From Streptomyces celluloflavus (lineage in GTDB: Bacteria > Actinomycetota > Actinomycetes > Streptomycetales > Streptomycetaceae): a stretch of DNA of 64,000 nt. Below, in pieces: positions 1 through 64,000 of the stretch. The first letter of the stretch is position 1. Each line of letters starts with the position of its first letter. The stretch is taken from assembly GCA_000720995.1 (NCBI GenBank), contig JOEL01000016.1, forward strand, positions 1 to 64,000. Direction: 5' to 3'. The translations under genes were made by a program, and so were the position numbers. The notes below the pieces were generated by a model, which worked only from the letters and a program-made list of their open reading frames with translations, was not told the origin of the DNA and ran no database searches.

Positions 1-307
1 CAACCTCACCGCCACCTTCTCCAAGGGCCTGGTCGACGCGCAGATCTTCGTGATCGACGTCGCGGGCGGCGACGACATCCCGCGCAAGGGCGGCCCCGGT
101 GTCACCACCGCCGACCTGCTGATCGTCAACAAGACCGACCTCGCGCCCTACGTCGGCGTCGATCTGGAGGGCATGGCCCGCGACGCCAAGGCGCAGCGCG
201 GCGAACTCCCCGTGGTGTTCACCAACGTCAAGTCCGAGGGCGGCGTCACCCCCGTCGCCGCCTGGGTCCGCGAGCGCCTCGCCGACTGGACCGCGGGCCC
301 CGCATGA
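1..307 (+). CDS. ureG: UreG, urease accessory GTPase (C-terminal part)
   Basis: The gene is cut by the left window edge; codons are in frame from base 2. UreG is a cytosolic GTPase that drives nickel insertion into urease with UreD/UreF. The visible ~101 residues match the C-terminal half of UreG: an N-L-T-A-T-F-S stretch, then V-I-D-V, the I-P-R-K-G-G-P-G-V segment, and the guanine-specificity motif [10 protein letters not shown]. The P-loop lies outside the window. The stop overlaps the ureD start as ATGA (304-307), so translation is probably coupled. Family identity is very secure; only completeness is unknown. Confidence 0.95.
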
Positions 308-1140
308 CCCGCGTGCTCCCCGGGACGGCACACCCGCGGACCGGCGCCCCCACGGGGGCCGGTCTGCGGGGCACCGCCCGTATCACCGCGCGGGCCGACG
401 GGGACGGCACCACCCGCCTGCCCGTCCTGGACGGCGAAGGGCCCTTCGCGCTGCGCCGCATCCGCTCGCACGGGGACCGGGCCCGGGTCTGCCTGGTGGG
501 CGCCATGAGCGCCCCGCTCGGCGGCGACCGGCTCGGCATCGACGTCACCGTCGAAGCGGGCGCGGCACTGGGCATCACGGCCGCCGCGGCGACCGTCGCG
601 CTGCCCGGCCGGACGCCCGGACACGCCACCTACGACGTACGGCTGACGGTGGCCGACGGCGCGCGGCTCGACTGGCTGCCCGAACCGCTGATCTCCGCCG
701 CGGGCAGCGATCTGCGGATGACCACGACCGTCGAACTGGCCCCGACGGCCCGCCTCGTGCTCCGCGAGGAGCAGGTCCTGGGGCGCAGCGGCGAGCGGCC
801 GGGCACCCTGCGCAGCCGGCTGACGGTCCGGCGGGCCGGCCGCACCCTCCTCGACCAGGAGACCGCCTACGGGCCGGGCGTCCCCGGCTGGGACACCTCG
901 GCCGTGCTGTACGGCCGCCGAGCCGTCGGCCAACTCCTCGTGGTGGAGCCGGAGTTCGATGCCAAGCCCGTCGAGGTGCGGCTGCTGGGGGACGCGGACG
1001 AGCGCGGCGGCGCGGGCGCGGGGCAGGCCGTGCTGGCACCGCTCACCGGTCCCGCCGCGCTGGCCACCGCCATCGCCCCGGACGCGCTGCGGCTGCGGCG
1101 CCTCCTGGACGAGGCCGCCCGGGGCGTCGCGGCGGGGTGA
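304..1140 (+). CDS. ureD: UreD/UreH urease accessory protein
   Basis: A 278-residue protein of UreD length, starting at the ATG that overlaps the ureG stop by four bases. UreD is the scaffold that binds apo-urease and recruits UreF and UreG for nickel delivery. Family-like features include the segment [10 protein letters not shown] near residues 120-130, followed by a beta-rich region typical of UreD. The order ureG-ureD is the usual end of actinobacterial urease operons. A hairpin follows directly (1143-1165), so this is probably the last gene of the operon. UreD is poorly conserved, so the call rests partly on context. Confidence 0.92.
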
Positions 1141-1142
1141 GG

Positions 1143-1165
1143 GAGGGCGCCGGCCCGGCGCCCTC
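1143..1165. terminator. Bidirectional hairpin between ureD and roadblock cassette
   Basis: An 11-base arm GAGGGCGCCGG is followed almost at once by its exact complement CCGGCGCCCTC; closing pairs would open to make the loop. It sits 3 bases after the ureD stop and 7 bases beyond the stop of the convergent gene at 1172, so it can serve both strands. There is no U-tract, as is usual in Streptomyces. Confidence 0.6.
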
Positions 1166-1171
1166 GTCCCG

Positions 1172-1546
1172 TCACACCTCCAGTTCCGCCTCGACCCGGG
1201 CGAGGCGGTGCCGGGCCAGGGCGAGGTTGGCGCGCTTGCGGTCCAGCACCAGATAGAGGAACAGACCGCTGCCGTTCTTTCCGGTCACCGGGCGGATCAG
1301 GTGATATTGCGAGGTCAGCGTGATGAGCATGTCCTCGATGGTGCCCTGGAGTTCCAGCATTTCCATGGTGCGCATTTTCGCGCGGACCACATCGGTGTTG
1401 CCGGCCGCGGCGATATTGAGATCCAGGGCGTTGTTGTCGCCGAGCGTGGCGAGCGCCATTCCGCTGGTGTAGTCGACCAGGGCGACACCGATGGCGCCTT
1501 CGACGGCGGACATCACTTCGGTGAGCGCGGTTTCCATATGAGCCAT
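1172..1546 (-). CDS. Roadblock/LC7-like small protein (cassette member 4)
   Basis: A 124-residue protein. The start chosen is the ATG at 1546, preceded by GAAAGG about 10 bases upstream; a longer reading frame has an unlikely Pro/Arg-rich extension. Roadblock/LC7 proteins are small alpha-beta dimers that usually bind Ras-like GTPases. The pattern fits: an N-terminal helix (METALTEVMSAVEGAIG), a beta hairpin with DYTSGMAL, a central helix, then strand-rich DMLITLTSQYHLIRPV and LFLYLVLD, and a C-terminal helix. It is a clear paralogue of the protein at 3048-3431: both share D-I/M-L-I-I/T-T, Y-H-L-I-R and an L-D-R-x-x-A-N-L-A-x-A-R-x-R-L end. Last gene of a four-gene minus-strand cassette. Role unknown; a signalling or polarity switch is only an inference. 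Confidence 0.72.
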   Translation of the reverse strand: MAHMETALTEVMSAVEGAIGVALVDYTSGMALATLGDNNALDLNIAAAGNTDVVRAKMRTMEMLELQGTIEDMLITLTSQYHLIRPVTGKNGSGLFLYLVLDRKRANLALARHRLARVEAELEV

Positions 1547-1644
1547 GGCAGATTCGTACCTTTCGGTTTTCCGGGCCTTTCCCGGGGAGTGCGGCAGGAG
1601 GGGCGGGGCGCCGCCGGGCGGGGAACGGGGCCGCCGGGGCCGGG

Positions 1645-2025
1645 TCACTGCCGCGGGGCGGCGTCCACCAGCGCGCCGATCCGCGCGGCGGCCCGCCGGG
1701 CCTGGTGATGGAGCCTTCCGACGTTGGTGTCGGGGCTCGCCACGGCGGTGAGGACCGCGTACCGGCCGGCCGCATAGGCCGCGACGTACCCGTTCGCACC
1801 GCGCGTGAGGGATTCCTCGAACGCCCCCTGGCCGGTCGCCTCGGTGAGGCGTTTGGCCACCCCGATGGCCGCGGCGGTGAGCGCGGCCAGACCGTCCGGT
1901 TCGATGTCCCGCAGATCGTGTGCGATGACCATGCCGTCGGCGCTGGCCACCATGCCGCCCCGGAGATGGCGTACCTGATCACGCAGTGCGTGTAATTCTT
2001 CCCGTACCCGGGGTTCGATCGTCAT
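1645..2025 (-). CDS. Roadblock/LC7 domain protein (cassette member 3)
   Basis: A 126-residue protein starting at the ATG at 2025, with a strong AAAGGAG site five bases upstream; the longer open frame before it is rejected. It reads as a roadblock fold: helix REELHALRDQVRHLRG, then GGMVASADGMVIAHDL (the 'self-judging' beta hairpin common to CvnB-type proteins), helix DGLAALTAAAIGVAKRL, then GYVAAYAAGRYAVLTAVA and a C-terminal helix. The SADGMVIAHDL segment resembles CvnB-like proteins more than the two paralogues beside it. It lies 98 bases downstream of the DUF4388-like gene's start-to-stop unit order 3048-2087-1645-1172, all on the minus strand. No GTPase partner is encoded nearby. Confidence 0.75.
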   Translation of the reverse strand: MTIEPRVREELHALRDQVRHLRGGMVASADGMVIAHDLRDIEPDGLAALTAAAIGVAKRLTEATGQGAFEESLTRGANGYVAAYAAGRYAVLTAVASPDTNVGRLHHQARRAAARIGALVDAAPRQ

Positions 2026-2086
2026 CAGTCTCCTTTTCTCGGCACGCTTTCTGATGACGTGCCTCATGGCCGGTACCCGCGGCGGT

Positions 2087-2941
2087 TCACAGGTTTTCCT
2101 CCAGCGCCGTACGCAGTCGGACAAGGAGGGCAATATCCGGATCGGCGGTCTCGAACAATTCCGGTACCGGTAACTGCCAGGTCGGTGCGGGCCGTTCACC
2201 GGAAGCGGCGGGCCGCTCGGCCGGGCGGGCACCGGGGCGCCGCCGGGGCAGGGCCCCCGCCGGCCCCCGGGGCAGGTGGACGAGCCCGGCCGCGGCGAGC
2301 CGGCGGATGTCGAGCAGCGTCACGAAGGCCGACAGGCCCAGCACGCGGGCGAGTTCGTACGGGGTGCTCCGGCCGTCGGCGCTCGCCAGCAGCCGCCGCT
2401 GCCGGCCGGTGGCGGCGGCGCCCGAGCGGGGCGGTTCGACGGGGACCACCGGGCAGGTGTCCACCGTCGCCCACGGCTGCCACCGGTCGAGCAGCGCCCG
2501 CCGGTGCGCCGTCGCCCGCTGGAGCGCGGCGGCGCTGACGCGGCGTACGACACCCAGCCAGTGGACGGTGCCCGGGGTGAAGGAGGTGGCCTCCGGCGGC
2601 AGCGGCAGGGCGAAGAACGCGGCGTCCAGGAGGGCGGCGAGATGGCAGAGCTCCAGTTCCCCCTGCGTCAGCCAGCCCTCGCCGACGAGGTACCGGGCCC
2701 CCGCGTGGTGCGGACCCGCGGTGGTGCGGGCCGCCTCCCAGCCGTGCGCGGGTACCTTGCCGGACACCCGGAGCCGGGCGTCGAGCCCCGGTGCGGTGCC
2801 GCCCTCGACGCAGTAGACCGCGCCGTCGAGGAGGTAGAAGCAGCCGTGCGGGCTGCGCAGGGCGCCGGTGACGTGCTCGGCGGCGTACCGGTCGAGCAGC
2901 CCGGCCGACGCGGGCGGGCGGTCGGGTATCGGCAGGCCCAT
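2087..2941 (-). CDS. DUF4388-like protein with C-terminal helix-turn-helix-like region
   Basis: A 284-residue protein; the ATG at 2941 is preceded by GAAGGAA at good spacing. Residues ~5-150 resemble the DUF4388/PatA N-terminal-like domain of actinobacteria: a hydrophobic YLLDGAVYCVE strand pair, then L-T-Q-G-E-L-E-L-C-H-L-A-A-L-L-D-A-A-F-F and a T-x-H-W-L-G-V-V-R motif. Residues ~195-245 (RQRRLLASADGRSTPYELAR, then LDIRRLAAAGLVHLP) look like a winged-helix 'which fraction of cells/phase' module often seen after such domains. The C-terminal third is Pro/Arg-rich. Its place between roadblock genes suggests it acts with them in one signalling unit. The domain call is from memory of the family and not searched. 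Confidence 0.6.
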   Translation of the reverse strand: MGLPIPDRPPASAGLLDRYAAEHVTGALRSPHGCFYLLDGAVYCVEGGTAPGLDARLRVSGKVPAHGWEAARTTAGPHHAGARYLVGEGWLTQGELELCHLAALLDAAFFALPLPPEATSFTPGTVHWLGVVRRVSAAALQRATAHRRALLDRWQPWATVDTCPVVPVEPPRSGAAATGRQRRLLASADGRSTPYELARVLGLSAFVTLLDIRRLAAAGLVHLPRGPAGALPRRRPGARPAERPAASGERPAPTWQLPVPELFETADPDIALLVRLRTALEENL

Positions 2942-3047
2942 GACTGTTCCTTCACCGTTGGTGCCGTGCGGCGTTGGTGCGGTGCGGCCGGGCGCGGCCG
3001 GGGCGGCGGCGGGCTGTGCGGCGGGCATCCGGGTGCGGGCGTCGCCG

Positions 3048-3431
3048 TCAGCCCGAGACCAGACCGGCCGCCAGCTCGCGCAGCCGCAGCCGGGCGACCG
3101 CGAGATTGGCCTGTGCGCGGTCCAGCCAGAGGTAGAGGTACGTCTGGCTGTCGAAGGCCGTGTCCACGAAGCGGATGAGGTGGTAGCCGCCCCCGGTCGT
3201 GATGATGATGTCCTCCAGCGGCGGGCCGGTGGTGCCCGCGGTGTCGAACGTGGCGTTGCGCGCCACGGCCTGGACCACATCGGCGGTGTCCGCGGCGGTG
3301 GCCTCGTGATCGGCGTGCGGCGCCCGCCCGGCCGTACCGAGCGTCAGTCCGCTGGTCCAGTCGATCAGGCCGGCGCCCAGTACGCCGGGGATTCCCATGG
3401 CTTGGGACAGCACCTGGTCGATACCCGGCAC
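3048..3431 (-). CDS. Roadblock/LC7-like small protein (cassette member 1)
   Basis: A 127-residue protein starting at GTG 3431, with GAAGGAG seven bases upstream; the upstream extension is discarded for lack of a ribosome site. Sequence features are helix IDQVLSQAMGIPGVLGAGLI, a DWTSGLTLGTAG hairpin, EDIIITTGGGYHLIRFVD, and YLYLWLDRAQANLAVARLRL at the end. These match the last gene of the cassette (1172-1546) position by position, so the two are duplicates that diverged. First gene of the cassette; 533 bases of mostly non-coding DNA separate it from the NRPS genes upstream, so it probably has its own promoter. Confidence 0.7.
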   Translation of the reverse strand: MPGIDQVLSQAMGIPGVLGAGLIDWTSGLTLGTAGRAPHADHEATAADTADVVQAVARNATFDTAGTTGPPLEDIIITTGGGYHLIRFVDTAFDSQTYLYLWLDRAQANLAVARLRLRELAAGLVSG

Positions 3432-3964
3432 GGGGGAGCTCCTTCTCGACGGTGGGGACGGGAGTGCGTCGGACGGGCCGGCGCCGGACGGGTCCGTGGC
3501 GGACCGGGCCGCGGTGCCGGCGACGACGCCGACGGGCGCTCCCTCGTGGCAGTGGGTGGGAGAGCCTGCACGGAAGGTTAGGCATCCGCGGGTGACGCGC
3601 ACATGCCTTCAGAGATTGTGCGGGGCAATTGACGTGTTCTCGCCCTCCCGGTGCCGGGGCCGCCCGGACGGCACCCGCGGTCGGCTGCCAGGAGGGTCAT
3701 GGACGGCCGCCGCAAGCCCACGCGGCGGCCCACCACGCGGTATGCGGCGGCGGGGCGCGCACCACGGCGCCGCGCCGCGCGCCGCGCCCGGCGGATACGC
3801 GGTGACCGGCCGCGCATCGACTTCCGGCCGACTTCGTCGGAAGCGGTTGACCCGGGCACACCCCACCGGGAGAGACGACCGGGGCCGGGCGGCGGTGCGC
3901 GGACAGCACGGAGCGGCGCCGCTCCTGGGGGAGAGCGGCGCCGCGGTCTCGATGACCCGGAGGG
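3432..3964. other. Intergenic region between NRPS operon and roadblock cassette
   Basis: No convincing gene. The open frames here lack ribosome sites and family-like sequence. It contains the terminator hairpins at 3910-3943 next to the NRPS stop. The rest should hold the cassette promoter on the minus strand, but no clear -35/-10 pair was identified. Confidence 0.5.
3910..3943. terminator. Nested hairpins after the last NRPS gene
   Basis: The bases 3910-3925 are a perfect 16-base palindrome (GGAGCGGC then GCCGCTCC). An alternative 11-base stem pairs 3914-3924 (CGGCGCCGCTC) with 3933-3943 (GAGCGGCGCCG) across an 8-base loop. It lies about 20 bases beyond the stop of the C-T-reductase gene, as expected for the end of the biosynthetic operon. 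Confidence 0.6.
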
Positions 3965-6841
3965 TCAGCCGTTGCCGGGCGTCACCGAACCCAGCATCGC
4001 GGCGATCACCGAGCGCCAGTCCTCACCCGGCCGCTCGGCCAGCTCGGCGGCGAGCGTACCGGCGCGGTAACGGCGGCGGTGCAGCAGCTCGGGCGCACCG
4101 GGCGCGGCGTCCGCGGTGTGACGGATCTCGCTGCCGCTGCCGAGAAGCCGGACCAGTTCGGCCGCGAAGGCATGCCACTCCACATGGCCGCCGACGGCGT
4201 TCACCACCCCGTCCACCGGGCGTTCGGCGCAGTGGGCCAGGGCGCGCGCCAGCGCCGCGGCGTGCACCCACGGCGCCCCGTACCAGCCGAGCTCCGGCGA
4301 CGGCAGCTCGATCGGCGCACCGGCCAGGGCGGCCTGGTACAGCTCGCCGGTCGCCCCCCAGCGCAGCTGGTCACGGAGCCGGGCGTGCGGCCCCCACACG
4401 ATGGGCGCGCGCAGCACACTCGCCCCGCCGCGCCCCTCCTGGCCCGCGGCGGCCAACACCAGCCGCTCGCAGTCGAGTTTGGCCCGCCCGTACCCGGTGA
4501 AGGGCTCGGCGGGCGCGGTGTCCTCGGCGACATCGACGACCGGCGGCTGCCCGTACGCGTCCACGCTGCTGACGAAGACGAACGTGCCCTGCCGCCAGCC
4601 GTCCAGCAGCGCCCGCATCGCCGCAAGGTCCACCTCGGGGGAGGTGAAGGTGCAGGCGGAGTGGATCACCGACTCGGCACCGGCCACCGCCGCCCGCAGA
4701 CTGTCCAGGTCACCGAGGTCCCCCTCGGCCACCTCGACGCCGTCCGCCGCGACCAGATGCGCCGACTCCGGCCGGACCAGCGCCCGTACGGGACGGCCGC
4801 GCGCCGCCAGTTCGCGCAGGACGAAGGCGCCGACGCCGCCGGTCGCCCCGGTGACCAGGACCGTCCCGGGACGGGCCGCCGCACGCCGGACGGCTCTGGG
4901 GGCGGCGGCCTCGCGTTCCCGGGCACGCGCGTCCAGCAGCGCGGTGAGCGCCCGCGGGGTGCGGTGCTCCATCACGTCGAGACCGGTCAGCGGGAGGCGG
5001 AACCGCTCGCGCAGCCGCTCGGCCAGCCGGACCGCCAGCAGGGAGTGCCCGCCGAGCAGGAAGAAGTCGGCGTCCGGCGCGGGCTCCTCGCCCAGCAGCG
5101 CGCCGAACGCCTCCAGAACGGCCGGCCCCCGCGCGCCCAGTGGCACCTCCGCATCCCGCGGGGCCCCGGGCAGCCGCCCGTGGTCCACCGCCCCGTCCGC
5201 CGTGCGCGGCAGCGCGTCCAGCACCGTCACCGCGGCCGGGACCTGTTCGGGTGCCAGCCGGGAGCGCAGCGCGATCCGCAGCTCCTCCGGGACGGGCGCA
5301 CCGGCCGGGCCCGGCACCACGTACGCGAGCGGCGCCTGGCCCGTGCGCTCCAGCAGCACGGCCTCGGCAACCTCGGGACGGGCCAGCAGCAGCGCCTCGG
5401 CGGGGTGGACCGGCGCCGGGTCCGGCGCCACCCGCGCGGGGCGCGACAGCGGCCGGCCGGGGTCCGCCGCCACCTCCGTCAGCAGTGTGGCGAAGGTGCG
5501 CAGCAGCCGGTGGGCGGCCTCCTCGTCCAGCCGGGCGCGGTCGTACTGCACCAGGCAGCGCGGGGCGAGCCCGTCCCTGGCCTCCTCGATGTAGAAGCCG
5601 AGGTCGAACTTGGCGGTGCCCAGGTCGATGTCGACGGCTTCGCTCTCGGTCCCGGGCAGCCGCAGCGCGACGGGCTCCCGCAGCACATCGGCGGTGACCG
5701 ACAGCAGCGGATTGCCGTCCCGGTCGCGGGCCGCGCCGCCCAGCCGCTCCACGATCAGGTCGAACGGCACATCGCGGTGAAGCTGCGCTTCCAGCATCGC
5801 GTCCCGGACCCGTGCCAGCAGTTCGCCGAAGTCCTCGGCGCCGGTCAGCTCGGCGCGTACCGGGAGCGTGTTGACGCAGAGCCCGACCAGATCGCGCAGC
5901 CCGGGGCGGTCGCGGTGGCTGCTGGCGCAGCCGAGCACCAGGTCCTCGCGGCCGGTGGCGTCCAGCAGCGTGGCGAACGCCCCGGCGAGCACGACCATGA
6001 AGAGCGTGGCGCGGTGCTGTGCGCCCGTCGCGCGCAGACCGTCCAGGACCGCGGGCGACAGCGGTTCGGCGAGCACCCGGCCCTGCCCGCGCGGTACGGC
6101 ACCGGTCTGCGCCGACGGTGCGGGCAGCGGCACCGGGCGGGCCCCGGCGAGGCGGGTGAGCCAGTACTCCAGACCGTTTTCGAGCGCCGCCGCGTCCGCC
6201 TGCTCGCGGCGGGCGTAGTCGCGGTACCGAGGGGCGGGACCGTCAAGACCGGTCGGCGCGCCGCCGTCGGCCGCGGCCCGGTAGAGCGCGCCGAGCTCCC
6301 GCCCGACGACGTCCAGCGAACCGCCGTCGATGGCGATGTGATGCAGCGTCAGGACGACGGTGTGATCCTGCGGTGCGTGCCGTACGGCCAGCGCGCGCAG
6401 CACCGGTCCGGTGGCCAGGTCGAAGGGGCGGGCGGCGGCCTCGTACAGCTGGCGCCCGACGTCCTCGGCGGCGTCCACCACCTGGACCGGCACCGGGGCG
6501 GGGGCGTCGATCTCCTGGTACGGCTCGCCGTCGTGCTGCCCGTACCGGGTGCGCAGCACCTCGTGCCGCTCGGTGAGCGCGGTCAGCGCCCGGGAGAGGG
6601 CGTCGACGTCGAGCGGGCCGCGCAGCCGGGCGGCGAACGGCACGTGGTACCGGGCGCCGCCCTGGCCGAGCCGGTCCATCAGCCACATCCGGCGCTGGGC
6701 GTACGAGAGCGGCACCGGGCCGCTCTCGTCGGCGGCGGACGCGGTGGCACCGGCGTCGGCCGCGGGGGTTTCGGCACGCCGCTTGCGGGCGAGCCGGAGC
6801 AGCGCCTCCTGGCGGGCGGCGTCGTCGGGGGCGGTCGTCAT
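3965..6841 (-). CDS. NRPS terminal enzyme: C - adenylation stub - T - reductase
   Basis: 958 residues. Start ATG 6841 overlaps the upstream A-T gene's stop by four bases. Domains: condensation (residues ~45-480) with intact active site H167-H168-x3-D172-G173; a ~100-residue stub matching only the C-terminal subdomain of an adenylation domain (~490-560), in which the catalytic A10 lysine is replaced by Ala551 (T-A-D-G-A-V-D-H); carrier domain with phosphopantetheine Ser600 (LLGGHSLL); and an NAD(P)-binding thioester-reductase domain (~655-958) with [12 protein letters not shown] and a Y-G-R-A-K catalytic pair. The whole N-terminal adenylation core is missing, so its carrier must be loaded by one of the A-T proteins in trans. 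The reductase implies release as an aldehyde, or a cyclic imine or alcohol derived from it. Last gene of the operon. Confidence 0.88.
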
Positions 6842-8841
6842 CGGTCTGTCTCCAAGGCGTCCGGGGCGTCCGGGCCGGCCAGGACGCCGGCGCGGGCGTC
6901 GGTGTGCCGGGCGGTGTCGTGCGGGGCTTCGCCGGGGGCGTCCTCGTGCGCGGCCAGCAGGGCCGCTTCGACGAGTTCCGCCTGTCCGGCGACGGTGGGG
7001 GCGGTCATGAACGCGGTGAGGGTGAGGGGCACGCCGAGGTCCTCGCGCAGCTCCTCGACGACGCCCAGCGCCAGCAGCGAGTGGCCGCCCAGGGCGAAGA
7101 AGTTCGCGTCCGGCCGGGTCACTTCGAGGTCCAGCGCCTGGCTCCACAGCTCGGCCACGGCCTGCTGGATCGGGGACAGGGCGGCCGTCGCGGGCGCGGG
7201 ATCCGGGCCCGGTGCGGCGGCCGGGGTGTCACCGGCGGACACCGTGCGGTCGGCCAGCGCCCGCCGGTCGATCTTGCCGGTGCCGGTCAGCGGCAGTTCC
7301 GCCACCACCGGCCAGGCGTTGGGCACCATGTGCGGCGGCAGCTGACTCTCCAGATGGGCGCGGAGCGCGGCCGCGTCGGGGGCCGCGCCGTCCGCCGGGA
7401 CGATGAAGGCGATCAGCCGCGCGTCGTCGGGCTGCGGCCGTTGGACGACCACGGCCGCGTTCGCCACCTGCGGATGGGTGCGCAGTACATGCTCGATCTC
7501 GCCCGGCTCGATCCGGAAGCCGCGGACCTTGACCTGGTCGTCGACCCGGCCGTGGAAGTCCAGGACACCGTCGGGGCGGGCGGAGACCAGGTCGCCGCTG
7601 CCGTAGATCCGCCCGGCGGCCGGATGGTCGCGGAAGCGCTCGGCGGTGAGTCCGGGCTGGCCGAGATAGCCCTGGGCGAGCCGGGGCCCGCCGATCCACA
7701 GCTCACCGCGGGCCCCGGCCGGCACCGGCTCGCCGTCCGCGTCCAGGACGAGCGCGGTCGCCCCGGCGCACGGCCGGCCGATGGGCGGCGGGCCGTCGCA
7801 GTCGGCGTCGGTGACCCGGTGGGCGGTGGCGAAGGTGGTGGCCTCGGTCGGTCCGTAGCCGTTCACCAGCTCCAGCCACGGGTGGCGGCGCAGCACCGCG
7901 CGGGCGTGCCGCGCGGAGAGCGCCTCACCGCCGACGAGCACACTGCGCAGCACGCCGAAGAGCGGCGACCGCCGTGCGACGAGGTGGTGGAAGAGCGCGG
8001 CGGTCAGCACGGTCACGGTGGCGCCCAGCCGCTCCGTGTCCCGGGCCAGACCGTCCAGCGAGAGCCGGTCGGCGGTGGAGACCGCCACCGCCGCCCCGGC
8101 GGCCAGCGGGCCCCACACCTCGAACGTGGCGGCGTCGAAGGTCACCGGCGAGTGGAAGAGCACCCGGTCGCGCGCGGTGAGCGTCACATAGTCCGGTTCG
8201 GCGACCAGCTCCGCGACGCCGCGCTGGGTGACGGCCACCCCCTTGGGGCGGCCGGTCGACCCGGACGTGAACATCACATACGCGACGGCGCCGGGGTCGT
8301 ACGGCGCGAACGGGCCGAAGCGGTCGAAGGGTTCGAGCGGTTCGGCCGGGGCGTCGGGGCCGTCCGTCTCCTCGGAGTCCGGTTTGGCCTCGGGCAGCGC
8401 CAGTGCCCGGTCCTCGGGGATGCCCGCGGCCTCCAGCAGGGCCGGCTCGCCGACCGTGAGCACGGCGTCGGTGTCGGCGAGCATCGCGTGCAGCCGCGGC
8501 CGCGGGTAGACGGGGTCCAGCGGTACGTAGTGGCCACCGGCCCACCAGACGGCCAGCTGGGCGATGACGGTACGCGGGGAGTTCGGCAGCAGCAGGCCGA
8601 CGGCGTCCCCGGGGCGTACGCCGCGGGCCCGCAGGGCAGCCGCGAGACGGCCGGCCTCCTCCATCAACGCGTGGTAGGTCAGGGCCGTTTCGGTGTCGAG
8701 GACGGCCAGGGCGTGCGGGGTGGCCCGCGCGTGAGCGGCCACCAGGCCCAGCGTTCCGGCGGCGGCCGGTCCGGGCGCGGGGCGGGGCGGGAGAGGACTG
8801 GGGGACGGGGACACGGCGGACTCTCTCTCGGAGACGGACAT
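6838..8841 (-). CDS. NRPS A-T didomain, Val-like specificity code
   Basis: 667 residues. Start ATG 8841 lies one base after the stop of the preceding gene. Adenylation domain (~40-545) has the A3 motif [13 protein letters not shown]4/A5 FDAATFEVW and [10 protein letters not shown]7 GSGDL, and A10 TGTGKIDR with its lysine. The carrier domain follows with Ser588 (ALGGHSLL). Reading the ten pocket positions by hand against GrsA gives D-A-F-V-L-G-G-T-F-K, close to the valine code D-A-F-W-I-G-G-T-F-K, so a branched aliphatic amino acid is likely. No condensation domain is present, so the loaded residue must be passed to a C domain on another protein. The C-terminal ~40 residues are a charged, possibly docking, tail. 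Confidence 0.9.
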
Positions 8842-8842
8842 C

Positions 8843-10744
8843 TCACACACCTGCCGTGGCGGTGGCCCGCCGGGCATCCAGCAGCGCGGCGAGGCCGCGC
8901 AGATCGGGCTGGCGGAGCAGCTCCGGCGCCCGCAGCCGCACCCCGCAGCTCTCCTCCAGGGCCGCGAGCAGCCGGGCCGCGGCGAGCGAGGTGCCGCCGG
9001 CGTCCCGGAAGGAGCCGTCCAGGCCGATCGCCGTGCCGCCGCCCAGCACCTCCCCGCAGACCTTCAGCACCAGCTGCTCCGTGGCGGACCGGGGACCCTC
9101 GCCCCGGGCGGGCGCGGGCGCCGCGTCCGGCGCGTCGGCGGCCAGCAGCGCGGCCCGGTCGACCTTGCCGTTGGTATCCAGCGGGAAGTCCGTCACCTGC
9201 CGGACGACGGCCGGTACCGCCTGGGCGGGCAGCCAGTCGCGCACACCGCGCACCAGCTCCGCGGTGGCGGGCGGCTCCTGTCCCGGGTGCGGCTGCACGA
9301 AGGCGATCAGCTCGACGACTCCCTCGCCGGTGGTGCGGGCGGCGACCACGGCCCGCCGTATCCGCGGGTCGTGCTCGAACGCGGCCTCGACCTCGGCCGG
9401 TTCGATCCGCACCCCGCTCACCTTGACCTGGTCGTCCATCCGGCCGAGGAACTCCAGCACTCCGTCGGCCCGCATCCGCACCCGGTCCCCGGTGCGGTAG
9501 ACCCGGTCGATACCGGTGCCGCCCTCGGCATCGGGGCCGGTCAGACCGGGCGGCGGGGCCACGAACCGCCGGGCCGTCAGCTCCCGGTCCAGATACCCCA
9601 GCGACAGCCCCGCACCGCCGATGCGCAGCTCGCCGGGTGTGCCGCGCGGGACGATCCGCCCCTCGTCGTCGGTGACGCAGACGGCCACCCCGGCCACCGG
9701 CGAGCCGATCGGCGGGGGAGTACCGGTGTCCTCGCGCCCGGCGTCGAGGGCGTGCATGGTGCTCATCACGGTGGCTTCGGCGGGCCCGTACGCGTTGTGC
9801 ACCCGCGCGGTGACCTCCGGCGCGGGCCAGGTGCGCAGCCGGTCGCCGCCGACCACCAGATGCCGCAGCGCCGGGAGCGCGGGCCAGGGCCGCGCGAAGA
9901 CCGACTCGGCGAGCGGGGTCGGCAGGACGGCGACCGTCACGCCCGCGCGCCGCCACCAGTCGGTGAGCGCGTCCGGGTCCCAGCGGACCTCCTCCGGCGG
10001 GACGCTCAGCCCGGCGCCGGAGGTCAGCGCCGCCCACAGCTCCTTGACGTGCGGGTCGAAGGAGACCCCGACCAGCAGGCTGTGGCGGTCACCGGGACCG
10101 GAGCCGATGCGCTCGGCGTAGCCGCGCAGCATCGAGGCGAGCGAACCGCCGCCGACCGCGACCGCCTTGGGCGTACCGGTCGAACCGGAGGTCAGCACCG
10201 CGTAGAAGGTGCCCTCGGGAACGGCCGGCGGCGCCGCGGCGGCCGGTCCGAACGCGGCGGTCACCTGCCCGGCGGCGTTGGCTCCCGCCGTCGGCAGCGC
10301 CAGCGCCTGCCGCTCCCCGGCCCGGTACGCCGCGGGCAGCAGCCCGGGGTCGCCGATCAGGCAGGGCACGCCGAGCCGCTCCGTCACCGTCGCCAGCCGC
10401 CGCTCACCGGGCGTCGGGCCCAGCGGCAGATAGACGGCGCCCAGCCGGGCCAGGCCGACGGCCACCGCGACCAGCGCGACGGACCGGTCCAGGCACACGC
10501 CGACCAGGTCACCGGGGGCCACCCGGCCGCGCAGCGCGTCGGCGACGTGCTCGGCCTGCTGCGCCAACTCGGCGTAGGTCCAGGACAGTTCGCCGTCCTC
10601 GACGGCCGGCGCGGCGGGGGTCTCGCGGACCCACCGGTCGAAGTGGCCGAGGACGTCCTCGGGGCGGGCGGGCGCGGCGGCCGGGCCGTACGCGATGCTC
10701 GGCGCGGGCAGCGATCCGCCCGGCGCTGTCGATGTGGTGCTCAT
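8843..10744 (-). CDS. NRPS A-T didomain, unusual specificity code
   Basis: 633 residues from ATG 10744, which has AGAGGAAC upstream. An earlier ATG at 10810 overlaps the dehydrogenase stop and would add 22 residues; it lacks a good ribosome site. Adenylation motifs: A3 LTSGSTGTPKAV, A5 NAYGPAEAT, A7 YRTGDR, A10 TNGKVDR. Carrier Ser586 sits in A-G-G-T-S-L, where the usual GGHSL histidine is threonine. Hand-aligned pocket: D-P-K-V-V-G-A-V-M-K, from an odd F-D-P-H-V-K-E-L-W segment; it matches no code recalled, so the substrate is unassigned. It lies directly downstream of the dehydrogenase gene, which may act on the residue this protein carries (an analogy with prolyl-carrier oxidation). Confidence 0.88.
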   Translation of the reverse strand: MSTTSTAPGGSLPAPSIAYGPAAAPARPEDVLGHFDRWVRETPAAPAVEDGELSWTYAELAQQAEHVADALRGRVAPGDLVGVCLDRSVALVAVAVGLARLGAVYLPLGPTPGERRLATVTERLGVPCLIGDPGLLPAAYRAGERQALALPTAGANAAGQVTAAFGPAAAAPPAVPEGTFYAVLTSGSTGTPKAVAVGGGSLASMLRGYAERIGSGPGDRHSLLVGVSFDPHVKELWAALTSGAGLSVPPEEVRWDPDALTDWWRRAGVTVAVLPTPLAESVFARPWPALPALRHLVVGGDRLRTWPAPEVTARVHNAYGPAEATVMSTMHALDAGREDTGTPPPIGSPVAGVAVCVTDDEGRIVPRGTPGELRIGGAGLSLGYLDRELTARRFVAPPPGLTGPDAEGGTGIDRVYRTGDRVRMRADGVLEFLGRMDDQVKVSGVRIEPAEVEAAFEHDPRIRRAVVAARTTGEGVVELIAFVQPHPGQEPPATAELVRGVRDWLPAQAVPAVVRQVTDFPLDTNGKVDRAALLAADAPDAAPAPARGEGPRSATEQLVLKVCGEVLGGGTAIGLDGSFRDAGGTSLAAARLLAALEESCGVRLRAPELLRQPDLRGLAALLDARRATATAGV

Positions 10745-10806
10745 GGTTCCTCTGTTCACGGAAGGCGCCGGGGGTGCGGCAGGGGACGGGACGGGGCGGG
10801 GCGTGC

Positions 10807-12009
10807 TCATCCCAGCCCCATGGCGCGCGCGATGATCACTTTCTGGATCTCCGAGGTGCCCTCGATGATCGTCATCATCCGGACGTACCGGTACAGGAAC
10901 TCCAGCGGATGGCCCCGCACCCAGCCGGTCGCACCGTGCACGTGCAGCGCCCGGTCCACGACGCGGACCGCGGTCTCCGAGGAGGTCAGCTTGGCCAGCG
11001 CGGCGTTCTCCGGGGCCTCGGTGCCCGCGTCGACCAGCCGCGCGCAGGCGAGCGTCAGCAGCTTCGCCGCCTCGACCTCCGCACGGCTGGTGACCAGGTG
11101 CTCCTGCACATGCTGGTAGGCGCCGATGCGCTCGCCGAACGCCCGGCGCTCCCGGGCGTACTCGATGCCCTGGGCCAGCGCGTACTCGGCGATCCCGTTG
11201 CACATCGCGGCCACGACGAGACGCCCCCGGGAGAGGCTGTCGATGCCGTTGCCCATCGCGGCGCCGACCCCGTCCGCACCGCCGATCACGGCGTCCGCGG
11301 CCACCCGCGCACCGTCCAGCAGCAGTTCGAAGAGCGGCTCGCCCGACATCCCGTCATAGCGCTGGCCGATCCGCAGCCCGGGGTTGTCCGCGTCGACGAC
11401 GAACGCCGTCGCCGCGCCCTCGACGGAGGCGATGACGATCGCGAAGTCGGCGCGGTCGGCGTTGCTGACGAAGGTCTTGCGGCCGTTGAGGACCCACCCG
11501 CCGCTCGCCTCGTCCCGCACGGCGGTGGTGGTGAGGTGGAACGCGTCCGACCCGGCGTGCGGTTCGGTGAGCGCCAGACAGCGCACCGCCTCACCGCGCA
11601 CCAGCGGCACCAGATACGCCGCTATCTGCTCCGGTGTGCCGTGCCGCAGCAGCGGGCTGGGGCCGTCGGAGCCGGCCAGCGCGTACGGCGCGAGCGGGCA
11701 GCCGCTGCGCCCCGCGGCGTGGTGCAGCTGCACCACCGCGCTGAACGGCATACCGGAGCCGCCCAGCTCCTCGGGGTAGTCACCGGCGTAGAAGCCCAGC
11801 TGCGCCGAGCGGGTGCGGACGTAGTCGCGCAGCTCGGTGGGGGGCATATCGACGGTCTCCGGGAGCTCGGCCGCCAGCGGCACCAGCTCCTTGCGGAGGA
11901 ACGACTCGAAGGCGTCGACCAGTTCGCGGTGGTCGGCCTCCAGGACCGACGACGGCGAGGAACCGGAGGACGTACGCGACGTACCGGTCGTGGCGAGAGG
12001 GGTGCTCAT
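10807..12009 (-). CDS. Acyl-CoA dehydrogenase-like flavoenzyme of the NRPS cluster
   Basis: 400 residues, starting with an ATGA overlap to the C-A-T gene (12006-12009). Family hallmarks: FAD/substrate-binding CLALTEPHAGSDA, the WVLNGRKTFVSNAD segment, the helix YARERRAFGERIGAYQHVQEH, and the C-terminal IIEGTSEIQKVIIARAMG containing the position of the catalytic glutamate. Being translationally coupled inside an NRPS operon, it most likely oxidises a carrier-bound aminoacyl or acyl group, as in prolyl-carrier dehydrogenases, to give a dehydro-amino acid. It could instead make a fatty-acid starter, but no fatty acyl-AMP ligase is present. The first 25 residues are Ser/Thr-rich linker. Confidence 0.9.
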   Translation of the reverse strand: MSTPLATTGTSRTSSGSSPSSVLEADHRELVDAFESFLRKELVPLAAELPETVDMPPTELRDYVRTRSAQLGFYAGDYPEELGGSGMPFSAVVQLHHAAGRSGCPLAPYALAGSDGPSPLLRHGTPEQIAAYLVPLVRGEAVRCLALTEPHAGSDAFHLTTTAVRDEASGGWVLNGRKTFVSNADRADFAIVIASVEGAATAFVVDADNPGLRIGQRYDGMSGEPLFELLLDGARVAADAVIGGADGVGAAMGNGIDSLSRGRLVVAAMCNGIAEYALAQGIEYARERRAFGERIGAYQHVQEHLVTSRAEVEAAKLLTLACARLVDAGTEAPENAALAKLTSSETAVRVVDRALHVHGATGWVRGHPLEFLYRYVRMMTIIEGTSEIQKVIIARAMGLG

Positions 12010-15000
12010 GCGGTGGCCTCCTTGACGGCGCGGGCCTGGTCGGCCAGGACGGGGTTCTGGAACAGCACGCGCAGCGGCGGACGGCTGCCGAGCCGGGGCT
12101 CCAGCCAGGCCGCCAGCTGGGCGGCCAGCAGGGAGTGCCCGCCCACCTGGAAGAAGTGCGAGGACGGTGTGAAGCGGTCGTGGCCGAGCACCTCCCGCCA
12201 GCCCTCGGCGACGAGCGCGACGGCCGGGTCGGTGTTCTCCGCCGCCGCGTCCTGGGCACCGGCCTGCCCGGCCTCCGGAAGGTCGGCCGCGGTCCGGGCC
12301 AGCGCCACCCGGTGCGGTTTGCCGCCCGCCAGGGTCGGCAGCGCGTCCATCCGTACCCAGCGGACCGGGACGAGCGCGGCGGGCAGCCGCCGGGACAGCT
12401 CGGTGTGCAGGGCCAGTTGGTCCGGTTCGGCGGCCGACTCCAGGAAGCCGATCAGCCGCGGTCCGGCGGCCGCCGTGGCGTCGAGGACCACCGCACAGGA
12501 CTGGCCGCCGAGCACGGCGGACGCCGCCGCCTCGATCTCCTCAAGCTCGATGCGGTACCCGCGCAGCTTGATCTGGTGGTCCCGGCGGCCGAGGAAGCAG
12601 ACCCGGCCGGCGGTGTCCCGGTAGCCGACGTCTCCGGTGAGGTAGACCCGCTCGCCCCCGAGGGCGTCCACGGTCACGAACCGGGCGGCGGTGGTCTCCT
12701 TGTCGCCGAGATAGCCCTCGGCCAGCCCGGCGCCCGCGATGGCCAGTTCACCGACCGCGCCCGCGGGCAGCGGCTGCCGCCCCGCGTCCAGCACATGCAC
12801 CCGCGTCCCCGCCAGTTCGGTGCCCAGCGGCACCTCGGCACCGTCCGCCAGCTCCGCGCGGGTCACCTCGTGGACGGTGGTGGTGATCGCCGCCTCCGTC
12901 ACGCCGTACGCGTTCAGCACGGTGGCGTCCGTGGCGTCCAGCAGCGCGCGCAGCGCACCGACCGGCAGCCGCTCACCGCCGAGCACCAGCAGCCGGGGCG
13001 CGAAGCGTCCGTCGGCCAGCGCCTCGCACAACTCCGCCCGTACGGCGAGGAGATAGCTGGTGGGCAGGTTGGCGACGGTGATCCGGCGCGCGGCCAGCAT
13101 CGCGATCAGCTCCGTGGCGGTGGGCACCTCCCGCTGCGGCAGGACCAGGCAGGCACCGGCCAGCAGCGACGGCAGCACCTCCTCCAGCGCGACGTCGAAG
13201 GACGGCTGGGCGAAGAGCAGCACCCGGTCCCGGCCGGTCAGCGCGAACCGCTCGGCGGCCGCCCGCGCGTGCTGGGCCAGCGCCGCCCGGCCGACCACGA
13301 CCGGCTTGGGCAGACCCGTCGAACCCGAGGTGTGGATGATGTACGCCGCGCCCTCGACGGATTCGCAGGCCACCGCGGCGGGGAAGTCCGGCCCGTCCAG
13401 CAGCGCGAGCGGCAGCCCCTCGGCGGGCAGCGCGAGCGCGCTCTCGCGGGTGGCGAGCACCAGCGCCGGAGCGAGCCGGCGCAGCAGCGTCTCCAGGCGC
13501 GTGGCCGGGTCGTTGGGGGAGAGCGGACAGTGCACGGCGCCGATGCGCAGACAGGCGAGCAGGGTGACGAGGGAGTGCGTACCGCGCGGCAGCACGGCGG
13601 CCACCGGCTGCCCCGCCGTCACCCCGGCGGCGCGCAGCCGGTCCGTCAACTCCTGGACCGACCGGTCGAGTTCGCCGTACGAGAGCTGCCGGGCGCCGTC
13701 CACCACGGCCGGCCGCGCCGGGTCCTGCTGAGCCAGGGAGTCCAGGACGGCGGCCGTGCCGCCCTCCGCGGCGGAGTCGGTCGCCACCGTCTCGGCACCG
13801 CTGTCCTGGGAGCCTGCGCCCAGGGCGGCGAGCGGCGCGTCCGGCGTGTCCAGATAGGCGCGGAGCACCGCCAGGAAACGCCGCGACAGCAGCCGGACGG
13901 TCTCCTCGGTGAACAGGTCCCGGTCGTAGTCCCACACCAGGGTCATCCCCGCGGCGCCCTGCCGCTCCCCGATCACCCGCCGGTCGTCCGGGATCAGCAC
14001 CAGGTCGAGGTCGAAGCGCGTGGTGCCGGTGTTGAAGCCCTCGTGCAGCGACACCTCCAGCTCCGGCACGTCGATCTCCGGCAGCGCCGCGTCGTGGGCG
14101 CTGAACATGACGCTGAACAGCGGGTTGTCCGCACCGCTGGTGTGCAGACCGAGCGCGCGGGTCAGCTCCTGCACCGGCACCTCCTGGTGCGGCAGCGCCC
14201 GGATGAGGGTGTCGGTGACATCGTCGATCGCGGCGCTCGCCCCCGACACCGGGTCCAGCCGCAGTCGCAGCGGGATGGTGTTGACGAACATCCCCACGGT
14301 CTCCTCGAACCCCCGCGGCCGGTTGCCGACCGCCGTACCGACGACCAGATCGGCGCGCCCGCTGTGTCGGCGCAGCACCTCGGAGAACAGCGTGAAGAGG
14401 GTGGAGAACGGGGTGTGCCCCTGGTCGCGGCTGTGCGCCCGCAGCCGTTCGGCGAGGTCGGCGCCGATCGCCTGGCGCAACTGCCCGCCCGCGTGCCGGC
14501 GCTGCGCACCGGGCCGGGCCAGACCGGGCAGCGGCAGGTCGAACGCGGCGTCGCGCAGTTCGGCCTCCCAGTGGGCCAGGCTCGCCCGGCGCTCCCGGCC
14601 GGCGGTGGCCCGGACATGCTCCTCGTACGAGCGGGCCGCGGGCAGCTCGACCGGTTCGCCGAGCCGCTGCGCCCGGTAGGCGGTGAACACGTCGCGCAGC
14701 AGGATCGCGAAGGAGTGCCCGTCGTGGATGAGGTGGTGCTCGACATGCACGATCCGGTGGTGCCGCGCGCCGAGGCGGGCCAGCCGCCAGCGCAGCAGCG
14801 GCGCCTCATAGGTGTCGAGGGGCGTCTCGGCCTCGGTGCGCAGCAGGTCCTGGAAGGCGGCCTCGGGGTCGGCCTCCTGCGAGAGGTCGACGGTGCTCAG
14901 GCGCGGGATACATCGTTCGCGGACCCGCTGCCCGGGTATCTCGCCGGACGCGGCGACGAGTTCGAGCCGCAGGCCGGCGTGGCGGGCGAGCGCGGCCGCC

Positions 15001-15134
15001 AGTCCGGCGCGCAGCGCGTCCTCGTCCAGTGCGCCCCAGAGGTCGAGAGTGGCGGTGAAGTTGTAGGCGCGGCTGCCGGGCAGCATCTGCTCGTGCAGCC
15101 AGACGATTTGCTGCGATGGGGAGAGCTCGAACAT
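12006..15134 (-). CDS. NRPS C-A-T module
   Basis: 1042 residues from ATG 15134, with GAAGGA seven bases upstream; the longer open frame is Pro-rich and rejected. Condensation domain (1-~440) with H133-H134-x3-D138-G139. Adenylation domain (~490-960) with HTSGSTGLPKPV (A3), NAYGVTEAA (A5), YLTGDV (A7), and GGKPHR at A10, which keeps the lysine but departs from the usual GKVDR. Carrier Ser1001 (QVGGHSLL). Hand-read pocket: D-V-E-N-V-G-A-I-T-K; an acidic residue at the third position can hint at a basic substrate, but this code is not recognised. It is the only complete elongation module in the cluster. Confidence 0.9.
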   Translation of the reverse strand: MFELSPSQQIVWLHEQMLPGSRAYNFTATLDLWGALDEDALRAGLAAALARHAGLRLELVAASGEIPGQRVRERCIPRLSTVDLSQEADPEAAFQDLLRTEAETPLDTYEAPLLRWRLARLGARHHRIVHVEHHLIHDGHSFAILLRDVFTAYRAQRLGEPVELPAARSYEEHVRATAGRERRASLAHWEAELRDAAFDLPLPGLARPGAQRRHAGGQLRQAIGADLAERLRAHSRDQGHTPFSTLFTLFSEVLRRHSGRADLVVGTAVGNRPRGFEETVGMFVNTIPLRLRLDPVSGASAAIDDVTDTLIRALPHQEVPVQELTRALGLHTSGADNPLFSVMFSAHDAALPEIDVPELEVSLHEGFNTGTTRFDLDLVLIPDDRRVIGERQGAAGMTLVWDYDRDLFTEETVRLLSRRFLAVLRAYLDTPDAPLAALGAGSQDSGAETVATDSAAEGGTAAVLDSLAQQDPARPAVVDGARQLSYGELDRSVQELTDRLRAAGVTAGQPVAAVLPRGTHSLVTLLACLRIGAVHCPLSPNDPATRLETLLRRLAPALVLATRESALALPAEGLPLALLDGPDFPAAVACESVEGAAYIIHTSGSTGLPKPVVVGRAALAQHARAAAERFALTGRDRVLLFAQPSFDVALEEVLPSLLAGACLVLPQREVPTATELIAMLAARRITVANLPTSYLLAVRAELCEALADGRFAPRLLVLGGERLPVGALRALLDATDATVLNAYGVTEAAITTTVHEVTRAELADGAEVPLGTELAGTRVHVLDAGRQPLPAGAVGELAIAGAGLAEGYLGDKETTAARFVTVDALGGERVYLTGDVGYRDTAGRVCFLGRRDHQIKLRGYRIELEEIEAAASAVLGGQSCAVVLDATAAAGPRLIGFLESAAEPDQLALHTELSRRLPAALVPVRWVRMDALPTLAGGKPHRVALARTAADLPEAGQAGAQDAAAENTDPAVALVAEGWREVLGHDRFTPSSHFFQVGGHSLLAAQLAAWLEPRLGSRPPLRVLFQNPVLADQARAVKEATA

Positions 15135-15237
15135 GGTCCATCCTTCGGTGGTGGATGTGGGGAGCTGCCCGCCTGAGGCCGTCGGTCGGACGGCGGGCGG
15201 CGGGGGGTGCGGGGGAGGGGCGGTGGCCCCGTGGGGG

Positions 15238-16617
15238 TCAGCCGGCCGCCGCGGCGGCATTGAGCCGGTCCCGCAGCAGCCGGGTCAGACCGGCGAAGGC
15301 GTCCTCGGCGCGGGCATCGGACGCGGCGTCCCGGTCCCAGGCCATCCGGACGAGCAGTTCGGTCCCGTACGAGACGGAGACCGCGAACGGCGCCTGGAGC
15401 GGCCGGCCGTCCACATGGATCTCGCGCCCGGCGGCGTCGCCCAGGGCGAGCGGCGGGCGCCGGTGCAGGTCCTCGAAGGTCAGCAGACCGTCCAGCGCAC
15501 CGGACCAGGCGGCACCGGCGGTCCGGGCCGCGCGCACCACCTCGTCGAACGGGGTGTCGGCGTGGTCGAGATCGTCCCACCAGGCGTCGGCCCCGGCACC
15601 GGGGAGCGCCGGGTGGACGACGGTGTTGAGGAAGCAGCCCAGTACGGGCGGTGCGGCGGCGGGCCGACCGCCCCAGGGGTAGCCGAGCAGCGGGACCCGC
15701 TCCATCCCGTAGGGGTCCGTCCCGTGCAGGGCGCGCGCGATGCCGGCGCAGGCGTCGAGCAGTACGGGGAAGACCATGGCCCGGCCGTCGTGCGCTCCGG
15801 CCGGCAGCCGGACCTGGGCGGCGCCCGTCGGCCGCGGCGGCTGCGCGTCGGACGGGGCGGCGCCGGCGTCCTGCGCCGCCGCGCCGTCCGGGCGGGCCGC
15901 GGCCAGCCGCTGCGCCCAGTACGCGAGGGAGCGCGGTGTCGAGGCCCGTTCCTCGGCCGCCAGCTGCTGCTGGACCGCCTCCCGGTACCCGGCCGCCTCC
16001 TCGGCGACGAGCGCGGCCGGGGCGTCGCCGGGGCCGAGCCGGTCGCGGTAGGCGACGCCGAGATCCGCGCTGAGCCGGCCGAGCGACTGCTCGTCGCAGG
16101 CCACATGGTCCAGGGCGAGGGCGAGGAGCTCGGTGGGCTCCCCGGCCGCCGGGTCGTCGGCGAGGAAGCAGCGCAGCGGCGGCCCCTCGGCCGACCAGGC
16201 CGCCAGCGCCCGGCGCAGCGCGTCCGCACCGCTCTCACCGGGGCGCGGCCGCACCCGGCTCACCTGGGCCTCCGGCGCGGCCAGGCGCTGTACGGGCGTG
16301 CCGCGCAGCACCCCCGGCCGGGCGCGCAGCGCGGGGTGGACGGCGGCCAGATATCCGGCGGCGGCCCGTAGCTGGTCCAGGTCGACGGCGGCGCGGGGGA
16401 AGGCGAAGAAGAGCGGGACGACATCGGGCCGGCCGCCGGGGGCCAGCCGCCGGGCGAGCAGGAACCGCCGCTGCGCGCCGGTGACCGGCAGCAGATCGGC
16501 GGGCTCGCCCGCGCCCTCGGCCGCGCGCCGGTAACGGGCGCGGTACTGGGCCGTGATGGAGGGGGCCGCGGGGGCCGTGCGGGTATCGGTGCCGATGCCG
16601 GGGTGGTGGGTGTGCAC
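15238..16617 (-). CDS. Stand-alone condensation-domain-like protein with altered active site
   Basis: 459 residues, GTG start at 16617 with AGAGAGG six bases upstream. The fold signs of an NRPS condensation domain are visible: N-terminal 'LLPVTGAQRRFLLARRL', a mid segment near 160-180, and later motifs including VLGCFLNTVV and LDGLLTFEDLH, the usual C4-C5 region. The core motif reads D170-H171-V-A-C-D175-E176 instead of H-H-x3-D-G: the second histidine and the aspartate survive, the first histidine and glycine do not. It could be a slow or non-condensing C domain, an acyltransferase or cyclising partner, or a structural helper. It sits 103 bases upstream of the C-A-T gene and 84 bases below the exporter. 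Confidence 0.78.
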   Translation of the reverse strand: MHTHHPGIGTDTRTAPAAPSITAQYRARYRRAAEGAGEPADLLPVTGAQRRFLLARRLAPGGRPDVVPLFFAFPRAAVDLDQLRAAAGYLAAVHPALRARPGVLRGTPVQRLAAPEAQVSRVRPRPGESGADALRRALAAWSAEGPPLRCFLADDPAAGEPTELLALALDHVACDEQSLGRLSADLGVAYRDRLGPGDAPAALVAEEAAGYREAVQQQLAAEERASTPRSLAYWAQRLAAARPDGAAAQDAGAAPSDAQPPRPTGAAQVRLPAGAHDGRAMVFPVLLDACAGIARALHGTDPYGMERVPLLGYPWGGRPAAAPPVLGCFLNTVVHPALPGAGADAWWDDLDHADTPFDEVVRAARTAGAAWSGALDGLLTFEDLHRRPPLALGDAAGREIHVDGRPLQAPFAVSVSYGTELLVRMAWDRDAASDARAEDAFAGLTRLLRDRLNAAAAAG

Positions 16618-16701
16618 GATGACCTCTCTCGCGTCGTCGTTGACGCGGGGGTTCCGGCGGACGTTCTCGCGGGGCGCGGAAGCAGCCAGCGGGGTACGGG
16701 A

Positions 16702-18075
16702 TCAGGTGGTGACGGACGGCGGGCGGGCCGATTCGTCCGCGGGGTCGGGGTCCGTCCCGTCCGCGGCGGCGGGGTCGGGCTCGGCAGGGGGAGCGGCGTC
16801 CTGGTCCGGGTCCGGCAGATCACGCATCCGCCGCAGCGGTGAGAGCAGCAGCGGCAGCGGTACGAGGAGGAATCCGGCCGCGCACACCCACACCGCGGCG
16901 CGCGGCCCGGCCGCCCCGGCGATGGCGCCGCCGGCCAGCGCACCGAGCGGCATGGTGCCCCACACCATGAACCGCAGCGTGGCGTTCATCCGGCCCAACA
17001 GCGCGTCCGGGCAGAGGAGTTGACGGAAGCTCACCTGGGCGACGTTGTAGACGACCGCGCCGAAGAAGACCGCGGCGGAGGCGACGGCGAACCAGATGGC
17101 GGCGGCGCCGCGGCCGGCCAGCGGCCACAGCAGCGCGAACGGTCCGGACACCACGGTGGCGAGCCAGATGACCCGGGCCTGTCCCACCATCCGCGCGATC
17201 GGTCCCGCGCACAGTGCCCCGGTCAGGCCGCCGACGGCCGAGGCCGACAGCATCAGGCCCAGCACACCGGGCGGCAGGCCGAGTTCCCGCACCAGGAAGA
17301 CCGTCTGGACGGACACCAGCATCGCGGAGAAGAAGTTCGCCACCCCGGTCGAGACGGCGATCATGCGCAGGAGGGGGTGGCGCAGCACGAAGGCCAGGCC
17401 CTCCTTGATCTGCGCGCCCAGGGATACGCCCGGGACGGCCTCGGGCCGCGGCTCGCGGGTGCGGATCCCGCGCAGGCACACCGCCGATACGAGATAGCTG
17501 ACCGCGTTGGCGACGATGGCGGCCGGGGCGCCGAGGATCTGCACCAGGGCGCCGCCGAGCCCGGGGCCCGCCACCTGCGCGGCCGAACGCGCCGTCTCCA
17601 GCGCCCCGTTGCCGGAGACCAGATGCTCCCGGGGCAGCACCCGCGGCAGATAGCTCTGGTGCGCGACGTCGAAGAAGACGGTCGCGACGCCGGTGACGAG
17701 AGCGACCACATAAAGCTGAATCATCGTCAAAACATCGAAGGCGGCGGCCAGCGGCACACTGCCCATCGCCACCGCCCGGACCAGGTCCGTACGGATCAGC
17801 AGCGGCAGCCGTCGCATCCGGTCGACCCAGGCTCCGGCGGGCAGTCCGATGAGGAGGAACGCGGCGGTCTCGGCGGCGGTGAGCAGTCCGACCTGGAAGG
17901 CGGGGGCGTGCAGTCCGATGACGGCGACCAACGGCAGTGCCACCAGGGTCACTTGGGTGCCGATCTGGCTTACCGCCGCTCCGGACAGCAGCCACCGGAA
18001 ATCGCGGTGTCGTAGGAGACCGCCGCGGGCTGTGGGCCGGCTGGCGGCTGGGGAGGAGGTCACATGGGCAGACAT
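16702..18075 (-). CDS. MFS exporter of the NRPS cluster
   Basis: 457 residues with about 12 hydrophobic segments, for example SGAAVSQIGTQVTLVALPLV near residue 35 and AETAAFLLIGLPAGAWVDRM near 70; the latter holds the conserved loop after TM2 (G-x-W-x-D-R). It resembles enterobactin-exporter-type MFS proteins, which often accompany nonribosomal peptide genes. The C-terminal ~45 residues are acidic, Pro/Asp-rich and cytosolic. No Shine-Dalgarno sequence precedes the ATG, so it may be leaderless or start slightly elsewhere. First gene of the operon and the likely product exporter or self-resistance gene. Confidence 0.85.
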   Translation of the reverse strand: MSAHVTSSPAASRPTARGGLLRHRDFRWLLSGAAVSQIGTQVTLVALPLVAVIGLHAPAFQVGLLTAAETAAFLLIGLPAGAWVDRMRRLPLLIRTDLVRAVAMGSVPLAAAFDVLTMIQLYVVALVTGVATVFFDVAHQSYLPRVLPREHLVSGNGALETARSAAQVAGPGLGGALVQILGAPAAIVANAVSYLVSAVCLRGIRTREPRPEAVPGVSLGAQIKEGLAFVLRHPLLRMIAVSTGVANFFSAMLVSVQTVFLVRELGLPPGVLGLMLSASAVGGLTGALCAGPIARMVGQARVIWLATVVSGPFALLWPLAGRGAAAIWFAVASAAVFFGAVVYNVAQVSFRQLLCPDALLGRMNATLRFMVWGTMPLGALAGGAIAGAAGPRAAVWVCAAGFLLVPLPLLLSPLRRMRDLPDPDQDAAPPAEPDPAAADGTDPDPADESARPPSVTT

Positions 18076-18577
18076 TTGGTGATGTAGAGGGCCTGGTCAA
18101 AACGGCAGACCTCTTTCCGGACAGCTTGCACCGCATACCGGACGCTCCAGAATGGTTTTGCGATGAACGGTCCGTTCTCTGCGGGCAAACGGCACTTGGC
18201 GGCATGCGGCCCGGTGGCGCCCGTGACGTGACGGGTCGTCGGGTTTCCGGTCATCGAGCGAATGTCTTATTCTCGTTCTCGGCAGTATAAGGAACTTGTC
18301 AGCGCTGGTGACTTGAGATGCGGAGTGTGTTAAAGCCGCGACTGCCGTACCGGGATTCGCGCCGCGGGCGGTGCCCGAAGCCCAAGAAATCGCCACCCGG
18401 CAGCGGTTGGGAATCGCGGGAGAAACAATCCGGGACTTTGGTCCCGGGTCGCAGGGCGTTGGTCCTCTATTGGCCCGGTCCGGCTTGTGAAAGCGTTCTG
18501 CGCTGCCTGATCATTGTTTTCGGGGGCACGCGCCGGAATGCGGCGCGGCAAAACGCCGCTGCGGGAGAGGGGTTGAG
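18076..18577. other. Divergent regulatory region, exporter / response regulator
   Basis: About 500 bases without a gene. It must hold the promoters of the NRPS operon (minus) and the response regulator (plus). It is richer in A/T than its surroundings. A 13-base palindrome lies at 18165-18177. A T-A-T-A-A-G hexamer near 18286 could be a -10 on the plus strand, but no good -35 accompanies it. Confidence 0.5.
18165..18177. promoter_or_regulatory. 13-bp palindrome, candidate operator
   Basis: GAACGG-T-CCGTTC is a perfect palindrome with six-base arms, about 90 bases upstream of the exporter start in the divergent region. It could be bound by the adjacent LuxR-type regulator. A palindrome this short can arise by chance, so confidence is low. 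Confidence 0.35.
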
Positions 18578-19249
18578 GTGACCGCGTCCGTGCTGATCGT
18601 CGACGATCAGGTCCTCATCAGATCGGGACTGCGGCAACTGGTGGGCGCCTCGCCCGCGTTCGAGGTCGTGGCCGGAGACGGTGCCGAGGCGGTCGCGCAG
18701 GCCAGGGCGCACCGGCCCGATGTGGTGCTGATGGACGTCCGGATGCCGCGGGTGGACGGCGTCGCCGCCACCGCGCAGCTGATGCGCTTCGCGGCTCCGC
18801 CGAAGGTGCTCGTCCTGACCGGTTTCGATGTCGACGACCGGGTGCTGGACGCACTGGAGGCCGGGGCCTGCGGTTTTCTCTTCAAGGACCTCACGCCGTG
18901 GCAACTGGAGACGGCCATGCGCACGGTGCTCGCCGGCGGCCGGGTGATCGCCCCCGCGGTGCTGGACAGCCTGGTGCGCCGCGCCACCGGCCCCGCGCGG
19001 AGCGGGGCCGTACCCGACGGGCTCGGCCGGCTCGGCGGCAGCGAGCGCCGGGTGCTCGCGCTGATCGGGTCCGGGCTGACCAACGCCCAGATCGCCCGCC
19101 GGCTGCATCTGTCGCAGGCGAGCGTGAAGACCTATGTCTCCCGCGCGCTCGCGAAACTCGGCCTGGACAACCGCACCCAGGCGGCCATTCTCGCGTACGA
19201 AGCGGGCCTGGCCGGGACCGAATGCGGGTGGGACACGGACGCGGTCTGA
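18578..19249 (+). CDS. NarL/LuxR-type response regulator (orphan)
   Basis: 223 residues, GTG start with GAGAGGGGTTGAG upstream. Receiver domain residues ~4-120: acidic D9-D10, phospho-acceptor D53 in VVLMDVRMP, and T/K positions in LVLTGF and LFKD. C-terminal LuxR-type helix-turn-helix at ~150-205: ERRVLALIGSGLTNAQIARR, then SQASVKTYVSRALAKLGL. No histidine kinase is adjacent; the nearest kinase-like sequence is the broken CvnA-like relic just downstream. It diverges from the NRPS operon, so it is a good candidate for its pathway regulator. That link is contextual only. Confidence 0.88.
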   Translation: MTASVLIVDDQVLIRSGLRQLVGASPAFEVVAGDGAEAVAQARAHRPDVVLMDVRMPRVDGVAATAQLMRFAAPPKVLVLTGFDVDDRVLDALEAGACGFLFKDLTPWQLETAMRTVLAGGRVIAPAVLDSLVRRATGPARSGAVPDGLGRLGGSERRVLALIGSGLTNAQIARRLHLSQASVKTYVSRALAKLGLDNRTQAAILAYEAGLAGTECGWDTDAV

Positions 19250-19392
19250 ATCCTCTCCGGAAAAATCCGGCCGCCCGCCGGGACGGAAATGCCGTGCACG
19301 CACAGGAGAAAAACCATCTTCCGGTGACACCGGACCCGACTTTTCCCGGACGGAGGGCCGGGCGCGCCTCCCCGGTATGGGCGGCGAGTCCC

Positions 19393-20170
19393 ATGAAAGA
19401 GCCCATGAAGAAGAAGTTGAATTCTGTCCGAAAAGGCGGACGGGGCCGGCCGTCCGCACCCGGCCGCGGCCACTTACGCCCGTCCCGGCCGCGCGACTGG
19501 CGCCTGACGACCCGTATGACCGTCGGCCTCGCGCTCCCCGTAGCGCTCGCTCTCGGCCTCGCCGTGCCCCGCGTCACCCACTCCCTGGACCGCGCCGAAC
19601 GGCTCGCCGGGGACGGGACCACGGTCCGCCTCGTGCTCTCCGCCACCCGGCTCGCGCACGCGCTCCGGAACGAACGCGACCTCGCCGCGCGCACACCCGG
19701 CCGGACCACCGACGGCGTACGCACCCACCGCGCCGTGACGGACCGGGCGCCGGCCGATTTCCGGACCCGCGTCGACCTCGCCGCTGCCGGGCTCCTGTGT
19801 CCGGCGGCGCGCTCCCGCGCCGGGTCCCCCGCCCGACGACGCCCGACGCCCCGCCGGCGGCGTACGACGCGTCCACCGCGGGGACGGCCCCCCGCGCACC
19901 GCAGCCGCGGCCGACGCCCGACGAACTGCGCCGCCGGGTCGACGGATTCCACGGCGGCGCGCGGCGCGGCCGCCGGGCGCCCGGCACGCTCCCCGACGAC
20001 CGGACCACGGGCCACGGCGACGGCCGGCCCGTTAGCCGGAGCGGTACGCCCACGGGCGGTGCACGCGCTACGCGCCGCCGGACACGGGAGCCCGGCAGCG
20101 ACGGGGACGGATACGGGGCCGGGGAGCCGGACCGGGGCGGATCCCCGGACCGGGACCGACGCGAGGAGGG
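19393..20170 (+). pseudogene. Decayed CvnA-like sensor kinase relic
   Basis: From ATG 19393 a frame runs M-K-E-P-M-K-K-K, then DWRLTTRMTVGLALPVALAL (a membrane segment) and a sensor-like helix TRLAHALRNERDLAARTP, as in the N-terminus of conservon CvnA kinases with a nitrate-sensing-type domain. After ~19790 this frame turns into Arg/Pro-rich nonsense. A different frame then becomes protein-like (PPAAYDAS, then PTPDELRRRVDGFH). So at least one frameshift is present, and the kinase core (H-box, ATP-binding domain) is absent. The relic ends directly before the CvnB-like gene, the position of cvnA in a conservon. Two short genes instead of one relic cannot be excluded. Confidence 0.6.
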
Positions 20171-20179
20171 ATGACGCCG

Positions 20180-20671
20180 ATGAACGAGGCACCCACCATG
20201 GACGACAGGGCACCGGCGGGGCACCACCCGGACACCGCACCGGCCGTGACGGCCGCTCCGAAGTCCATCGCCACCGACGTGAACTGGCTGGTCAAGGAGT
20301 TCGCCGAGGTCACGGCCGGAGTACGGCACGCCCTCGCGGTCTCCGCCGACGGGCTGGTGCTCGCCGCCTCCGCCGGGCTGGACCGGGAAGCCGCCGAACG
20401 GCTGTCCGCGGTGGCGGCCGCTCTGACCTCCCTCACCAGGGGTCTGGCCAGCATTTGCGAGACCGGCTGGGTCAACCAGACCGTCATCGACATGGAGGGC
20501 GGCTTCCTCTGTCTGATGACGGCCTCGGACGGCTCCGCCCTCGCCGTACTGACCGAGCCCGGCTGCGATATCGGCTACGTCGCCTACGAAACCGCCCGCC
20601 TGGTCACCCGGGTCGGCGAGGTCCTCACCCCGGAGGTACGGGCGGGCCTCCGCCGGATGATGCTGACCTGA
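20180..20671 (+). CDS. CvnB-like roadblock/LC7 protein
   Basis: 163 residues. The ATG at 20180 is preferred because GGAGG sits ~10 bases upstream; ATG 20171 is too close to that site. After a ~35-residue flexible N-terminus come the CvnB hallmarks: VNWLVKEFAEVTAGVRHALA, SADGLVLAASAGLDREAAER, LSAVAAALTSLTRGLA, then GGFLCLMTASDGSALAVLTE and a C-terminal helix PEVRAGLRRMML. In a complete conservon this protein works with a CvnA kinase, a CvnC DUF742 protein and a CvnD GTPase. Here CvnA is a relic and no CvnC or CvnD follows, so it is an orphan remnant or works with distant partners. Confidence 0.85.
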   Translation: MNEAPTMDDRAPAGHHPDTAPAVTAAPKSIATDVNWLVKEFAEVTAGVRHALAVSADGLVLAASAGLDREAAERLSAVAAALTSLTRGLASICETGWVNQTVIDMEGGFLCLMTASDGSALAVLTEPGCDIGYVAYETARLVTRVGEVLTPEVRAGLRRMMLT

Positions 20672-20979
20672 CCACCGCAGCAGCCTCGCCGGAACCGCAC
20701 CGGGAGTGCCGCCCGACTCCCCGGGTGGGCCCGGCGGCAGGCGGGGCGAGGCACACCGTGCCCTCGTGGCCCGAGGAAACCCCGGAGCATATGCACGTAC
20801 CACGAATCACCGCCTGCCCGCGCCGTCCCCTCGGCCCGTGGGGGCGCCTCGGTATCTCCGAACTCCCTTGGTTCGCGGGCCTGTTCGGGATCCGCGGAGC
20901 GGGCGGCGCCGCCCGCCGGCGCCGGACCTGCGACCTCGGTATCGCACTGCTCGTCGCGCTCGCCGCGTACGTACAGACT

Positions 20980-21440
20980 CGTGAGGTGTGGAGCACCGGT
21001 CCGGTGGGCCGCCCCGGCGCGTCCGCGGCCGTCGCACTGCCCGCCGCGGTGCCCGCCGGGACGTCGACGTACAACCGGGAGCCGTCGACCGCGGTGGTGA
21101 CGGGCTTGCCGGCCGTGTCCACCAGGGAGACCTCGCGCCCCCGGGCATCGGCGTCCACCGTGACCGCGACCTTGTCGGCGCTGGTGGTGACCGTGAGCAG
21201 GCCGAGCCGCTCCCCGCTCTGCCGGCCAGGTCCTTGGCGGTCAACGCGAGGGAGGGCCGGGGCTCTTCGGCGGTCCTGGCGCTGCGCTGGAGGTATCCGG
21301 CGAGCTTCTCGGCCACCGGATCCTTGGCCCGTGCGTCCACATGATCGGAGAACCGCCAGATCGCGGCCGACCGGACACCATCCAAACGCGACGGATCACC
21401 CCCACAGCGGCCAAAGGTTGACCGGCCGGTCATCGAAAGG
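20980..21440 (-). pseudogene. Frameshifted relic of a secreted, beta-rich protein
   Basis: Two minus-strand frames join into one sensible sequence. The first carries SAAIWRFSDHVDARAKDPVA and LAGYLQRSARTAEEPRPSLA and ends near 21230. The second continues with GLLTVTTSADKVAVTVDADA, then REVSLVDTAGKPVTTAVDGS and LYVDVPAGTAA to about 20990. The change of frame near 21225-21235 marks a small indel. The second half resembles Ig-like or carbohydrate-binding tails of secreted enzymes, but no family is recognised. No intact start or ribosome site was found. Confidence 0.5.
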
Positions 21441-21446
21441 AGGGAG

Positions 21447-22418
21447 TCACCGCACCAGGTCGTCGGCGGTGGCGGACTTCCCGCTGAGCAGTCCGGCCGC
21501 CCGGTAGGCATCCTGCTGTTTCATCAACTGGCCGGTGTCGGGGGTCAGCTGCGGATCCCACTGGTACGGCGGGGTGTTGCGCAGCACCTCGATGCTCTGG
21601 CCGGTAGCCTCGGCCAGAATGGCGAGGTTCCGCTCCGACGCCCGCCCCGCGCCCTGGAGTTCGGCGGCACCCTTGCGCAGCGCGGTGAGGAACTTCCGCG
21701 CGGCCGGTTTGCCGGTGAACGCGCGGGAGAAGACCACGCCGGTCGCGGTGGTGCCCTTGGGCGGTACGGCCAGCGGTACCGCCACACCGGCCGCCTCCAT
21801 CGCCGTGGTGAAGGGCGCGGGCGCCAGCGCCGCGGCCACCCCGCCGTCGGCGAGCGCGGTGCGCATATCGGGGATCGAGACGTTGACCACCGTCACGTCC
21901 TTGAGCGTCAGCCCCGACGCCCGCAGGGTGGCGGCCAGCTGATAGCCGCCGGCCGCGCCCGCGCCGCCCGCCACCGCGATCCGGCGCCCGCGCAGCCCGG
22001 CCGCGTCCGTCATCCTCTCGGCGGCCACCAGCCGCTTGGCGACCTCCAGCGCGGTGGGCGAGGGGCGCTCACCGGTCGAGGCGCCCATGGACGCGGCGAC
22101 CTTCACCCCCAGACCCTGGGACACCCCGTTGAACAGACCGGCGGAGAAGCCGGCCACCACCGCCTCCACCTTTCCCGAGGCGGCCAGCGGCACCGCGTCC
22201 TGACCCGCCCGCACCTTCCGCAACTCGACCTTGATGCCCTGCGCCGCGAAGTAGCCCCTGGCCGCGGCGACATACAGCGGGGCGAAGAGCGTGGACGGCA
22301 CATGGGCGACCCGCACCGTGGACCCGTCGGCCCCGCCCGGCCCGCCACCGCCCGTACAGGCGGCGAGCAGACCGAGCGCGGGCAGCAGGGCGAGCAGGGC
22401 AGCGCGGCGGTGACGCAT
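21447..22418 (-). CDS. ABC transporter substrate-binding lipoprotein (NrtA/SsuA/TauA type)
   Basis: 323 residues from ATG 22418 with GGAAGG upstream. Signal peptide of lipoprotein type, with lipobox L-L-A-A-C and acylated Cys21. The mature part reads as a periplasmic-binding fold of the nitrate/sulfonate/taurine family: VRVAHVPSTLFAPLYVAAAR, GYFAAQGIKVELRKV, and a hinge region near VVNVSIPDMRTALADGGVAA. It would capture a small ligand outside the membrane and hand it to the permease encoded next. The exact substrate (alkanesulfonate, taurine, thiamine precursor or other) cannot be read from sequence. Distal gene of a three-gene operon (ATPase, permease, binding protein). Confidence 0.88.
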   Translation of the reverse strand: MRHRRAALLALLPALGLLAACTGGGGPGGADGSTVRVAHVPSTLFAPLYVAAARGYFAAQGIKVELRKVRAGQDAVPLAASGKVEAVVAGFSAGLFNGVSQGLGVKVAASMGASTGERPSPTALEVAKRLVAAERMTDAAGLRGRRIAVAGGAGAAGGYQLAATLRASGLTLKDVTVVNVSIPDMRTALADGGVAAALAPAPFTTAMEAAGVAVPLAVPPKGTTATGVVFSRAFTGKPAARKFLTALRKGAAELQGAGRASERNLAILAEATGQSIEVLRNTPPYQWDPQLTPDTGQLMKQQDAYRAAGLLSGKSATADDLVR

Positions 22419-22516
22419 GGGAGACCTTCCGGGACCGGCGGGGACAACGGTACGAGGTGCGACAGGGGCGGGGGAGGCCGCAGGAGCCGGGGGCCGGGCT
22501 GGGCCGGAGCGCGGGA

Positions 22517-23371
22517 TCATCCGCGCTCCACGGCACGGGCCCGGCGCCCCGGCCACCGCCGGCCGTCGGACCGCCACGGCATGGCTCGGCGTCCGGCCAG
22601 CGTCACGGCGGCGGAGAAGAGCGCGCCCAGCACGGCGACCGCGACCAGCCCCACATACATGCGGTCGGGCTGGAAGAGGGTCCAGGAGTTCCAGATCAGA
22701 TAGCCCAGACCGCTGTCGGACGCCACGAACTCGACGGCCACCACGACCACGACGCCCAGCCCGGCGGCCGTACGCAGCCCGGTCAGCACCCCCGGGAGAG
22801 CGCCCGGCAGCAGTACGAACCGCAGCAGCCGCAGGCCCGACGCGCCGTACGAGCGGGCGGACTCCAGCAGCCGGGGATCGATCTGCCGCACCCCCGCCGC
22901 GGTGTTGATCTGGAGGACGAAGAAGACGGTGATGGCGACCGACAGCACCTTGGGCGTCTCGGTCAGCCCGAAGATCAGGAGCAGCAGCGGCAGCGTGGCG
23001 ATCTTCGGGACGGCGTACAGCGCCGAGAAGAGCGGGCCGAACGCGGCCTCCGCAGTACGCGAGACGCCCATCACGAACCCGGCCAGTGCGCCGGTCACGG
23101 ACCCCAGCGCATAGCCGGGCAGCAGCCGCCGCAGGGTGGCGGCGGTATGCGTGCCCAGCTCGCCGGAGGCGGCCAGATCCCACAGCCGCACGGCGATACG
23201 GGACGGCGGTGGGAACAGCAGGGTGTCGATCGCGCCCGCTCGGGCGGCCAGTTGCCAGGCCAGCAGCAGTCCGGCCGGGACCGCCAGGCCGAGCGCGGTA
23301 CGGCGCCAGGCGGCGCGCCGGGCCCGGACGGCGACGTCGCGCGCGGCGGCCGCGTCCGCGGGGGCGCTCAC
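22517..23371 (-). CDS. ABC transporter permease (SsuC/TauC type)
   Basis: 284 residues. The GTG start at 23371 overlaps the ATPase stop by four bases (GTGA). About six membrane segments, for example TALGLAVPAGLLLAWQLAAR, LLPGYALGSVTGALAGFVMG and ATLPLLLLIFGLTETPKVLS. The cytoplasmic coupling loop reads ESARSYGASGLRLLRFVLLP, the EAA-type contact for the ATPase. It forms the membrane channel for the import system with the two flanking genes. Confidence 0.88.
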   Translation of the reverse strand: MSAPADAAAARDVAVRARRAAWRRTALGLAVPAGLLLAWQLAARAGAIDTLLFPPPSRIAVRLWDLAASGELGTHTAATLRRLLPGYALGSVTGALAGFVMGVSRTAEAAFGPLFSALYAVPKIATLPLLLLIFGLTETPKVLSVAITVFFVLQINTAAGVRQIDPRLLESARSYGASGLRLLRFVLLPGALPGVLTGLRTAAGLGVVVVVAVEFVASDSGLGYLIWNSWTLFQPDRMYVGLVAVAVLGALFSAAVTLAGRRAMPWRSDGRRWPGRRARAVERG

Positions 23372-24144
23372 CGGGCGTGCACCGTGAGCTGGCCGCGCAG
23401 TTCGTCCCAGACCCGGGCGCGCAGCCGGCCGAATTCCGGGCTGTCCTGGATACCGGGATCGCGCGGCCGGGGGAACGGCACCGCGAACTCGTCGGTCAGC
23501 CGGCCCGGACGCGCGGACATCACCAGGACCCGGTCGCCCAGCAGGATCGCCTCGTCGATGGAGTGCGTCACCAGTACCACGGTGGTGCGTTCCTCCTGCC
23601 ACAGGGTCAGCAGCTGTTCCTGCATCAGCCGTCTGGTCTGCGGGTCCAGCGAACCGAGCGGTTCGTCCATCAGGAGCACCGGGCTGCCGGTGGTGAACGC
23701 CCGTGCCAGCGCGAGCCGTTGGCGCATCCCGCCGGAGAGCTGGTCGGGATAGCCGTCCGCGAACTCGGCGAGGTCCATCCGCCGCAGCCACTCGTCGGCG
23801 GCCTGTTCGGCCCGGCGCCGGCGCACCCCCGCCATCCGCAGGCCGAACGCCGCGTTGCTGCGCACCGTCAGCCAGGGCAGTACGGCGAAGTCCTGGAAGA
23901 CGAACGACGCCGACGGGACCGGGGGCCGGCCCGGACGCCGCTCGACCCGGCCCGACGAAGGGTGCTCCAGTCCGCCGAGTATCCGCAGCAGCGTGGACTT
24001 TCCGCACCCCGAGGGGCCGACCACGCAGACGAATTCCCCTTCCCGCACGGTCAGCGACACCCCTTCCAGGGCCCGGACCACCCGGCCGTCACCGGAGAGG
24101 AAGAACTTGCCGAGGTCCTCGGCCGACAGCATGGGGACGGTCAT
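23368..24144 (-). CDS. ABC transporter ATPase (SsuB/TauB type)
   Basis: 258 residues. Walker A GPSGCGKST (~43-51), Q-loop FVFQDFAVLPW, signature LSGGMRQRLALARAF, Walker B VLLMDEPLGSLD, and H-loop VTHSIDEA are all present. First gene of the import operon. The ribosome site before ATG 24144 is weak; ATG 24132 (M-L-S-A-E-D-L-G) is an alternative that would lose four residues. Confidence 0.92.
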   Translation of the reverse strand: MTVPMLSAEDLGKFFLSGDGRVVRALEGVSLTVREGEFVCVVGPSGCGKSTLLRILGGLEHPSSGRVERRPGRPPVPSASFVFQDFAVLPWLTVRSNAAFGLRMAGVRRRRAEQAADEWLRRMDLAEFADGYPDQLSGGMRQRLALARAFTTGSPVLLMDEPLGSLDPQTRRLMQEQLLTLWQEERTTVVLVTHSIDEAILLGDRVLVMSARPGRLTDEFAVPFPRPRDPGIQDSPEFGRLRARVWDELRGQLTVHAR

Positions 24145-24330
24145 GGCCGGACGCTACCCGGGACGCGGACCGGGGACACCGTATGCCGCGGATTGCCCGG
24201 GAGCGGACCCGTCCCCCTGCCCCGGCCCGCCATCGCACCCGTTTCCGGTACGCGACCACCACCTCCCCGCCGTCTCCCGGCAACCGCGCGAACACCATGG
24301 ATTGGTAAAGAAACGGTGGTCAAACCTATT

Positions 24331-24355
24331 CAGGAAGGTACAGGAAGAGACAGGA
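24331..24355 (+). repeat. Three CAGGA repeats at 10-bp spacing upstream of peptidase gene
   Basis: CAGGAAGGTA, CAGGAAGAGA and CAGGATCCCC follow one another with exact 10-base period, starting at 24331, 24341 and 24351. They end 71 bases before the GTG start of the secreted peptidase, in its promoter or leader. One helical turn spacing is what a cooperative regulator would use. Function unknown. Confidence 0.5.
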
Positions 24356-24425
24356 TCCCCCCTGTAGCTCTAGCTCTGTGATCACCGCCGCCGCGGGCGG
24401 CGCACCATGCAGGGGGAACAACCAC

Positions 24426-26072
24426 GTGAGAAGAACAGCAGCGCTCGGTGCCGCCGGCACCCTGGTGACGGGGACGCTCCTCGTCGGCGCGATAGCCCCG
24501 TCCGCCAGCGCGGGCGAGCGCCACCAGGGCGGATCGCCCGAGGCCCGCGGTGTGGTGACCGCCGCCGCGCGCGCCGCCAAGGCGGGCATCGACTGGCAGA
24601 CCTGCCCCGCGGACTGGGGCGTGAGCGCCCCGATCCAGTGCGGCTACGTCACCGTCCCGGTCGACTACGCCAAGCCCAACGGACGCACGATCAAGATCGC
24701 CGTCGACCGGGCCGTGAACACCGGCGGCAAGGCGGAGCGCCAGGGCTCCCTCATCTACAACCCCGGCGGCCCCGGCGGTTCCGGCCTGCGGTTCCCGACC
24801 CGCATCACCAACAAGAGCGCACTGTGGGCCAAGACCGCGCGCGCCTACGACTACGTCGGCTTCGACCCGCGCGGCGTCGGCCACTCCGCGCCGATCTCCT
24901 GCATCGACCCCCAGGAGTTCGTCAAGGCCCCCAAGGCCGACCCGGTGCCGGACAGCGAGGCGGACAAGCGCGCCCAGCGCAAGCTCGCCAAGGCGTACGC
25001 CGACGGCTGCAAGCAGCGCAGCGGTGACCTGCTGCCGTACATGACGACGCTGAACACCGTCCGCGACCTGGACGTCATCCGCGCCGCGCTCGGCGAGAAG
25101 AAGCTCAACTACTTGGGCGTCTCCTACGGCACCTACCTGGGCGCCGTCTACGCCACGCTCTTCCCGGACCACGTCCGCCGGATGCTCGTGGACAGCGTCG
25201 TCAACCCCGCCCGCGAGAAGGTCTGGTACCAGGCCAACCTCGACCAGGACGTCGCCTTCGAGACGCGCTGGGGCGACTGGAAGAAGTGGGTCGCCAAGAA
25301 CGACCCGGCCTACCACATCGGCGACACGCCGCAGAAGGTCCAGGCGCAGTGGGAGAAGCTGCGCGCGACCGCCAAGAAGAACCCGATCGGCGGCGTCGTC
25401 GGCCCCGCCGAGCTGACCGGCTTCTTCCAGAACGCGCCGTACTACGACTCGATGTGGACCTCGGTCGCCGAGGTCTGGAGCGCGTACCTCTCCGGCAACG
25501 AGAAGCCGCTGGTGCAGAACGCCGGACCGGACCTCAAGGACATCGCGGGCAACATCAGCTCGGAGAACGGCAACGCCGTCTACACGGCCGTCGAGTGCAC
25601 CGACACCAAGTGGCCCACCAACTGGAACACCTGGAACCGTGACAACACCCGGGTGCACGCCAAGGCTCCGTTCATGACCTGGTCGAACGCCTGGATGAAC
25701 CTGCCCTGCGCCACCTGGTCGGCCAAGCAGCAGCGGCCGGTCGACGTGAAGTCCGGCAAGGGCCTGCCCAGCGTCCTGATCGTGCAGAGCACCCGTGACG
25801 CGGCCACGCCCTACGAAGGCGCCGTCGAACTGCACAAGCGCCTCAAGGGCTCCCGTCTGATCACCGAGCGGGACGCCGGTTCGCACGGTGTCACCGGTCA
25901 GGTCAACGCCTGCATCAACGACCGGGTCGACGCGTACTTCCTGCACGGTACGACCGACCCGAAGGACGTGACGTGCGCCCCGCACGCCACGCCGCAGCCC
26001 CGTACGCCGGCGGCCAAGACCGCCGCCAAGGGTGTCGCCACGGCCGCCGCCGACCTCCCGGCCGTCCACTGA
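24426..26072 (+). CDS. Secreted tripeptidyl aminopeptidase (alpha/beta hydrolase, S33-type)
   Basis: 548 residues. The GTG at 24426 is chosen because AGGGGGAA lies at the right distance and it begins a proper signal peptide (RRTAALGAAGTLVTGTLLVG, cleavage near A-S-A-G). Catalytic elements: nucleophile in LGVSYGTYLG, oxyanion segment YNPGGPGGSG, acid near VQSTRDAATP, and histidine in ERDAGSHGV. A C-terminal TAP-like region holds the last two. It resembles the Streptomyces SlpD/SlpE and Tap family, which remove tripeptides from extracellular peptides. A strong terminator follows. The protease-inhibitor gene at 29510 lies in the same neighbourhood. Confidence 0.92.
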   Translation: MRRTAALGAAGTLVTGTLLVGAIAPSASAGERHQGGSPEARGVVTAAARAAKAGIDWQTCPADWGVSAPIQCGYVTVPVDYAKPNGRTIKIAVDRAVNTGGKAERQGSLIYNPGGPGGSGLRFPTRITNKSALWAKTARAYDYVGFDPRGVGHSAPISCIDPQEFVKAPKADPVPDSEADKRAQRKLAKAYADGCKQRSGDLLPYMTTLNTVRDLDVIRAALGEKKLNYLGVSYGTYLGAVYATLFPDHVRRMLVDSVVNPAREKVWYQANLDQDVAFETRWGDWKKWVAKNDPAYHIGDTPQKVQAQWEKLRATAKKNPIGGVVGPAELTGFFQNAPYYDSMWTSVAEVWSAYLSGNEKPLVQNAGPDLKDIAGNISSENGNAVYTAVECTDTKWPTNWNTWNRDNTRVHAKAPFMTWSNAWMNLPCATWSAKQQRPVDVKSGKGLPSVLIVQSTRDAATPYEGAVELHKRLKGSRLITERDAGSHGVTGQVNACINDRVDAYFLHGTTDPKDVTCAPHATPQPRTPAAKTAAKGVATAAADLPAVH

Positions 26073-26102
26073 CAGGCACCACCGCACCTCAGCCATGAGG
26101 GC

Positions 26103-26143
26103 ACGCACGGGCGGCCGGGAACTCTCCCGGCCGCCCGTTGCGT
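26103..26143. terminator. Strong bidirectional hairpin after peptidase gene
   Basis: A 14-base perfect stem (ACGGGCGGCCGGGA at 26107-26120 with TCCCGGCCGCCCGT at 26125-26138) closes a four-base ACTC loop. A further ACGC/GCGT extension with one bulge reaches 26103-26143. It lies between convergent genes. Confidence 0.85.
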
Positions 26144-26215
26144 GTCCGCGGACGGCGGCACGGGACCCGGCCGCCGGTCCGGCCGGATCGCGCGGACACA
26201 GGCTCCGCGCCGCCG

Positions 26216-26917
26216 CTACGGAAGGGTGAAGAAGATCATCGGGTTGTGATCGCTGTCGCCCCGGACCGGTTCGTCCAGCCCCACCTCGCCCTTGGTCACC
26301 GCGAGTTGCCGCGTCACCTCCGGGGCCCTGGCGGTCGACGGGGTGAAGAACTCGACGCCCCGCTCGGCCAGCCATTTCACGATGACCGAACCTTCGCTGA
26401 ACGGCTTCGGCCGCGCTCCGTGGAAGACGTCGTGGACGCTGGTGGGCGTGCCGGCCGGGACGGCGGAGAAGAGGTTCTCGATGTACCAGCGGGCGAAACG
26501 CGCGCCGTGGTCCGCGTCGATGAAGAGGTAGTCCGTCGTGGCGGGGATCGCGGCCAGGTGGTCCCGGACGTCCCCCTTGGTGAACGTCCAGCGCTCCGCG
26601 GCGAGTTCGCCGGGAACGTTGCGCACCACGGTGTCCACGATGTCGAACGAGTGCAGCTGCCCGGTTCCGTTGTCGCGCAGCGCGCTCAGCAGCCACTGGG
26701 TGGACCAGCCGTGGAACGTCCCGACCTCCACCACGGTCTCCGGTCGCAGATCGCGCAGCAGCAGATAGCTCACCTCCGCCTCGAAATCGTCGAGCTGAGC
26801 CTTCATCGACTTCCCGCGATCCCGGAGCAACTGCCGCTGCGCGTCCCGTACCTTCCGCAGGTCCTCCGCGTACTTCACATACAGGGTGCGCACATACTCG
26901 ACGGTTATCGCCGCCAT
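26216..26917 (-). CDS. Class I SAM-dependent methyltransferase-like protein (CmcI type)
   Basis: 233 residues from ATG 26917, with GAAGGAG nine bases upstream; the longer frame is rejected. SAM-binding motif I appears as VVEVGTFHGWSTQWLL near residues 66-81. Then come HSFDIVDT and the acidic motif TDYLFIDADHG typical of Methyltransf_24/CmcI-like enzymes. The N-terminal ~45 residues form a charged helix. The substrate is unknown: such genes occur in antibiotic pathways and as stand-alone rhamnosyl or cephamycin-type O-methyltransferases. No biosynthetic genes are adjacent. Confidence 0.78.
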   Translation of the reverse strand: MAAITVEYVRTLYVKYAEDLRKVRDAQRQLLRDRGKSMKAQLDDFEAEVSYLLLRDLRPETVVEVGTFHGWSTQWLLSALRDNGTGQLHSFDIVDTVVRNVPGELAAERWTFTKGDVRDHLAAIPATTDYLFIDADHGARFARWYIENLFSAVPAGTPTSVHDVFHGARPKPFSEGSVIVKWLAERGVEFFTPSTARAPEVTRQLAVTKGEVGLDEPVRGDSDHNPMIFFTLP

Positions 26918-27312
26918 GGTGGATATCTCCTTCAAGCTCACGGAAAAGAGGGGGACGGGCATTCTTCCCACGGCCGGGGGAGCGGTTCGGCCCGTGGCCG
27001 TGACCGACGGCGCGAGCGCCACGGCGACGATCAGCGGCAGCTCCGCTGCGTGCAACTCCCGTTCCAGGCAGGGCTGTTACCGCCATCCCGGCCATCGTTG
27101 CTTCGCCCCGCTGAAGAGAAGGCTAGATCCGGCGGACCCTCGATGGCGTCGTGCTCAGGAGCCATCCCGGGACGTAGCTCTCAGGTATGACCGGAGCTGC
27201 CCCGGAACGGGGCCGGGCCCGCAACTCACCCACCGGCCGCGGGAAATGTCCCCTCAGCCGGCGCCGCCTCCGCACCCGCCGCCGGGTGCGCGCACGTCCG
27301 TACCATGGCCCG

Positions 27313-28647
27313 GTGACAACGGACACCTCCCCTGTGCGAAGACCACCGGAGCGGCGGGCCGACGGCGCGCGATTCCCGCGCCTCACCGGACTGCTGCGGG
27401 CGCTCCGCCATGACCTCTTCGTCTTCCCGGTCCATCCGATGCCGGCCTGGTCCCGGGTGACGCACCCACTTCTGCGCCGGCTGCCGCTGATCCTCACCGT
27501 CCTCCTCGCGACGGATCTGGCCATCCCCGGCGCGATGCTCCTCGCCGAGCGGCTCGATCTGGTGTGGCCGCTCGCCGCGGCCCTCTCCGTCGCCCAGACC
27601 GCGCCCGTCGTGCTGGCCCTCACCCGGCCGATGGCCGCCTGGTGGATCTCGCTCGCGACGGCCCTCCCGTACGCGATCGGGCTGGCCGTACAGGACGGTG
27701 GGACACCGGCCGATGGCGCACCCTGGCCATGGGCGGAGACCCAGGTGATGGCACATCTGGCGGTCACACTGATCGCCGCCTGGCGGGTCGCGCCCCGGGT
27801 GTACCTCGCGCAGTGGGGGATCACCCTGCTGTTCGGCGGCGCGCTGAGTCTGGCGGTGCCGCCCCGGGCCGCCGTGCCCGACGCGGCCGCGCTCCTGCTG
27901 TTCTCCGCGGTCGGCCTGGCGATCGTCGCGGCGGTGCGCGGCCGCAGCGAAATCCGGCAGCAGCTCAAGCGGCAGCAGGCCCTCACGGAACAGGAACGCA
28001 CCCGCCGCACCCTGCTGGAGGAGCGCACCCGGATCGCCCGTGAACTCCACGACGTCGTCGCGCACCATATGTCCGTCATCGCAGTACAGGCGGAGGCCGC
28101 GCCCTACCGGGTGGCCGACCCACCGCCCGAGCTGAGCGACAGCTTCGCCGGAATCCGCGCGAACGCGCTCTCCGCGCTCACCGAACTCCGGCACATCCTG
28201 GGCATGCTGCGCTCGGCCGACCCGAACCCGGACGGCCGCCGCTCCCCCCAGCCCACCCTGGCGGACATCGACGAACTGGTGGCCAACGTCCGGTCCGCGG
28301 GTCTGCGGGTCGAAGCGTCCGTCACCGGCGTTCCCCGGCCGCTGTCCCGGCACATCGAACTGTCGGCGTACCGCATCGTCCAGGAGGCGCTGAGCAACGC
28401 GCTGCGCCATGCGCCCGGCTGCCGGGTCGAGTTCGAGCTGTCCTACGGCCCGGCCGGCCTCGGCATACGGGTCGCCAACAGCCCGGCGACCGCGGCGGTG
28501 CCCCCGCCGGACGGGGCGGGGCACGGCGTGGTGGGCATGCGCGAACGGGCGGCCGTGCTCGGCGGCGCCCTGGACATCGGTCCACGGGAGGACGGGTGGT
28601 TCGAAGTGACGGTTTCGCTGCCGCTGGGAAAGGACGAGGACGCATGA
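27313..28647 (+). CDS. NarX/DesK-type sensor histidine kinase
   Basis: 444 residues from GTG 27313; the extension to 27187 has no ribosome site. Four to six membrane segments in residues ~45-205 (for example LPLILTVLLATDLAIPGAML, VPDAAALLLFSAVGLAIVAA). A short coiled linker leads to the HisKA_3 domain with phospho-accepting histidine in ARELHDVVAHHMSVIAVQAE, and an HATPase domain with ALSNALRHAPG (N-box) and GHGVVGMRERAAVLGG (G-box). It overlaps the response-regulator start by ATGA. The signal is unknown. Confidence 0.93.
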   Translation: MTTDTSPVRRPPERRADGARFPRLTGLLRALRHDLFVFPVHPMPAWSRVTHPLLRRLPLILTVLLATDLAIPGAMLLAERLDLVWPLAAALSVAQTAPVVLALTRPMAAWWISLATALPYAIGLAVQDGGTPADGAPWPWAETQVMAHLAVTLIAAWRVAPRVYLAQWGITLLFGGALSLAVPPRAAVPDAAALLLFSAVGLAIVAAVRGRSEIRQQLKRQQALTEQERTRRTLLEERTRIARELHDVVAHHMSVIAVQAEAAPYRVADPPPELSDSFAGIRANALSALTELRHILGMLRSADPNPDGRRSPQPTLADIDELVANVRSAGLRVEASVTGVPRPLSRHIELSAYRIVQEALSNALRHAPGCRVEFELSYGPAGLGIRVANSPATAAVPPPDGAGHGVVGMRERAAVLGGALDIGPREDGWFEVTVSLPLGKDEDA

Positions 28648-29303
28648 CGCTCCGGGTACTGATCGCCGACGACCAGATGATGCTCCGGGAGAGCTTCGGG
28701 ATCCTGCTCAACGCCCAGCCGGACATCGAGGTGGTGGGCGAGGCGGTGAACGGCGAGGAGGCGGTCCGGCAGGCCACCGAACTGGTCCCGGACGTCTGCC
28801 TGATGGACATCCGCATGCCGACGCTCGACGGTCTGGAGGCCACCCGCCGGATTGTGGAGCGCGTCCCGGAGGTCAGGATCATCATCCTCACGACCTTCGA
28901 TCTGGACGAGTACGTGTACGAGGCGCTGCGCGTCGGCGCGAGCGGTTTCCTGCTGAAGGACTCCTCGGCCCACCGGCTCGCCGACGCGATACGGACGGTG
29001 GCGCTCGGCGGCGCCCTGCTCGCCCCGACCGTCACCAGGCGGCTGATCGAGGAGTTCGCCAGGATGGGGGCGCCGCGCGCACCGCGCCGCGACCGCGTCG
29101 CGGATCTGACCGGGCGCGAGACCGAGGTGCTCTGCCTGATCGCCCAGGGTCTGTCCAACGCCGAGATCGCCGCCGGTCTGGTGATCGCCGAGCAGACCGT
29201 GAAGACGCATGTCGGCCGCATCCTGGTGAAGCTGGGCCTGCGCGACCGCACCCAGGCCGCGGTCTTCGCGTACGAGGCCGGCCTGGTCGTCGCGGGGGGC
29301 TGA
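28644..29303 (+). CDS. NarL-type response regulator
   Basis: 219 residues, translationally coupled to the kinase. Receiver with D9-D10, phospho-acceptor D55 in VCLMDIRMP, T in IILTTF and K in LLKDSS. LuxR-type helix-turn-helix near the end: TGRETEVLCLIAQGLSNAEI, then AEQTVKTHVGRILVKLGLRD. Forms a two-component pair with the upstream kinase. It is similar in layout to the orphan regulator at 18578, sharing the A-Y-E-A-G-L-x ending. Confidence 0.94.
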   Translation: MTLRVLIADDQMMLRESFGILLNAQPDIEVVGEAVNGEEAVRQATELVPDVCLMDIRMPTLDGLEATRRIVERVPEVRIIILTTFDLDEYVYEALRVGASGFLLKDSSAHRLADAIRTVALGGALLAPTVTRRLIEEFARMGAPRAPRRDRVADLTGRETEVLCLIAQGLSNAEIAAGLVIAEQTVKTHVGRILVKLGLRDRTQAAVFAYEAGLVVAGG

Positions 29304-29509
29304 GCCGTCGGACCACGAGGGCGGAACCCGGGGCGGGCCCGGCCCCGCCGTACGCGGCACGTAGGTCCCGGCCCGCCACCCCGTCCGGCGAGCGGCTCGC
29401 ACCAGGCCCGTATGGGCGACCTCACGGCGTGGCCGCTTGCCCGCCGCCGTGCCGCGGGGTGGCCTGGGCCCGCACGCGATCCCACCGAGCGTTTCCCCAG
29501 GAGGCACCC

Positions 29510-29923
29510 ATGCCCGTGAGCCGCCGACGCCGATGCGCCCGCGTCGCGGCGACCGCCGCCGCGGCCGTGCTGACCGCACTGGCCGTCGCCCCGACCGCCC
29601 CGGCCCGTGCCGCCGCCCGCTCGTCCGAGGGGCTCTTCCTCGCCGTGTCCGGTTCGGGCGGTGCCTGGATCCGCGGCGTCCTGCTGGAGTGCCCGGACAC
29701 CCGGCACGTCCATCCGCACGGCACGGCCGCCTGCGACGCGCTGACCTGGGCGCGCGGCGACCTGAACGCGCTGCGCGGCGACCCGCACGCGTGCACCAAG
29801 GAGTACGACCCGGTCACCGTCACCGCCTCCGGCGAGTGGCGCGGCGGCCCGGTGGAATGGCACAAGACCTTCGCCACCCTCTGCACGATGGACGCGGCCA
29901 CCGGACCGGTCTTCCGCTTCTGA
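29510..29923 (+). CDS. Subtilisin-inhibitor-like (SSI family) secreted protease inhibitor
   Basis: 137 residues with a perfect AGGAGG site upstream. Signal peptide: basic start, then hydrophobic VAATAAAAVLTALAVAP, cleavage near A-R-A-A-A. The mature protein has the SSI pattern with four spaced cysteines (LLECPD, AACDALT, HACTKEYDPV, TLCTMD) and ends GPVFRF, close to the family's usual end. The reactive-site loop reads C-T-K-E-Y-D-P-V, so P1 is Lys97. Known SSI proteins have P1 Met; relatives with Lys inhibit trypsin-like as well as subtilisin-like proteases. Its targets are probably secreted peptidases active during development. Confidence 0.95.
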   Translation: MPVSRRRRCARVAATAAAAVLTALAVAPTAPARAAARSSEGLFLAVSGSGGAWIRGVLLECPDTRHVHPHGTAACDALTWARGDLNALRGDPHACTKEYDPVTVTASGEWRGGPVEWHKTFATLCTMDAATGPVFRF

Positions 29924-30049
29924 GCACGGCGCCGCCCCCTCGCCACCGGAGCGGTCCCGGCCGTGGACGGTGCCATCTGCGGACCGTGCCGACGCCGCGC
30001 GGACCAGGTGGCGCGCGGACCGGGCGCCGTCCCGGGGCGCGCCGTCCGG

Positions 30050-30208
30050 TCAGGCTTTCCGCGCCGCCAGCACCCCCACCGTCATCAGCGCCAGCACCGC
30101 CCAGAAGATCCAGAGCCAGCCGTTGACACCGAACGCCGCCGTGTAGGCGGTCGCCACCACCAGCCCGCCCACCGTGCACACGGCCATCGTCTTCGCAGAT
30201 CCGGGCAT
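30050..30208 (-). CDS. Small two-helix membrane protein
   Basis: 52 residues from ATG 30208, which has AGGAGGTT eight bases upstream. Two hydrophobic segments: TMAVCTVGGLVVATAYTAAF and LWIFWAVLALMTVGVLA, ending in A-R-K-A. It follows the ctaG terminator on the same strand. No family recognised; the strong ribosome site argues that it is real. Confidence 0.6.
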   Translation of the reverse strand: MPGSAKTMAVCTVGGLVVATAYTAAFGVNGWLWIFWAVLALMTVGVLAARKA

Positions 30209-30246
30209 ACCCGCAACCTCCTCGGGGCGGCCGGGCGCCACACGCC

Positions 30247-30289
30247 ACGGGCCGCGGCCATGGGACCATCGTCCCCGGCCGCGGCCCGT
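30247..30289 (-). terminator. Hairpin after ctaG
   Basis: Perfect 13-base arms ACGGGCCGCGGCC (30247-30259) and GGCCGCGGCCCGT (30277-30289) around a 17-base loop. It lies 28 bases past the ctaG stop. Confidence 0.75.
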
Positions 30290-30316
30290 ACCGCTAGCTG
30301 CCGTACCGCCCCCGCG

Positions 30317-31267
30317 TCACTGCCCCCGGGCGTTGAGCGAGGCGAGATACGCGTTGTAGTCCGCCAGATCCTTGTCGCCGTTGCGCTCGGCGGCCCGGTC
30401 CGAACGCTGCGACTGGCGCTCCTCGGACTTGTACCACTGGAAGACCAGCGCGATCAGTACCACCACCGACGGGATCTCGCTGAACGCCCAGGCGATACCG
30501 CCGGCCGCCGACTGATCGGTCAGCGCGTCGATGCCCAGCGAGGCCGGCGGGTTCGTGTACGTGTCGACCATGGGCTCCGTCGCCATCATCAGCGCGATAC
30601 CGAAGAACGCGTGGAACGGCATCCCCGCGAACAGCTCCAGCATCCGCATCACATAGCCCGGCCGGTGCGGCCCCGGGTCGACGCCCATGATCGGCCAGAA
30701 GAACACCAGGCCGACCGCGAGGAAGTGCACCATCATCGCGATGTGCCCGGCCCTGGACGCCATCAGGAAGTCGAAGAGCGGCGAGAAGTACAGCGCGTAC
30801 AGGCTCGCGATGAACAGCGGGATGGTGAACGCCGGGTGCGTGATGATCCGCATGTACCGGCTGTGCAGCAGCGCCACCAGCAGTTCGCGCGGCCCCTTGC
30901 GGCCGCGCCCGGCGGCCGGCAGGGCGCGCAGCGCCAGGGTCACCGGTCCGCCGAGGAGCAGCAGGATCGGCGACAGCATGCTGATCACCATGTGCTGCAC
31001 CATGTGCACGCTGAACATGACCATGCCGTAGTCGTTGAGCTTGGTGCACATCACCAGCGCCACCGTCACCACGCCCAGGACCCAGGCGACGGTCCGGCTC
31101 ACCGGCCAGGCGTCACCCCGCCGCCGCAGCCGCAGCACCGCCCAGCCGTACAGCACCAGCCCCAGCAGGCAGCCGACGACGAAGAAGGCGTCACCGCCGA
31201 ACTCCATCCCCCGCCCCAGGGTGAACGGCGGCAGATCCATGTTCATGCCGTGCCCGCCGTGATCCAT
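30317..31267 (-). CDS. ctaG: Cytochrome c oxidase assembly factor CtaG (caa3 type)
   Basis: 316 residues, ATG at 31267 with AGGAGCGAG upstream. Seven or so membrane segments with histidines at helix ends: FSVHMVQHMVISMLSPILLL, HIAMMVHFLAVGLVFFWPIM, MPFHAFFGIALMMATEPMV. This matches the CtaG_caa3 family, which helps copper loading of terminal oxidases. Start is His/Met-rich (M-D-H-G-G-H-G-M-N-M-D), suggesting metal contact at the outer face. Charged C-terminal tail. Monocistronic, with its own terminator. Confidence 0.9.
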   Translation of the reverse strand: MDHGGHGMNMDLPPFTLGRGMEFGGDAFFVVGCLLGLVLYGWAVLRLRRRGDAWPVSRTVAWVLGVVTVALVMCTKLNDYGMVMFSVHMVQHMVISMLSPILLLLGGPVTLALRALPAAGRGRKGPRELLVALLHSRYMRIITHPAFTIPLFIASLYALYFSPLFDFLMASRAGHIAMMVHFLAVGLVFFWPIMGVDPGPHRPGYVMRMLELFAGMPFHAFFGIALMMATEPMVDTYTNPPASLGIDALTDQSAAGGIAWAFSEIPSVVVLIALVFQWYKSEERQSQRSDRAAERNGDKDLADYNAYLASLNARGQ

Positions 31268-31373
31268 CCGCTCGCTCCTGATTCGTACCGATGTCCGCGA
31301 CCAGACTAGAACCGCCTCCGGCGGATCCTTCGGCCGGGGGCGGTTCGTAGCGCGTCGGACTAAAGCGCTGCCG

Positions 31374-32399
31374 TCACAGCACGCACTCCACCTCGTCGTA
31401 GCGCTCCATGGGCACCGTCTTGAGCGTCTCCACCGCGTCGGCCAGCGGGACCAGCGTGATGTCCGTACCGCGCAGCGCGGTCATCCTGCCGAAGTCGCCG
31501 CGGTGCGCGGCCTCGACGGCGTGCCAGCCGAAGCGGGTGGCGAGCACCCGGTCGTACGCGGTCGGCGTCCCGCCGCGCTGGACGTGGCCGAGGATGACCG
31601 GACGGGCCTCCTTGCCCAGGCGCCGCTCCAGTTCCAGGGAGAGCTGCCGGGCGACGCCGGCGAACCGCTCATGGCCGTACACATCCGTGCCGCCGGCGTC
31701 GAAGGACATCGTCCCCTCCCGCGGTTTGGCGCCCTCGGCGACCACCACGATCGCGAACTTCTTGCCGGCCGAGAACCGCTCACCGACCCGCCGGGTCAGC
31801 TCCTCGATGTCGAACGGCCGCTCCGGTACCACGATCGCGTGCGCGCCGGCCGCCATCCCGGAATGCAGTGCGATCCAGCCGGTGTGCCGCCCCATCACCT
31901 CGACGATCATCACCCGCTGGTGCGACTCCGCGGTGGTCTTGAGACGGTCGAGCGCCTCGGTGGCGACACCCACCGCGGTGTCGAAGCCGAACGTCACATC
32001 CGTGACCGCGATGTCGTTGTCGATGGTCTTGGGCACGCCGACGATCGGCAGCCCGGCGTCCGACAGCAGCCGCGCCGCCTTGAGGGTGCCCTCACCGCCG
32101 ATCGGGATGATCGCGTCCAGGCCCAGCTCCGCGACATGGCTGCGGGCCCGCTCGACGCCGTCCCGCAGATGGGCGGGCTGCACCCGTGACGACCCGAGGA
32201 TGGTGCCACCGCGCGCCAGGATGCCGCCGACGGCATCGAGGTCGAGTTTGCGGTAGTCGCACTCCAGCAGGCCCTTCCAGCCGTCGTGGAAGCCGATCAC
32301 CTCATCGCCGTGATCGACGGTGGCGCGGTGGACTACGGACCGGATGACGGCATTCAGACCGGGGCAGTCGCCGCCGGAGGTGAGGACACCCATACGCAT
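31374..32399 (-). CDS. pfkA: 6-phosphofructokinase (ATP-type residues)
   Basis: 341 residues, the length of Streptomyces PFK. Start ATG 32399 has AGAGG ~10 bases upstream; ATG 32393 is a possible alternative. Hallmarks: nucleotide loop TSGGDCPGLNAVIR, IPIGGEGTLKAA (Gly after GGE, as in ATP-dependent rather than PPi-dependent enzymes), catalytic PKTIDNDI, EVMGRHTGWIAL for sugar phosphate, and HVQRGGTPTAYDR near the end. It catalyses fructose-6-phosphate to fructose-1,6-bisphosphate in glycolysis. It stands alone, downstream of a strong terminator. Confidence 0.95.
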   Translation of the reverse strand: MRMGVLTSGGDCPGLNAVIRSVVHRATVDHGDEVIGFHDGWKGLLECDYRKLDLDAVGGILARGGTILGSSRVQPAHLRDGVERARSHVAELGLDAIIPIGGEGTLKAARLLSDAGLPIVGVPKTIDNDIAVTDVTFGFDTAVGVATEALDRLKTTAESHQRVMIVEVMGRHTGWIALHSGMAAGAHAIVVPERPFDIEELTRRVGERFSAGKKFAIVVVAEGAKPREGTMSFDAGGTDVYGHERFAGVARQLSLELERRLGKEARPVILGHVQRGGTPTAYDRVLATRFGWHAVEAAHRGDFGRMTALRGTDITLVPLADAVETLKTVPMERYDEVECVL

Positions 32400-32491
32400 G
32401 CTCGTAAAACCTCTGCAACTCAACCGGAGGCCCGGACCCCGTCGTCCGGTTGGATCCCGCTCACCCTACAAGCGCGCCGCCGCCGGGCACA

Positions 32492-32524
32492 CGTACGCCC
32501 GCAGTGCGGGACTGCGGGCGTACG
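32492..32524 (-). terminator. Strong hairpin after gatD
   Basis: Fourteen-base perfect arms CGTACGCCCGCAGT (32492-32505) and ACTGCGGGCGTACG (32511-32524) with a five-base GCGGG loop. It lies 39 bases past the gatD stop and insulates pfkA from the murT-gatD operon. Confidence 0.85.
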
Positions 32525-32562
32525 AAACCGTCCGGAATATGGACGAAAATCTGGACTGGGCG

Positions 32563-33291
32563 TTACGCGGGCTGCGTTGCCGCGGCGATCCGCTCCTGGC
32601 GCAGCGCCTCGTACCACCGGTCGTCGGCCGGCGGCAGCGCGTTCACGTCCAGCGCCAGCTTGATCAGCAGATCCGCGATATGCGGATTACGGGCCATCAC
32701 CGGGCCGTGCATGTACGTACCGAAGACGGTGTCGTTCCACGCGCCTTCGTAGCCGTCGCCTACGCCGTTGCCGTTGCCGAACCGCACCTTGGCGAACGGC
32801 CGGGCGGTCTGCCCCAGATGCGTCACACCCTGGTGGTTCTCGAAGCCGGTCAGCGGCGGCAGCCCCAACTGCGGGTCGATGTCGCCCAGCACGTCGCCGA
32901 CGCACCGCCCGCCCTCGCCGCGGGTGCTCACCACGTCCAGCAGCCCCAGGCCCTCTTCCCGCTCCCCGAGGTCGTTGATGAACTCGCGGCCCAGGATCTG
33001 GTACCCGGCGCACACCGAGAACACGATTGCGCCGTTGGAGACCGCGCGGTTCAGCCCGCCGTCGCGGCGCAGCCGCTCGGCCGCCAGCCGCTGCGGCCGG
33101 TCCTCGCCGCCGCCGATCAGATAGATGTCACCCGAGGTGGGGATCTGCTGGTCGGACCGTACGTCCACGCGCTGCACGTCCAGGCCGCGCTGGCGGGCCC
33201 GCCGCTCCACCACCAGGGCGTTGCCCTGGTCGCCGTAGGTGCTCAGCAGATCCGGGTAGATCCACACCAGCCGCAGGCTGTTGTCGCTCAT
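32563..33291 (-). CDS. gatD: GatD, glutamine amidotransferase of lipid II amidation
   Basis: 242 residues from ATG 33291; an ATG 18 bases earlier is possible. CobB/CobQ-type class I glutaminase: nucleophile cysteine in VFSVCAGYQILGREF, oxyanion segment IYLIGGGEDRPQRLA, and histidine in FGTYMHGPVMARNPHIAD. It releases ammonia from glutamine for MurT, which together convert the D-Glu of lipid II to D-isoglutamine in the cytosol. It follows murT by 23 bases in one operon. Confidence 0.93.
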   Translation of the reverse strand: MSDNSLRLVWIYPDLLSTYGDQGNALVVERRARQRGLDVQRVDVRSDQQIPTSGDIYLIGGGEDRPQRLAAERLRRDGGLNRAVSNGAIVFSVCAGYQILGREFINDLGEREEGLGLLDVVSTRGEGGRCVGDVLGDIDPQLGLPPLTGFENHQGVTHLGQTARPFAKVRFGNGNGVGDGYEGAWNDTVFGTYMHGPVMARNPHIADLLIKLALDVNALPPADDRWYEALRQERIAAATQPA

Positions 33292-33314
33292 TCTGGCTCG
33301 TCCTCGCATCGCGG

Positions 33315-34553
33315 TCAGTTCCCCACCCGTCGTCGCAGGTCCTGGAAGGCTGTGTAGTTGGCAATGACCTCGATCCGGCCGGGCGGTGCCATCCGCACCG
33401 CTTCATCGACGTTCTCGCAGACGTGGAAGTCGAGCCCGGCGACCTCCAGGCGCACCGCCAGGTCGAGCTTGCGGTCACCGATCACGAAGATCGGGTGCCC
33501 GGCGAGCCGGGTGTAGTCGACGTCCCACAGCCATGAGGTGTCGGTGCCGTCCGCGCCGCGGGCGTTGACGGACAGGATCACCGGGGTCGGCGGCGGGTCG
33601 ATCAGCGAGAACGTCTCCAGCCAGCCGGCCGGGTTCTTCGCCAGCAGCAGCCGCAGCTCCCGCTCCATGAAGGTGACCACGTCGTAGCGGCCGGCCACGG
33701 CCTGGACCGCGTACATCCGCTCCAGGGCGACCTGCGGCGGCACCCCGAAGGCGGCCGCGACCGCGGCCGACGTCGTGGCGTTCGCCTTGTTGGCCCGGCC
33801 CGGCAGCTGCAGCCGGATCGGCCAGGCGCTGCCGTGCGGGTCCAGCACATGGTCGCCGGAGAGCGCCCAGCTCGGCGTCGGACGCCGGAACCCGCACTCG
33901 CCGCAGAACCAGTCGTCGCCCGGCCGCTGCATCACGCCGCCGCACGACGGGCAGGACCAGGCGTCGTCCTTCCACTCCTGCCCGGCCGCGACCCACACCA
34001 CGTTCGCGGACGACGAGGCCGCCCACACGATCAGCGGGTCGTCCGCGTTGGCGATGATCAGCGCCTTCGAACCGGCCAGACCCTCGCGCCAGTGCTCGGC
34101 CAGCATGCGGGTCTCCGCGGCGCGGTCGAGCTGGTCACGCGAGAGGTTCAGCAGCGCTATGGCCTTGGGCGTCACGTCCCGCGCGACGCCGGCAAGGTAC
34201 TTCTCGTCCACCTCGATGACGCCGTAACGGGCGTCCGAACCACCGGCCAGCGCGGAGGTGATACCCGCCGGCATGTTGGCGCCGAGCGCGTTGGAGACCA
34301 CCGGGCCGGCGGCCCGGAGCGCCTCCGCGATCAGCCGCGTGGTGGTCGTCTTCCCGTTGGTCGCCGACACCAGGATGACGTCCAAGTGCCGTGCCAGCCG
34401 CGCCAGCAGGTCGGGGTCGAGCTTGAGTGCCACCCGGCCACCGATCACCGATCCGCTGCCGCGGCCCGCCGCGCGCGATACCGCCGCCGCGGCCTTGCCC
34501 GCCGTCACGGCCAGCTTGGCCCGCGGCGACAGCGGCTCCGTGTTGCCTGCCAT
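33315..34553 (-). CDS. murT: MurT, Mur ligase-type lipid II isoglutaminyl synthase subunit
   Basis: 412 residues from ATG 34553, with AAGGAGG ~10 bases upstream. Mur-ligase ATP loop VSATNGKTTTTRLIAEAL, NLSRDQLDRAAETR, and substrate helix region. The four-cysteine zinc ribbon particular to MurT is present: C-P-S-C (near residue 203) and C-G-E-C (near 220). The C-terminal DUF1727 region ends in NYTAFQDLRRRVG. Partner of GatD just downstream; the pair amidates peptidoglycan precursors and is usually essential in actinobacteria. Confidence 0.94.
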   Translation of the reverse strand: MAGNTEPLSPRAKLAVTAGKAAAAVSRAAGRGSGSVIGGRVALKLDPDLLARLARHLDVILVSATNGKTTTTRLIAEALRAAGPVVSNALGANMPAGITSALAGGSDARYGVIEVDEKYLAGVARDVTPKAIALLNLSRDQLDRAAETRMLAEHWREGLAGSKALIIANADDPLIVWAASSSANVVWVAAGQEWKDDAWSCPSCGGVMQRPGDDWFCGECGFRRPTPSWALSGDHVLDPHGSAWPIRLQLPGRANKANATTSAAVAAAFGVPPQVALERMYAVQAVAGRYDVVTFMERELRLLLAKNPAGWLETFSLIDPPPTPVILSVNARGADGTDTSWLWDVDYTRLAGHPIFVIGDRKLDLAVRLEVAGLDFHVCENVDEAVRMAPPGRIEVIANYTAFQDLRRRVGN

Positions 34554-34739
34554 CGTCCTTGATCCTCCTTGCATCCGCGCCCTCCTGCCCAGTGGGCTGC
34601 CGGTGGAGCGCTTCCTCCGCAGCCGATGACCGGCCGGAGGCTTCGGTCGGGGATCAGCCTATCGAGATCCGGGGGCGGCCCCGCACCCCGCCACCCGTGC
34701 GACGACATCCGGCCGGGCCCGGAACGTACCCTTGGCGCC

Positions 34740-35306
34740 ATGCCTCCCCGCACGATCCCCGGTACCACCGGCCGCCCACGCCCCCTGCGACTGCTGGGCG
34801 ATCCGGCCCTGACCGAGCCCTGCCGGGAGGTCACCGACTTCGACGACGGGCTGGCCCGGCTGATCGAGGACATGTACGCGACAATGTACGCCGCCCGCGG
34901 CGTCGGCCTCGCGGCCAATCAGATCGGGGTCCCGCTGCGGGTGTTCGTCTACGACTGCCCCGACGACGAGGACCGCCGCCACCTCGGGCATCTCGTGAAC
35001 CCCCGGCTCGTCGAGGCCGACGGCCCGGTCTTCCGCGGGCCGGAGGGCTGCCTCTCGCTCCCCGGCATCGAGGCCGGCACCCCGCGCCACGACCACGCCG
35101 TGGTGGAGGGCGTCAGCGTGACCGGCGAACCGCGGACCGTGACCGGCACCGGGTTCTTCGCCCGCTGCCTCCAGCACGAGTGCGACCACCTCGACGGCGG
35201 TCTGTACGTCGATCACCTCACCGGGCTGCGCCGCCGCCGGGCGCTGCGCGCCGCGGCCCGCGCCCCGTGGGCGGCGCGGGCGGTGGCGGTGGACTCCGGC
35301 CGCTGA
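34740..35306 (+). CDS. def: Peptide deformylase
   Basis: 188 residues from ATG 34740; the longer frame runs into the murT promoter and is rejected. All three deformylase motifs are present: G-V-G-L-A-A-N-Q-I-G (motif 1), E-G-C-L-S-L-P-G (motif 2, metal-ligand Cys), and Q-H-E-C-D-H-L-D-G (motif 3, HExxH-like with C in place of the usual middle residue as in many actinobacteria). It removes formyl groups from nascent proteins. It converges with a TetR gene 23 bases on. It is probably one of several deformylase genes in the genome. Confidence 0.94.
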   Translation: MPPRTIPGTTGRPRPLRLLGDPALTEPCREVTDFDDGLARLIEDMYATMYAARGVGLAANQIGVPLRVFVYDCPDDEDRRHLGHLVNPRLVEADGPVFRGPEGCLSLPGIEAGTPRHDHAVVEGVSVTGEPRTVTGTGFFARCLQHECDHLDGGLYVDHLTGLRRRRALRAAARAPWAARAVAVDSGR

Positions 35307-35329
35307 GCGTCCGGCCCGCTCCGTCAGGG

Positions 35330-35977
35330 TCAGAAGCCGGGGCCGTCCGCCCGGTCCGCGGCGACGGCCAGCCGGCCCCACAGCAGCTCGGTCAGATGGC
35401 GCACCAACTGCTCCCGGGAGCAGGGGCGTTCCCGCAGCCACCAGTCGCCGGCCGCGTGCATCATGCCGACGATGCCGTGCCCCCACACCCGGGCCATCTC
35501 CTCACCGGCCGGCCCCAGGTCGAGCCGTTCGCCGATCACCTTGGCCAGTTCCTCGCCGAGCCTGCGCAGCAGCGGGGCGGAGTGCCGTCCGACGTCGAAG
35601 CCGGTCTCGGCCGGGCTCTCCTCGTCGGCCGGGTGCATCAGGAACCGGTACACCTGGGGCCGGGCCTCGATCGCGGCGAGATAGGTGTCGAGGGTCGCCT
35701 CGACGCGGTCGCGGCGCGGTACCGGGGAGTCCAGTGCGGCCCGCAGTCCGTCCAGCAGCGCGTCCGTGTGCCGCACGGCGAGCGCGCGGTAGAGCCCGCC
35801 CTTGTCGCCGAAGTGCCGGTAGAGGATCGGTTTGGTGATACCGGCCTCGGCGGCGATCGCGTTCATCGACGCTCCCGGGCCGTCGCGCAGCACGATCCGG
35901 TCCGCGGCCTCCAGGAGCTCCCGCCTCCGCCGCTCGGTCGCGGCCTGCTGGCGGCCGCTGTGCTGTGTGTTTTCCAT
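35330..35977 (-). CDS. TetR-family repressor
   Basis: 215 residues from ATG 35977, with GGGGAGC upstream. N-terminal helix-turn-helix at ~14-60: ELLEAADRIVLRDGPGASMN, AIAAEAGITKPILYRHFGDK. The C-terminal ligand domain is typical of regulators of fatty-acid or acyl-CoA genes (GIVGMMHAAGDWWL motif). It diverges from an acyl-CoA dehydrogenase gene, and a 22-bp palindrome plus half-sites lie between them. It probably represses both genes and is released by an acyl-CoA or fatty acid. Confidence 0.9.
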   Translation of the reverse strand: MENTQHSGRQQAATERRRRELLEAADRIVLRDGPGASMNAIAAEAGITKPILYRHFGDKGGLYRALAVRHTDALLDGLRAALDSPVPRRDRVEATLDTYLAAIEARPQVYRFLMHPADEESPAETGFDVGRHSAPLLRRLGEELAKVIGERLDLGPAGEEMARVWGHGIVGMMHAAGDWWLRERPCSREQLVRHLTELLWGRLAVAADRADGPGF

Positions 35978-36061
35978 GGTCGTGCTCCCCACCCTTGTGA
36001 ATCCGTGGCGCTCGCGCAACGTAACACCCGAACTGCGCGGCGAAGTCGAGGCCCGGGGGAG

Positions 36062-36109
36062 TTGACATCCCTTACTGGCCGGTAACAGACTTCTGTTACC
36101 GCAAGTAAC
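36062..36109. promoter_or_regulatory. Promoter and TetR operator upstream of acyl-CoA dehydrogenase
   Basis: A consensus -35 TTGACA lies at 36062-36067. Downstream is a perfect inverted repeat: CGGTAACAGA (36080-36089), two bases, TCTGTTACCG (36092-36101). Flanking GTTAC-like half-sites (TTAC at 36072, GTAAC at 36105-36109) extend the pattern. The palindrome covers the -10 region, so a bound repressor would block the dehydrogenase promoter. It is the best operator candidate in the window. Confidence 0.75.
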
Positions 36110-36126
36110 GCAGTGCTGGAGGGGAC

Positions 36127-37365
36127 ATGTCCGAGTTCACCATGGAGCTCAACGACGAGCAGCGGGAGGTCCGCGACTGGATTCACGGATTCGCCGCGGA
36201 GGTCATGCGCCCCGCCGCCGCCGAATGGGACGAGCGCGAGGAGACCCCCTGGCCCGTCATCCAGGAAGCCGCCAAGATCGGTCTGTACTCCCTCGACTTC
36301 TACGCCCAGCAGTTCTTCGACCCCACGGGCCTCGGCATTCCCATGACCATGGAGGAGCTCTTCTGGGGCGACGCCGGTATCGGCCTGTCCATCGTGGGCA
36401 CCGGACTCGCCGCCGTCGGCGTGCTCGCGAACGGCACCGAGGAGCAGATCGGCACCTGGGTGCCCCAGATGTACGGCGACGCCGGCGACGTCAAGGTCGC
36501 CGCCTTCTGCTCCTCGGAGCCGGACGCCGGCTCGGACGTCGCCGCGATGCGCACCCGCGCCGTGTACGACGAGGCCAAGGACGAATGGGTGCTCAACGGC
36601 ACCAAGACCTGGGCCACCAACGGCGGCATCGCGAACGTCCACGTCGTCGTCGCGGTCGTGGACCCCGAGGCCGGTTCCAAGGGGCACGCCTCCTTCATCA
36701 TCCCCCCGGGCACTCCCGGTCTCTCCCAGGGGCAGAAGTTCAAGAAGCACGGCATCCGCGCCTCGCACACCGCCGAGGTCGTCCTGGAGAACGTCCGGAT
36801 ACCCGGCCACTGCCTGCTCGGCGGCAAGGAGAAGCTGGACGAGCGCCTGGCGCGGGCCCGCGAGCGCGCCAGGAACGGCGGCACCGGGGCGTCCGGGAGC
36901 GTGAAGAACGCGGCCATGGCCACCTTCGAGGCGTCCCGCCCGGCCGTCGGCGCCATGGCCGTGGGCACCGCCCGCGCCGCGTACGAAGAGGCGCTGGAGT
37001 ACGCGAAGACGCGCTCCCAGTTCGGCCGCCCGATCATCGACAACCAGGGCGTCGCCTTCCAGCTCGCCGATATGCGCACCCAGATCGACGCCGCCCGCCT
37101 GCTGGTCTGGCGGGCCTCCTGGATGGCGGTCAACGGCAAGCCCTTCACCTCCGCCGAGGGCTCGATGTCGAAGCTCTACGCCAGCGAGGTCGCCAAGAAG
37201 GTCACCGCACAGGCCGTCCAGATATTCGGCGGCAACGGCTTCACACGCGAATACCCGGTCGAGCGGATGCACCGCGACGCGGCGATCTACACCATCTTCG
37301 AAGGCACAAGTGAGATCCAGCGGCTGGTCATCGCCCGCACCCTGTCGGGGATGCCGATCCGGTAG
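36127..37365 (+). CDS. Acyl-CoA dehydrogenase (fatty-acid oxidation type)
   Basis: 412 residues from ATG 36127 preceded by GGAGGGG. Hallmarks: FCSSEPDAGSDVAAMRT, W-V-L-N-G-T-K-T-W-A-T-N-G, the Q-F-G-R-P-I-I-D-N-Q-G-V-A-F-Q-L-A-D-M helix, GGNGFTREYPVERMHRDAAI, and the C-terminal IFEGTSEIQRLVIARTL with the catalytic-glutamate position. A flavoenzyme that makes 2,3-enoyl-CoA from acyl-CoA. Regulated by the divergent TetR gene, to judge by the shared operator. Unlike the NRPS-linked homologue at 10807 it has the classical arrangement and context. Confidence 0.94.
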   Translation: MSEFTMELNDEQREVRDWIHGFAAEVMRPAAAEWDEREETPWPVIQEAAKIGLYSLDFYAQQFFDPTGLGIPMTMEELFWGDAGIGLSIVGTGLAAVGVLANGTEEQIGTWVPQMYGDAGDVKVAAFCSSEPDAGSDVAAMRTRAVYDEAKDEWVLNGTKTWATNGGIANVHVVVAVVDPEAGSKGHASFIIPPGTPGLSQGQKFKKHGIRASHTAEVVLENVRIPGHCLLGGKEKLDERLARARERARNGGTGASGSVKNAAMATFEASRPAVGAMAVGTARAAYEEALEYAKTRSQFGRPIIDNQGVAFQLADMRTQIDAARLLVWRASWMAVNGKPFTSAEGSMSKLYASEVAKKVTAQAVQIFGGNGFTREYPVERMHRDAAIYTIFEGTSEIQRLVIARTLSGMPIR

Positions 37366-37755
37366 CGGAAACCGCGGCGGGCCGCGCGGGCCTGGCTCGC
37401 TGCGGTGGTGCGCTCGCCACGGTGAGGCAACTGGGGTGTGGGGCGGCGCAGTTGGGTGAGGAAGTCGAGGAGGCTGAGCTGGTCACGGCGGTGTGACCCG
37501 TGGGCCGCTCGGACGCCGTCGCGCCCCATGGCGGGCGGGGCGGTAAGGCGTGTGGCTGGGCCCGGCCCGGAGCGCGTCCGCCCGCTGTTCGGGTGCCGCC
37601 CAGGTGCGGTCTTCGGGTAATTCGATGTATGTCCGGTCATATCAGGCACCCTCTGTCGGGTGATGCAGAGATCCCGGGCGCATCCGCAGGTGACGGGCGC
37701 CGCCCTGCCCAAGAACGGTGCCCCCACCGGCGGCCCCGCGAGGGCGGGCTGACCC
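37366..37755. other. Intergenic region after acyl-CoA dehydrogenase
   Basis: No convincing protein gene of normal size. A 29-codon frame (ATG 37663, stop 37750-37752: M-Q-R-S-R-A-H-P-Q-V-T-G) ends four bases before the GTG of the next gene and could be a short leader peptide translated with it. Other frames are low-complexity. Confidence 0.35.
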
Positions 37756-38361
37756 GTGCCGGCGCCCGTCCTGACCCCCGCCGCCCTCGACCGTGCCGCG
37801 GGCCGGGCCGTCATCCCGGTGGCGGAGGCCGAGGCATGGGCCGGTGTCACCGCCGGATGGGAACGGACCGCCCCCGCCGACTCCGCCGCCCGCAGGTTGC
37901 TGACCGCCACCGTCGACGAGCTGGTTGCCGAGGCGCTCCGCGGCATCCCCGTCCACGGCACCCGGCCCGCCGTCGAGGTCCGCCTCCCCGGCCGCCTTGC
38001 CCGCGTCCTCCCCGACTGGGCCCACCGCACCCGCGTCGATCTCTCCCACCGGCCCAGCACCCAGCTCACCGTCGCCGCCGAAATCCTCCGCCGGTGGGGC
38101 TGGCAGCAGAAACCGCACCGCCTCCGCGACCTGCGTGGGCGGCGCTGTGTCTGCGGTGCGATCTGCACGGCGGTCGACGGACTCGGCGTCGGCACGGCGG
38201 AAACGGCGCACGAGGCGGCCCGGTACATCCTGATGGAACTGCGGCGGCGGGGCTGGCCCGGCCTGATCGGCGATTGGAATCAGGTGCCGGGCCGCAGGGC
38301 GGAGGAAGCGATTCAACTCGTCGAAACCGCCGCTGCGAATGCCGCAGCGGCGGGCCGTTGA
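37756..38361 (+). CDS. Hypothetical protein, DUF6197-like
   Basis: 201 residues; GTG 37756 is the first possible start, as a stop lies two codons upstream. The protein is helical, with a middle part STQLTVAAEILRRWGWQQKP and then RCVCGAICTAVDG. The end EEAIQLVETAAA follows a W-N-Q-V-P-G-R motif, as in DUF6197 proteins found in Streptomyces plasmids, prophages and genomic islands. Function unknown. Its GTG lies four bases after the stop of a possible 29-codon leader. Confidence 0.55.
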   Translation: MPAPVLTPAALDRAAGRAVIPVAEAEAWAGVTAGWERTAPADSAARRLLTATVDELVAEALRGIPVHGTRPAVEVRLPGRLARVLPDWAHRTRVDLSHRPSTQLTVAAEILRRWGWQQKPHRLRDLRGRRCVCGAICTAVDGLGVGTAETAHEAARYILMELRRRGWPGLIGDWNQVPGRRAEEAIQLVETAAANAAAAGR

Positions 38362-38478
38362 CTTATGGGGACGGCAATGCGCCGACGCGGAAAGAAGAAT
38401 GCGTTGACGCGGACAGGCGAAGCGCTCACGCCTACCGGCAATATGCCGCTGCGGACGGGAAATGCCGCTCCTATTCGG

Positions 38479-38799
38479 TCAGCCGTTGCTGGTGACCCAG
38501 CCCCGCTGCGCCTGTGTTCCCGCGGGGCAGTACACGTACACCTCTCGGAACGAGTTGTAGGGCCCGGTGGTGTTGACGCTGCCGTTGGAGCAGGCGACGT
38601 TGGCCCACCATGTCGTCGGCTCGGTCACTCCGCACTGCACGTGGTAGAAGGACTGCGAGCCGTTGTCGCCGATGTATTCGTTCACGCAATTGAGGGACAT
38701 GGTCCCCGGCGTGCTGGCCTGAGCGGCCGGTGCCGCCCCGATGAGCGCTCCGGCGAGAGCGACGCCGGCCGCGAGACCGCCGACTGTGTTCCGACGCAT
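38479..38799 (-). CDS. Small secreted protein
   Basis: 106 residues. Sec signal peptide RRNTVGGLAAGVALAGALIG with cleavage after A-Q-A. The ~75-residue mature part has four cysteines (LNCVN, QCGVT, VACSN, VYCPAG), likely two disulfides, and is rich in Ser, Asn and Gly: a small beta-type exported domain. No family recognised. A TTGAAT/TACAGT promoter candidate lies about 80 bases upstream on the minus strand (38878-38905). Confidence 0.72.
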   Translation of the reverse strand: MRRNTVGGLAAGVALAGALIGAAPAAQASTPGTMSLNCVNEYIGDNGSQSFYHVQCGVTEPTTWWANVACSNGSVNTTGPYNSFREVYVYCPAGTQAQRGWVTSNG

Positions 38800-39208
38800 G
38801 GGTCACCATTCCGTTCGTTCATGGTGCGGGTTCATTTATGGTGCAGGCCGGCAATAAAGCAGCACATTCAGCCGTGCACTGTATTCGGTGGTGCGACGCA
38901 TTCAACCGTGCAGTACCGAATGAATATGGTGACGATCATGGCATGGCGGTGACGCCGCGGGGAGTGGTATTTCCGCCATGCCGAGAGCGTGGTGGCGGCT
39001 CGTTCGCGATGTCGTCGCCTTCTCCGCTCCGGTACCGTACGCACGGCCAACGGATGGGAGAATTCCGGGAGTTGTGCGGCAACTCCCGAGACGGTCGGGC
39101 ACCCGGCGAATCCTGTTGACCACATCGTTGCGCCGGATATCGGCCAATTCGGAAATCGGTCGAGCCCGCGGTGGATGGCGGGAGACGCGGCGCAGCCGGC
39201 CCGTCCGC
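38800..39208. other. Intergenic region with promoter for the secreted protein
   Basis: No gene seen. It is A/T-rich near 38820-38930 for this genome and contains the promoter at 38878-38905. An imperfect direct repeat ATTCA-R-CCGTGCA occurs at 38866 and 38900, 34 bases apart. Confidence 0.45.
38878..38905 (-). promoter_or_regulatory. Candidate promoter of the small secreted protein
   Basis: On the minus strand, -35 TTGAAT (38905-38900) and -10 TACAGT (38883-38878) are separated by 16 bases, close to the housekeeping sigma consensus. Transcription would start near 38871, leaving a ~70-base leader. Confidence 0.45.
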
Positions 39209-39997
39209 TCAGGACCGCGATTCCGCGGCCAGGGCGGTCGCGGTGGCGGCGGCGAACCCGTCCGGGTTGTCCAGCATCATGTTGTGGCCGCAATCGGGCA
39301 GCGGTACCACCGCGACGCCCGCTGCGGTGAGTTCGTCGGCGCCGGGGAGCGGGCCGTCGGCGGCCGGGAAGAGGAACGTACGCGGGATGTCCAGGTCCCG
39401 GAGCAGGGTGCGCATGGCCGGTGAGCTGCCGCGGACCAGATGCACCGCGCTGCGGTACAGCGCCTCCCGCCCGGCCAGGCGCATGGTGGCCCACCACAGG
39501 GCGCCGGCCGCCGCCCGGATCTCCTCCCGGCCGCCGGCCAGGAATTCCGCCTCCGTGTACGAGGCGATTCCGCGGCTCCCCGGTGCGCCGCGGGCGGGTT
39601 CGAGCGGATCGAGATTGGCGTCCGCCAGCACCAGCCGCGACACCAGCCGCGGATGCCGGGCGGCGAGGACGATGGCCACCGACCCGCCCATGCTGTGCGC
39701 GATGACCTCCGCACCGGCGACATCCGCCGCGTCGAGGACGGCGGCCAGCGCGTCCGCGTGCGACTCCAGGGTGTAGTCGAAGGTCGCGGGCCGGTCGCTG
39801 AGGCCGAAGCCGAGCAGATCGATCAGCAGGGAACGCCGTCCGGCCAGCAGCGGATGTACGGCCGTCGCGCCGAAGTAGGCGAACGAGGCGGCGCCCAGGC
39901 CGTGCAGATACACCCGGGCGGGCCCGGCGTCCGCGCGGCCGGGCAGCTCGATCCAGCGTATGCGGTCGCCTTGCGGCGTCACGGCGGCACTGCGCAC
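39209..39997 (-). CDS. Alpha/beta hydrolase
   Basis: 262 residues from GTG 39997, with GGAGCGAAG upstream. Hydrolase-fold landmarks: oxyanion segment VYLHGLGAASFAYFG, nucleophile elbow IAHSMGGSVA (Ser), acid in LFPAADGPLPGADE, and histidine in LPDCGHNMMLDNPDGFA. All three catalytic positions look intact, so this should be an active esterase or C-C hydrolase-type enzyme. Substrate unknown; it stands alone. Confidence 0.88.
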   Translation of the reverse strand: MRSAAVTPQGDRIRWIELPGRADAGPARVYLHGLGAASFAYFGATAVHPLLAGRRSLLIDLLGFGLSDRPATFDYTLESHADALAAVLDAADVAGAEVIAHSMGGSVAIVLAARHPRLVSRLVLADANLDPLEPARGAPGSRGIASYTEAEFLAGGREEIRAAAGALWWATMRLAGREALYRSAVHLVRGSSPAMRTLLRDLDIPRTFLFPAADGPLPGADELTAAGVAVVPLPDCGHNMMLDNPDGFAAATATALAAESRS

Positions 39998-40166
39998 GGA
40001 CTTCGCTCCTGATCTGCGGTGTCTGGCGTAAGGGGGTGGGCCGCGAAGGAGTCCCGCGGACGGGGGAGAGGTTATCCGGTCCGCGTGGACGTGTGCCGAA
40101 CCGCGGTTGAGGGAGCCTGCGGGCCCTCCTGCCCTCCTTGACGGGCAAGGCGCCGCGCTCTACTTT

Positions 40167-40204
40167 CCTTCCGGAAGGCAAAATATGGATTCCGTAATCT
40201 GGAA
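40167..40204 (+). promoter_or_regulatory. Palindromes upstream of gcl, candidate IclR-type operator
   Basis: CCTTCCGGAAGG is a perfect 12-base palindrome (40167-40178). Twelve bases further TTCC-N7-GGAA (40190-40204) repeats the same half-sites. IclR/AllR-type regulators of glyoxylate and allantoin genes bind sites of this general kind, but no regulator is encoded next to gcl. Confidence 0.5.
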
Positions 40205-40260
40205 AAGTGTCCGGCCCCTCGGCCGGACCCGCCCCTGACCGGCCGACGCAGGAGTACGCG

Positions 40261-42042
40261 ATGCCCCGGATGACAGCCGCCCGCGCCGCAGTGGAGATCC
40301 TCAAGCGTGAGGGCGTGGCCCACGCCTTCGGAGTGCCCGGCGCGGCGATCAACCCCTTCTACGCGGCGCTGAAGGGCGCGGGCGGCATCGCACACATCCT
40401 CGCCCGCCATGTCGAGGGCGCCTCGCACATGGCCGAGGGCTACACCCGGGCCGCCCCCGGCAACATCGGCGTCTGCATCGGCACATCGGGCCCCGCCGGT
40501 ACCGACATGATCACCGGCCTCTACTCCGCGATCGGCGATTCGATCCCGATCCTGTGCATCACCGGCCAGGCGCCGACCGCAGTGCTGCACAAGGAGGACT
40601 TCCAGGCCGTCGACATCGCCGCGATCGCCGGCCCGGTCACCAAGGCCGCGACCACGGTGCGGGCGGCCGCGCAGGTCCCCGGCGTCTTCCAGCAGGCGTT
40701 CCATCTGATGCGCTCCGGCCGCCCTGGTCCGGTCCTCATCGACCTGCCGATCGACGTCCAGCTGACCGAGATCGAGTTCGCCCCCGAGACGTACCAGCCG
40801 CTCCCGTCGTACCGGCCGGCCGCGACCCGCGCCCAGGCCGAGAAGGCCGTCGCGCTGCTCAACGCGGCGCGGCGGCCGCTGATCGTCGCCGGCGGCGGCA
40901 TCATCAACGCCGACGCCGCCGAGCTGCTGGCCGAGTTCGCCGAGCTGACCGGCACCCCGGTCGTCCCCACCCTGATGGGCTGGGGCGCCCTCGCCGACGA
41001 CCACGAGCTGAACGCCGGCATGGTCGGCCTCCAGACCTCGCACCGCTACGGCAACGCGACCTTCCTGGAATCCGACTTCGTCCTCGGCATCGGCAACCGC
41101 TGGGCCAACCGCCACACCGGCGAGCTGGGCCTCTACACCCGGGGCCGCACCTTCGTCCATGTCGACATCGAGCCCACCCAGATCGGCAGGATCTTCGCCC
41201 CGGACTACGGCATCGCCTCGGACGCCAAGGCCGCACTGGCGCTCTTCGTCGAGGTGGCGAGGGAACTCGACGCCGCCGGTGAGCTGCCGGACCGCAGCTC
41301 CTGGGCCGCCGCCGCCCAGGAGCGCAAGGCCGCGCTGCAACGCCGTACGCACTTCGACGATGTGCCGATCAAACCGCAGCGCGTGTACGAGGAGATGAAC
41401 AAGGCGTTCGGCCCGGACACCCGGTACGTGACCGCCATCGGCCTCTCCCAGATCGCCGGAGCGCAGCTGCTGCACGTCTACCGGCCGCGCCACTGGATCA
41501 ACTGCGGCCAGGCCGGCCCGCTGGGCTGGACGGTCCCGGCCGCGCTCGGCGTCGCCACCGCCGACCCGACGGCCCCGGTCGTCGGCCTCTCCGGGGACTA
41601 CGACTTCCAGTTCCTGCTCGAAGAGCTGGCCGTCGGCGCCCAGCACCGGATCCCCTACGTCCACGTCCTGGTGAACAACGCCTACCTGGGGCTGATCCGC
41701 CAGGCGCAGCGCGGTCTCGGCATCGACTTCCAGGTCAGCCTGGAGTTCGCGAACATCAACGCACCCGAGCTGGGTGTCTACGGTGTCGACCACGTCAGGG
41801 TCGCCGAGGGGCTGGGCTGCAAGGCGATCCGGGTGACCACGCCCGAGCGGCTGCGGACGGCCTTCGAAGAAGCCGGGAGGCTCGCCGCCGAGTTCCGCGT
41901 CCCGGTGATCGTCGAGGTGATCCTGGAGCGGGTCACCAACATCGCGATGAGTGCCGGCGATATCGGCGGCGTCAACGAGTTCGAGGAGATCGCCACCGAG
42001 CCGGGGCACGCGCCCACCGCGATCAAACCGCTCAAGGTCTGA
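40261..42042 (+). CDS. gcl: Glyoxylate carboligase
   Basis: 593 residues, ATG 40261 with AGGAG upstream. A thiamine-diphosphate enzyme joining two glyoxylates to tartronate semialdehyde and CO2. The start, [20 protein letters not shown], and '[16 protein letters not shown]' match Gcl. In this family the usual catalytic glutamate is replaced by valine (R-H-V-E-G-A-S instead of R-H-E-x-x-A), as seen here. The ThDP motif GDYDFQFL...N-N-A-Y-L-G-L-I-R is complete. Used in allantoin, glycolate or purine catabolism. Stands alone with palindromes upstream and a terminator downstream. Confidence 0.95.
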
Positions 42043-42299
42043 GGCCGGGCGACCCCGGAGTACGCCGTGCGGAGGGCACGCGGATTACGTGCCGGACGGG
42101 GCGGTGACGCCCGGCGGCGTGAGCACCGTCACGTTCTCCACAGGGAACGTCCACCCTTTGTTCACCGTTCAATTGAGTGCGGGCGCCGAGGGGACTGTGT
42201 CCCCGGGCCGCACCCTCCGCCTGTGGGGACGATCGTTCGGCTGAAGCCCCACAGCGCTTTCGCCGAGAGGCGACCACCCCCGGTGCCCGCACCCAAGCC

Positions 42300-42331
42300 G
42301 CCCCGGCCAGCTCCCCCCGGCTGGCCGGGGC
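42300..42331. terminator. Bidirectional hairpin between gcl and HD-domain gene
   Basis: A 12-base perfect stem (GCCCCGGCCAGC and GCTGGCCGGGGC) with an eight-base loop, between convergent genes, six bases from the stop of the minus-strand gene. Confidence 0.85.
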
Positions 42332-42337
42332 TTCCGC

Positions 42338-42949
42338 TCAGCCGTCCAGCGGGTTGGCGGCGATCCGGCCGGCGATGCCGTTGCGGACCGCGGCCGCCGC
42401 GGAACTGTCCGGTTTGCGGTCCGCCTGCTCCTTGAAGCAGGCGACGAATTCGTCCCCGAGGTCCAGGCGCGGGTAGCGCTCCAGCACCTCGGCGCGGAGG
42501 CCCGCGGGGACGGCGTCGGTACGCCGTCCGGAGATGTCCAACGACGTGGAGAACACCAGCAGGTGTGATTCCGGGTCCAGTGAGACGTCCACCTCGTCCC
42601 ACATATGCCGGACGATCACCTCGGAGGCCCGCATCCGCCGCGATACCGGCCAGCCGGCGCCCGCCGCGAAGGCCCACGCCACATGGCCCCCCGCCGCTTC
42701 GAACGGCACGGTGTGGCTGTCGAACTCCTTCACCAGCCCGATGTCGTGGAGCGTGGCGGCCACGTAGAGGAGCTCCGCGTCGAAGGCGATGTCGTTCGCC
42801 GCCCCGTATGCGGCCGCCCAGAGGTACGCGCGCACCGAATGGTTCAGCAGCGCGGGCGGGCAGTACTCGGTCGCCACCTCCAGCGCGGCGCGGCACACCG
42901 AGGTATCGGGAATCACCAGGTCATCGATCGCAAGATCATCAACAGTCAT
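42338..42949 (-). CDS. HD-domain hydrolase (cyanamide hydratase-like)
   Basis: 203 residues from ATG 42949. HD-domain metal-binding motif: histidine in LLNHSVRAYLWA and the HD pair in AATLHDIGLVKEF, then HVAWAFAAGAG and VIVRHMWDE for the remaining metal ligands. The pattern (NHSxRxY, LHDIGL) is that of the cyanamide hydratase/HD phosphohydrolase-like group. The substrate is unknown. It lies 47 bases downstream of a MarR-type gene and may be controlled by it. Confidence 0.82.
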   Translation of the reverse strand: MTVDDLAIDDLVIPDTSVCRAALEVATEYCPPALLNHSVRAYLWAAAYGAANDIAFDAELLYVAATLHDIGLVKEFDSHTVPFEAAGGHVAWAFAAGAGWPVSRRMRASEVIVRHMWDEVDVSLDPESHLLVFSTSLDISGRRTDAVPAGLRAEVLERYPRLDLGDEFVACFKEQADRKPDSSAAAAVRNGIAGRIAANPLDG

Positions 42950-42996
42950 GGCTGCGATTGTCGCGCAGGGTCCCCGCCGCCGTACCGGCGCACCGG

Positions 42997-43482
42997 TCAC
43001 GCCGTGCGGTCCGCCGCTCCCGTCGGGTCCGCGGCCGAGGTCTCCGGTGTGGCGGACCGTGTCAGCGCCTTGCGGAGCAACCGCAGAGTCGCGGCCTGAT
43101 CCGCGGCGTCGAGCGCCGACAGCGGTGACCGCGCGACCATCGCCTCGATCAGTTCGCGGCGTACCCGGGCCCCTTTGGCGGTCAGCTCCACCGTCTTGGA
43201 ACGCCGGTCGGCGGGATCGGGCACCCGCTCGATGAGCCCCTGCCGCTCCAGGCGGGTGACCAGGAACGTGGCGCTGGACGGATCGCAGTGCAGCTGGCCC
43301 GCCAGGACCTTCATCGAGGGGGAGGGGAGCCCGGGGTCGAGCGCCCAGAGGGCGTCCGAGAGCGGCGCGGTCAGCTCCAGCCGGTCGAGGGGCGCCCGGA
43401 GCCGGAGATGGGACATGCTCATGACGTCACGGACGGCGATGAGGAGTTGCCGGGTCAGTTCCGTCGGGGGCGATGTCGTCAT
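42997..43482 (-). CDS. MarR-family regulator
   Basis: 161 residues from ATG 43482. Winged helix at ~50-115: SMKVLAGQLHCDPSSATFLV (helix-turn-helix), TRLERQGLIERVPDPADRRS (wing with the conserved D-x-R-S). The first and last helices form the dimer interface. No clear Shine-Dalgarno sequence precedes the ATG. Likely regulates itself and the HD-domain gene. Confidence 0.88.
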   Translation of the reverse strand: MTTSPPTELTRQLLIAVRDVMSMSHLRLRAPLDRLELTAPLSDALWALDPGLPSPSMKVLAGQLHCDPSSATFLVTRLERQGLIERVPDPADRRSKTVELTAKGARVRRELIEAMVARSPLSALDAADQAATLRLLRKALTRSATPETSAADPTGAADRTA

Positions 43483-43766
43483 AGGGGCAGCGTACGAGGA
43501 GTGCTTGGAGCCTCGAAGTTGAACGCTCCCGGTGGCTGCCGATCGGGCGAATGCCCGGCACGCCCACCTACCCGGTGGTGCCTCCGGGGCGGCGCGAGCG
43601 GGGGAGGCGCGGCACCTGCGACTCCACTGTCCTGCGTGCACGACGCCACCGCCGTGGTGGAGTGCATGTCACGTACGGTGCGCTCGCCGGGTGCGCGCGA
43701 TTCCGCGTCGCCGAGGTGCCGGGCCGCCGAGGTGCGCGGGCGCGGTGCCCGGCGCAGGCTGGAGGC

Positions 43767-43994
43767 ATGACCGAGCATCCGCCTGTCATCGTGCACCCGC
43801 CGACGCCATCCGGTGGCCGACGGGTGACCGTGCACGGACAGATCGTCGGTCTGGCCCACGGCCGCGGCGACGTCGCCGAATTCCTGCGCCGGGCGGGGGT
43901 CGCGGAACCGGCCGAGGACATTGCGCTCGACGACCCCCGTCTCGTCGAATGGCGCGGCGGCAACCTGGACGACTGGCCCATGCCATCGGCCTGA
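43767..43994 (+). CDS. Small hypothetical protein
   Basis: 75 residues from ATG 43767 with GGAGG at close spacing; an earlier frame start has no ribosome site. Compact, mixed charge: RRVTVHGQIVGLAHGRGDVA, EFLRRAGVAEPAEDIALDDP, then EWRGGNLDDWP. No family recognised; similar small proteins are common in Streptomyces. Codon use fits a real gene. Confidence 0.65.
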   Translation: MTEHPPVIVHPPTPSGGRRVTVHGQIVGLAHGRGDVAEFLRRAGVAEPAEDIALDDPRLVEWRGGNLDDWPMPSA

Positions 43995-44055
43995 GGAGAC
44001 GGCGGTCAGGCCGTTCCCCGCGGCCCCGCCGCACTCCGCCCTCGGTGGACTGGCG

Positions 44056-44754
44056 TCAGTGGCCCCCGGCATCGAGGTGCAGGGCGGTGTCGGCCGGCCC
44101 CAGCGTGAAGCGGGTGAACCGCACCTGGAGCCCGTCCCGCTGCGGTGAACAGCAGAACGGGCCCGCGGATGCCGCCGCCCCCGGGTCCAGCGGTGCCAGC
44201 CGGATCAGCCGCCACGGACCGTCCTCGCAGCGCGCGCGGAGGGTCACCGCATCGCCGGTCCGGCTGGCGCGCACGGTGACCTGGCGGCCCGCCCAGTCGG
44301 GAACGGGGGACAGCGACCAGTCCGACTGCCCGCGGGTGACGACGGCACCCAGGTGCGGGACGCCGTCGGACATCTCGATGCCGGCCTTGATCCATGTCCG
44401 CTCGTCGACGCGGACCATCAGACCGGCCTGGTCGTAGAGCTCGTCGAACCGTGCCACGAACGCCACCTCCACGGCGTGGCCGTCGGGCAGTCCCGTCAGC
44501 AGGGCGTGCCCGTCATCGCGGATGAACCCGTAGCTGGTCGTACGCCAGAAATCACTGTGGCCGCGTGCCGTCACGAGCAGCCCTTCGGCGTCCTGCGACA
44601 CGGCCGGGGGCGGGTTGAGCCAGACCGCGTCGCTCCAGGCGACCGGCCGCGGCACGCCGCCGGTTCCGCCCTCGACGGCGCCGTCACCTATTGCCCCGGT
44701 GTCACCGTGGGTCCCGGCGTCATCGATCGTCCCGGCGTGGCGTGTCTCGTCCAT
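44056..44754 (-). CDS. DUF1349-type beta-sandwich protein
   Basis: 232 residues from ATG 44754 (44772 is a possible earlier start). After a ~35-residue flexible start, the DUF1349/regulation of enolase-type domain is recognisable: LLVTARGHSDFWRTTSYGFI, FDELYDQAGLMVRVDERTWI, KAGIEMSDGVPHLGAVVTRG, and SDWSLSP. This is a jelly-roll, concanavalin-like fold. Biochemical role unclear. Divergent from the Ada-AlkA gene by 204 bases. Confidence 0.82.
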   Translation of the reverse strand: MDETRHAGTIDDAGTHGDTGAIGDGAVEGGTGGVPRPVAWSDAVWLNPPPAVSQDAEGLLVTARGHSDFWRTTSYGFIRDDGHALLTGLPDGHAVEVAFVARFDELYDQAGLMVRVDERTWIKAGIEMSDGVPHLGAVVTRGQSDWSLSPVPDWAGRQVTVRASRTGDAVTLRARCEDGPWRLIRLAPLDPGAAASAGPFCCSPQRDGLQVRFTRFTLGPADTALHLDAGGH

Positions 44755-44958
44755 GAGGTGTCCCTGCTCCATTCGTTCCGCTCGTTCCGCCGGGCCCGCC
44801 GGCCTGCTGTTCCCACCGATCCCACCGATCCCGCCGGTCGCGCTTCGACGATCGGCGGTGATCTTCCGCGAGCCTACGGAACGCCCGTCCGGCGGCCCAG
44901 CGCCGCGTCCGATTTCCGCCAGCGTTCGCCTCCCACCTGCTGCACAGTGGAGTCTGTG

Positions 44959-46503
44959 ATGACCGAGGACAGCAGATACGAGGCAGTGCGCAGCCGGGAT
45001 GCCAGATTCGACGGCGCGTTCTTCTTCGCCGTGTCCACGACGGGGATCTACTGCCGGCCGAGCTGTCCCGCCACCACCCCCCGACGCCACAACGTCACCT
45101 TCTACCCCACCTCCGCGGCCGCCCAGGGCTCGGGCTTCCGCGCCTGCCGCCGCTGCCGCCCCGACGCGGTGCCCGGCTCCGCCGAGTGGAACGCCCGCGC
45201 CGATGTCGTCGGCCGCGCCATGCGGCTGATCGGTGACGGCGTCGTCGACCGGGAGGGCGTCTCGGGCCTCGCGGCCCGGCTCGGCTACAGCGCCCGGCAG
45301 GTGCAGCGGCAGCTCAACGCCGAGCTGGGCGCGGGACCCGTCGCACTGGCACGGGCGCAGCGCGCCCACACCGCCCGTGTCCTGCTCCAGACCACCGGCC
45401 TGCCCGCCACGGAGATCGCCTTCGCGGCCGGGTTCGCCAGCGTGCGGCAGTTCAACGACACGATCAGGGAGATCTACGCCCTCACCCCGAGCGAGCTGCG
45501 TGCCGCCCGCCCCGGACGCGGCGCGCGGTTCGGCCCGGTGGCCCCGCAGCACGCATCCGGCGGGCTGGCGCTCCGGCTGCCGTTCCGCGGCCCGTACGCC
45601 GCGCGGCAGATCTTCGACCACCTCCAGCGGCGCGCGATCACCGGTATCGAGGACATCGGCGGGGAGCCCGGCGGCCGTACCTACCGGCGCACCCTGCGAC
45701 TGCCGAACGGCCCCGGTATCGCGGAGGTCGACGAGGTGACCGGCGACGGCTGGCTGGAGTGCCGGCTGTACCTCTCCGAGCTGCGCGATCTCACCACCGC
45801 CACCCAGCGCGTGCGCCGTCTGTTCGACCTGGACGCCGATCCGTACGCGGTCGCCGAACGGCTCGGCGCGGACCCGGTCCTGGCCGGGCTGGTCTCCCGG
45901 TGCCCCGGTCTGCGCTCCCCGGGCGCCGCCGACACGCACGAACTCGCCCTGCGCGCCGTACTCGGCCAGCAGGTGTCCGTCGCCGCGGGCCGCACGCTGG
46001 GTGGCAAGCTGGTCGCCGCCCACGGAGACCCGCTGCCGGAACCGTCCGGCGCGCTCACCCATCTCTTCCCCCGGTCCCAGGACCTCGCCACGGTCTCGCT
46101 CGCCGAGCTGGGCATGCCCGGAGCGCGTCGCGAGACCCTGCGCACCCTGAGCGCCGCGCTCGCCGAAGGTACGGTCACCCTGGACGCCGGAACCGACCGT
46201 GACCAGGCGGAACGCGCACTTCTCGGGCTGCGCGGGATCGGCCCGTGGACGGCCGGCTACATCCGGATGCGCGCCCTGGGCGACCCGGACGTGCTGCTGA
46301 CGGGCGATGTGGCGCTCCGCGCCGGAATGCTCCGCGCCGGATCCTCGGCGGCGCACGCCGATACCTGGCGGCCCTGGCGTTCGTACGCGATGCACCATTT
46401 CTGGAACGCCCCGCACCCGGGAGAAGAGCCCTCCGACCGACCCGAACCCGCCCTCGTATCCCACGAGCGTGCCCCCGAGCGATCCCGGATCGCCCACACG
46501 TGA
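44959..46503 (+). CDS. Ada-AlkA fusion: methylation sensor/activator and 3-methyladenine glycosylase
   Basis: 514 residues. ATG 44959 has GTGGAG six bases upstream; GTG 44956 is possible. Residues ~1-75: Ada zinc-binding methyl-phosphotriester domain with Cys32, Cys36, Cys63 and Cys66. ~80-180: AraC-type helix-turn-helix (LAARLGYSARQVQRQL; IAFAAGFASVRQFNDTIREI). ~190-300: AlkA_N beta domain. ~300-490: HhH-GPD glycosylase with LRGIGPWTAGYIRMRALG and catalytic aspartate in LLTGDVALR. It senses methylated DNA and activates transcription, and its glycosylase removes alkylated purines. First gene of an operon with ogt and an oxygenase. Confidence 0.93.
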   Translation: MTEDSRYEAVRSRDARFDGAFFFAVSTTGIYCRPSCPATTPRRHNVTFYPTSAAAQGSGFRACRRCRPDAVPGSAEWNARADVVGRAMRLIGDGVVDREGVSGLAARLGYSARQVQRQLNAELGAGPVALARAQRAHTARVLLQTTGLPATEIAFAAGFASVRQFNDTIREIYALTPSELRAARPGRGARFGPVAPQHASGGLALRLPFRGPYAARQIFDHLQRRAITGIEDIGGEPGGRTYRRTLRLPNGPGIAEVDEVTGDGWLECRLYLSELRDLTTATQRVRRLFDLDADPYAVAERLGADPVLAGLVSRCPGLRSPGAADTHELALRAVLGQQVSVAAGRTLGGKLVAAHGDPLPEPSGALTHLFPRSQDLATVSLAELGMPGARRETLRTLSAALAEGTVTLDAGTDRDQAERALLGLRGIGPWTAGYIRMRALGDPDVLLTGDVALRAGMLRAGSSAAHADTWRPWRSYAMHHFWNAPHPGEEPSDRPEPALVSHERAPERSRIAHT

Positions 46504-46684
46504 TCCCGAATCGCGAATAAGCGATCTCAACATGTCCGCAAGACGTCCCCGACCACGCTCAAGCCACCTCCGGCCACGCTGAAACGGCTCCACCGGCCAA
46601 CGCAGCACAGCCCGAGCCCCCGATCGGGCACCAGGGACGCCGGACCGACCCCACACCCTTCACGGAAAGAACAGGACCAGGACC

Positions 46685-47200
46685 ATGACCACGACCCTCT
46701 ACTCGACCTTTGACAGCCCGCTGGGTGAACTCCTGCTGGTGGGGGAGGAGTCGGCCACCGCGCAGGGCGGTACCGCACTCGCCTCCCTGTCCGTGCCCGG
46801 ACAGAAGCGCGGCGCGACGGTCCAGGACGACTGGACGTACGCCCCCGCCGCGTTCGCCGACATCACCGACCAGCTCCGCGCGTACTTCGACGGCAGGCTG
46901 ACGCGCTTCACCATCGAGTACGTCACCAGGGGCACGGACTTCCAGCAGCGCGTCTGGAAGTCACTGGAAGCCATTGCGTACGGCACCACGACCACCTACG
47001 GAGGGATCGCCGCCGACATCGGCGCGGTGCGTGGTGCGGTGCGCGCCATCGGTACGGCGATCGGCGCCAACCCGCTGCTCGTCGTCCGGCCCTGCCATCG
47101 CGTCATCGGCGCGGACGGATCGCTGACCGGCTACGCGGGCGGCCTGGCACGCAAACAGCAGTTGCTCGGTCTGGAGGGCGCCGCGCCGGACGCCGCCTGA
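46685..47200 (+). CDS. ogt: O6-methylguanine-DNA methyltransferase
   Basis: 171 residues. Active-site motif VVRPCHRVIGADGSLTGYAG with acceptor Cys137, preceded by the helix-turn-helix YGTTTTYGGIAADIGAVRGA and A-I-G-T-A-I-G-A-N-P. It transfers methyl groups from O6-methylguanine to itself. It lies 181 bases after Ada-AlkA on the same strand; the gap may hold a second promoter. Ribosome site GGAAAGAACAGGACC is reasonable. Confidence 0.94.
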   Translation: MTTTLYSTFDSPLGELLLVGEESATAQGGTALASLSVPGQKRGATVQDDWTYAPAAFADITDQLRAYFDGRLTRFTIEYVTRGTDFQQRVWKSLEAIAYGTTTTYGGIAADIGAVRGAVRAIGTAIGANPLLVVRPCHRVIGADGSLTGYAGGLARKQQLLGLEGAAPDAA

Positions 47201-47232
47201 TCCCGCCCCCGCCCGCCTCCCTGGAGTGACCC

Positions 47233-48003
47233 GTGTCCACGACCACATCCCACCGAGTACCGCCCCCATCCGCGCACCCCACCGGCTCCGCCCTCTCCGC
47301 CACCCTCGGCGCGCGGGTCGCCGCAGCCGACTGGCCGGCGGTGGCCGGCGAACTCGACGCCCTGGGCTGCGCGGTGACCCCGCGCCTGTTGGACCCGGCC
47401 GAGTGCCGTCGGCTCATCGAGCTGTACGACGAGGCCGACCGGTTCCGGACGACCGTCGACATGGCCCGGCACCGCTTCGGCTCCGGCCAGTACCGCTATT
47501 TCGCCGAACCGCTCCCCGAACCGGTCCAGGCGCTGCGCGAGGCGTTCTACCCGTACCTGCTGACCATCGCCCGCGACTGGGCCGACCGGCTCGGCCGGCC
47601 GGCGCCCTGGCCCGACACACTGGGGGAGTGGCTGACGCGGTGTCATGAGGCCGGGCAGACCAAGTCCGCCCAGATCCTGCTGCGCTACGGGGCGGGGGAC
47701 TGGAACGCGTTGCACCGCGACGTCTTCGGCGATCTGGTCTTCCCCCTCCAGGTGGTCATCGGTCTCGACGAACAGGGAACGGACTACACCGGCGGGGAGT
47801 TCCTCCTCGTCGAGCAGCGCCCCCGAGCACAGTCCCGGGGCACCACGACCGTGCTGCGTCAGGGGCACGGCCTGATCTTCACCACCCGCGACCGCCCCGT
47901 ACGTTCCGCCCGGGGCTGGTCGGCGGGGCCGGTCCGGCACGGCGTGAGCACCGTCCGCTCCGGCCGCCGGCACACGCTGGGCCTGGTCTTCCACGACGCC
48001 TGA
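47233..48003 (+). CDS. 2-oxoglutarate/Fe(II) oxygenase of DNA repair operon (PF09859-like)
   Basis: 256 residues from GTG 47233 with GGAG upstream, 32 bases after ogt. Iron-ligand triad: H-R-D in ALHRDVFGDLVFPLQ, with the distal histidine in PVRHGVSTVRSGRRHTLGLV, followed by the arginine for 2-oxoglutarate. The segment AQILLRYGAGDWNALHRD matches the 'Oxygenase-NA' family described as oxidising damaged DNA. Its operon with Ada-AlkA and Ogt supports oxidative removal of alkyl lesions, as AlkB does. Substrate not established from sequence. Confidence 0.88.
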   Translation: MSTTTSHRVPPPSAHPTGSALSATLGARVAAADWPAVAGELDALGCAVTPRLLDPAECRRLIELYDEADRFRTTVDMARHRFGSGQYRYFAEPLPEPVQALREAFYPYLLTIARDWADRLGRPAPWPDTLGEWLTRCHEAGQTKSAQILLRYGAGDWNALHRDVFGDLVFPLQVVIGLDEQGTDYTGGEFLLVEQRPRAQSRGTTTVLRQGHGLIFTTRDRPVRSARGWSAGPVRHGVSTVRSGRRHTLGLVFHDA

Positions 48004-48013
48004 GGACGGCCCC

Positions 48014-48042
48014 GCCCCCGGGCGAGGCGCGCGCCCCGGGGC
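48014..48042. terminator. Imperfect GC-rich hairpin after the repair operon
   Basis: GCCCCCGGGCG can pair with CGCGCCCCGGGGC with one mismatch or slip. It sits between convergent genes (48003 and 48068), where a terminator is expected. Confidence 0.4.
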
Positions 48043-48067
48043 GTTCGGCGCGGGAGCGCGCCGGGCG

Positions 48068-48832
48068 TCAGAGCATCGAGCCGCCGGAGACGTCGAACCG
48101 CTGACCGGTGATCCAGCGGGAGTCGTCGGAGGCGAGGAACCCGACGACATCCGCGATATCCGTGGGCTTGCCGAGCCGGTTGAACACGGAGATGGCGGCC
48201 AACTGGGCGTGCGCCTCGGGTGTCGCCCGCAGCGCCGCGTTCATATCGGTCTCGATGAAACCCGGAGCCACGGTGTTCACCGTGATCCCCCGCTCGCCGA
48301 GGTCCTTGGCGAGGGTGAGGGTGAGGGTGTCCACCGCTCCCTTCGACAGCGAGTAGGCGATGGTCGACGGGAACGCGGTACTGGTCACCGCCGACGAGAT
48401 GTTGATGATGCGCCCGCCGTCGCGCATCCGCCGCAGCCCGTGCTGGATCACGAAGAACGGTGCCTTGGTGTTCACCGCGATGGTGCGGTCGAAGTCCTCG
48501 GGCGTCACCTCGCCGACGTGTCCGGGGATGCTGAGCGCGGCATTGTTGACGAGGATGTCGAGACCGGACTCCGCGCCGTACGCCGCCAGTTCGGCGTCGA
48601 AAGCGGCGAAGAGCGCCTCGGCATCCCCCGGAACACCGAGTTCCGCACCGATCAGGAAAGCCCGGCCGCCGGCGTCCGCGATGTGTTCCACGGTCTCCTT
48701 GGCCGCGACGTCGTTGCTTCCGTAGTGGACGGCCACCAGCGCGCCGTCCCGCGCGAGACGCTGAGCAATGCCCCGGCCTATGCCCCGGCTGGATCCCGTC
48801 ACCAGCGCGGTCTTTCCGTTCAGGTCACCCAT
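48068..48832 (-). CDS. SDR-family oxidoreductase next to butyrolactone synthase
   Basis: 254 residues. Classical short-chain dehydrogenase: cofactor loop TGSSRGIGRGIAQRL (~11-25), N-N-A (LVNNAALSIPG), catalytic S in INISSAVTST, Y-x-x-x-K in YSLSKGAVDTL, then VNTVAPGFIETDM. In several butyrolactone or butenolide clusters an SDR reduces the 6-keto group or the lactone precursor made by the AfsA-type enzyme; this gene lies just downstream of one on the same strand. An unrelated role is possible, as a 375-base gap separates them. Confidence 0.85.
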   Translation of the reverse strand: MGDLNGKTALVTGSSRGIGRGIAQRLARDGALVAVHYGSNDVAAKETVEHIADAGGRAFLIGAELGVPGDAEALFAAFDAELAAYGAESGLDILVNNAALSIPGHVGEVTPEDFDRTIAVNTKAPFFVIQHGLRRMRDGGRIINISSAVTSTAFPSTIAYSLSKGAVDTLTLTLAKDLGERGITVNTVAPGFIETDMNAALRATPEAHAQLAAISVFNRLGKPTDIADVVGFLASDDSRWITGQRFDVSGGSML

Positions 48833-49207
48833 GATCGATTGAGCCTTCCTTTTGTCTCTTGTCCGTTGTTATTTGTTGTGGATTGGTACGGATCGTTATG
48901 TCCCGCCGTGGCGTTCATCGCCGACGATGGACGCCGGGTATGGGAACCGCCGCTCGTGGCCGACCGTCATTCTGGACGATTACGTACTCCACCGAGCACT
49001 TCGCACTTCTTCGCACTTCTTCATGCTTTTTCGTGCTTCTATGCACTGATTCATGTTATTTCATGTCACTGCCCCATGCTGCGAGCCGCTCCTGAGTCCT
49101 CGTTCCCCGGCGGCCATGGGCGTTCATCGGTGGCCGGCACCTGGCCCTACCGCGCCGCGGACCATGCCGTACACCGGCTGGCCGACCGACCCGCGCCCGA
49201 CGCCCCC
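48833..49207. other. Intergenic region, SDR upstream region with 10-bp repeat array
   Basis: No protein gene is accepted. The part from 48840 to 49080 is unusually A/T-rich for this genome. It contains the 10-base periodic array at 48997-49070 and should hold the SDR promoter on the minus strand. Confidence 0.5.
48997..49070. repeat. Degenerate 10-bp tandem array
   Basis: Read in ten-base steps from 49001, the plus strand gives TCGCACTTCT twice, TCATGCTTTT, TCGTGCTTCT, ATGCACTGAT, TCATGTTATT, TCATGTCACT. Each unit begins TC and has a G-C/T-x-T-T core. Seven units keep exact period, about one helical turn. The block is A/T-rich inside GC-rich DNA. It is too regular for chance but is not a CRISPR (no spacers). 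Confidence 0.6.
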
Positions 49208-50191
49208 TCAGGTGCGCACGTCCAGCGCCGTGAGGGTGGAGGCGAACACCGGCTCGCCCTCCTGGTACCCGGTGACCTGGACCGTGGTGGTGCTGGGAAT
49301 CGCCGACGGGACACGATGCGCCTCGATCACGCAGGGCAGACCGTGTTCGGCATAGCGGCGGAATTCGGTACCGAAGGCGTACGGAACGAACGGGCCGGGC
49401 GCGGTGACGACGCGCGCGGCCTGCTGCGCCGCGTCGAGCAGCACCATCCCCGGGACGTGGTCGTTCGCCGGGTTCACGACCGCGGCGTGGCCGGGCGTGA
49501 CGCGCAGCAGCCACCGGTCCGGCTGATCGCAGGGGGCGAGCAGGACATCGCTGTCGTCAGCGTTCCCGGTCAGCCGGGGCGCGACCGGCGGCCGGACCGG
49601 GCAGCCGGCGTGACGTGCGGTCAGGCGCGCGCCGCGGATCCGGCGGTAGACGGGGGGTGCGGTGACGGTGACGCTGGAATGGCCCGTCGCGACGATCCGG
49701 CCCTCCTCGCGGATGCTCATGTCGAAGCGGCCGCTGACGAGTGCGCCGGCCCGCATCCGCAGCCTGCTGCCGGTGACCTCGATCGTCACCTCCGTGGGGC
49801 TGCTGCCCACGGTGAGACGTTCGGGGTGCGTCGTGTACACCAGGTCGCCGAGGATGAAGTGATGGCCGACCGGTACGCCGAGTTCGGCGTGCGAGAGCAG
49901 CAGCCCCGCCTGCCGGATGGTCTCGCCGGTGAGGATGGGGTGGTGCCGGCCGTGACTGGGCGTGAAGTACGTGTGGTCGTGCGGCCACCGGGCGGTCAAG
50001 GAGAAATGGGTGGCGTCGAGCCGGCGCCACGAGGTGATCAGTACGTCCTCCGCGGCGGGCCGGTGCACGAACTCCCCGGGCACGTCGGTGTTCGGGCGGG
50101 GCAGCGGTACGGGACGCTCGTTCGGTGCCGGTCGCAGAGGGTGCGTGTCCCCCGGCCGAACCGTGGTGCCGACGTGCATCGTGTCGCTCAT
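49208..50191 (-). CDS. AfsA-type gamma-butyrolactone (or furan) synthase
   Basis: 327 residues. The two-hot-dog AfsA architecture is visible: a first repeat around EFVHRPAAEDVLITSWRRLD, HPILTGETIRQAGLLLSHAE, and a second around NDHVPGMVLLDAAQQAARVV with the family motif H-V-P-G-M-V-L-L-D-A-A. AfsA-like enzymes condense a beta-ketoacyl chain with dihydroxyacetone phosphate, the first step to A-factor-like autoregulators. Divergent from the receptor gene, sharing an ARE-like operator. The butyrolactone versus AHFC/butenolide class cannot be decided here. Confidence 0.92.
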   Translation of the reverse strand: MSDTMHVGTTVRPGDTHPLRPAPNERPVPLPRPNTDVPGEFVHRPAAEDVLITSWRRLDATHFSLTARWPHDHTYFTPSHGRHHPILTGETIRQAGLLLSHAELGVPVGHHFILGDLVYTTHPERLTVGSSPTEVTIEVTGSRLRMRAGALVSGRFDMSIREEGRIVATGHSSVTVTAPPVYRRIRGARLTARHAGCPVRPPVAPRLTGNADDSDVLLAPCDQPDRWLLRVTPGHAAVVNPANDHVPGMVLLDAAQQAARVVTAPGPFVPYAFGTEFRRYAEHGLPCVIEAHRVPSAIPSTTTVQVTGYQEGEPVFASTLTALDVRT

Positions 50192-50235
50192 GACTGCCCC
50201 CAGGCGTCTTTTACGGGATGGTCTCGAACGCTGTT

Positions 50236-50263
50236 AAGATACGTACCATCCGGTTTTATTTTC
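50236..50263. promoter_or_regulatory. ARE operator between synthase and receptor genes
   Basis: The stretch reads A-A-G-A-T-A-C-G-T-A-C-C-A-T-C-C-G-G-T-T-T-T-A-T..., which matches the autoregulatory element pattern bound by ScbR/ArpA-type receptors (AnATACnnACC...CGGTTT). It lies in the divergent region, about 105 bases from the receptor start and 45 from the synthase start. Confidence 0.75.
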
Positions 50264-50367
50264 TACGCCAGGGCGGCGAAGAGGAGCAAGTTGTCGATCC
50301 GGGGGGATTGGGCTGTAGTGGCTAACTGTTGCTGAACGTGAAAACTTCAATCGACAGGAGGCGTCCT

Positions 50368-51030
50368 ATGGCACAGCAGGATCGTGCGATCCGGACCCGG
50401 CGAGCGATCTTGGAAGCGGCGGCGTCGGTTTTCGACGAGCATGGCTACGACCGGGCGACCATCGCCGAAGTCCTTCAGCGTGCCGGCATGACGAAAGGCG
50501 CCCTCTACTTTCACTTCGCGTCGAAGGAGCAGCTCGCCCTCGCCGTGCTCGAAGAGCAGGTGGTGGACATCGCGGTGGAGCCGCAGAAGATCAAGCTGCA
50601 GGAATTCGTGGACGCCGGCCAGGTTCTCGCCTACCGGCTGCGGGACGACCCGATCCAGCGCGGCGCCGCCCGTCTGGCGGTTGAACAGGGCTCCAACCAC
50701 CTGGACCGCAGGCGGTCGATGGCGTCCTGGGGCGAGTTCGTCGAGGGCTTGCTGGGTGAGGCGAGGGGGCGTGGTGAGCTCCTGGAGACCGTTGTGGTGC
50801 GTGAGACCGCAGAGCTGTTCGTCGGCGCCTTCGCCGGGTTGCAGATGATGTCGCAGGCGTTCTCGAACCGAGCCGACCTCAGCCGCCGGTTGACGGTCTT
50901 CTTCGAGCACACCATGCCCAGCATTGCGGTGCCCTCCGTCCTGGTCAGGCTCGACCTGGATTCTGAGCGTGGTGCGCGGCTGGAGGAGGCTCTTCGGCGG
51001 GGGCGGATGGCCGACGTGGCGGCGCGGTAA
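50368..51030 (+). CDS. Gamma-butyrolactone receptor (ScbR/ArpA-type TetR)
   Basis: 220 residues from ATG 50368 with AGGAGG upstream; the frame opens earlier at 50329 without a ribosome site. TetR DNA-binding domain with TIAEVLQRAGMTKGALYFHF and F-A-S-K-E-Q-L-A. The ligand domain has the receptor-type tryptophan in RRSMASWGEFVEGLLGEARG. Such proteins sit on ARE sites until a butyrolactone releases them. Divergent from the synthase, which is the normal arrangement. Predicted to control itself, the synthase and perhaps the exporter downstream. Confidence 0.92.
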   Translation: MAQQDRAIRTRRAILEAAASVFDEHGYDRATIAEVLQRAGMTKGALYFHFASKEQLALAVLEEQVVDIAVEPQKIKLQEFVDAGQVLAYRLRDDPIQRGAARLAVEQGSNHLDRRRSMASWGEFVEGLLGEARGRGELLETVVVRETAELFVGAFAGLQMMSQAFSNRADLSRRLTVFFEHTMPSIAVPSVLVRLDLDSERGARLEEALRRGRMADVAAR

Positions 51031-51069
51031 GAATTTTGGTGCTGTCGTGAGGTGTGATTCGGGAGAAAA

Positions 51070-51089
51070 AATACCGCACGTCCGGTATT
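51070..51089. promoter_or_regulatory. Second ARE-like palindrome, downstream of receptor gene
   Basis: AATACCG, six bases (CACGTC), CGGTATT: seven-base perfect arms of the type bound by butyrolactone receptors. Forty bases after the receptor stop and before its terminator. Flanked by A-rich sequence like a real ARE. Confidence 0.6.
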
Positions 51090-51107
51090 AAATAGCGCCC
51101 TTACGGT

Positions 51108-51137
51108 CGGAGGCGCCGCGATTTCGCGGCGCCTCCG
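51108..51137 (+). terminator. Strong hairpin after receptor gene
   Basis: CGGAGGCGCCGCG pairs perfectly with CGCGGCGCCTCCG across a short ATTT loop (13 base pairs). It ends the receptor transcript. Confidence 0.85.
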
Positions 51138-51277
51138 GTCTGTGTGGGGCGCGGTGCTCGGCGCCTGTTGTCGGCGGGGCGACGGAGGCGGCTGGGGCAG
51201 GGCCCGGTGAGCGGGCGGTGGGTGGCGGATCGCGAGCCGTGCGGGGACGTACCGTCGCCCGTGGCCGGGAGTTGGCT

Positions 51278-51302
51278 CCGTATGCCGGAATCCGGAATAC
51301 GG
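51278..51302. promoter_or_regulatory. 25-bp near-perfect palindrome upstream of exporter
   Basis: Eleven of twelve base pairs match around a central A at 51290: CCGTAT-G-CCGGA left and TCCGG-A-ATACGG right. It lies ~480 bases upstream of the exporter start. It looks like a TetR- or MarR-type operator, possibly an ARE relative with rearranged half-sites (ATACGG/CCGTAT). Confidence 0.5.
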
Positions 51303-51782
51303 TTCGGAGATAATGCGTTCGGTATGCACGTACCGGGCGCCTCCATCGGCCCGGCCGCCAGGCCCGTAACGTCCACGCCCACAACGCCCGCGCCATGTCC
51401 CTGCCTGACAACGCCTGTGAGTATCCGTGAGTTCTTGTCAATTCCCTTAGTGCGTAAGACTGTTCCGGCCAAGCGGTCGCCCTTGCCGGGGCCTGCCATC
51501 CCTGCCGTGCTTCGGTGACCGGGCCGTCCGTCGTCCTGCCGGCCGGCAGTCCACTCGCCCGGTCGTCCGCCCGGCCGGCAGTTCAACCGCCCGCCCCGCT
51601 CCGAACCGTTCAGCCGTCCCGCCGGACGCCACCTGCCCCGCCCTGCTCGACTCCGCCACACGACGCCCCCGCTGCCGCATCCGGAACTCCACTGGAACCG
51701 CGGAACCGCTGAACTGCCGTTCCGCGAACACCCCGCTCGCATCCCTGACGAGACGCACTCTGCCGCCCTGGAGGCCGCACGT

Positions 51783-53429
51783 ATGACGCAGACGCCGACG
51801 GACCACATACCCGGGAGGGCGACGACCGGCGCCGCGCACCCGGTGTCCGACCCCACCACGGGCGGCCCCCGCAGAACCGGCCGGGGCATCGTCCCGGTCC
51901 TGGCCTTCGCCGGCATCGTCGTCGCGGTGATGCAGACGCTGCTCGTGCCGGTTATCAAGGACCTGCCGACGCTGCTCCGTACGGCACCCAGCAACGCCAC
52001 CTGGGTCATGACGGCCACCCTCCTCGCCGGCGCCGTCGCGACACCCATCATGGGGCGCCTGGGTGATCTGTACGGTAAGCGCCGGATGCTGCTGGCCAGC
52101 CTCGCCGTCATGGTTGTCGGCTCGCTGATCTGCGGGTTCACCAACGACCTCGTCGTCATGATCGTCGGCCGGGCGCTTCAGGGCTTCGCCATGGGGGCGA
52201 TTCCACTGGGCATCGGCATCATGCGCGACGAGCTGCCGCGCGAACGGCTCGGCTCGGCGATGGGCCTGATGAGCTCGTCGATAGGCGTCGGCGGCGGACT
52301 CGCCCTGCCGGTCGCCGCCCTGGTGGCCCAATACGCCAACTGGCACACCCTGTTCTTCACCGCTGCCGGCCTCGGCGTGCTGTCGATGACGCTCACCGTC
52401 CTCTTCGTCCCGGAAACCCCGCTCCGCGCCCCCGGCCGCTTCGATGTGGCGGGCGCCATCGGGCTCTCCGCCGGGCTGGTCACCCTGCTGCTGCCCATCA
52501 CCAAGGGCAGTGACTGGGGCTGGAGTTCACCCACCACCCTCGGTCTGTTCGGTGCCGCCGCGTTGATCCTGCTGCTCTGGGGCGTGATGGAGCTGCGCAT
52601 CGCCGACCCGCTCGTCGATCTGCGCACCAGTGCCCGCCGCGAGGTGCTGCTCACCAACCTCGCCTCGATCACGGTCGGAGTGGCGTTCTACGCGATCTCG
52701 CTGGTCCTGCCGCAATTGCTGCAACTCCCCAAATCCACCGGCTACGGCCTCGGTCAGTCGATGGTGGTGGCCGGGCTCTGCGTGGCGCCGCTGGGCCTGA
52801 CGATGATGCTGGTGGCCCCGTTGTACGCGCGGATCGCCGCTCGGCGTGGTCCCAAGTCCTCGCTGCTGCTCGGCATGCTGATCATCGCGATCGGCTACGG
52901 CGCGGGTATCGGCCTGATGAGCGCCCCCTGGCAGACCGTCATCGTCGCGATCGTCGTCGGCGCCGGCATCGGCCTCGCGTACTCATCGCTGCCCGCGCTG
53001 ATCATCGGGGCCGTCGACCCGTCCGAGACCGGTGCGGCAAACGGCCTGAACACCCTGATGCGCTCGATCGGTACGTCGGTGTCCAGCGCCGTGATCGGCA
53101 TGGTGCTCGCCCATATGTCCCTGCGCATGGGCCCGGTGACGGTGCCCACCCTGAGCGGCTTCCGCGTCTCCTTCCTGATCGCCACGGCCGCGGTCGTCAT
53201 CGGTGTGGTCGTGGCCGCGTTCCTGCCCGCGCAGCGGAAGACGGCCCGGCCGACGCTGGTCGCCCGTAGTACGGATGGCACGACGGACGAGGCGGACGCG
53301 ACGGGTGAAGGCGGCGTGGAGGGTGTCGGCAGTGTGCGAGGTGCGGGCGCGGCGGCGGCCGCCGGGCCGGTCGGTTCTGGTCAGCGGAGGGCCTCGGCGG
53401 ACGCTGCTGTTCCGGCTAAAACCGACTAA
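51783..53429 (+). CDS. DHA2-type MFS multidrug exporter
   Basis: 548 residues, ATG 51783 with GGAGG upstream. About 14 membrane segments, beginning RGIVPVLAFAGIVVAVMQTL. The TM2-3 loop G-R-L-G-D-L-Y-G-K-R-R and motif C-type ...GPALGGG-like SIGVGGGLALPVAALVAQYA identify the EmrB/QacA group. The C-terminal ~70 residues are low-complexity. Placement next to the butyrolactone system suggests receptor-controlled export of an antibiotic or toxin. The protein may once have continued into the relic at 53600-53889. Confidence 0.9.
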   Translation: MTQTPTDHIPGRATTGAAHPVSDPTTGGPRRTGRGIVPVLAFAGIVVAVMQTLLVPVIKDLPTLLRTAPSNATWVMTATLLAGAVATPIMGRLGDLYGKRRMLLASLAVMVVGSLICGFTNDLVVMIVGRALQGFAMGAIPLGIGIMRDELPRERLGSAMGLMSSSIGVGGGLALPVAALVAQYANWHTLFFTAAGLGVLSMTLTVLFVPETPLRAPGRFDVAGAIGLSAGLVTLLLPITKGSDWGWSSPTTLGLFGAAALILLLWGVMELRIADPLVDLRTSARREVLLTNLASITVGVAFYAISLVLPQLLQLPKSTGYGLGQSMVVAGLCVAPLGLTMMLVAPLYARIAARRGPKSSLLLGMLIIAIGYGAGIGLMSAPWQTVIVAIVVGAGIGLAYSSLPALIIGAVDPSETGAANGLNTLMRSIGTSVSSAVIGMVLAHMSLRMGPVTVPTLSGFRVSFLIATAAVVIGVVVAAFLPAQRKTARPTLVARSTDGTTDEADATGEGGVEGVGSVRGAGAAAAAGPVGSGQRRASADAAVPAKTD

Positions 53430-53599
53430 ACGGTTGGATACGTTGGTCCGTCCGCGCCGCGTGGCGGTCTCATCGGGCACCCCGTAGCCCGCCAGGTCCG
53501 CCCCGGTCGCCGCCTCCGCCGCGGACTCCGTTGCCCTGCCCGGGGGTGATGCCTCCGCCGGGGTCCGTGGGCGGGTGCGGGGTTCGGCGGGCGCGCCGG

Positions 53600-53889
53600 C
53601 CGGGCGCCGGTCGTACGCGCGAGCATCAGGCCGATCGGCGGACAGAACCGGCACGGAGGGGCCGCCGTCGGCCGACGCGCCGTCAGCCTCGTCCGGGACG
53701 GCGTGATCGCCGGATACACGGTCACGGGCCAGAACGCTGCCTTCACGTTCCCGGACCTGACCGATGGCCACTACGTCCCGTGGGCGCCGGATACCGCCAC
53801 GGGACAACCTGGTCACCGTCACCGTCACCGTCGGCGAAATCGAGATCCCCGGCCTGGAACTCGTAACGTCGCGGGAAGCAGCCCGCTGA
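53600..53889 (+). pseudogene. Relic of a carboxypeptidase-regulatory-like domain
   Basis: One frame reads RRAVSLVRDGVIAGYTVTGQ, NAAFTFPDLTDGHYV; another continues DNLVTVTVTVGEIEIPGLEL and V-T-S-R-E-A-A-R before a stop at 53887-53889. The order (turn-rich strand, F-x-F-P-D-L-x-D-G-x-Y, then T-V-x-V) is that of the regulatory-like beta domain found at the end of some DHA2 exporters. The frames differ, so at least one indel is present near 53795-53815. Probably the lost tail of the exporter upstream. Confidence 0.5.
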
Positions 53890-53966
53890 CGTCTCGCCTT
53901 CGGCGGCCGACGACACCTTCGGCGCCCGGCGACGAGACCCGCCGGTCACCGGTCACCGATTACCAG

Positions 53967-54008
53967 ATACCGATCACCGGATACCGATCACCGGATACCG
54001 GTCGCCGA
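53967..54008. repeat. Three 14-bp tandem repeats
   Basis: ATACCGATCACCGG occurs twice head to tail (53967, 53981), followed by an imperfect third copy ATACCGGTCGCCGA. Shorter G-G-T-C-A-C-C repeats precede it. Simple-sequence slippage in non-coding DNA is likely. Confidence 0.65.
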
Positions 54009-54144
54009 ACAACAGCCGCCGGTCGGCGGTCACCGGAGCCCGTGGCGGTATCCGGTGGCCGATGTCTGCACTGCCTGCCCGCCCGCCGGTCCCGCGTCGC
54101 CGGGCGGGTTCCGGCTGCACCCCGGCTCGCCGGACGCACGCGGC

Positions 54145-54687
54145 TCAGGCTTGGTACTCCGTGAGGTCGATGCCGTATACGCACAGCGCGTGACCGGTCA
54201 CCGGGTGGGTCGTTTCGCGTTCGGCGGTCATGCCGAGCTTGTGCATCACGTTCTCGGAGGCGGTGTTGCCGATCCGGTCGATGGCGATGACACGGTCGAG
54301 GCCGCGGTCCTGGAGGGCGAACTCCAGCACGGCCTGGGCGGCCTCGGACGCGTAGCCCTGGCCCCAGAACTGGCGGCCGAGGCGCCAGCTGATCTCCACA
54401 TCGGGCAGCGCCTCGGGCAGGTACTCGGGTACGGAGAGACCCGCGAACCCGGCCAGCTCGCCCGAGGCCAGCAATTCGACGGCGAAGAGCCCGAAGCCCT
54501 CGTCGTCCCATTCCTCCTCCCAGCGCTCGATGGCCTCCGCCGTCTGGTCCAGGTCGTGGACGGAGCCGTCGCCGATCCACCGCATGACCAGCGGGTCCGC
54601 GTTGATGTCCGCCATGGGGGCGAGGTCGTCGTCGTGCCAGCGGCGGAGGATGAGGCGGGGGGTGCGGATCTCGATCATGTCGCCCAT
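54145..54687 (-). CDS. GNAT acetyltransferase (RimJ/RimL type)
   Basis: 180 residues from ATG 54687 (54678 also possible). RimJ/RimL-type features: IRTPRLILRRWHDDDLAPMA, VEISWRLGRQFWGQGYASEA with the acetyl-CoA loop R-x-x-G-x-G-Y-A, then VIAIDRIGNTASENVMHKLG and the end E-Y-Q-A. It acetylates a protein N-terminus, small amine or antibiotic; target unknown. Divergent from the YCII gene. Confidence 0.9.
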   Translation of the reverse strand: MGDMIEIRTPRLILRRWHDDDLAPMADINADPLVMRWIGDGSVHDLDQTAEAIERWEEEWDDEGFGLFAVELLASGELAGFAGLSVPEYLPEALPDVEISWRLGRQFWGQGYASEAAQAVLEFALQDRGLDRVIAIDRIGNTASENVMHKLGMTAERETTHPVTGHALCVYGIDLTEYQA

Positions 54688-54960
54688 CCTCTCGAATACG
54701 GAGGGCGCGGTGGTAATCGGCGAATGCGGTATTCGGCGGATGCCGGTCCAGGTGTGGACGGGGCGTGGGGCGGGCGATCAGCGGCCCGGAAGCCGTGCGA
54801 GACGTGGAGTCGCTGCCGCCCGATCACGTCCCGGACCGTTAACTTTTCCGTAGATCTGACCAGAAATGCGCTCGAAGCGTACTGCGGGAGAAGCCCCGCC
54901 CGAAGACCACCGCCGGAAGGGCGCCGCCCGAGTGCGGCGCGAGAGACCGAGGAGCCGGTC

Positions 54961-55374
54961 ATGAAGTACATGCTGCTGATGCAGTTCAGCGAGACGACGA
55001 CCGACATCCCGCCGATCTCGACGTGGTCGGCGGACGAGGTCCAGGCGCATATCGCGTTCATGAAGGCCGCCGACAAGAAGCTCGCCGAGAGCGGGGAACT
55101 GGTCGAGGCGCAGGGGCTGGCGGCGCCTGATACGGCCAAGATCGTGCGTGCGGACGACGGTGGCCCGCCCCGGATCACCGAAGCACCCTTCCCCGACACC
55201 AGGGAATTCCTGGCCGGCTACTGGATCGTCGACTGCGCGGGCCCCGATCGGGCGATCGAGATCGCCGCGTTCCTCTCGACCGCACCGGGTCCCGGCGGCG
55301 CCCCGCTGAACATGCCCATCGAGGTACGCCAGACCATGTCGGCGCCGACACCGCAAGGAGACGCACCGCGGTAG
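54961..55374 (+). CDS. YCII/DGPF-domain protein
   Basis: 137 residues, ATG 54961 with GAGGAG upstream. YCII-type start MKYMLLMQFSETT, then IAFMKAADKKLAESGELVEA and the DGPF-like block GGPPRITEAPFPDTREFLAG, YWIVDCAGPDRAIEIAAFLS, with the end PIEVRQTM. Small proteins of this family often sit beside sigma-factor or dehydrogenase genes; the chemical role is unknown. A putative promoter may lie in the divergent gap. Confidence 0.9.
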   Translation: MKYMLLMQFSETTTDIPPISTWSADEVQAHIAFMKAADKKLAESGELVEAQGLAAPDTAKIVRADDGGPPRITEAPFPDTREFLAGYWIVDCAGPDRAIEIAAFLSTAPGPGGAPLNMPIEVRQTMSAPTPQGDAPR

Positions 55375-55444
55375 CGCAGTAGTCGCGCTTTCGCGGAAAC
55401 GGCTCCGACCGGACAGCGGAGATGCGGCGCCTGCGCATCACCGG

Positions 55445-55664
55445 AACCGGTGCGCCCGTTGGCTGGTGCCGAGGTCCTTCGCCAAGCCGTTCTTCGTCCG
55501 GCATGCGGTGGGGCTGCTCACCCGCGAAGCCGCCGTGCGCTCCCTGCTCCGCGGTACGGACGTGCCGGCAGCCGCGGTTTCCTCCACCGGGATGCCCACC
55601 CGGGCAATGCGCTCTTCGACGGGCAGGGTGACGCGCCGCGCGACACCGATGTCGTTGACTGGAA
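55445..55664 (+). pseudogene. APH-type phosphotransferase relic
   Basis: Two frames carry kinase-like pieces: KPFFVRHAVGLLTREAAVRS, LLRGTDVPAAAV (end of the N-lobe), then directly FLHRDAHPGNALFDGQGD and DTDVVDWNF (catalytic H-R-D-x-H-P-G-N and D-V-V-D-W). About 100 residues that should separate them are missing and the frame changes near 55565. Homologous to antibiotic/homoserine kinase-like phosphotransferases. It stops at the IS remnant. Confidence 0.65.
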
Positions 55665-55669
55665 CTTCC

Positions 55670-56048
55670 TGTCCACGGCGTGGAGTTGGATGGACATGGC
55701 CATAGGAGAACGCGCGCAGGAAGGTGCTGAGCGCGGCGGGGGCACGGATACCGCCGAACGGAGTCGGCATCGCACCGTGCCGCAGGAAGTCGAGGTCGTG
55801 GGGGGCGTCGACGCTGTCTGCGCCTGCGGCCATGCCGCCCACGCCGCTGGTGACCTTCGCGTCCGCCGCCGCACCCGCACCGTCCCTCACCCCGGTCGCC
55901 TTGGCCTTCTCCGTCACCAGTCGCGGCAGACCACACTGCTCGACCGGCCGCATCACCGGGACCAGCCCGGCCCGCGCGACCAGATTTGGGTCATCGAACG
56001 CAGCGGAGAGCGCGCGCCAGCGTATGGGCAACCCGCATCTCGGAAGTG
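55670..56048 (-). mobile_element. IS1380-type transposase remnant
   Basis: On the minus strand: MRVAHTLA near 56048, then in another frame AAFDDPNLVARAGLVPVM, LVTEKAKATGVRDGAGAAAD, AKVTSGVGGMAAGADSVD, FLRHGAMPTPFGGIRAP, FLRAFSYGH, and, after a further shift, QLHAVDRKF. The order is that of the N-terminal third of IS1380-family transposases in Streptomyces. Frameshifts near 56020 and 55690 and the lack of the catalytic domain show it is dead. No terminal inverted repeats found. Confidence 0.75.
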
Positions 56049-56205
56049 CCTTGCCGATTGCGTGTGCCGGAAGCGTGAAGAACTCCCATCATCGCAAGTC
56101 ACAAGACACTCCTCCATTTTCCCCAACGTCATCCACAGGCAGCAGCCGTGGATCGAGGCTTAGCCTCACGGGAGTTGATGTTCCGCAGCTTCGGGAGGAT
56201 GACCT

Positions 56206-57063
56206 ATGGCAGCCGTGCACGTGACCGTGTGGGATGACCGCGATCGGGTCGGAGGAGGCCGGGCCCCGACAGCTTCGGGGGCCCCGGTGACCCCAGCGGC
56301 CGCTGCCGCCCCCGCCCTCTTCATCCACAACATCTTCACCTGGGGCAGCGACTCCATGTACGGGTTTGCCGGGCAGCGGCCCCTCGCGGACAGCCGACGG
56401 CTCCTCCTGATAGACCGCCGGGGCTACGGCGACAGCCCGGACACCGCGCGCAGCGACTTCGACGTCGACGCCGAGGACATCGTGGAGGTTCTCGGCGACG
56501 GGGCCTCCGACGTGGGGCTCGGCGGCGCCCACCTCGTGGGGCACGGGAACGGCGCCGTCGCCGCGCTCATCGCCGCCGCGCGCCGGCCCGACCTCGTCCG
56601 CTCCCTCGCCCTCATCCAGCCCTCCGCCTTCACCGCCGCCGCGCACCATCCAGTCGTCGCCGACCTCCTCGACCGGGTGCGCGACGGTGCCCCGAGCATC
56701 CCGGACGGCGTCACGCCGGAGCAGTATCTGCGTGCGTCCACCGAGGGGTTGGGCATGGCTGTGCCCGAGCCCACGTCGCGCCGGCTCCGTGCCGTTGCCA
56801 CCTCCATGAGGGAGCGGCCCATCTGGGAGGCGGAGATCCCGTTGGAGGTGGTCCGGGGCGCCGCCCTGCCGACTCTGGTGATCTGCGGAACCTGGGAGCG
56901 CGCGCCGGCCGCGTACCGCGAGCACGTGGGGCTCCCCCTCATGGCCGTGGCCGAGTCCCTCACGGACTCCCTCGGGGGCCTCCTCCTGCGGGTGCCCGGT
57001 TACTACCCGCACACCCAGGAGCCCGCCGCCGTCAACGCCGCCCTGCGGGAGTTCTGGGACTGA
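56206..57063 (+). CDS. Alpha/beta hydrolase-like protein lacking the nucleophile
   Basis: 285 residues, ATG 56206 with GGGAGGATG upstream. The alpha/beta-hydrolase layout is present: oxyanion segment FIHNIFTWGSDSMYGFAGQR, elbow LVGHGNGAVAALIAA, acid segment LVICGTWERAP, and histidine in GYYPHTQEPAAVNAAL. The elbow reads G-H-G-N-G, so the usual serine is glycine. Unless another residue takes over, it is not a normal hydrolase; it may bind a ligand or be a lyase-like or haloperoxidase-like variant. No operon partner. Confidence 0.8.
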   Translation: MAAVHVTVWDDRDRVGGGRAPTASGAPVTPAAAAAPALFIHNIFTWGSDSMYGFAGQRPLADSRRLLLIDRRGYGDSPDTARSDFDVDAEDIVEVLGDGASDVGLGGAHLVGHGNGAVAALIAAARRPDLVRSLALIQPSAFTAAAHHPVVADLLDRVRDGAPSIPDGVTPEQYLRASTEGLGMAVPEPTSRRLRAVATSMRERPIWEAEIPLEVVRGAALPTLVICGTWERAPAAYREHVGLPLMAVAESLTDSLGGLLLRVPGYYPHTQEPAAVNAALREFWD

Positions 57064-57441
57064 CCCGGTTCCGCATCGGCTGCCAGTCCCGCGCGGCCCA
57101 CCCTTGCCTGGCGATCCCGTGGCGCGAACCGGGCCGGGCGGACCTGTCACCGGCTCTGCTCGACGACAGACCGGAGGAGTATCTCCGCGAACTCCATTGT
57201 TGCTACGGGTGAGTTGAGTGGCTACGGGTGGGGCCCATCGCCCTGCCACAGGTGCCCCCCCGCCACCGCGCCGGCCGATGTGGCCACTCCGCCCGCCTCC
57301 TGGGTAGGTAGGAGCCACCGGAACACACGGGCGGTACCCCGACGGCACATCAGCAGCACGTCGTCGCTATGTCGTCGGTACGTCACCACTACGCCGGGGA
57401 CGTACCGGCACCATGTGAGCAGCGGGAGAGGCGGTTACCTC
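57064..57441. other. Intergenic region before Gfo/Idh gene
   Basis: No accepted gene. A possible protein tail (L-L-D-D-R-P-E-E-Y-L-R-E-L-H, stop near 57211) could be a 3' relic. G-C-T-A-C-G-G-G-T-G occurs twice near 57198-57231. A 32-base inverted repeat lies at 57376-57407. Confidence 0.4.
57376..57407. promoter_or_regulatory. Inverted repeat upstream of Gfo/Idh gene
   Basis: Nine-base arms CGGTACGTC (57376-57384) and GACGTACCG (57399-57407) with a 14-base spacer, ending 34 bases before the start codon. Either an operator or a leader hairpin. Confidence 0.5.
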
Positions 57442-58626
57442 ATGGGAGAAGAAGACCTCAGCATCGGTGTCATCGGGCTGGGGCTGCGCCGCAACCTGGC
57501 GGCCGCGGCGCACCGGCCCGGCCGTGGCTCCCGGGTCGGGGCGGTGGCCGATCTCGACCCAGGGGTACGCCACCGGGAAGCCGAGCGGTTCGGCGCCCGG
57601 CTCGCCACCGGCATCTACCAGGAGCTGCTCGACGACGACACCGTCGACGCGGTCATCATCGCCACCCCCGACGACACCCACGAACGGATCGCCTGTGATG
57701 CCCTGAGCGCGGGCAAGCCCGTCTACCTCGAAAAGCCCCTCGGGATCACGGCCGAGAGCTGCGACACCATCCTGCGCACCGCCCACCGGACCGGCACACG
57801 CCTCTACGTAGGCCACAACATGCGGCACATGGGCGTTGTCCGGCTGATGCACGACATCATCGTCCGCGGTGACATCGGCGAGCCCAAAACGGTGTGGACC
57901 CGGCACTTCGTCTCGTACGGAGGCGACTACTACTTCAAGGACTGGCACGCGGACCGCCGCCGCACCACCGGTCTGCTCCTTCAGAAGGCCGCGCACGACC
58001 TCGATGTGATCCACCTGCTGGCCGGCGGCTACGCCCGGCGGGTCAACGCGTTCGGCGACCTCCTTGTCTACGGTGATCTGCCCCGCCGCGGCCCCGGCAC
58101 CCCCCGCCCGGACGGCTGGCTGCGCGAGTTCGACTGGCCGCCGACCGCCCGCCGCGATCTGCACGACGTGGTGGACGTCGAGGACGTGTCCGTGCTGAAC
58201 ATGCAGCTCGACAACGGCGTCATCGCCGCGTACCAGCAATGCCACTTCACCCCCGACTACTGGCGCAACTACACCGTGATCGGCACCGAAGGGCGGCTGG
58301 AGAACTTCGGTGACGGCCCCGGCGACACCGTCCGGGTGTGGAACACCGGCCCGTCCGGCTACCGCCCCGACGGTGATGCGCACCACCAAGTGCCGGAAGC
58401 GGACGGCTCGCACGGTGGTGCCGACGCCCGGATCATCGAGGAATTCGTCCGGTTCGTACGCGAGGGCGGTGCCACCGACACCTCCCCGGTCTCGGCCCGG
58501 ATGAGCGTGGCCGCGGGCGAGGCCGCCACCCGCTCGCTGCGCGCCGGCGGCCGGCCGTACGACGTACCACCGCTGGACGACGAGCTGCGGGCGTATTTCG
58601 AGCGGGGGCAGCGGCCGGGGGAGTAG
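57442..58626 (+). CDS. Gfo/Idh/MocA-type oxidoreductase
   Basis: 394 residues from ATG 57442. N-terminal NAD(P) fold: SIGVIGLGLRRNLAAA (variant GxGxxR), VAVADLDP-like VGAVADLDPGV, IIATPDDTHERIACDALSAG, and the conserved E-K-P (KPVYLEKPLGITAESCD). Catalytic-region residues appear in LLQKAAHDLDVIHLLAGG (K-A-x-H-D-L-D). A C-terminal beta-sheet domain follows. The family oxidises or reduces sugars, inositols and related polyols; the substrate is unknown. It converges with a P450 gene 22 bases on. Confidence 0.92.
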   Translation: MGEEDLSIGVIGLGLRRNLAAAAHRPGRGSRVGAVADLDPGVRHREAERFGARLATGIYQELLDDDTVDAVIIATPDDTHERIACDALSAGKPVYLEKPLGITAESCDTILRTAHRTGTRLYVGHNMRHMGVVRLMHDIIVRGDIGEPKTVWTRHFVSYGGDYYFKDWHADRRRTTGLLLQKAAHDLDVIHLLAGGYARRVNAFGDLLVYGDLPRRGPGTPRPDGWLREFDWPPTARRDLHDVVDVEDVSVLNMQLDNGVIAAYQQCHFTPDYWRNYTVIGTEGRLENFGDGPGDTVRVWNTGPSGYRPDGDAHHQVPEADGSHGGADARIIEEFVRFVREGGATDTSPVSARMSVAAGEAATRSLRAGGRPYDVPPLDDELRAYFERGQRPGE

Positions 58627-58648
58627 CCCGGGGAGCGGCCGGCGGGTG

Positions 58649-59842
58649 TCATCCCGTCCGGAGCGGCAGTGCGCCGAGGCCGGTCAGGTCCGGCGACGGC
58701 AGGAAGACCGGCGGATCGTCGGGGTGCGTGCGCAGCTCGGGAAAGCGGTCCAGCAGGATGTTCAGCGCGATCCGGCCCTCCAGCCGGGCCAGCGGTGCGC
58801 CCAGGCAGAAGTGGATGCCGCGGCCGAACGCGAGGTGCGGATTGGGGTTCCGGGCCGGGTCGAACACCTCGGGGCGGGCGAACTGGCGCCCGTCCCGGTT
58901 CGCCGCCGCGGCCCATACCGCGAGCATGCGGTCCGCGGGGATCCGCTGTCCGGCGATCTCCACCTCGGTGGTGGTGGCCCGGTGGGTCAGCGCGAACGGG
59001 GTGAAGAACCGCAGCGACTCCTCGATCGCGGTCGGCACCATCGAACGGTCGGCGCGCACCCGAGCCGCCTCGTCGGGGTGGAGGTCCAGGCAGAGCACCG
59101 TGTTGCCGAGCAGCATGGTGGTGGTGATGTGCCCGGCGAGCAGCAGGAGGCTCGCGAAGTTCACCGCCTCGATGTCGGTGAGCCGTTCGCCGTCGACCTC
59201 CGCCTCGACGAGCTGGGTCAGCAGGTCCTGCCGCGGCTTCCGCCTGCGTTCGGCGGTGTGCTCACGGAGGTATGCGAGCAGGACTCCGGTCTGATCCATC
59301 TGGGCCTGGAAGTCGCGTTCCTGTTCTTCGCTGTGGTCGGTCAGCGAGAACTGGTTCGTGCTCTCGAAGAATGTGGTCGCCCATTCCTTGAACAGATCGC
59401 GGTCACTGCTCGGTACACCCAGCAGTTCGGCGATGACGATCACCGGCAGCGGATACGCGAGATCGGCGACCAGCTCGATGCGGTCCCGGTCCGCCACCGC
59501 ATCGAGCAGTTCGTGGGTGAGCCTGCTGATCCGCGGCGCGAGGTCGGCGACGGTCTTCGGGGTGAACGCGTGGCTGACGAGCTTGCGCAGTTTGCCGTGC
59601 TGCGGCGGATCCATCTGCACCAGATTGCCCTCGAAGACCGACTGGTCGATCTCGACGGGGAACAGCCGTGCGGTCTCGGACGAGAAGGTCTTCGGATCGC
59701 TGAGGACCGCGAGCGCCTCCGGATAACCGTAGACGTGCCACATGCCCAGTTTCTCGTCGAAATGTATGGGCTGTTCCGGCCGGCGCCCGCGCAGCCAGAA
59801 GTGTTGCGGATGGATGCCCCACTGGTCAGCGAGGATGGTCAT
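58649..59842 (-). CDS. Cytochrome P450
   Basis: 397 residues from ATG 59842, with GGAAGGGGAAG upstream. I-helix LLAGHITTTMLLG (oxygen-activating A-G-H-x-T-T), K-helix E-x-x-R in EESLRF, and heme loop AFGRGIHFCLGAPLARLEGR with the cysteine ligand. A soluble actinobacterial P450 that would need a ferredoxin partner from elsewhere. No ferredoxin or pathway gene is adjacent. Substrate unknown. Confidence 0.95.
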   Translation of the reverse strand: MTILADQWGIHPQHFWLRGRRPEQPIHFDEKLGMWHVYGYPEALAVLSDPKTFSSETARLFPVEIDQSVFEGNLVQMDPPQHGKLRKLVSHAFTPKTVADLAPRISRLTHELLDAVADRDRIELVADLAYPLPVIVIAELLGVPSSDRDLFKEWATTFFESTNQFSLTDHSEEQERDFQAQMDQTGVLLAYLREHTAERRRKPRQDLLTQLVEAEVDGERLTDIEAVNFASLLLLAGHITTTMLLGNTVLCLDLHPDEAARVRADRSMVPTAIEESLRFFTPFALTHRATTTEVEIAGQRIPADRMLAVWAAAANRDGRQFARPEVFDPARNPNPHLAFGRGIHFCLGAPLARLEGRIALNILLDRFPELRTHPDDPPVFLPSPDLTGLGALPLRTG

Positions 59843-60643
59843 CGAACTTCCCCTTCCGTACGGGTGATGCGGTGACGCCACTATGGCGCCGATGTGGCAC
59901 CATTGCAACCCTGATGGCTCGGCGAGTGTGGCATCCGCGGGTGAGGTGAGATGGGGTGACGGGTCGTCAGGCCGCCGGATTCAGTGGCGGTGCTCGATCG
60001 TCGGAAGGCCGGTTTGGCTCGTCGGCATCGCGGATCGCCGCATGCTCAAGTCGCCCTGAACGGCTGGTGGGAGGGCGCGGGCGGGCCTTGGTCGCACGAG
60101 GTGCCGGACGTGATGTCGTCTGGTGCGCCCGATGGTGGCGGTGTGTCCGACGGTGCTCCTGGTTGTGCGGTCGCCGGTGGCGCCGGTCCGGAGGTGATGC
60201 CCGGTGTGCGCCTGGCGGGGCGATGAGGATGCTGAGAGTCCGTATCGATCCTTGAGTGCGCCACGCCGATGCCGCGTAGGTGTCACGTAGGCGCCATCTC
60301 GGCGCTTCATGGTGTCGCTTGGGTATCGCGCCGTGGCCAGGGTGGCTGCATCGGCTTGGTGCCGGGCCCGGTCGGCATAGGCTTGCGTGCGTGTTCGCCC
60401 CGGCTTCGCCGACTTCGGTGTGGCGCCGCCGCGTGCCGCCCCGGCCATCCGGAACGGTGGCGGAGAGAGCGGCGCCCAGGCCCCGCCGAGCGGCGCGGAG
60501 GCCGGGCCGGGGCGCTTCGTTAGTGGTGCGTTAGCGCCTCGTTAGCGGACCGGCAGTACTCGGGGTCACTCTGGAAGAGCGGCGGTAAGACCGTCCGCAC
60601 CCACAGCACGAGGGTAAGCACTCACCTGACGAGGGGGAGACCC
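59843..60643. other. Intergenic region upstream of DUF4232 lipoprotein gene
   Basis: About 800 bases. An 80-codon frame at 59984 (GTG) was considered and rejected: no ribosome site, poor codon pattern. The right end holds three 11-bp repeats (60518-60550). No RNA gene recognised. Confidence 0.5.
60518..60550 (+). promoter_or_regulatory. Three direct repeats at 11-bp spacing
   Basis: CGTTAGTGGTG, CGTTAGCGCCT, CGTTAGCGGAC start at 60518, 60529 and 60540, exactly 11 bases apart. Eleven-base spaced direct repeats are the binding pattern of Streptomyces SARP/AfsR and PhoP regulators. They lie ~95-125 bases upstream of the lipoprotein start codon. Confidence 0.6.
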
Positions 60644-61369
60644 ATGTCGCTCACGTTCAAGACCTTCGGCCACGGCCGTCGTGTCGCCGCTGGATCGCTG
60701 ATCGCCGTCGCCGCGCTCACGCTGACCGCCTGCCAGGACGGGACGGGCAGCGCGTCCGGCCCCTCGTCGGCCGCCACGCACGTCACGACCGGAGCGGGAG
60801 ACACCGGCAACGGCTCGCAGTCGACCGGCGGCACGGCGCAATCTCCAGCCGCATCGGGCACTTCCGGCACCTCCGACGGCAAGGCGCGGCCCGCCAACGG
60901 TGCGCCCGGTGGAAAGGCCGTGAGCGCCGGACAGGCGAACACCTCGCCGATGTCGGCGTCGGACCGCTGTACCGCCGCCAACATGTCGCTGCGCCTCGGC
61001 GCTTCCGACATCGGCGCGGGCAACATCCACTACCCCCTCGTGTTCACCAACAAGGGGAAGACGGCGTGTTCGCTGCGCGGCTACCCCGGCGTCTCGCTGA
61101 TGTTGCGTGACGGCTCGACCATAGGGGTGCCCGCCTCCCGGGAGGGCGCCGCCGGCCAGGTCGTGCGGCTGAAGCCGGGGCAGAGCGCGCACGTCCTGCT
61201 GCACACGCTCAACGAGGGTGTCACCGACACTCCGTGCTGGTCCGGCTCGCAGCTCGTCTACGTCTACCCGCCCGGCTCGAAGGAGTCGATGACCACGCAG
61301 AGCGGCGGACTGCGGGTGTGCGGCGGCCGGTTCACGGTGACCACGGTGGAGGCGGGCTCGCTGGGCTGA
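60644..61369 (+). CDS. DUF4232 lipoprotein
   Basis: 241 residues, ATG 60644 with GAGGGGGAG upstream. Lipoprotein signal with L-T-L-T-A-C, acylated Cys30, then a ~70-residue Ser/Thr/Gly-rich stalk. The DUF4232 domain follows: DRCTAANMSLRLG, the YPLVFTNKGKTACSLRGYPG block, and VRLKPGQSAHVLLHTLNEGV with W-S-G-S-Q and a last R-V-C-G-G. Exposed on the outer face of the membrane. Function unknown. Repeats upstream suggest regulated expression. Confidence 0.9.
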   Translation: MSLTFKTFGHGRRVAAGSLIAVAALTLTACQDGTGSASGPSSAATHVTTGAGDTGNGSQSTGGTAQSPAASGTSGTSDGKARPANGAPGGKAVSAGQANTSPMSASDRCTAANMSLRLGASDIGAGNIHYPLVFTNKGKTACSLRGYPGVSLMLRDGSTIGVPASREGAAGQVVRLKPGQSAHVLLHTLNEGVTDTPCWSGSQLVYVYPPGSKESMTTQSGGLRVCGGRFTVTTVEAGSLG

Positions 61370-62316
61370 CATCGCCGTCGAAACGGGCCGGTTGGGCCGG
61401 CCGACCGCCCTCAAGGTGGTGACGGTGCGGTGCGCGCAACTGCCGTGTGGATGGGACGAGTTGGGGTACGTGAGCGTTCGTGGTCCGTAGCTGTACGGCC
61501 GCAGTCTGCCGGGCCCGGCGAGGGACGACGTACGAGTCCGGCACCTGAGGGCACACACCACCGGACTCACCTCCTGGAAACACGATCTGACGGCCGATAA
61601 CCGTCTACGACCGGGAGACGACCCCCGTGGCTGGCGCCGCCCAGCCGCGTGGCGGAAGCCCGGCATGGAGCGGCTGCGGCTCCGTCGCATCCGGTCTCCT
61701 CGTCGGCGTGGTCGTACGGCGTGGACGCAACGGCGAGGCCGCACGCCGTAGCACCGGCCAGTCGCTCGGCACCCCCTTCCGTTCCCTCTTCATCCGTACG
61801 GTTTCTTCCGTACGGAGCTGGCCGGGCCCCTCGGCGCCGACTTCCCCTGGCCCTTCCCCGAGGGCGCCGGACGCCTGTCCCGGTACGGCGCCGAGCTCGC
61901 GCATACGGGGGCCTGAAGACCGGCGGGACCACCAGCGAAACCCGCGGCCGGCGACTCGCCACCGCCGCGTACGAGGATCTCGCCACGCGGTGAGTTCCCT
62001 GGTGAGGGCTCCTTCGCCGAGGCGTCCCGGCCGGCGTCACGGGCGGTGCCGGAGGCGGCGGAAGGCGCACCCGTGGACCGCTCCGCCCGTCTCCCGCACC
62101 GCGGGGACAGCGGCGCGCCGGACCCGTGTGCGCCCCCCTGCAGGGACTCCGGAAACGTTCACACGGCCTCAGAAATACCTCCTCGGATTCCGCACGTGGA
62201 ACTGACCCGTGTGGGGCGGATGCTTACGCCATTCGGGCGATCTTGCGGCGCGCCGGGCATGCGACCCCTGCCATGGGGTCTACATCTCCATGTCCCCATG
62301 AGCTTGGAGTATTCCC
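61370..62316. other. Long intergenic region with a gene relic
   Basis: No intact gene in ~950 bases. A protein-like tail is split by a one-base frameshift (61785-61993). Small inverted repeats lie near the P450 start (GACCCC...GGGGTC at 62263-62280). The remainder has no recognisable content. Confidence 0.5.
61785..61993 (+). pseudogene. C-terminal relic with single-base frameshift
   Basis: One frame reads FFRTELAGPLGADFPWPF, RLSRYGAELAHTG and stops at 61914-61916. If one G is added to the five-G run near 61906-61910, the same protein continues GLKTGGTTSETRGRRLATAA, YEDLATR to a stop at 61991-61993. The continuity across the G-run strongly suggests a lost base in an old gene (or a sequencing error). 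No start or family recognised. Confidence 0.5.
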
Positions 62317-63522
62317 GTGAGTCCCGACACCAAGGTCTGGCACTGCCCCTTCGCCCACACCAACGGCCTGGAATTCGACCCGCTGCTGGCGCAGCTGCTG
62401 AACGAGGCGCCGATCGCCCGTATCCGCATGCCGCACGGTGAGGGCGAGGCATGGCTGGTGACCAGATACGAAGACGTCCGCTTCGTCACCACCGACCGCC
62501 GGTTCAGCCGAGCCGCGGGCATCGGGCGTGATCTGCCCCGTATGACACCCGCCCCGATCGCCCAGGTGGAGGCGATCAACCTCATGGATCCGCCGGAACA
62601 CAACCGACTGCGGCGCCTGGTGGCCATGGGCTTCACCAATCGCCAGGTCGAACGGCAGCGATCCACCACGCGGCGCGTCGTGGACGGGTTCCTCGACGAG
62701 ATGACGGAGCACGGCGCCCCCGCCGACCTCGTCCAGTTCCTCTCCTCGCGGCTGCCCCTCAGGACCATCAGCGAACTGCTGGACATCCCCGCGGACGACC
62801 GCGCCCAACTGCGCAGCTGGGCCATCGCCATGATGGCCGTCGGCGTCCCCGACCGGGACGCGGCCAACGCGGCCAAGAAGGGGCTGCGCGAATATTTCAG
62901 CGAGCTCACCGCCCAGCGGCGGCGCGATCCAGGCGACGACCTGCTCAGCGGTCTGGCCACCGCGCGAGACGGCGATGAACTCCTCGACGAGAAGGAACTG
63001 GCCGTCCTCGGCATGGTGCTCCTCGTCACCGGACACGACACCACCACCTACCAGCTCAGCAACATCACCCACACGCTGCTGACCCACCCGGAACAGCTCG
63101 CGAAGCTCCGCAACGAGCCCGACCTGCTCCCGCGCGCCCTCGAAGAGCTGCTGCGCTTCATCCCCTTCCGCCAGGGAGTGGGCATCGCCCGCGTGGCCAC
63201 CGAGGACGTCGACATCGACGGGGTGCCCATCCGGGCCGGCGACGTGGTCCATGTGTCCTACCTCGCCGCCAACCGCGACCCCCAGATGTACGAGCGGCCC
63301 AACGAACTGGACCTCGAACGCGGCACCCCCAACCACATGGCATTCGGCTACGGCACGCACCACTGCCTCGGCTCGCACCTGGCGCGGATGGAACTCCAGG
63401 TCGCCATCGGAACGCTCCTCAACCGCTTCCCGGATCTGCGGCTGGCGGTTCCCGAGGACGAGATCGACTGGAACACCGGGTCGATCTGGCGTTATCCGAC
63501 GGCCCTGCCGGTCGCATGGTGA
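62317..63522 (+). CDS. Cytochrome P450 of the RppA pigment pathway (P-450mel/CYP158-like)
   Basis: 401 residues, GTG 62317 with TTGGAG upstream. I-helix VTGHDTTTYQLSN, E-L-L-R in LEELLRF, V-S-Y-L-A-A-N-R-D-P, and heme loop AFGYGTHHCLGSHLARMELQ with the ligand cysteine. The sequence resembles CYP158A2 and P-450mel, which couple flaviolin or tetrahydroxynaphthalene into dark polymers. It is followed 52 bases later by rppA on the same strand, the known partner enzyme. The exact coupling product is not readable. Confidence 0.9.
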   Translation: MSPDTKVWHCPFAHTNGLEFDPLLAQLLNEAPIARIRMPHGEGEAWLVTRYEDVRFVTTDRRFSRAAGIGRDLPRMTPAPIAQVEAINLMDPPEHNRLRRLVAMGFTNRQVERQRSTTRRVVDGFLDEMTEHGAPADLVQFLSSRLPLRTISELLDIPADDRAQLRSWAIAMMAVGVPDRDAANAAKKGLREYFSELTAQRRRDPGDDLLSGLATARDGDELLDEKELAVLGMVLLVTGHDTTTYQLSNITHTLLTHPEQLAKLRNEPDLLPRALEELLRFIPFRQGVGIARVATEDVDIDGVPIRAGDVVHVSYLAANRDPQMYERPNELDLERGTPNHMAFGYGTHHCLGSHLARMELQVAIGTLLNRFPDLRLAVPEDEIDWNTGSIWRYPTALPVAW

Positions 63523-63574
63523 CCCCGGCCCATCCGACGACGTACACCGACTGGATCCTTGGAGGGAGCCAGCC

Positions 63575-64000
63575 ATGACCACGTTGTGCAGACCGGCCAT
63601 CGCCGTGCCCGAACACATCATCACGCTCGACGAGACCCTGGAGCTCGCCCGTACGCTGCACGCCGACCACGAGCAGCTCGGCCTGGTGCTGCGGCTGATC
63701 GAGAACACCGGGGTGAAGACCCGCCATCTCGTCCAGCCCATCGACGAGACACTGCGCCACCCGGGCTTCGAAAAGCGCAATGACCTGTACACCCTGGAGG
63801 CCAAGGAGCGGGTACCCGAAGTGGTCCGACGGGCCCTGGAGCACGCCGAGGTCACGGCCCAGGAGATCGATCTGCTGATCTACGTCTCCTGTACGGGTTT
63901 CATGATGCCGTCGATGACGGCATGGATGATCAACTCGCTGGGATTCCGCACCGACACCCGGCAGCTGCCGATCGCGCAGCTCGGTTGCGCCGCCGGCGGT
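63575..64000 (+). CDS. rppA: RppA, 1,3,6,8-tetrahydroxynaphthalene synthase (N-terminal part)
   Basis: ATG 63575 with GGAGGGAG upstream; cut by the window edge after 142 codons. A type III polyketide synthase that makes tetrahydroxynaphthalene from five malonyl-CoA; this oxidises to flaviolin. Start M-T-T-L-C-R-P-A-I-A-V-P-E-H and the catalytic cysteine in AQLGCAAGG, which is residue 138 exactly as in known RppA. Cys106 (Y-V-S-C-T-G-F), noted in Streptomyces THN synthase, is also in place. Operon with the P450 before it. Confidence 0.95.
   Translation, partial: MTTLCRPAIAVPEHIITLDETLELARTLHADHEQLGLVLRLIENTGVKTRHLVQPIDETLRHPGFEKRNDLYTLEAKERVPEVVRRALEHAEVTAQEIDLLIYVSCTGFMMPSMTAWMINSLGFRTDTRQLPIAQLGCAAGG

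What the first reader, a model, noticed from the sequence alone, without database searches (positions are those of the whole stretch)
3965..18075. Unassigned NRPS-reductase cluster with split A-T enzymes and carrier-acting dehydrogenase
The gene order exporter, C-like, C-A-T, acyl-CoA dehydrogenase, A-T, A-T, C-T-reductase does not match any pathway I can name. There are more A-T pairs than C-A-T modules, so residues must be passed between separate proteins. The reductase end implies an aldehyde, imine or alcohol; a dehydro-residue is likely from the dehydrogenase. A small reduced di- to tetrapeptide, perhaps a protease inhibitor or cyclic imine, is a reasonable guess but only that.
Basis: inference. 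Interest (0 to 1): 0.75.

Follow-up and report, generated by a model that had tools for sequence, protein, structure and literature searches.

The report
Chymostatin-like protease-inhibitor gene cluster
These bacterial genes almost certainly build a small peptide aldehyde of the known chymostatin/antipain family of protease inhibitors, so the cluster is a new member of a described kind and not an unknown pathway.

Summary
The seven genes are real, at the stated coordinates and in the stated order. But the cluster is assignable: its anatomy is that described for antipain/chymostatin/omicsynin clusters (ureido tetrapeptide aldehydes). Five NRPS proteins carry only three A domains. The C domain of the C-A-T protein reads EHHLIHDG, the published signature of urea-forming domains and the only such DNA site in this 8.68 Mb genome. 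The last protein ends in a short extended-SDR release domain, as described for OmnF. An acyl-CoA-dehydrogenase-like gene is the candidate arginine cyclase (capreomycidine). Strong homologues of the stand-alone C protein occur in 31 of 295 sampled genomes of the genus. Of 29 fetched neighbourhoods besides the window's, 28 keep the gene order and 27 the SDR. The dehydrogenase occurs in 9 of 295 genomes, all 9 among those 31. Predicted product: aromatic residue-CO-capreomycidine-Val/Leu/Ile-aldehyde residue. Open: a lysine in the pocket of the loading A domain. No characterised cluster sequence could be compared directly.

The parts
16702..18075 (-). MFS exporter; probable start near 17952
   Evidence: PF07690/PF05977; MFS homologue beside the C protein in 46 of 47 loci (L070 begins inside the C protein) and 9 of 9 of L071-L079
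15238..16617 (-). Stand-alone condensation protein; motif LDHVACDE in place of xHHxxxDG (second His and Asp kept); predicted to join the ureido dipeptide to the third residue
   Evidence: role inferred
12006..15260 (-). C(urea)-A-T protein (probable start 15134); A code read as DVENVGAITK, taken as Arg
   Evidence: substrate inferred
14718..14741 (-). EHHLIHDG, signature of urea-forming C domains
   Evidence: signature from PMC11212132
10807..12009 (-). Acyl-CoA-dehydrogenase-like flavoprotein, predicted dehydrogenase:cyclase making capreomycidine on carrier-bound Arg; presumed catalytic Glu in IIEGTSEIQ
   Evidence: reaction inferred
8843..11203 (-). A-T loading protein (probable start 10744); A code read as DPKVVGAVMK, with Lys at pocket position 239
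   Evidence: aromatic substrate inferred
6838..8877 (-). A-T protein for the third residue (probable start 8742); A code read as DAFVLGGTFK, Val/Ile/Leu-like
   Evidence: substrate inferred
3965..7147 (-). C - A remnant (AMP-binding_C only) - T - SDR protein (probable start 6841)
3968..4882 (-). Short extended-SDR release domain ([10 protein letters not shown], YxxxK) predicted to release the peptide as an aldehyde
   Evidence: role of the described OmnF domain in PMC12783407

Best explanation
The cluster makes a chymostatin-type ureido tetrapeptide aldehyde. Inferred order: the A-T protein at 8843-11203 loads an aromatic residue; the C domain of C-A-T joins it to that protein's own Arg through a urea carbon, reversing chain direction; the flavoprotein dehydrogenates the carrier-bound Arg and the guanidine adds back, giving capreomycidine; the stand-alone C protein adds Val/Leu/Ile held by the A-T protein at 6838-8877; the C-T-SDR protein adds a fourth residue, charged in trans by one of the three A domains (most simply the aromatic one), and the SDR releases the chain as an aldehyde. 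Four T, three C and three A domains account for four residues, three bonds and one A domain used twice. The MFS protein exports it. Shown here: domains, motifs, synteny, co-occurrence of the dehydrogenase with this cluster. Inferred: every substrate, the product and its function.
For: Domain set equals the published description of the omicsynin cluster (five NRPS genes, three A domains, R domain of about 300 residues; PMC12783407). EHHLIHDG matches the Curea signature EHHXXHDG, reported absent from MIBiG C domains of other function (PMC11212132); the DNA pattern occurs once in the genome, which holds 31 Condensation matches; 54 of 55 readable loci keep it, some genomes counted twice; in the exception, L080, the real C-A-T gene lies outside the stretch and another gene was read. 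Hits to every gene in the order MFS-C-CAT-(ACAD)-AT-AT-CTR in 43 of 47 loci and 9 of 9 of L071-L079. ACAD homologue at E<=1e-80 in 9 of 295 genomes, all 9 with the C protein. In 11 of 11 readable ACAD loci, as in the window, the C-protein motif ends CDE; of 33 loci without ACAD where that side is held, 31 end CDG (counted from the rows; phylogeny may explain it). An arginine cyclase (AnpI/OmnC) belongs to these clusters (PMC12783407); on-NRPS capreomycidine formation by dehydrogenation and Michael addition is stated in PMC10367076. S. rimosus makes chymostatins A-C, assigned to a 16.5 kb cluster scored 66% to deimino-antipain (PMC9045324, PMC13098539).
Against: No characterised antipain, chymostatin or omicsynin sequence was found in the collections I searched, so orthology rests on anatomy, motifs and text. 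That AnpI/OmnC is an ACAD-like flavoprotein is recalled (Cui 2021, not held); the passages I read say only 'arginine cyclase', and tie AnpI to antipain, which sits awkwardly with my reading of ACAD-lacking clusters as the antipain type. 22 of the 31 genomes with the C protein lack the ACAD. The SDR model (pLDDT 73.6) resembles sugar epimerases. The pocket Lys is not what most relatives show. A-code readings are manual, with reference codes recalled.
Confidence: 0.88

Rival explanations
1. Same peptide aldehyde family, but the dehydrogenase leaves a dehydro-residue, or acts on another residue, so the second position stays Arg (antipain/MAPI type).
For: Only 12 of 47 loci have the ACAD, so the assembly line seems to work without it; the Arg-type A code is nearly the same with and without it (final Thr in all ACAD loci, mostly Ser in the others).
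Against: An arginine cyclase is described in these clusters (PMC12783407), and carrier-bound capreomycidine formation is documented (PMC10367076); the ACAD is the only redox gene of the operon besides the SDR.
Confidence: 0.07
2. The ACAD oxidises a carrier-bound proline to a pyrrole, as RedW and PigA do.
For: NCBIfam RedW model matches with 199 bits; prolyl-carrier dehydrogenases are among the solved relatives.
Against: 199 bits is far under the curated 650; acryloyl-CoA reductase scores higher (218 bits). None of the three A codes resembles the recalled Pro code.
Confidence: 0.02
3. The terminal SDR is an epimerase or dehydratase-like tailoring domain and release is by another enzyme.
Against: Deleting the corresponding OmnF domain abolished the omicsynins and gave peptides with a C-terminal carboxyl group (PMC12783407); no other release domain is in the operon.
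Confidence: 0.03

Closest known systems
Omicsynin cluster (omn), Streptomyces sp. 1647
   Same: Five NRPS genes with three A domains, arginine cyclase OmnC, short SDR release domain in OmnF, relaxed Val/Leu/Ile/Met pick by OmnE (PMC12783407)
   Different: omn also has a TetR regulator omnR and an extra SDR omnG; neither was seen among the ten flanking frames scanned, where an LuxR-type response regulator lies beside the exporter. Sequences not compared
Chymostatin cluster (S. rimosus BGC 35; S. mobaraensis)
   Same: About 16.5 kb, chymostatins A-C assigned to it; the gene set expected for chymostatin
   Different: Sequence not available here; the window's loading A domain has a pocket Lys whose meaning is unknown. 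S. mobaraensis work known from a reference title only
Deimino-antipain cluster (MIBiG BGC0002051)
   Same: Discrete NRPS modules, urea-forming C domain, reductive release
   Different: Product has Arg/Cit rather than capreomycidine (recalled); ACAD-lacking relatives here may be of this type (inference, and AnpI is tied to antipain)
Muraymycin and faulknamycin capreomycidine steps
   Same: Capreomycidine made on the NRPS by dehydrogenation and Michael addition (PMC10367076)
   Different: Different products; no shared assembly line shown here

Membership tests
Antipain/chymostatin/omicsynin ureido tetrapeptide aldehyde clusters | Highly discrete NRPS: five NRPS genes, three A domains | tested here: met
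   description in PMC12783407
Antipain/chymostatin/omicsynin ureido tetrapeptide aldehyde clusters | Urea-forming C domain with EHHXXHDG | tested here: met
   EHHLIHDG in the C-A-T protein, only site in the genome
Antipain/chymostatin/omicsynin ureido tetrapeptide aldehyde clusters | Terminal extended-SDR release domain of about 300 residues with TGxxGxxG, S, YxxxK | tested here: met
   C-terminal stretch of 305 residues with these motifs
Antipain/chymostatin/omicsynin ureido tetrapeptide aldehyde clusters | High sequence identity to a characterised cluster | not testable with these tools
   No characterised cluster recognised in the collections searched
Antipain/chymostatin/omicsynin ureido tetrapeptide aldehyde clusters | Strain makes a ureido peptide aldehyde | not testable with these tools
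   needs metabolite analysis
Chymostatin subtype (capreomycidine at position 2) | Cluster-borne arginine dehydrogenase:cyclase | tested here: inconclusive
   An ACAD-like protein with the presumed catalytic Glu is present and, at E<=1e-80, seen only in genomes with the C protein, but it was not compared with AnpI/OmnC and its substrate is unknown
Canonical NRPS thioester reductase (PF07993, TIGR01746) | Match to the family model over cut-off | tested here: not met
   No PF07993 row for the protein or at this place in the genome; TIGR01746 31.7 bits against 213
Prolyl-carrier dehydrogenase RedW/PigA | Match to NF045652 or NF053553 over cut-off | tested here: not met
   199 against 650 bits and 163.5 against 500

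The most novel reading that the evidence does not exclude
The window and its two nearest relatives in the tree (L025, L026) form a clade whose loading A domain has Lys at pocket position 239, where most relatives have Leu or Met (Gln in L064 and L065; the same Lys in L069, outside that clade). They may activate a polar or acidic residue instead of Phe at the ureido end, and perhaps also at the aldehyde, giving a chymostatin-like inhibitor with an undescribed end group and protease range.
Probability: 0.25. Interest if true: 0.35.

Novelty: new member of a known kind. Interest (0 to 1): 0.2.

Why it matters
It turns an 'unassigned' cluster into a testable chymostatin-type assignment, and shows a natural comparison: syntenic assembly lines with and without the candidate arginine-cyclising flavoprotein, which could be used to learn which residue it acts on and which parts had to adapt. 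For the scan as a whole it shows that a tool-less reading missed the urea signature that points to the family.

Tried and rejected
Considered and rejected: pyrrole formation from proline (RedW/PigA scores far under cut-off); release by a canonical thioester reductase (terminal domain is not PF07993); stand-alone C protein as something other than a C domain. Tried without result: plasmid records for a characterised cluster (595 records with a match, one covering 80% or more of the query, the S. nigrescens plasmid, unannotated there); papers with the A-domain codes (0 papers); a named producer among the relatives (PMC9113118 passages confirm antipain from Planomonospora as a genus but do not name ID67723). 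The primary papers on deimino-antipain (Maxson 2016), capreomycidine (Cui 2021), omicsynin (Sun 2022) and the Planomonospora survey are not held and are known only through citing papers or recall; Juettner 2020 only from a reference list. No NRPS R domain showed up among the 50 fold matches listed for the SDR in either search; this excludes nothing.

The tree has 48 rows, the window and 47 of the 57 loci L024-L080. It was rooted on L043 by choice, so 'ACAD lost' is a suggestion only. In the structure alignment A1 the window stands with 22 of the 26 named loci (L052, L055, L056, L070 left out); A2 holds 14 loci, most of them cut short at the locus end.

Full report
What is there. The last also keeps an AMP-binding_C remnant between C and T. 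Stop/start overlaps at 12006-12009 and 6838-6841 point to one operon. Upstream, on the other strand, is an LuxR-type response regulator (18578-19249); searched against the loci (whose flanks are limited), it has one match, in L047, 47% identical and about 4 kb from the exporter there. Of the three downstream frames scanned, one is a urease accessory gene and two have no family; the only Condensation matches on this contig are the two in the cluster.

The urea signature. The C domain of the C-A-T protein reads EHHLIHDG. Yu and van der Donk report EHHXXHDG as the signature of urea-forming C domains, absent from MIBiG C domains of other function, and say that the loading A-T usually sets the terminal residue and the Curea-A-T the internal one (PMC11212132, passages). 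The matching DNA pattern occurs once in the 8.68 Mb genome, here, with 0 hits for the pattern read backwards, although the genome has 31 Condensation matches. It is kept in 54 of 55 readable loci, some genomes counted twice; in the exception, L080, the C-A-T gene is not in the stretch and another gene was read, while L043 of the same genome has EHHLTHDG.

Relatives. The C protein has a match at E <= 0.001 in 109 of 295 genomes of the genus, but most of these are weak matches to other C domains; strong ones (E <= 1e-100) are in 31 of 295, the window's own included, and the next place apart from these lies at 9.2e-16. I fetched 29 of the other 30 neighbourhoods (G073 was left out, its genes lie on separate contigs) and 26 named loci: 23 Streptomyces, two Kitasatospora, one Planomonospora. 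In one search, 43 of 47 loci have hits to every gene in the order MFS-C-CAT-(ACAD)-AT-AT-CTR, the last gene often cut by the locus end; three end at contig ends (L045, L055, L070) and one (L043) has another tail. All 9 of L071-L079 show the order too, though in L073 only the C domain of the last protein was found. The SDR is found in 27 of 29 fetched neighbourhoods, missing in L043 and L073.

The dehydrogenase. It sits between CAT and the first A-T in 12 of 47 loci. At E <= 1e-80 it occurs in 9 of 295 genomes, and all 9 also have the strong C protein; in G073 the two lie on different contigs. So it goes with this pathway and does not behave like a housekeeping enzyme; but 22 of the 31 genomes do without it. 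The presumed catalytic Glu is kept in the window and in the 12 other ACAD loci read (its role is recalled from acyl-CoA dehydrogenases). RedW and PigA models score far under their cut-offs. In the tree (rooted on L043) it is present in the window's clade and several others and absent from one large clade and from L064 and L065. The C-protein motif follows: it ends CDE in the window and in 11 of 11 readable ACAD loci, and CDG in 31 of 33 loci without ACAD where that side is held, the two exceptions being L064 and L065 (rows). That fits a capreomycidine-making and an arginine-keeping type, which is inference; common descent alone could give the same pattern.

The release domain. It is an extended SDR (305 residues to the end of the protein) with TGATGGVG and YxxxK, PF01370 rather than PF07993, and its model (pLDDT 73.6, pTM 0.77) is closest to nucleotide-sugar epimerases. 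The omicsynin paper says much the same of its own family: extended-SDR motifs, about 300 residues, distinct from other NRPS R domains; deleting the OmnF domain abolished the omicsynins and gave peptides with a carboxyl end (PMC12783407; read: abstract, text parts 1 and 2 of 5, section 8, part of the references and passages).

Assignment. The same paper describes five NRPS genes with three A domains, homologous to deimino-antipain and chymostatin clusters, and an arginine cyclase OmnC, 76% identical to AnpI. The text I read does not say what protein family OmnC and AnpI belong to; that they are ACAD-like flavoproteins is recalled from Cui 2021, which is not held. It also ties AnpI to antipain, although it lists omnC among genes that reported antipain-like clusters lack, so the border between the two types is not clear to me. 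PMC10367076 (passages) states that capreomycidine can form on NRPSs by dehydrogenation and Michael addition. S. rimosus ATCC 10970 makes chymostatins A-C, assigned to a 16.5 kb cluster scored 66% to deimino-antipain (PMC9045324 and PMC13098539, passages). The window fits this kind at the three points I could test (see the membership rows). Four T, three C and three A domains give a tetrapeptide with one A domain used twice, as chymostatin with two Phe would need (chymostatin structure recalled).

Substrates. Codes read by hand (positions and reference codes recalled): CAT DVENVGAITK (same group in the relatives, taken as Arg), second A-T DAFVLGGTFK (Val-like), first A-T DPKVVGAVMK. Most relatives have Leu or Met as third letter of the last code, L064 and L065 Gln; the Lys is shared with L025 and L026 (one clade, support 1.0) and, separately, with L069. 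What it selects is unknown.

Limits. Novelty is low: a new member of a known kind.

Noticed in passing
L080 (G105:C1:1430000-1449900) 6161-18932 and L043 8109-16900: A relative with the same head (MFS, C protein, urea-forming C-A-T, dehydrogenase, first A-T) but another tail: a stand-alone A domain, C-T, a KS-AT-T polyketide module and a second dehydrogenase-like frame of 589 residues, and no SDR match. This resembles the threopeptin snaB/snaO or epoxyketone tails (PMC11212132), so it may make a ureido-capreomycidine enone or epoxyketone: a swap of the reactive end group.
   Followed up: partly
L073 (G012) 2351-6587: The last protein keeps a C domain, but no carrier or SDR domain was found in the two frames scanned after it; the cluster may be decayed there.
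   Followed up: partly
L022 (G042:C20:18346-19623): One TAG stop inside the stand-alone C protein of this relative, by the search's own count: a broken gene or a sequencing error.
   Followed up: no
L064, L065: Two loci without the dehydrogenase gene, with Gln where the window's loading A domain has Lys and with the CDE motif typical of dehydrogenase-bearing loci, sit among such loci in the tree: a possible recent loss.
   Followed up: no
L024 (Streptomyces nigrescens HEK616 plasmid SNP1): A related cluster without the dehydrogenase lies on a 1.07 Mb linear plasmid, unannotated in this copy.
   Followed up: no
window 18578-20671: LuxR-type response regulator, a frame with no family and a Roadblock/LC7 protein upstream of the exporter on the other strand; of the four flanking proteins tested only the regulator has a match in the loci, in L047.
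   Followed up: partly
window 44956-46503: Fused Ada zinc-binding domain, AraC-type HTH and AlkA N-terminal domain, probably a methylation-damage regulator/repair fusion.
   Followed up: no
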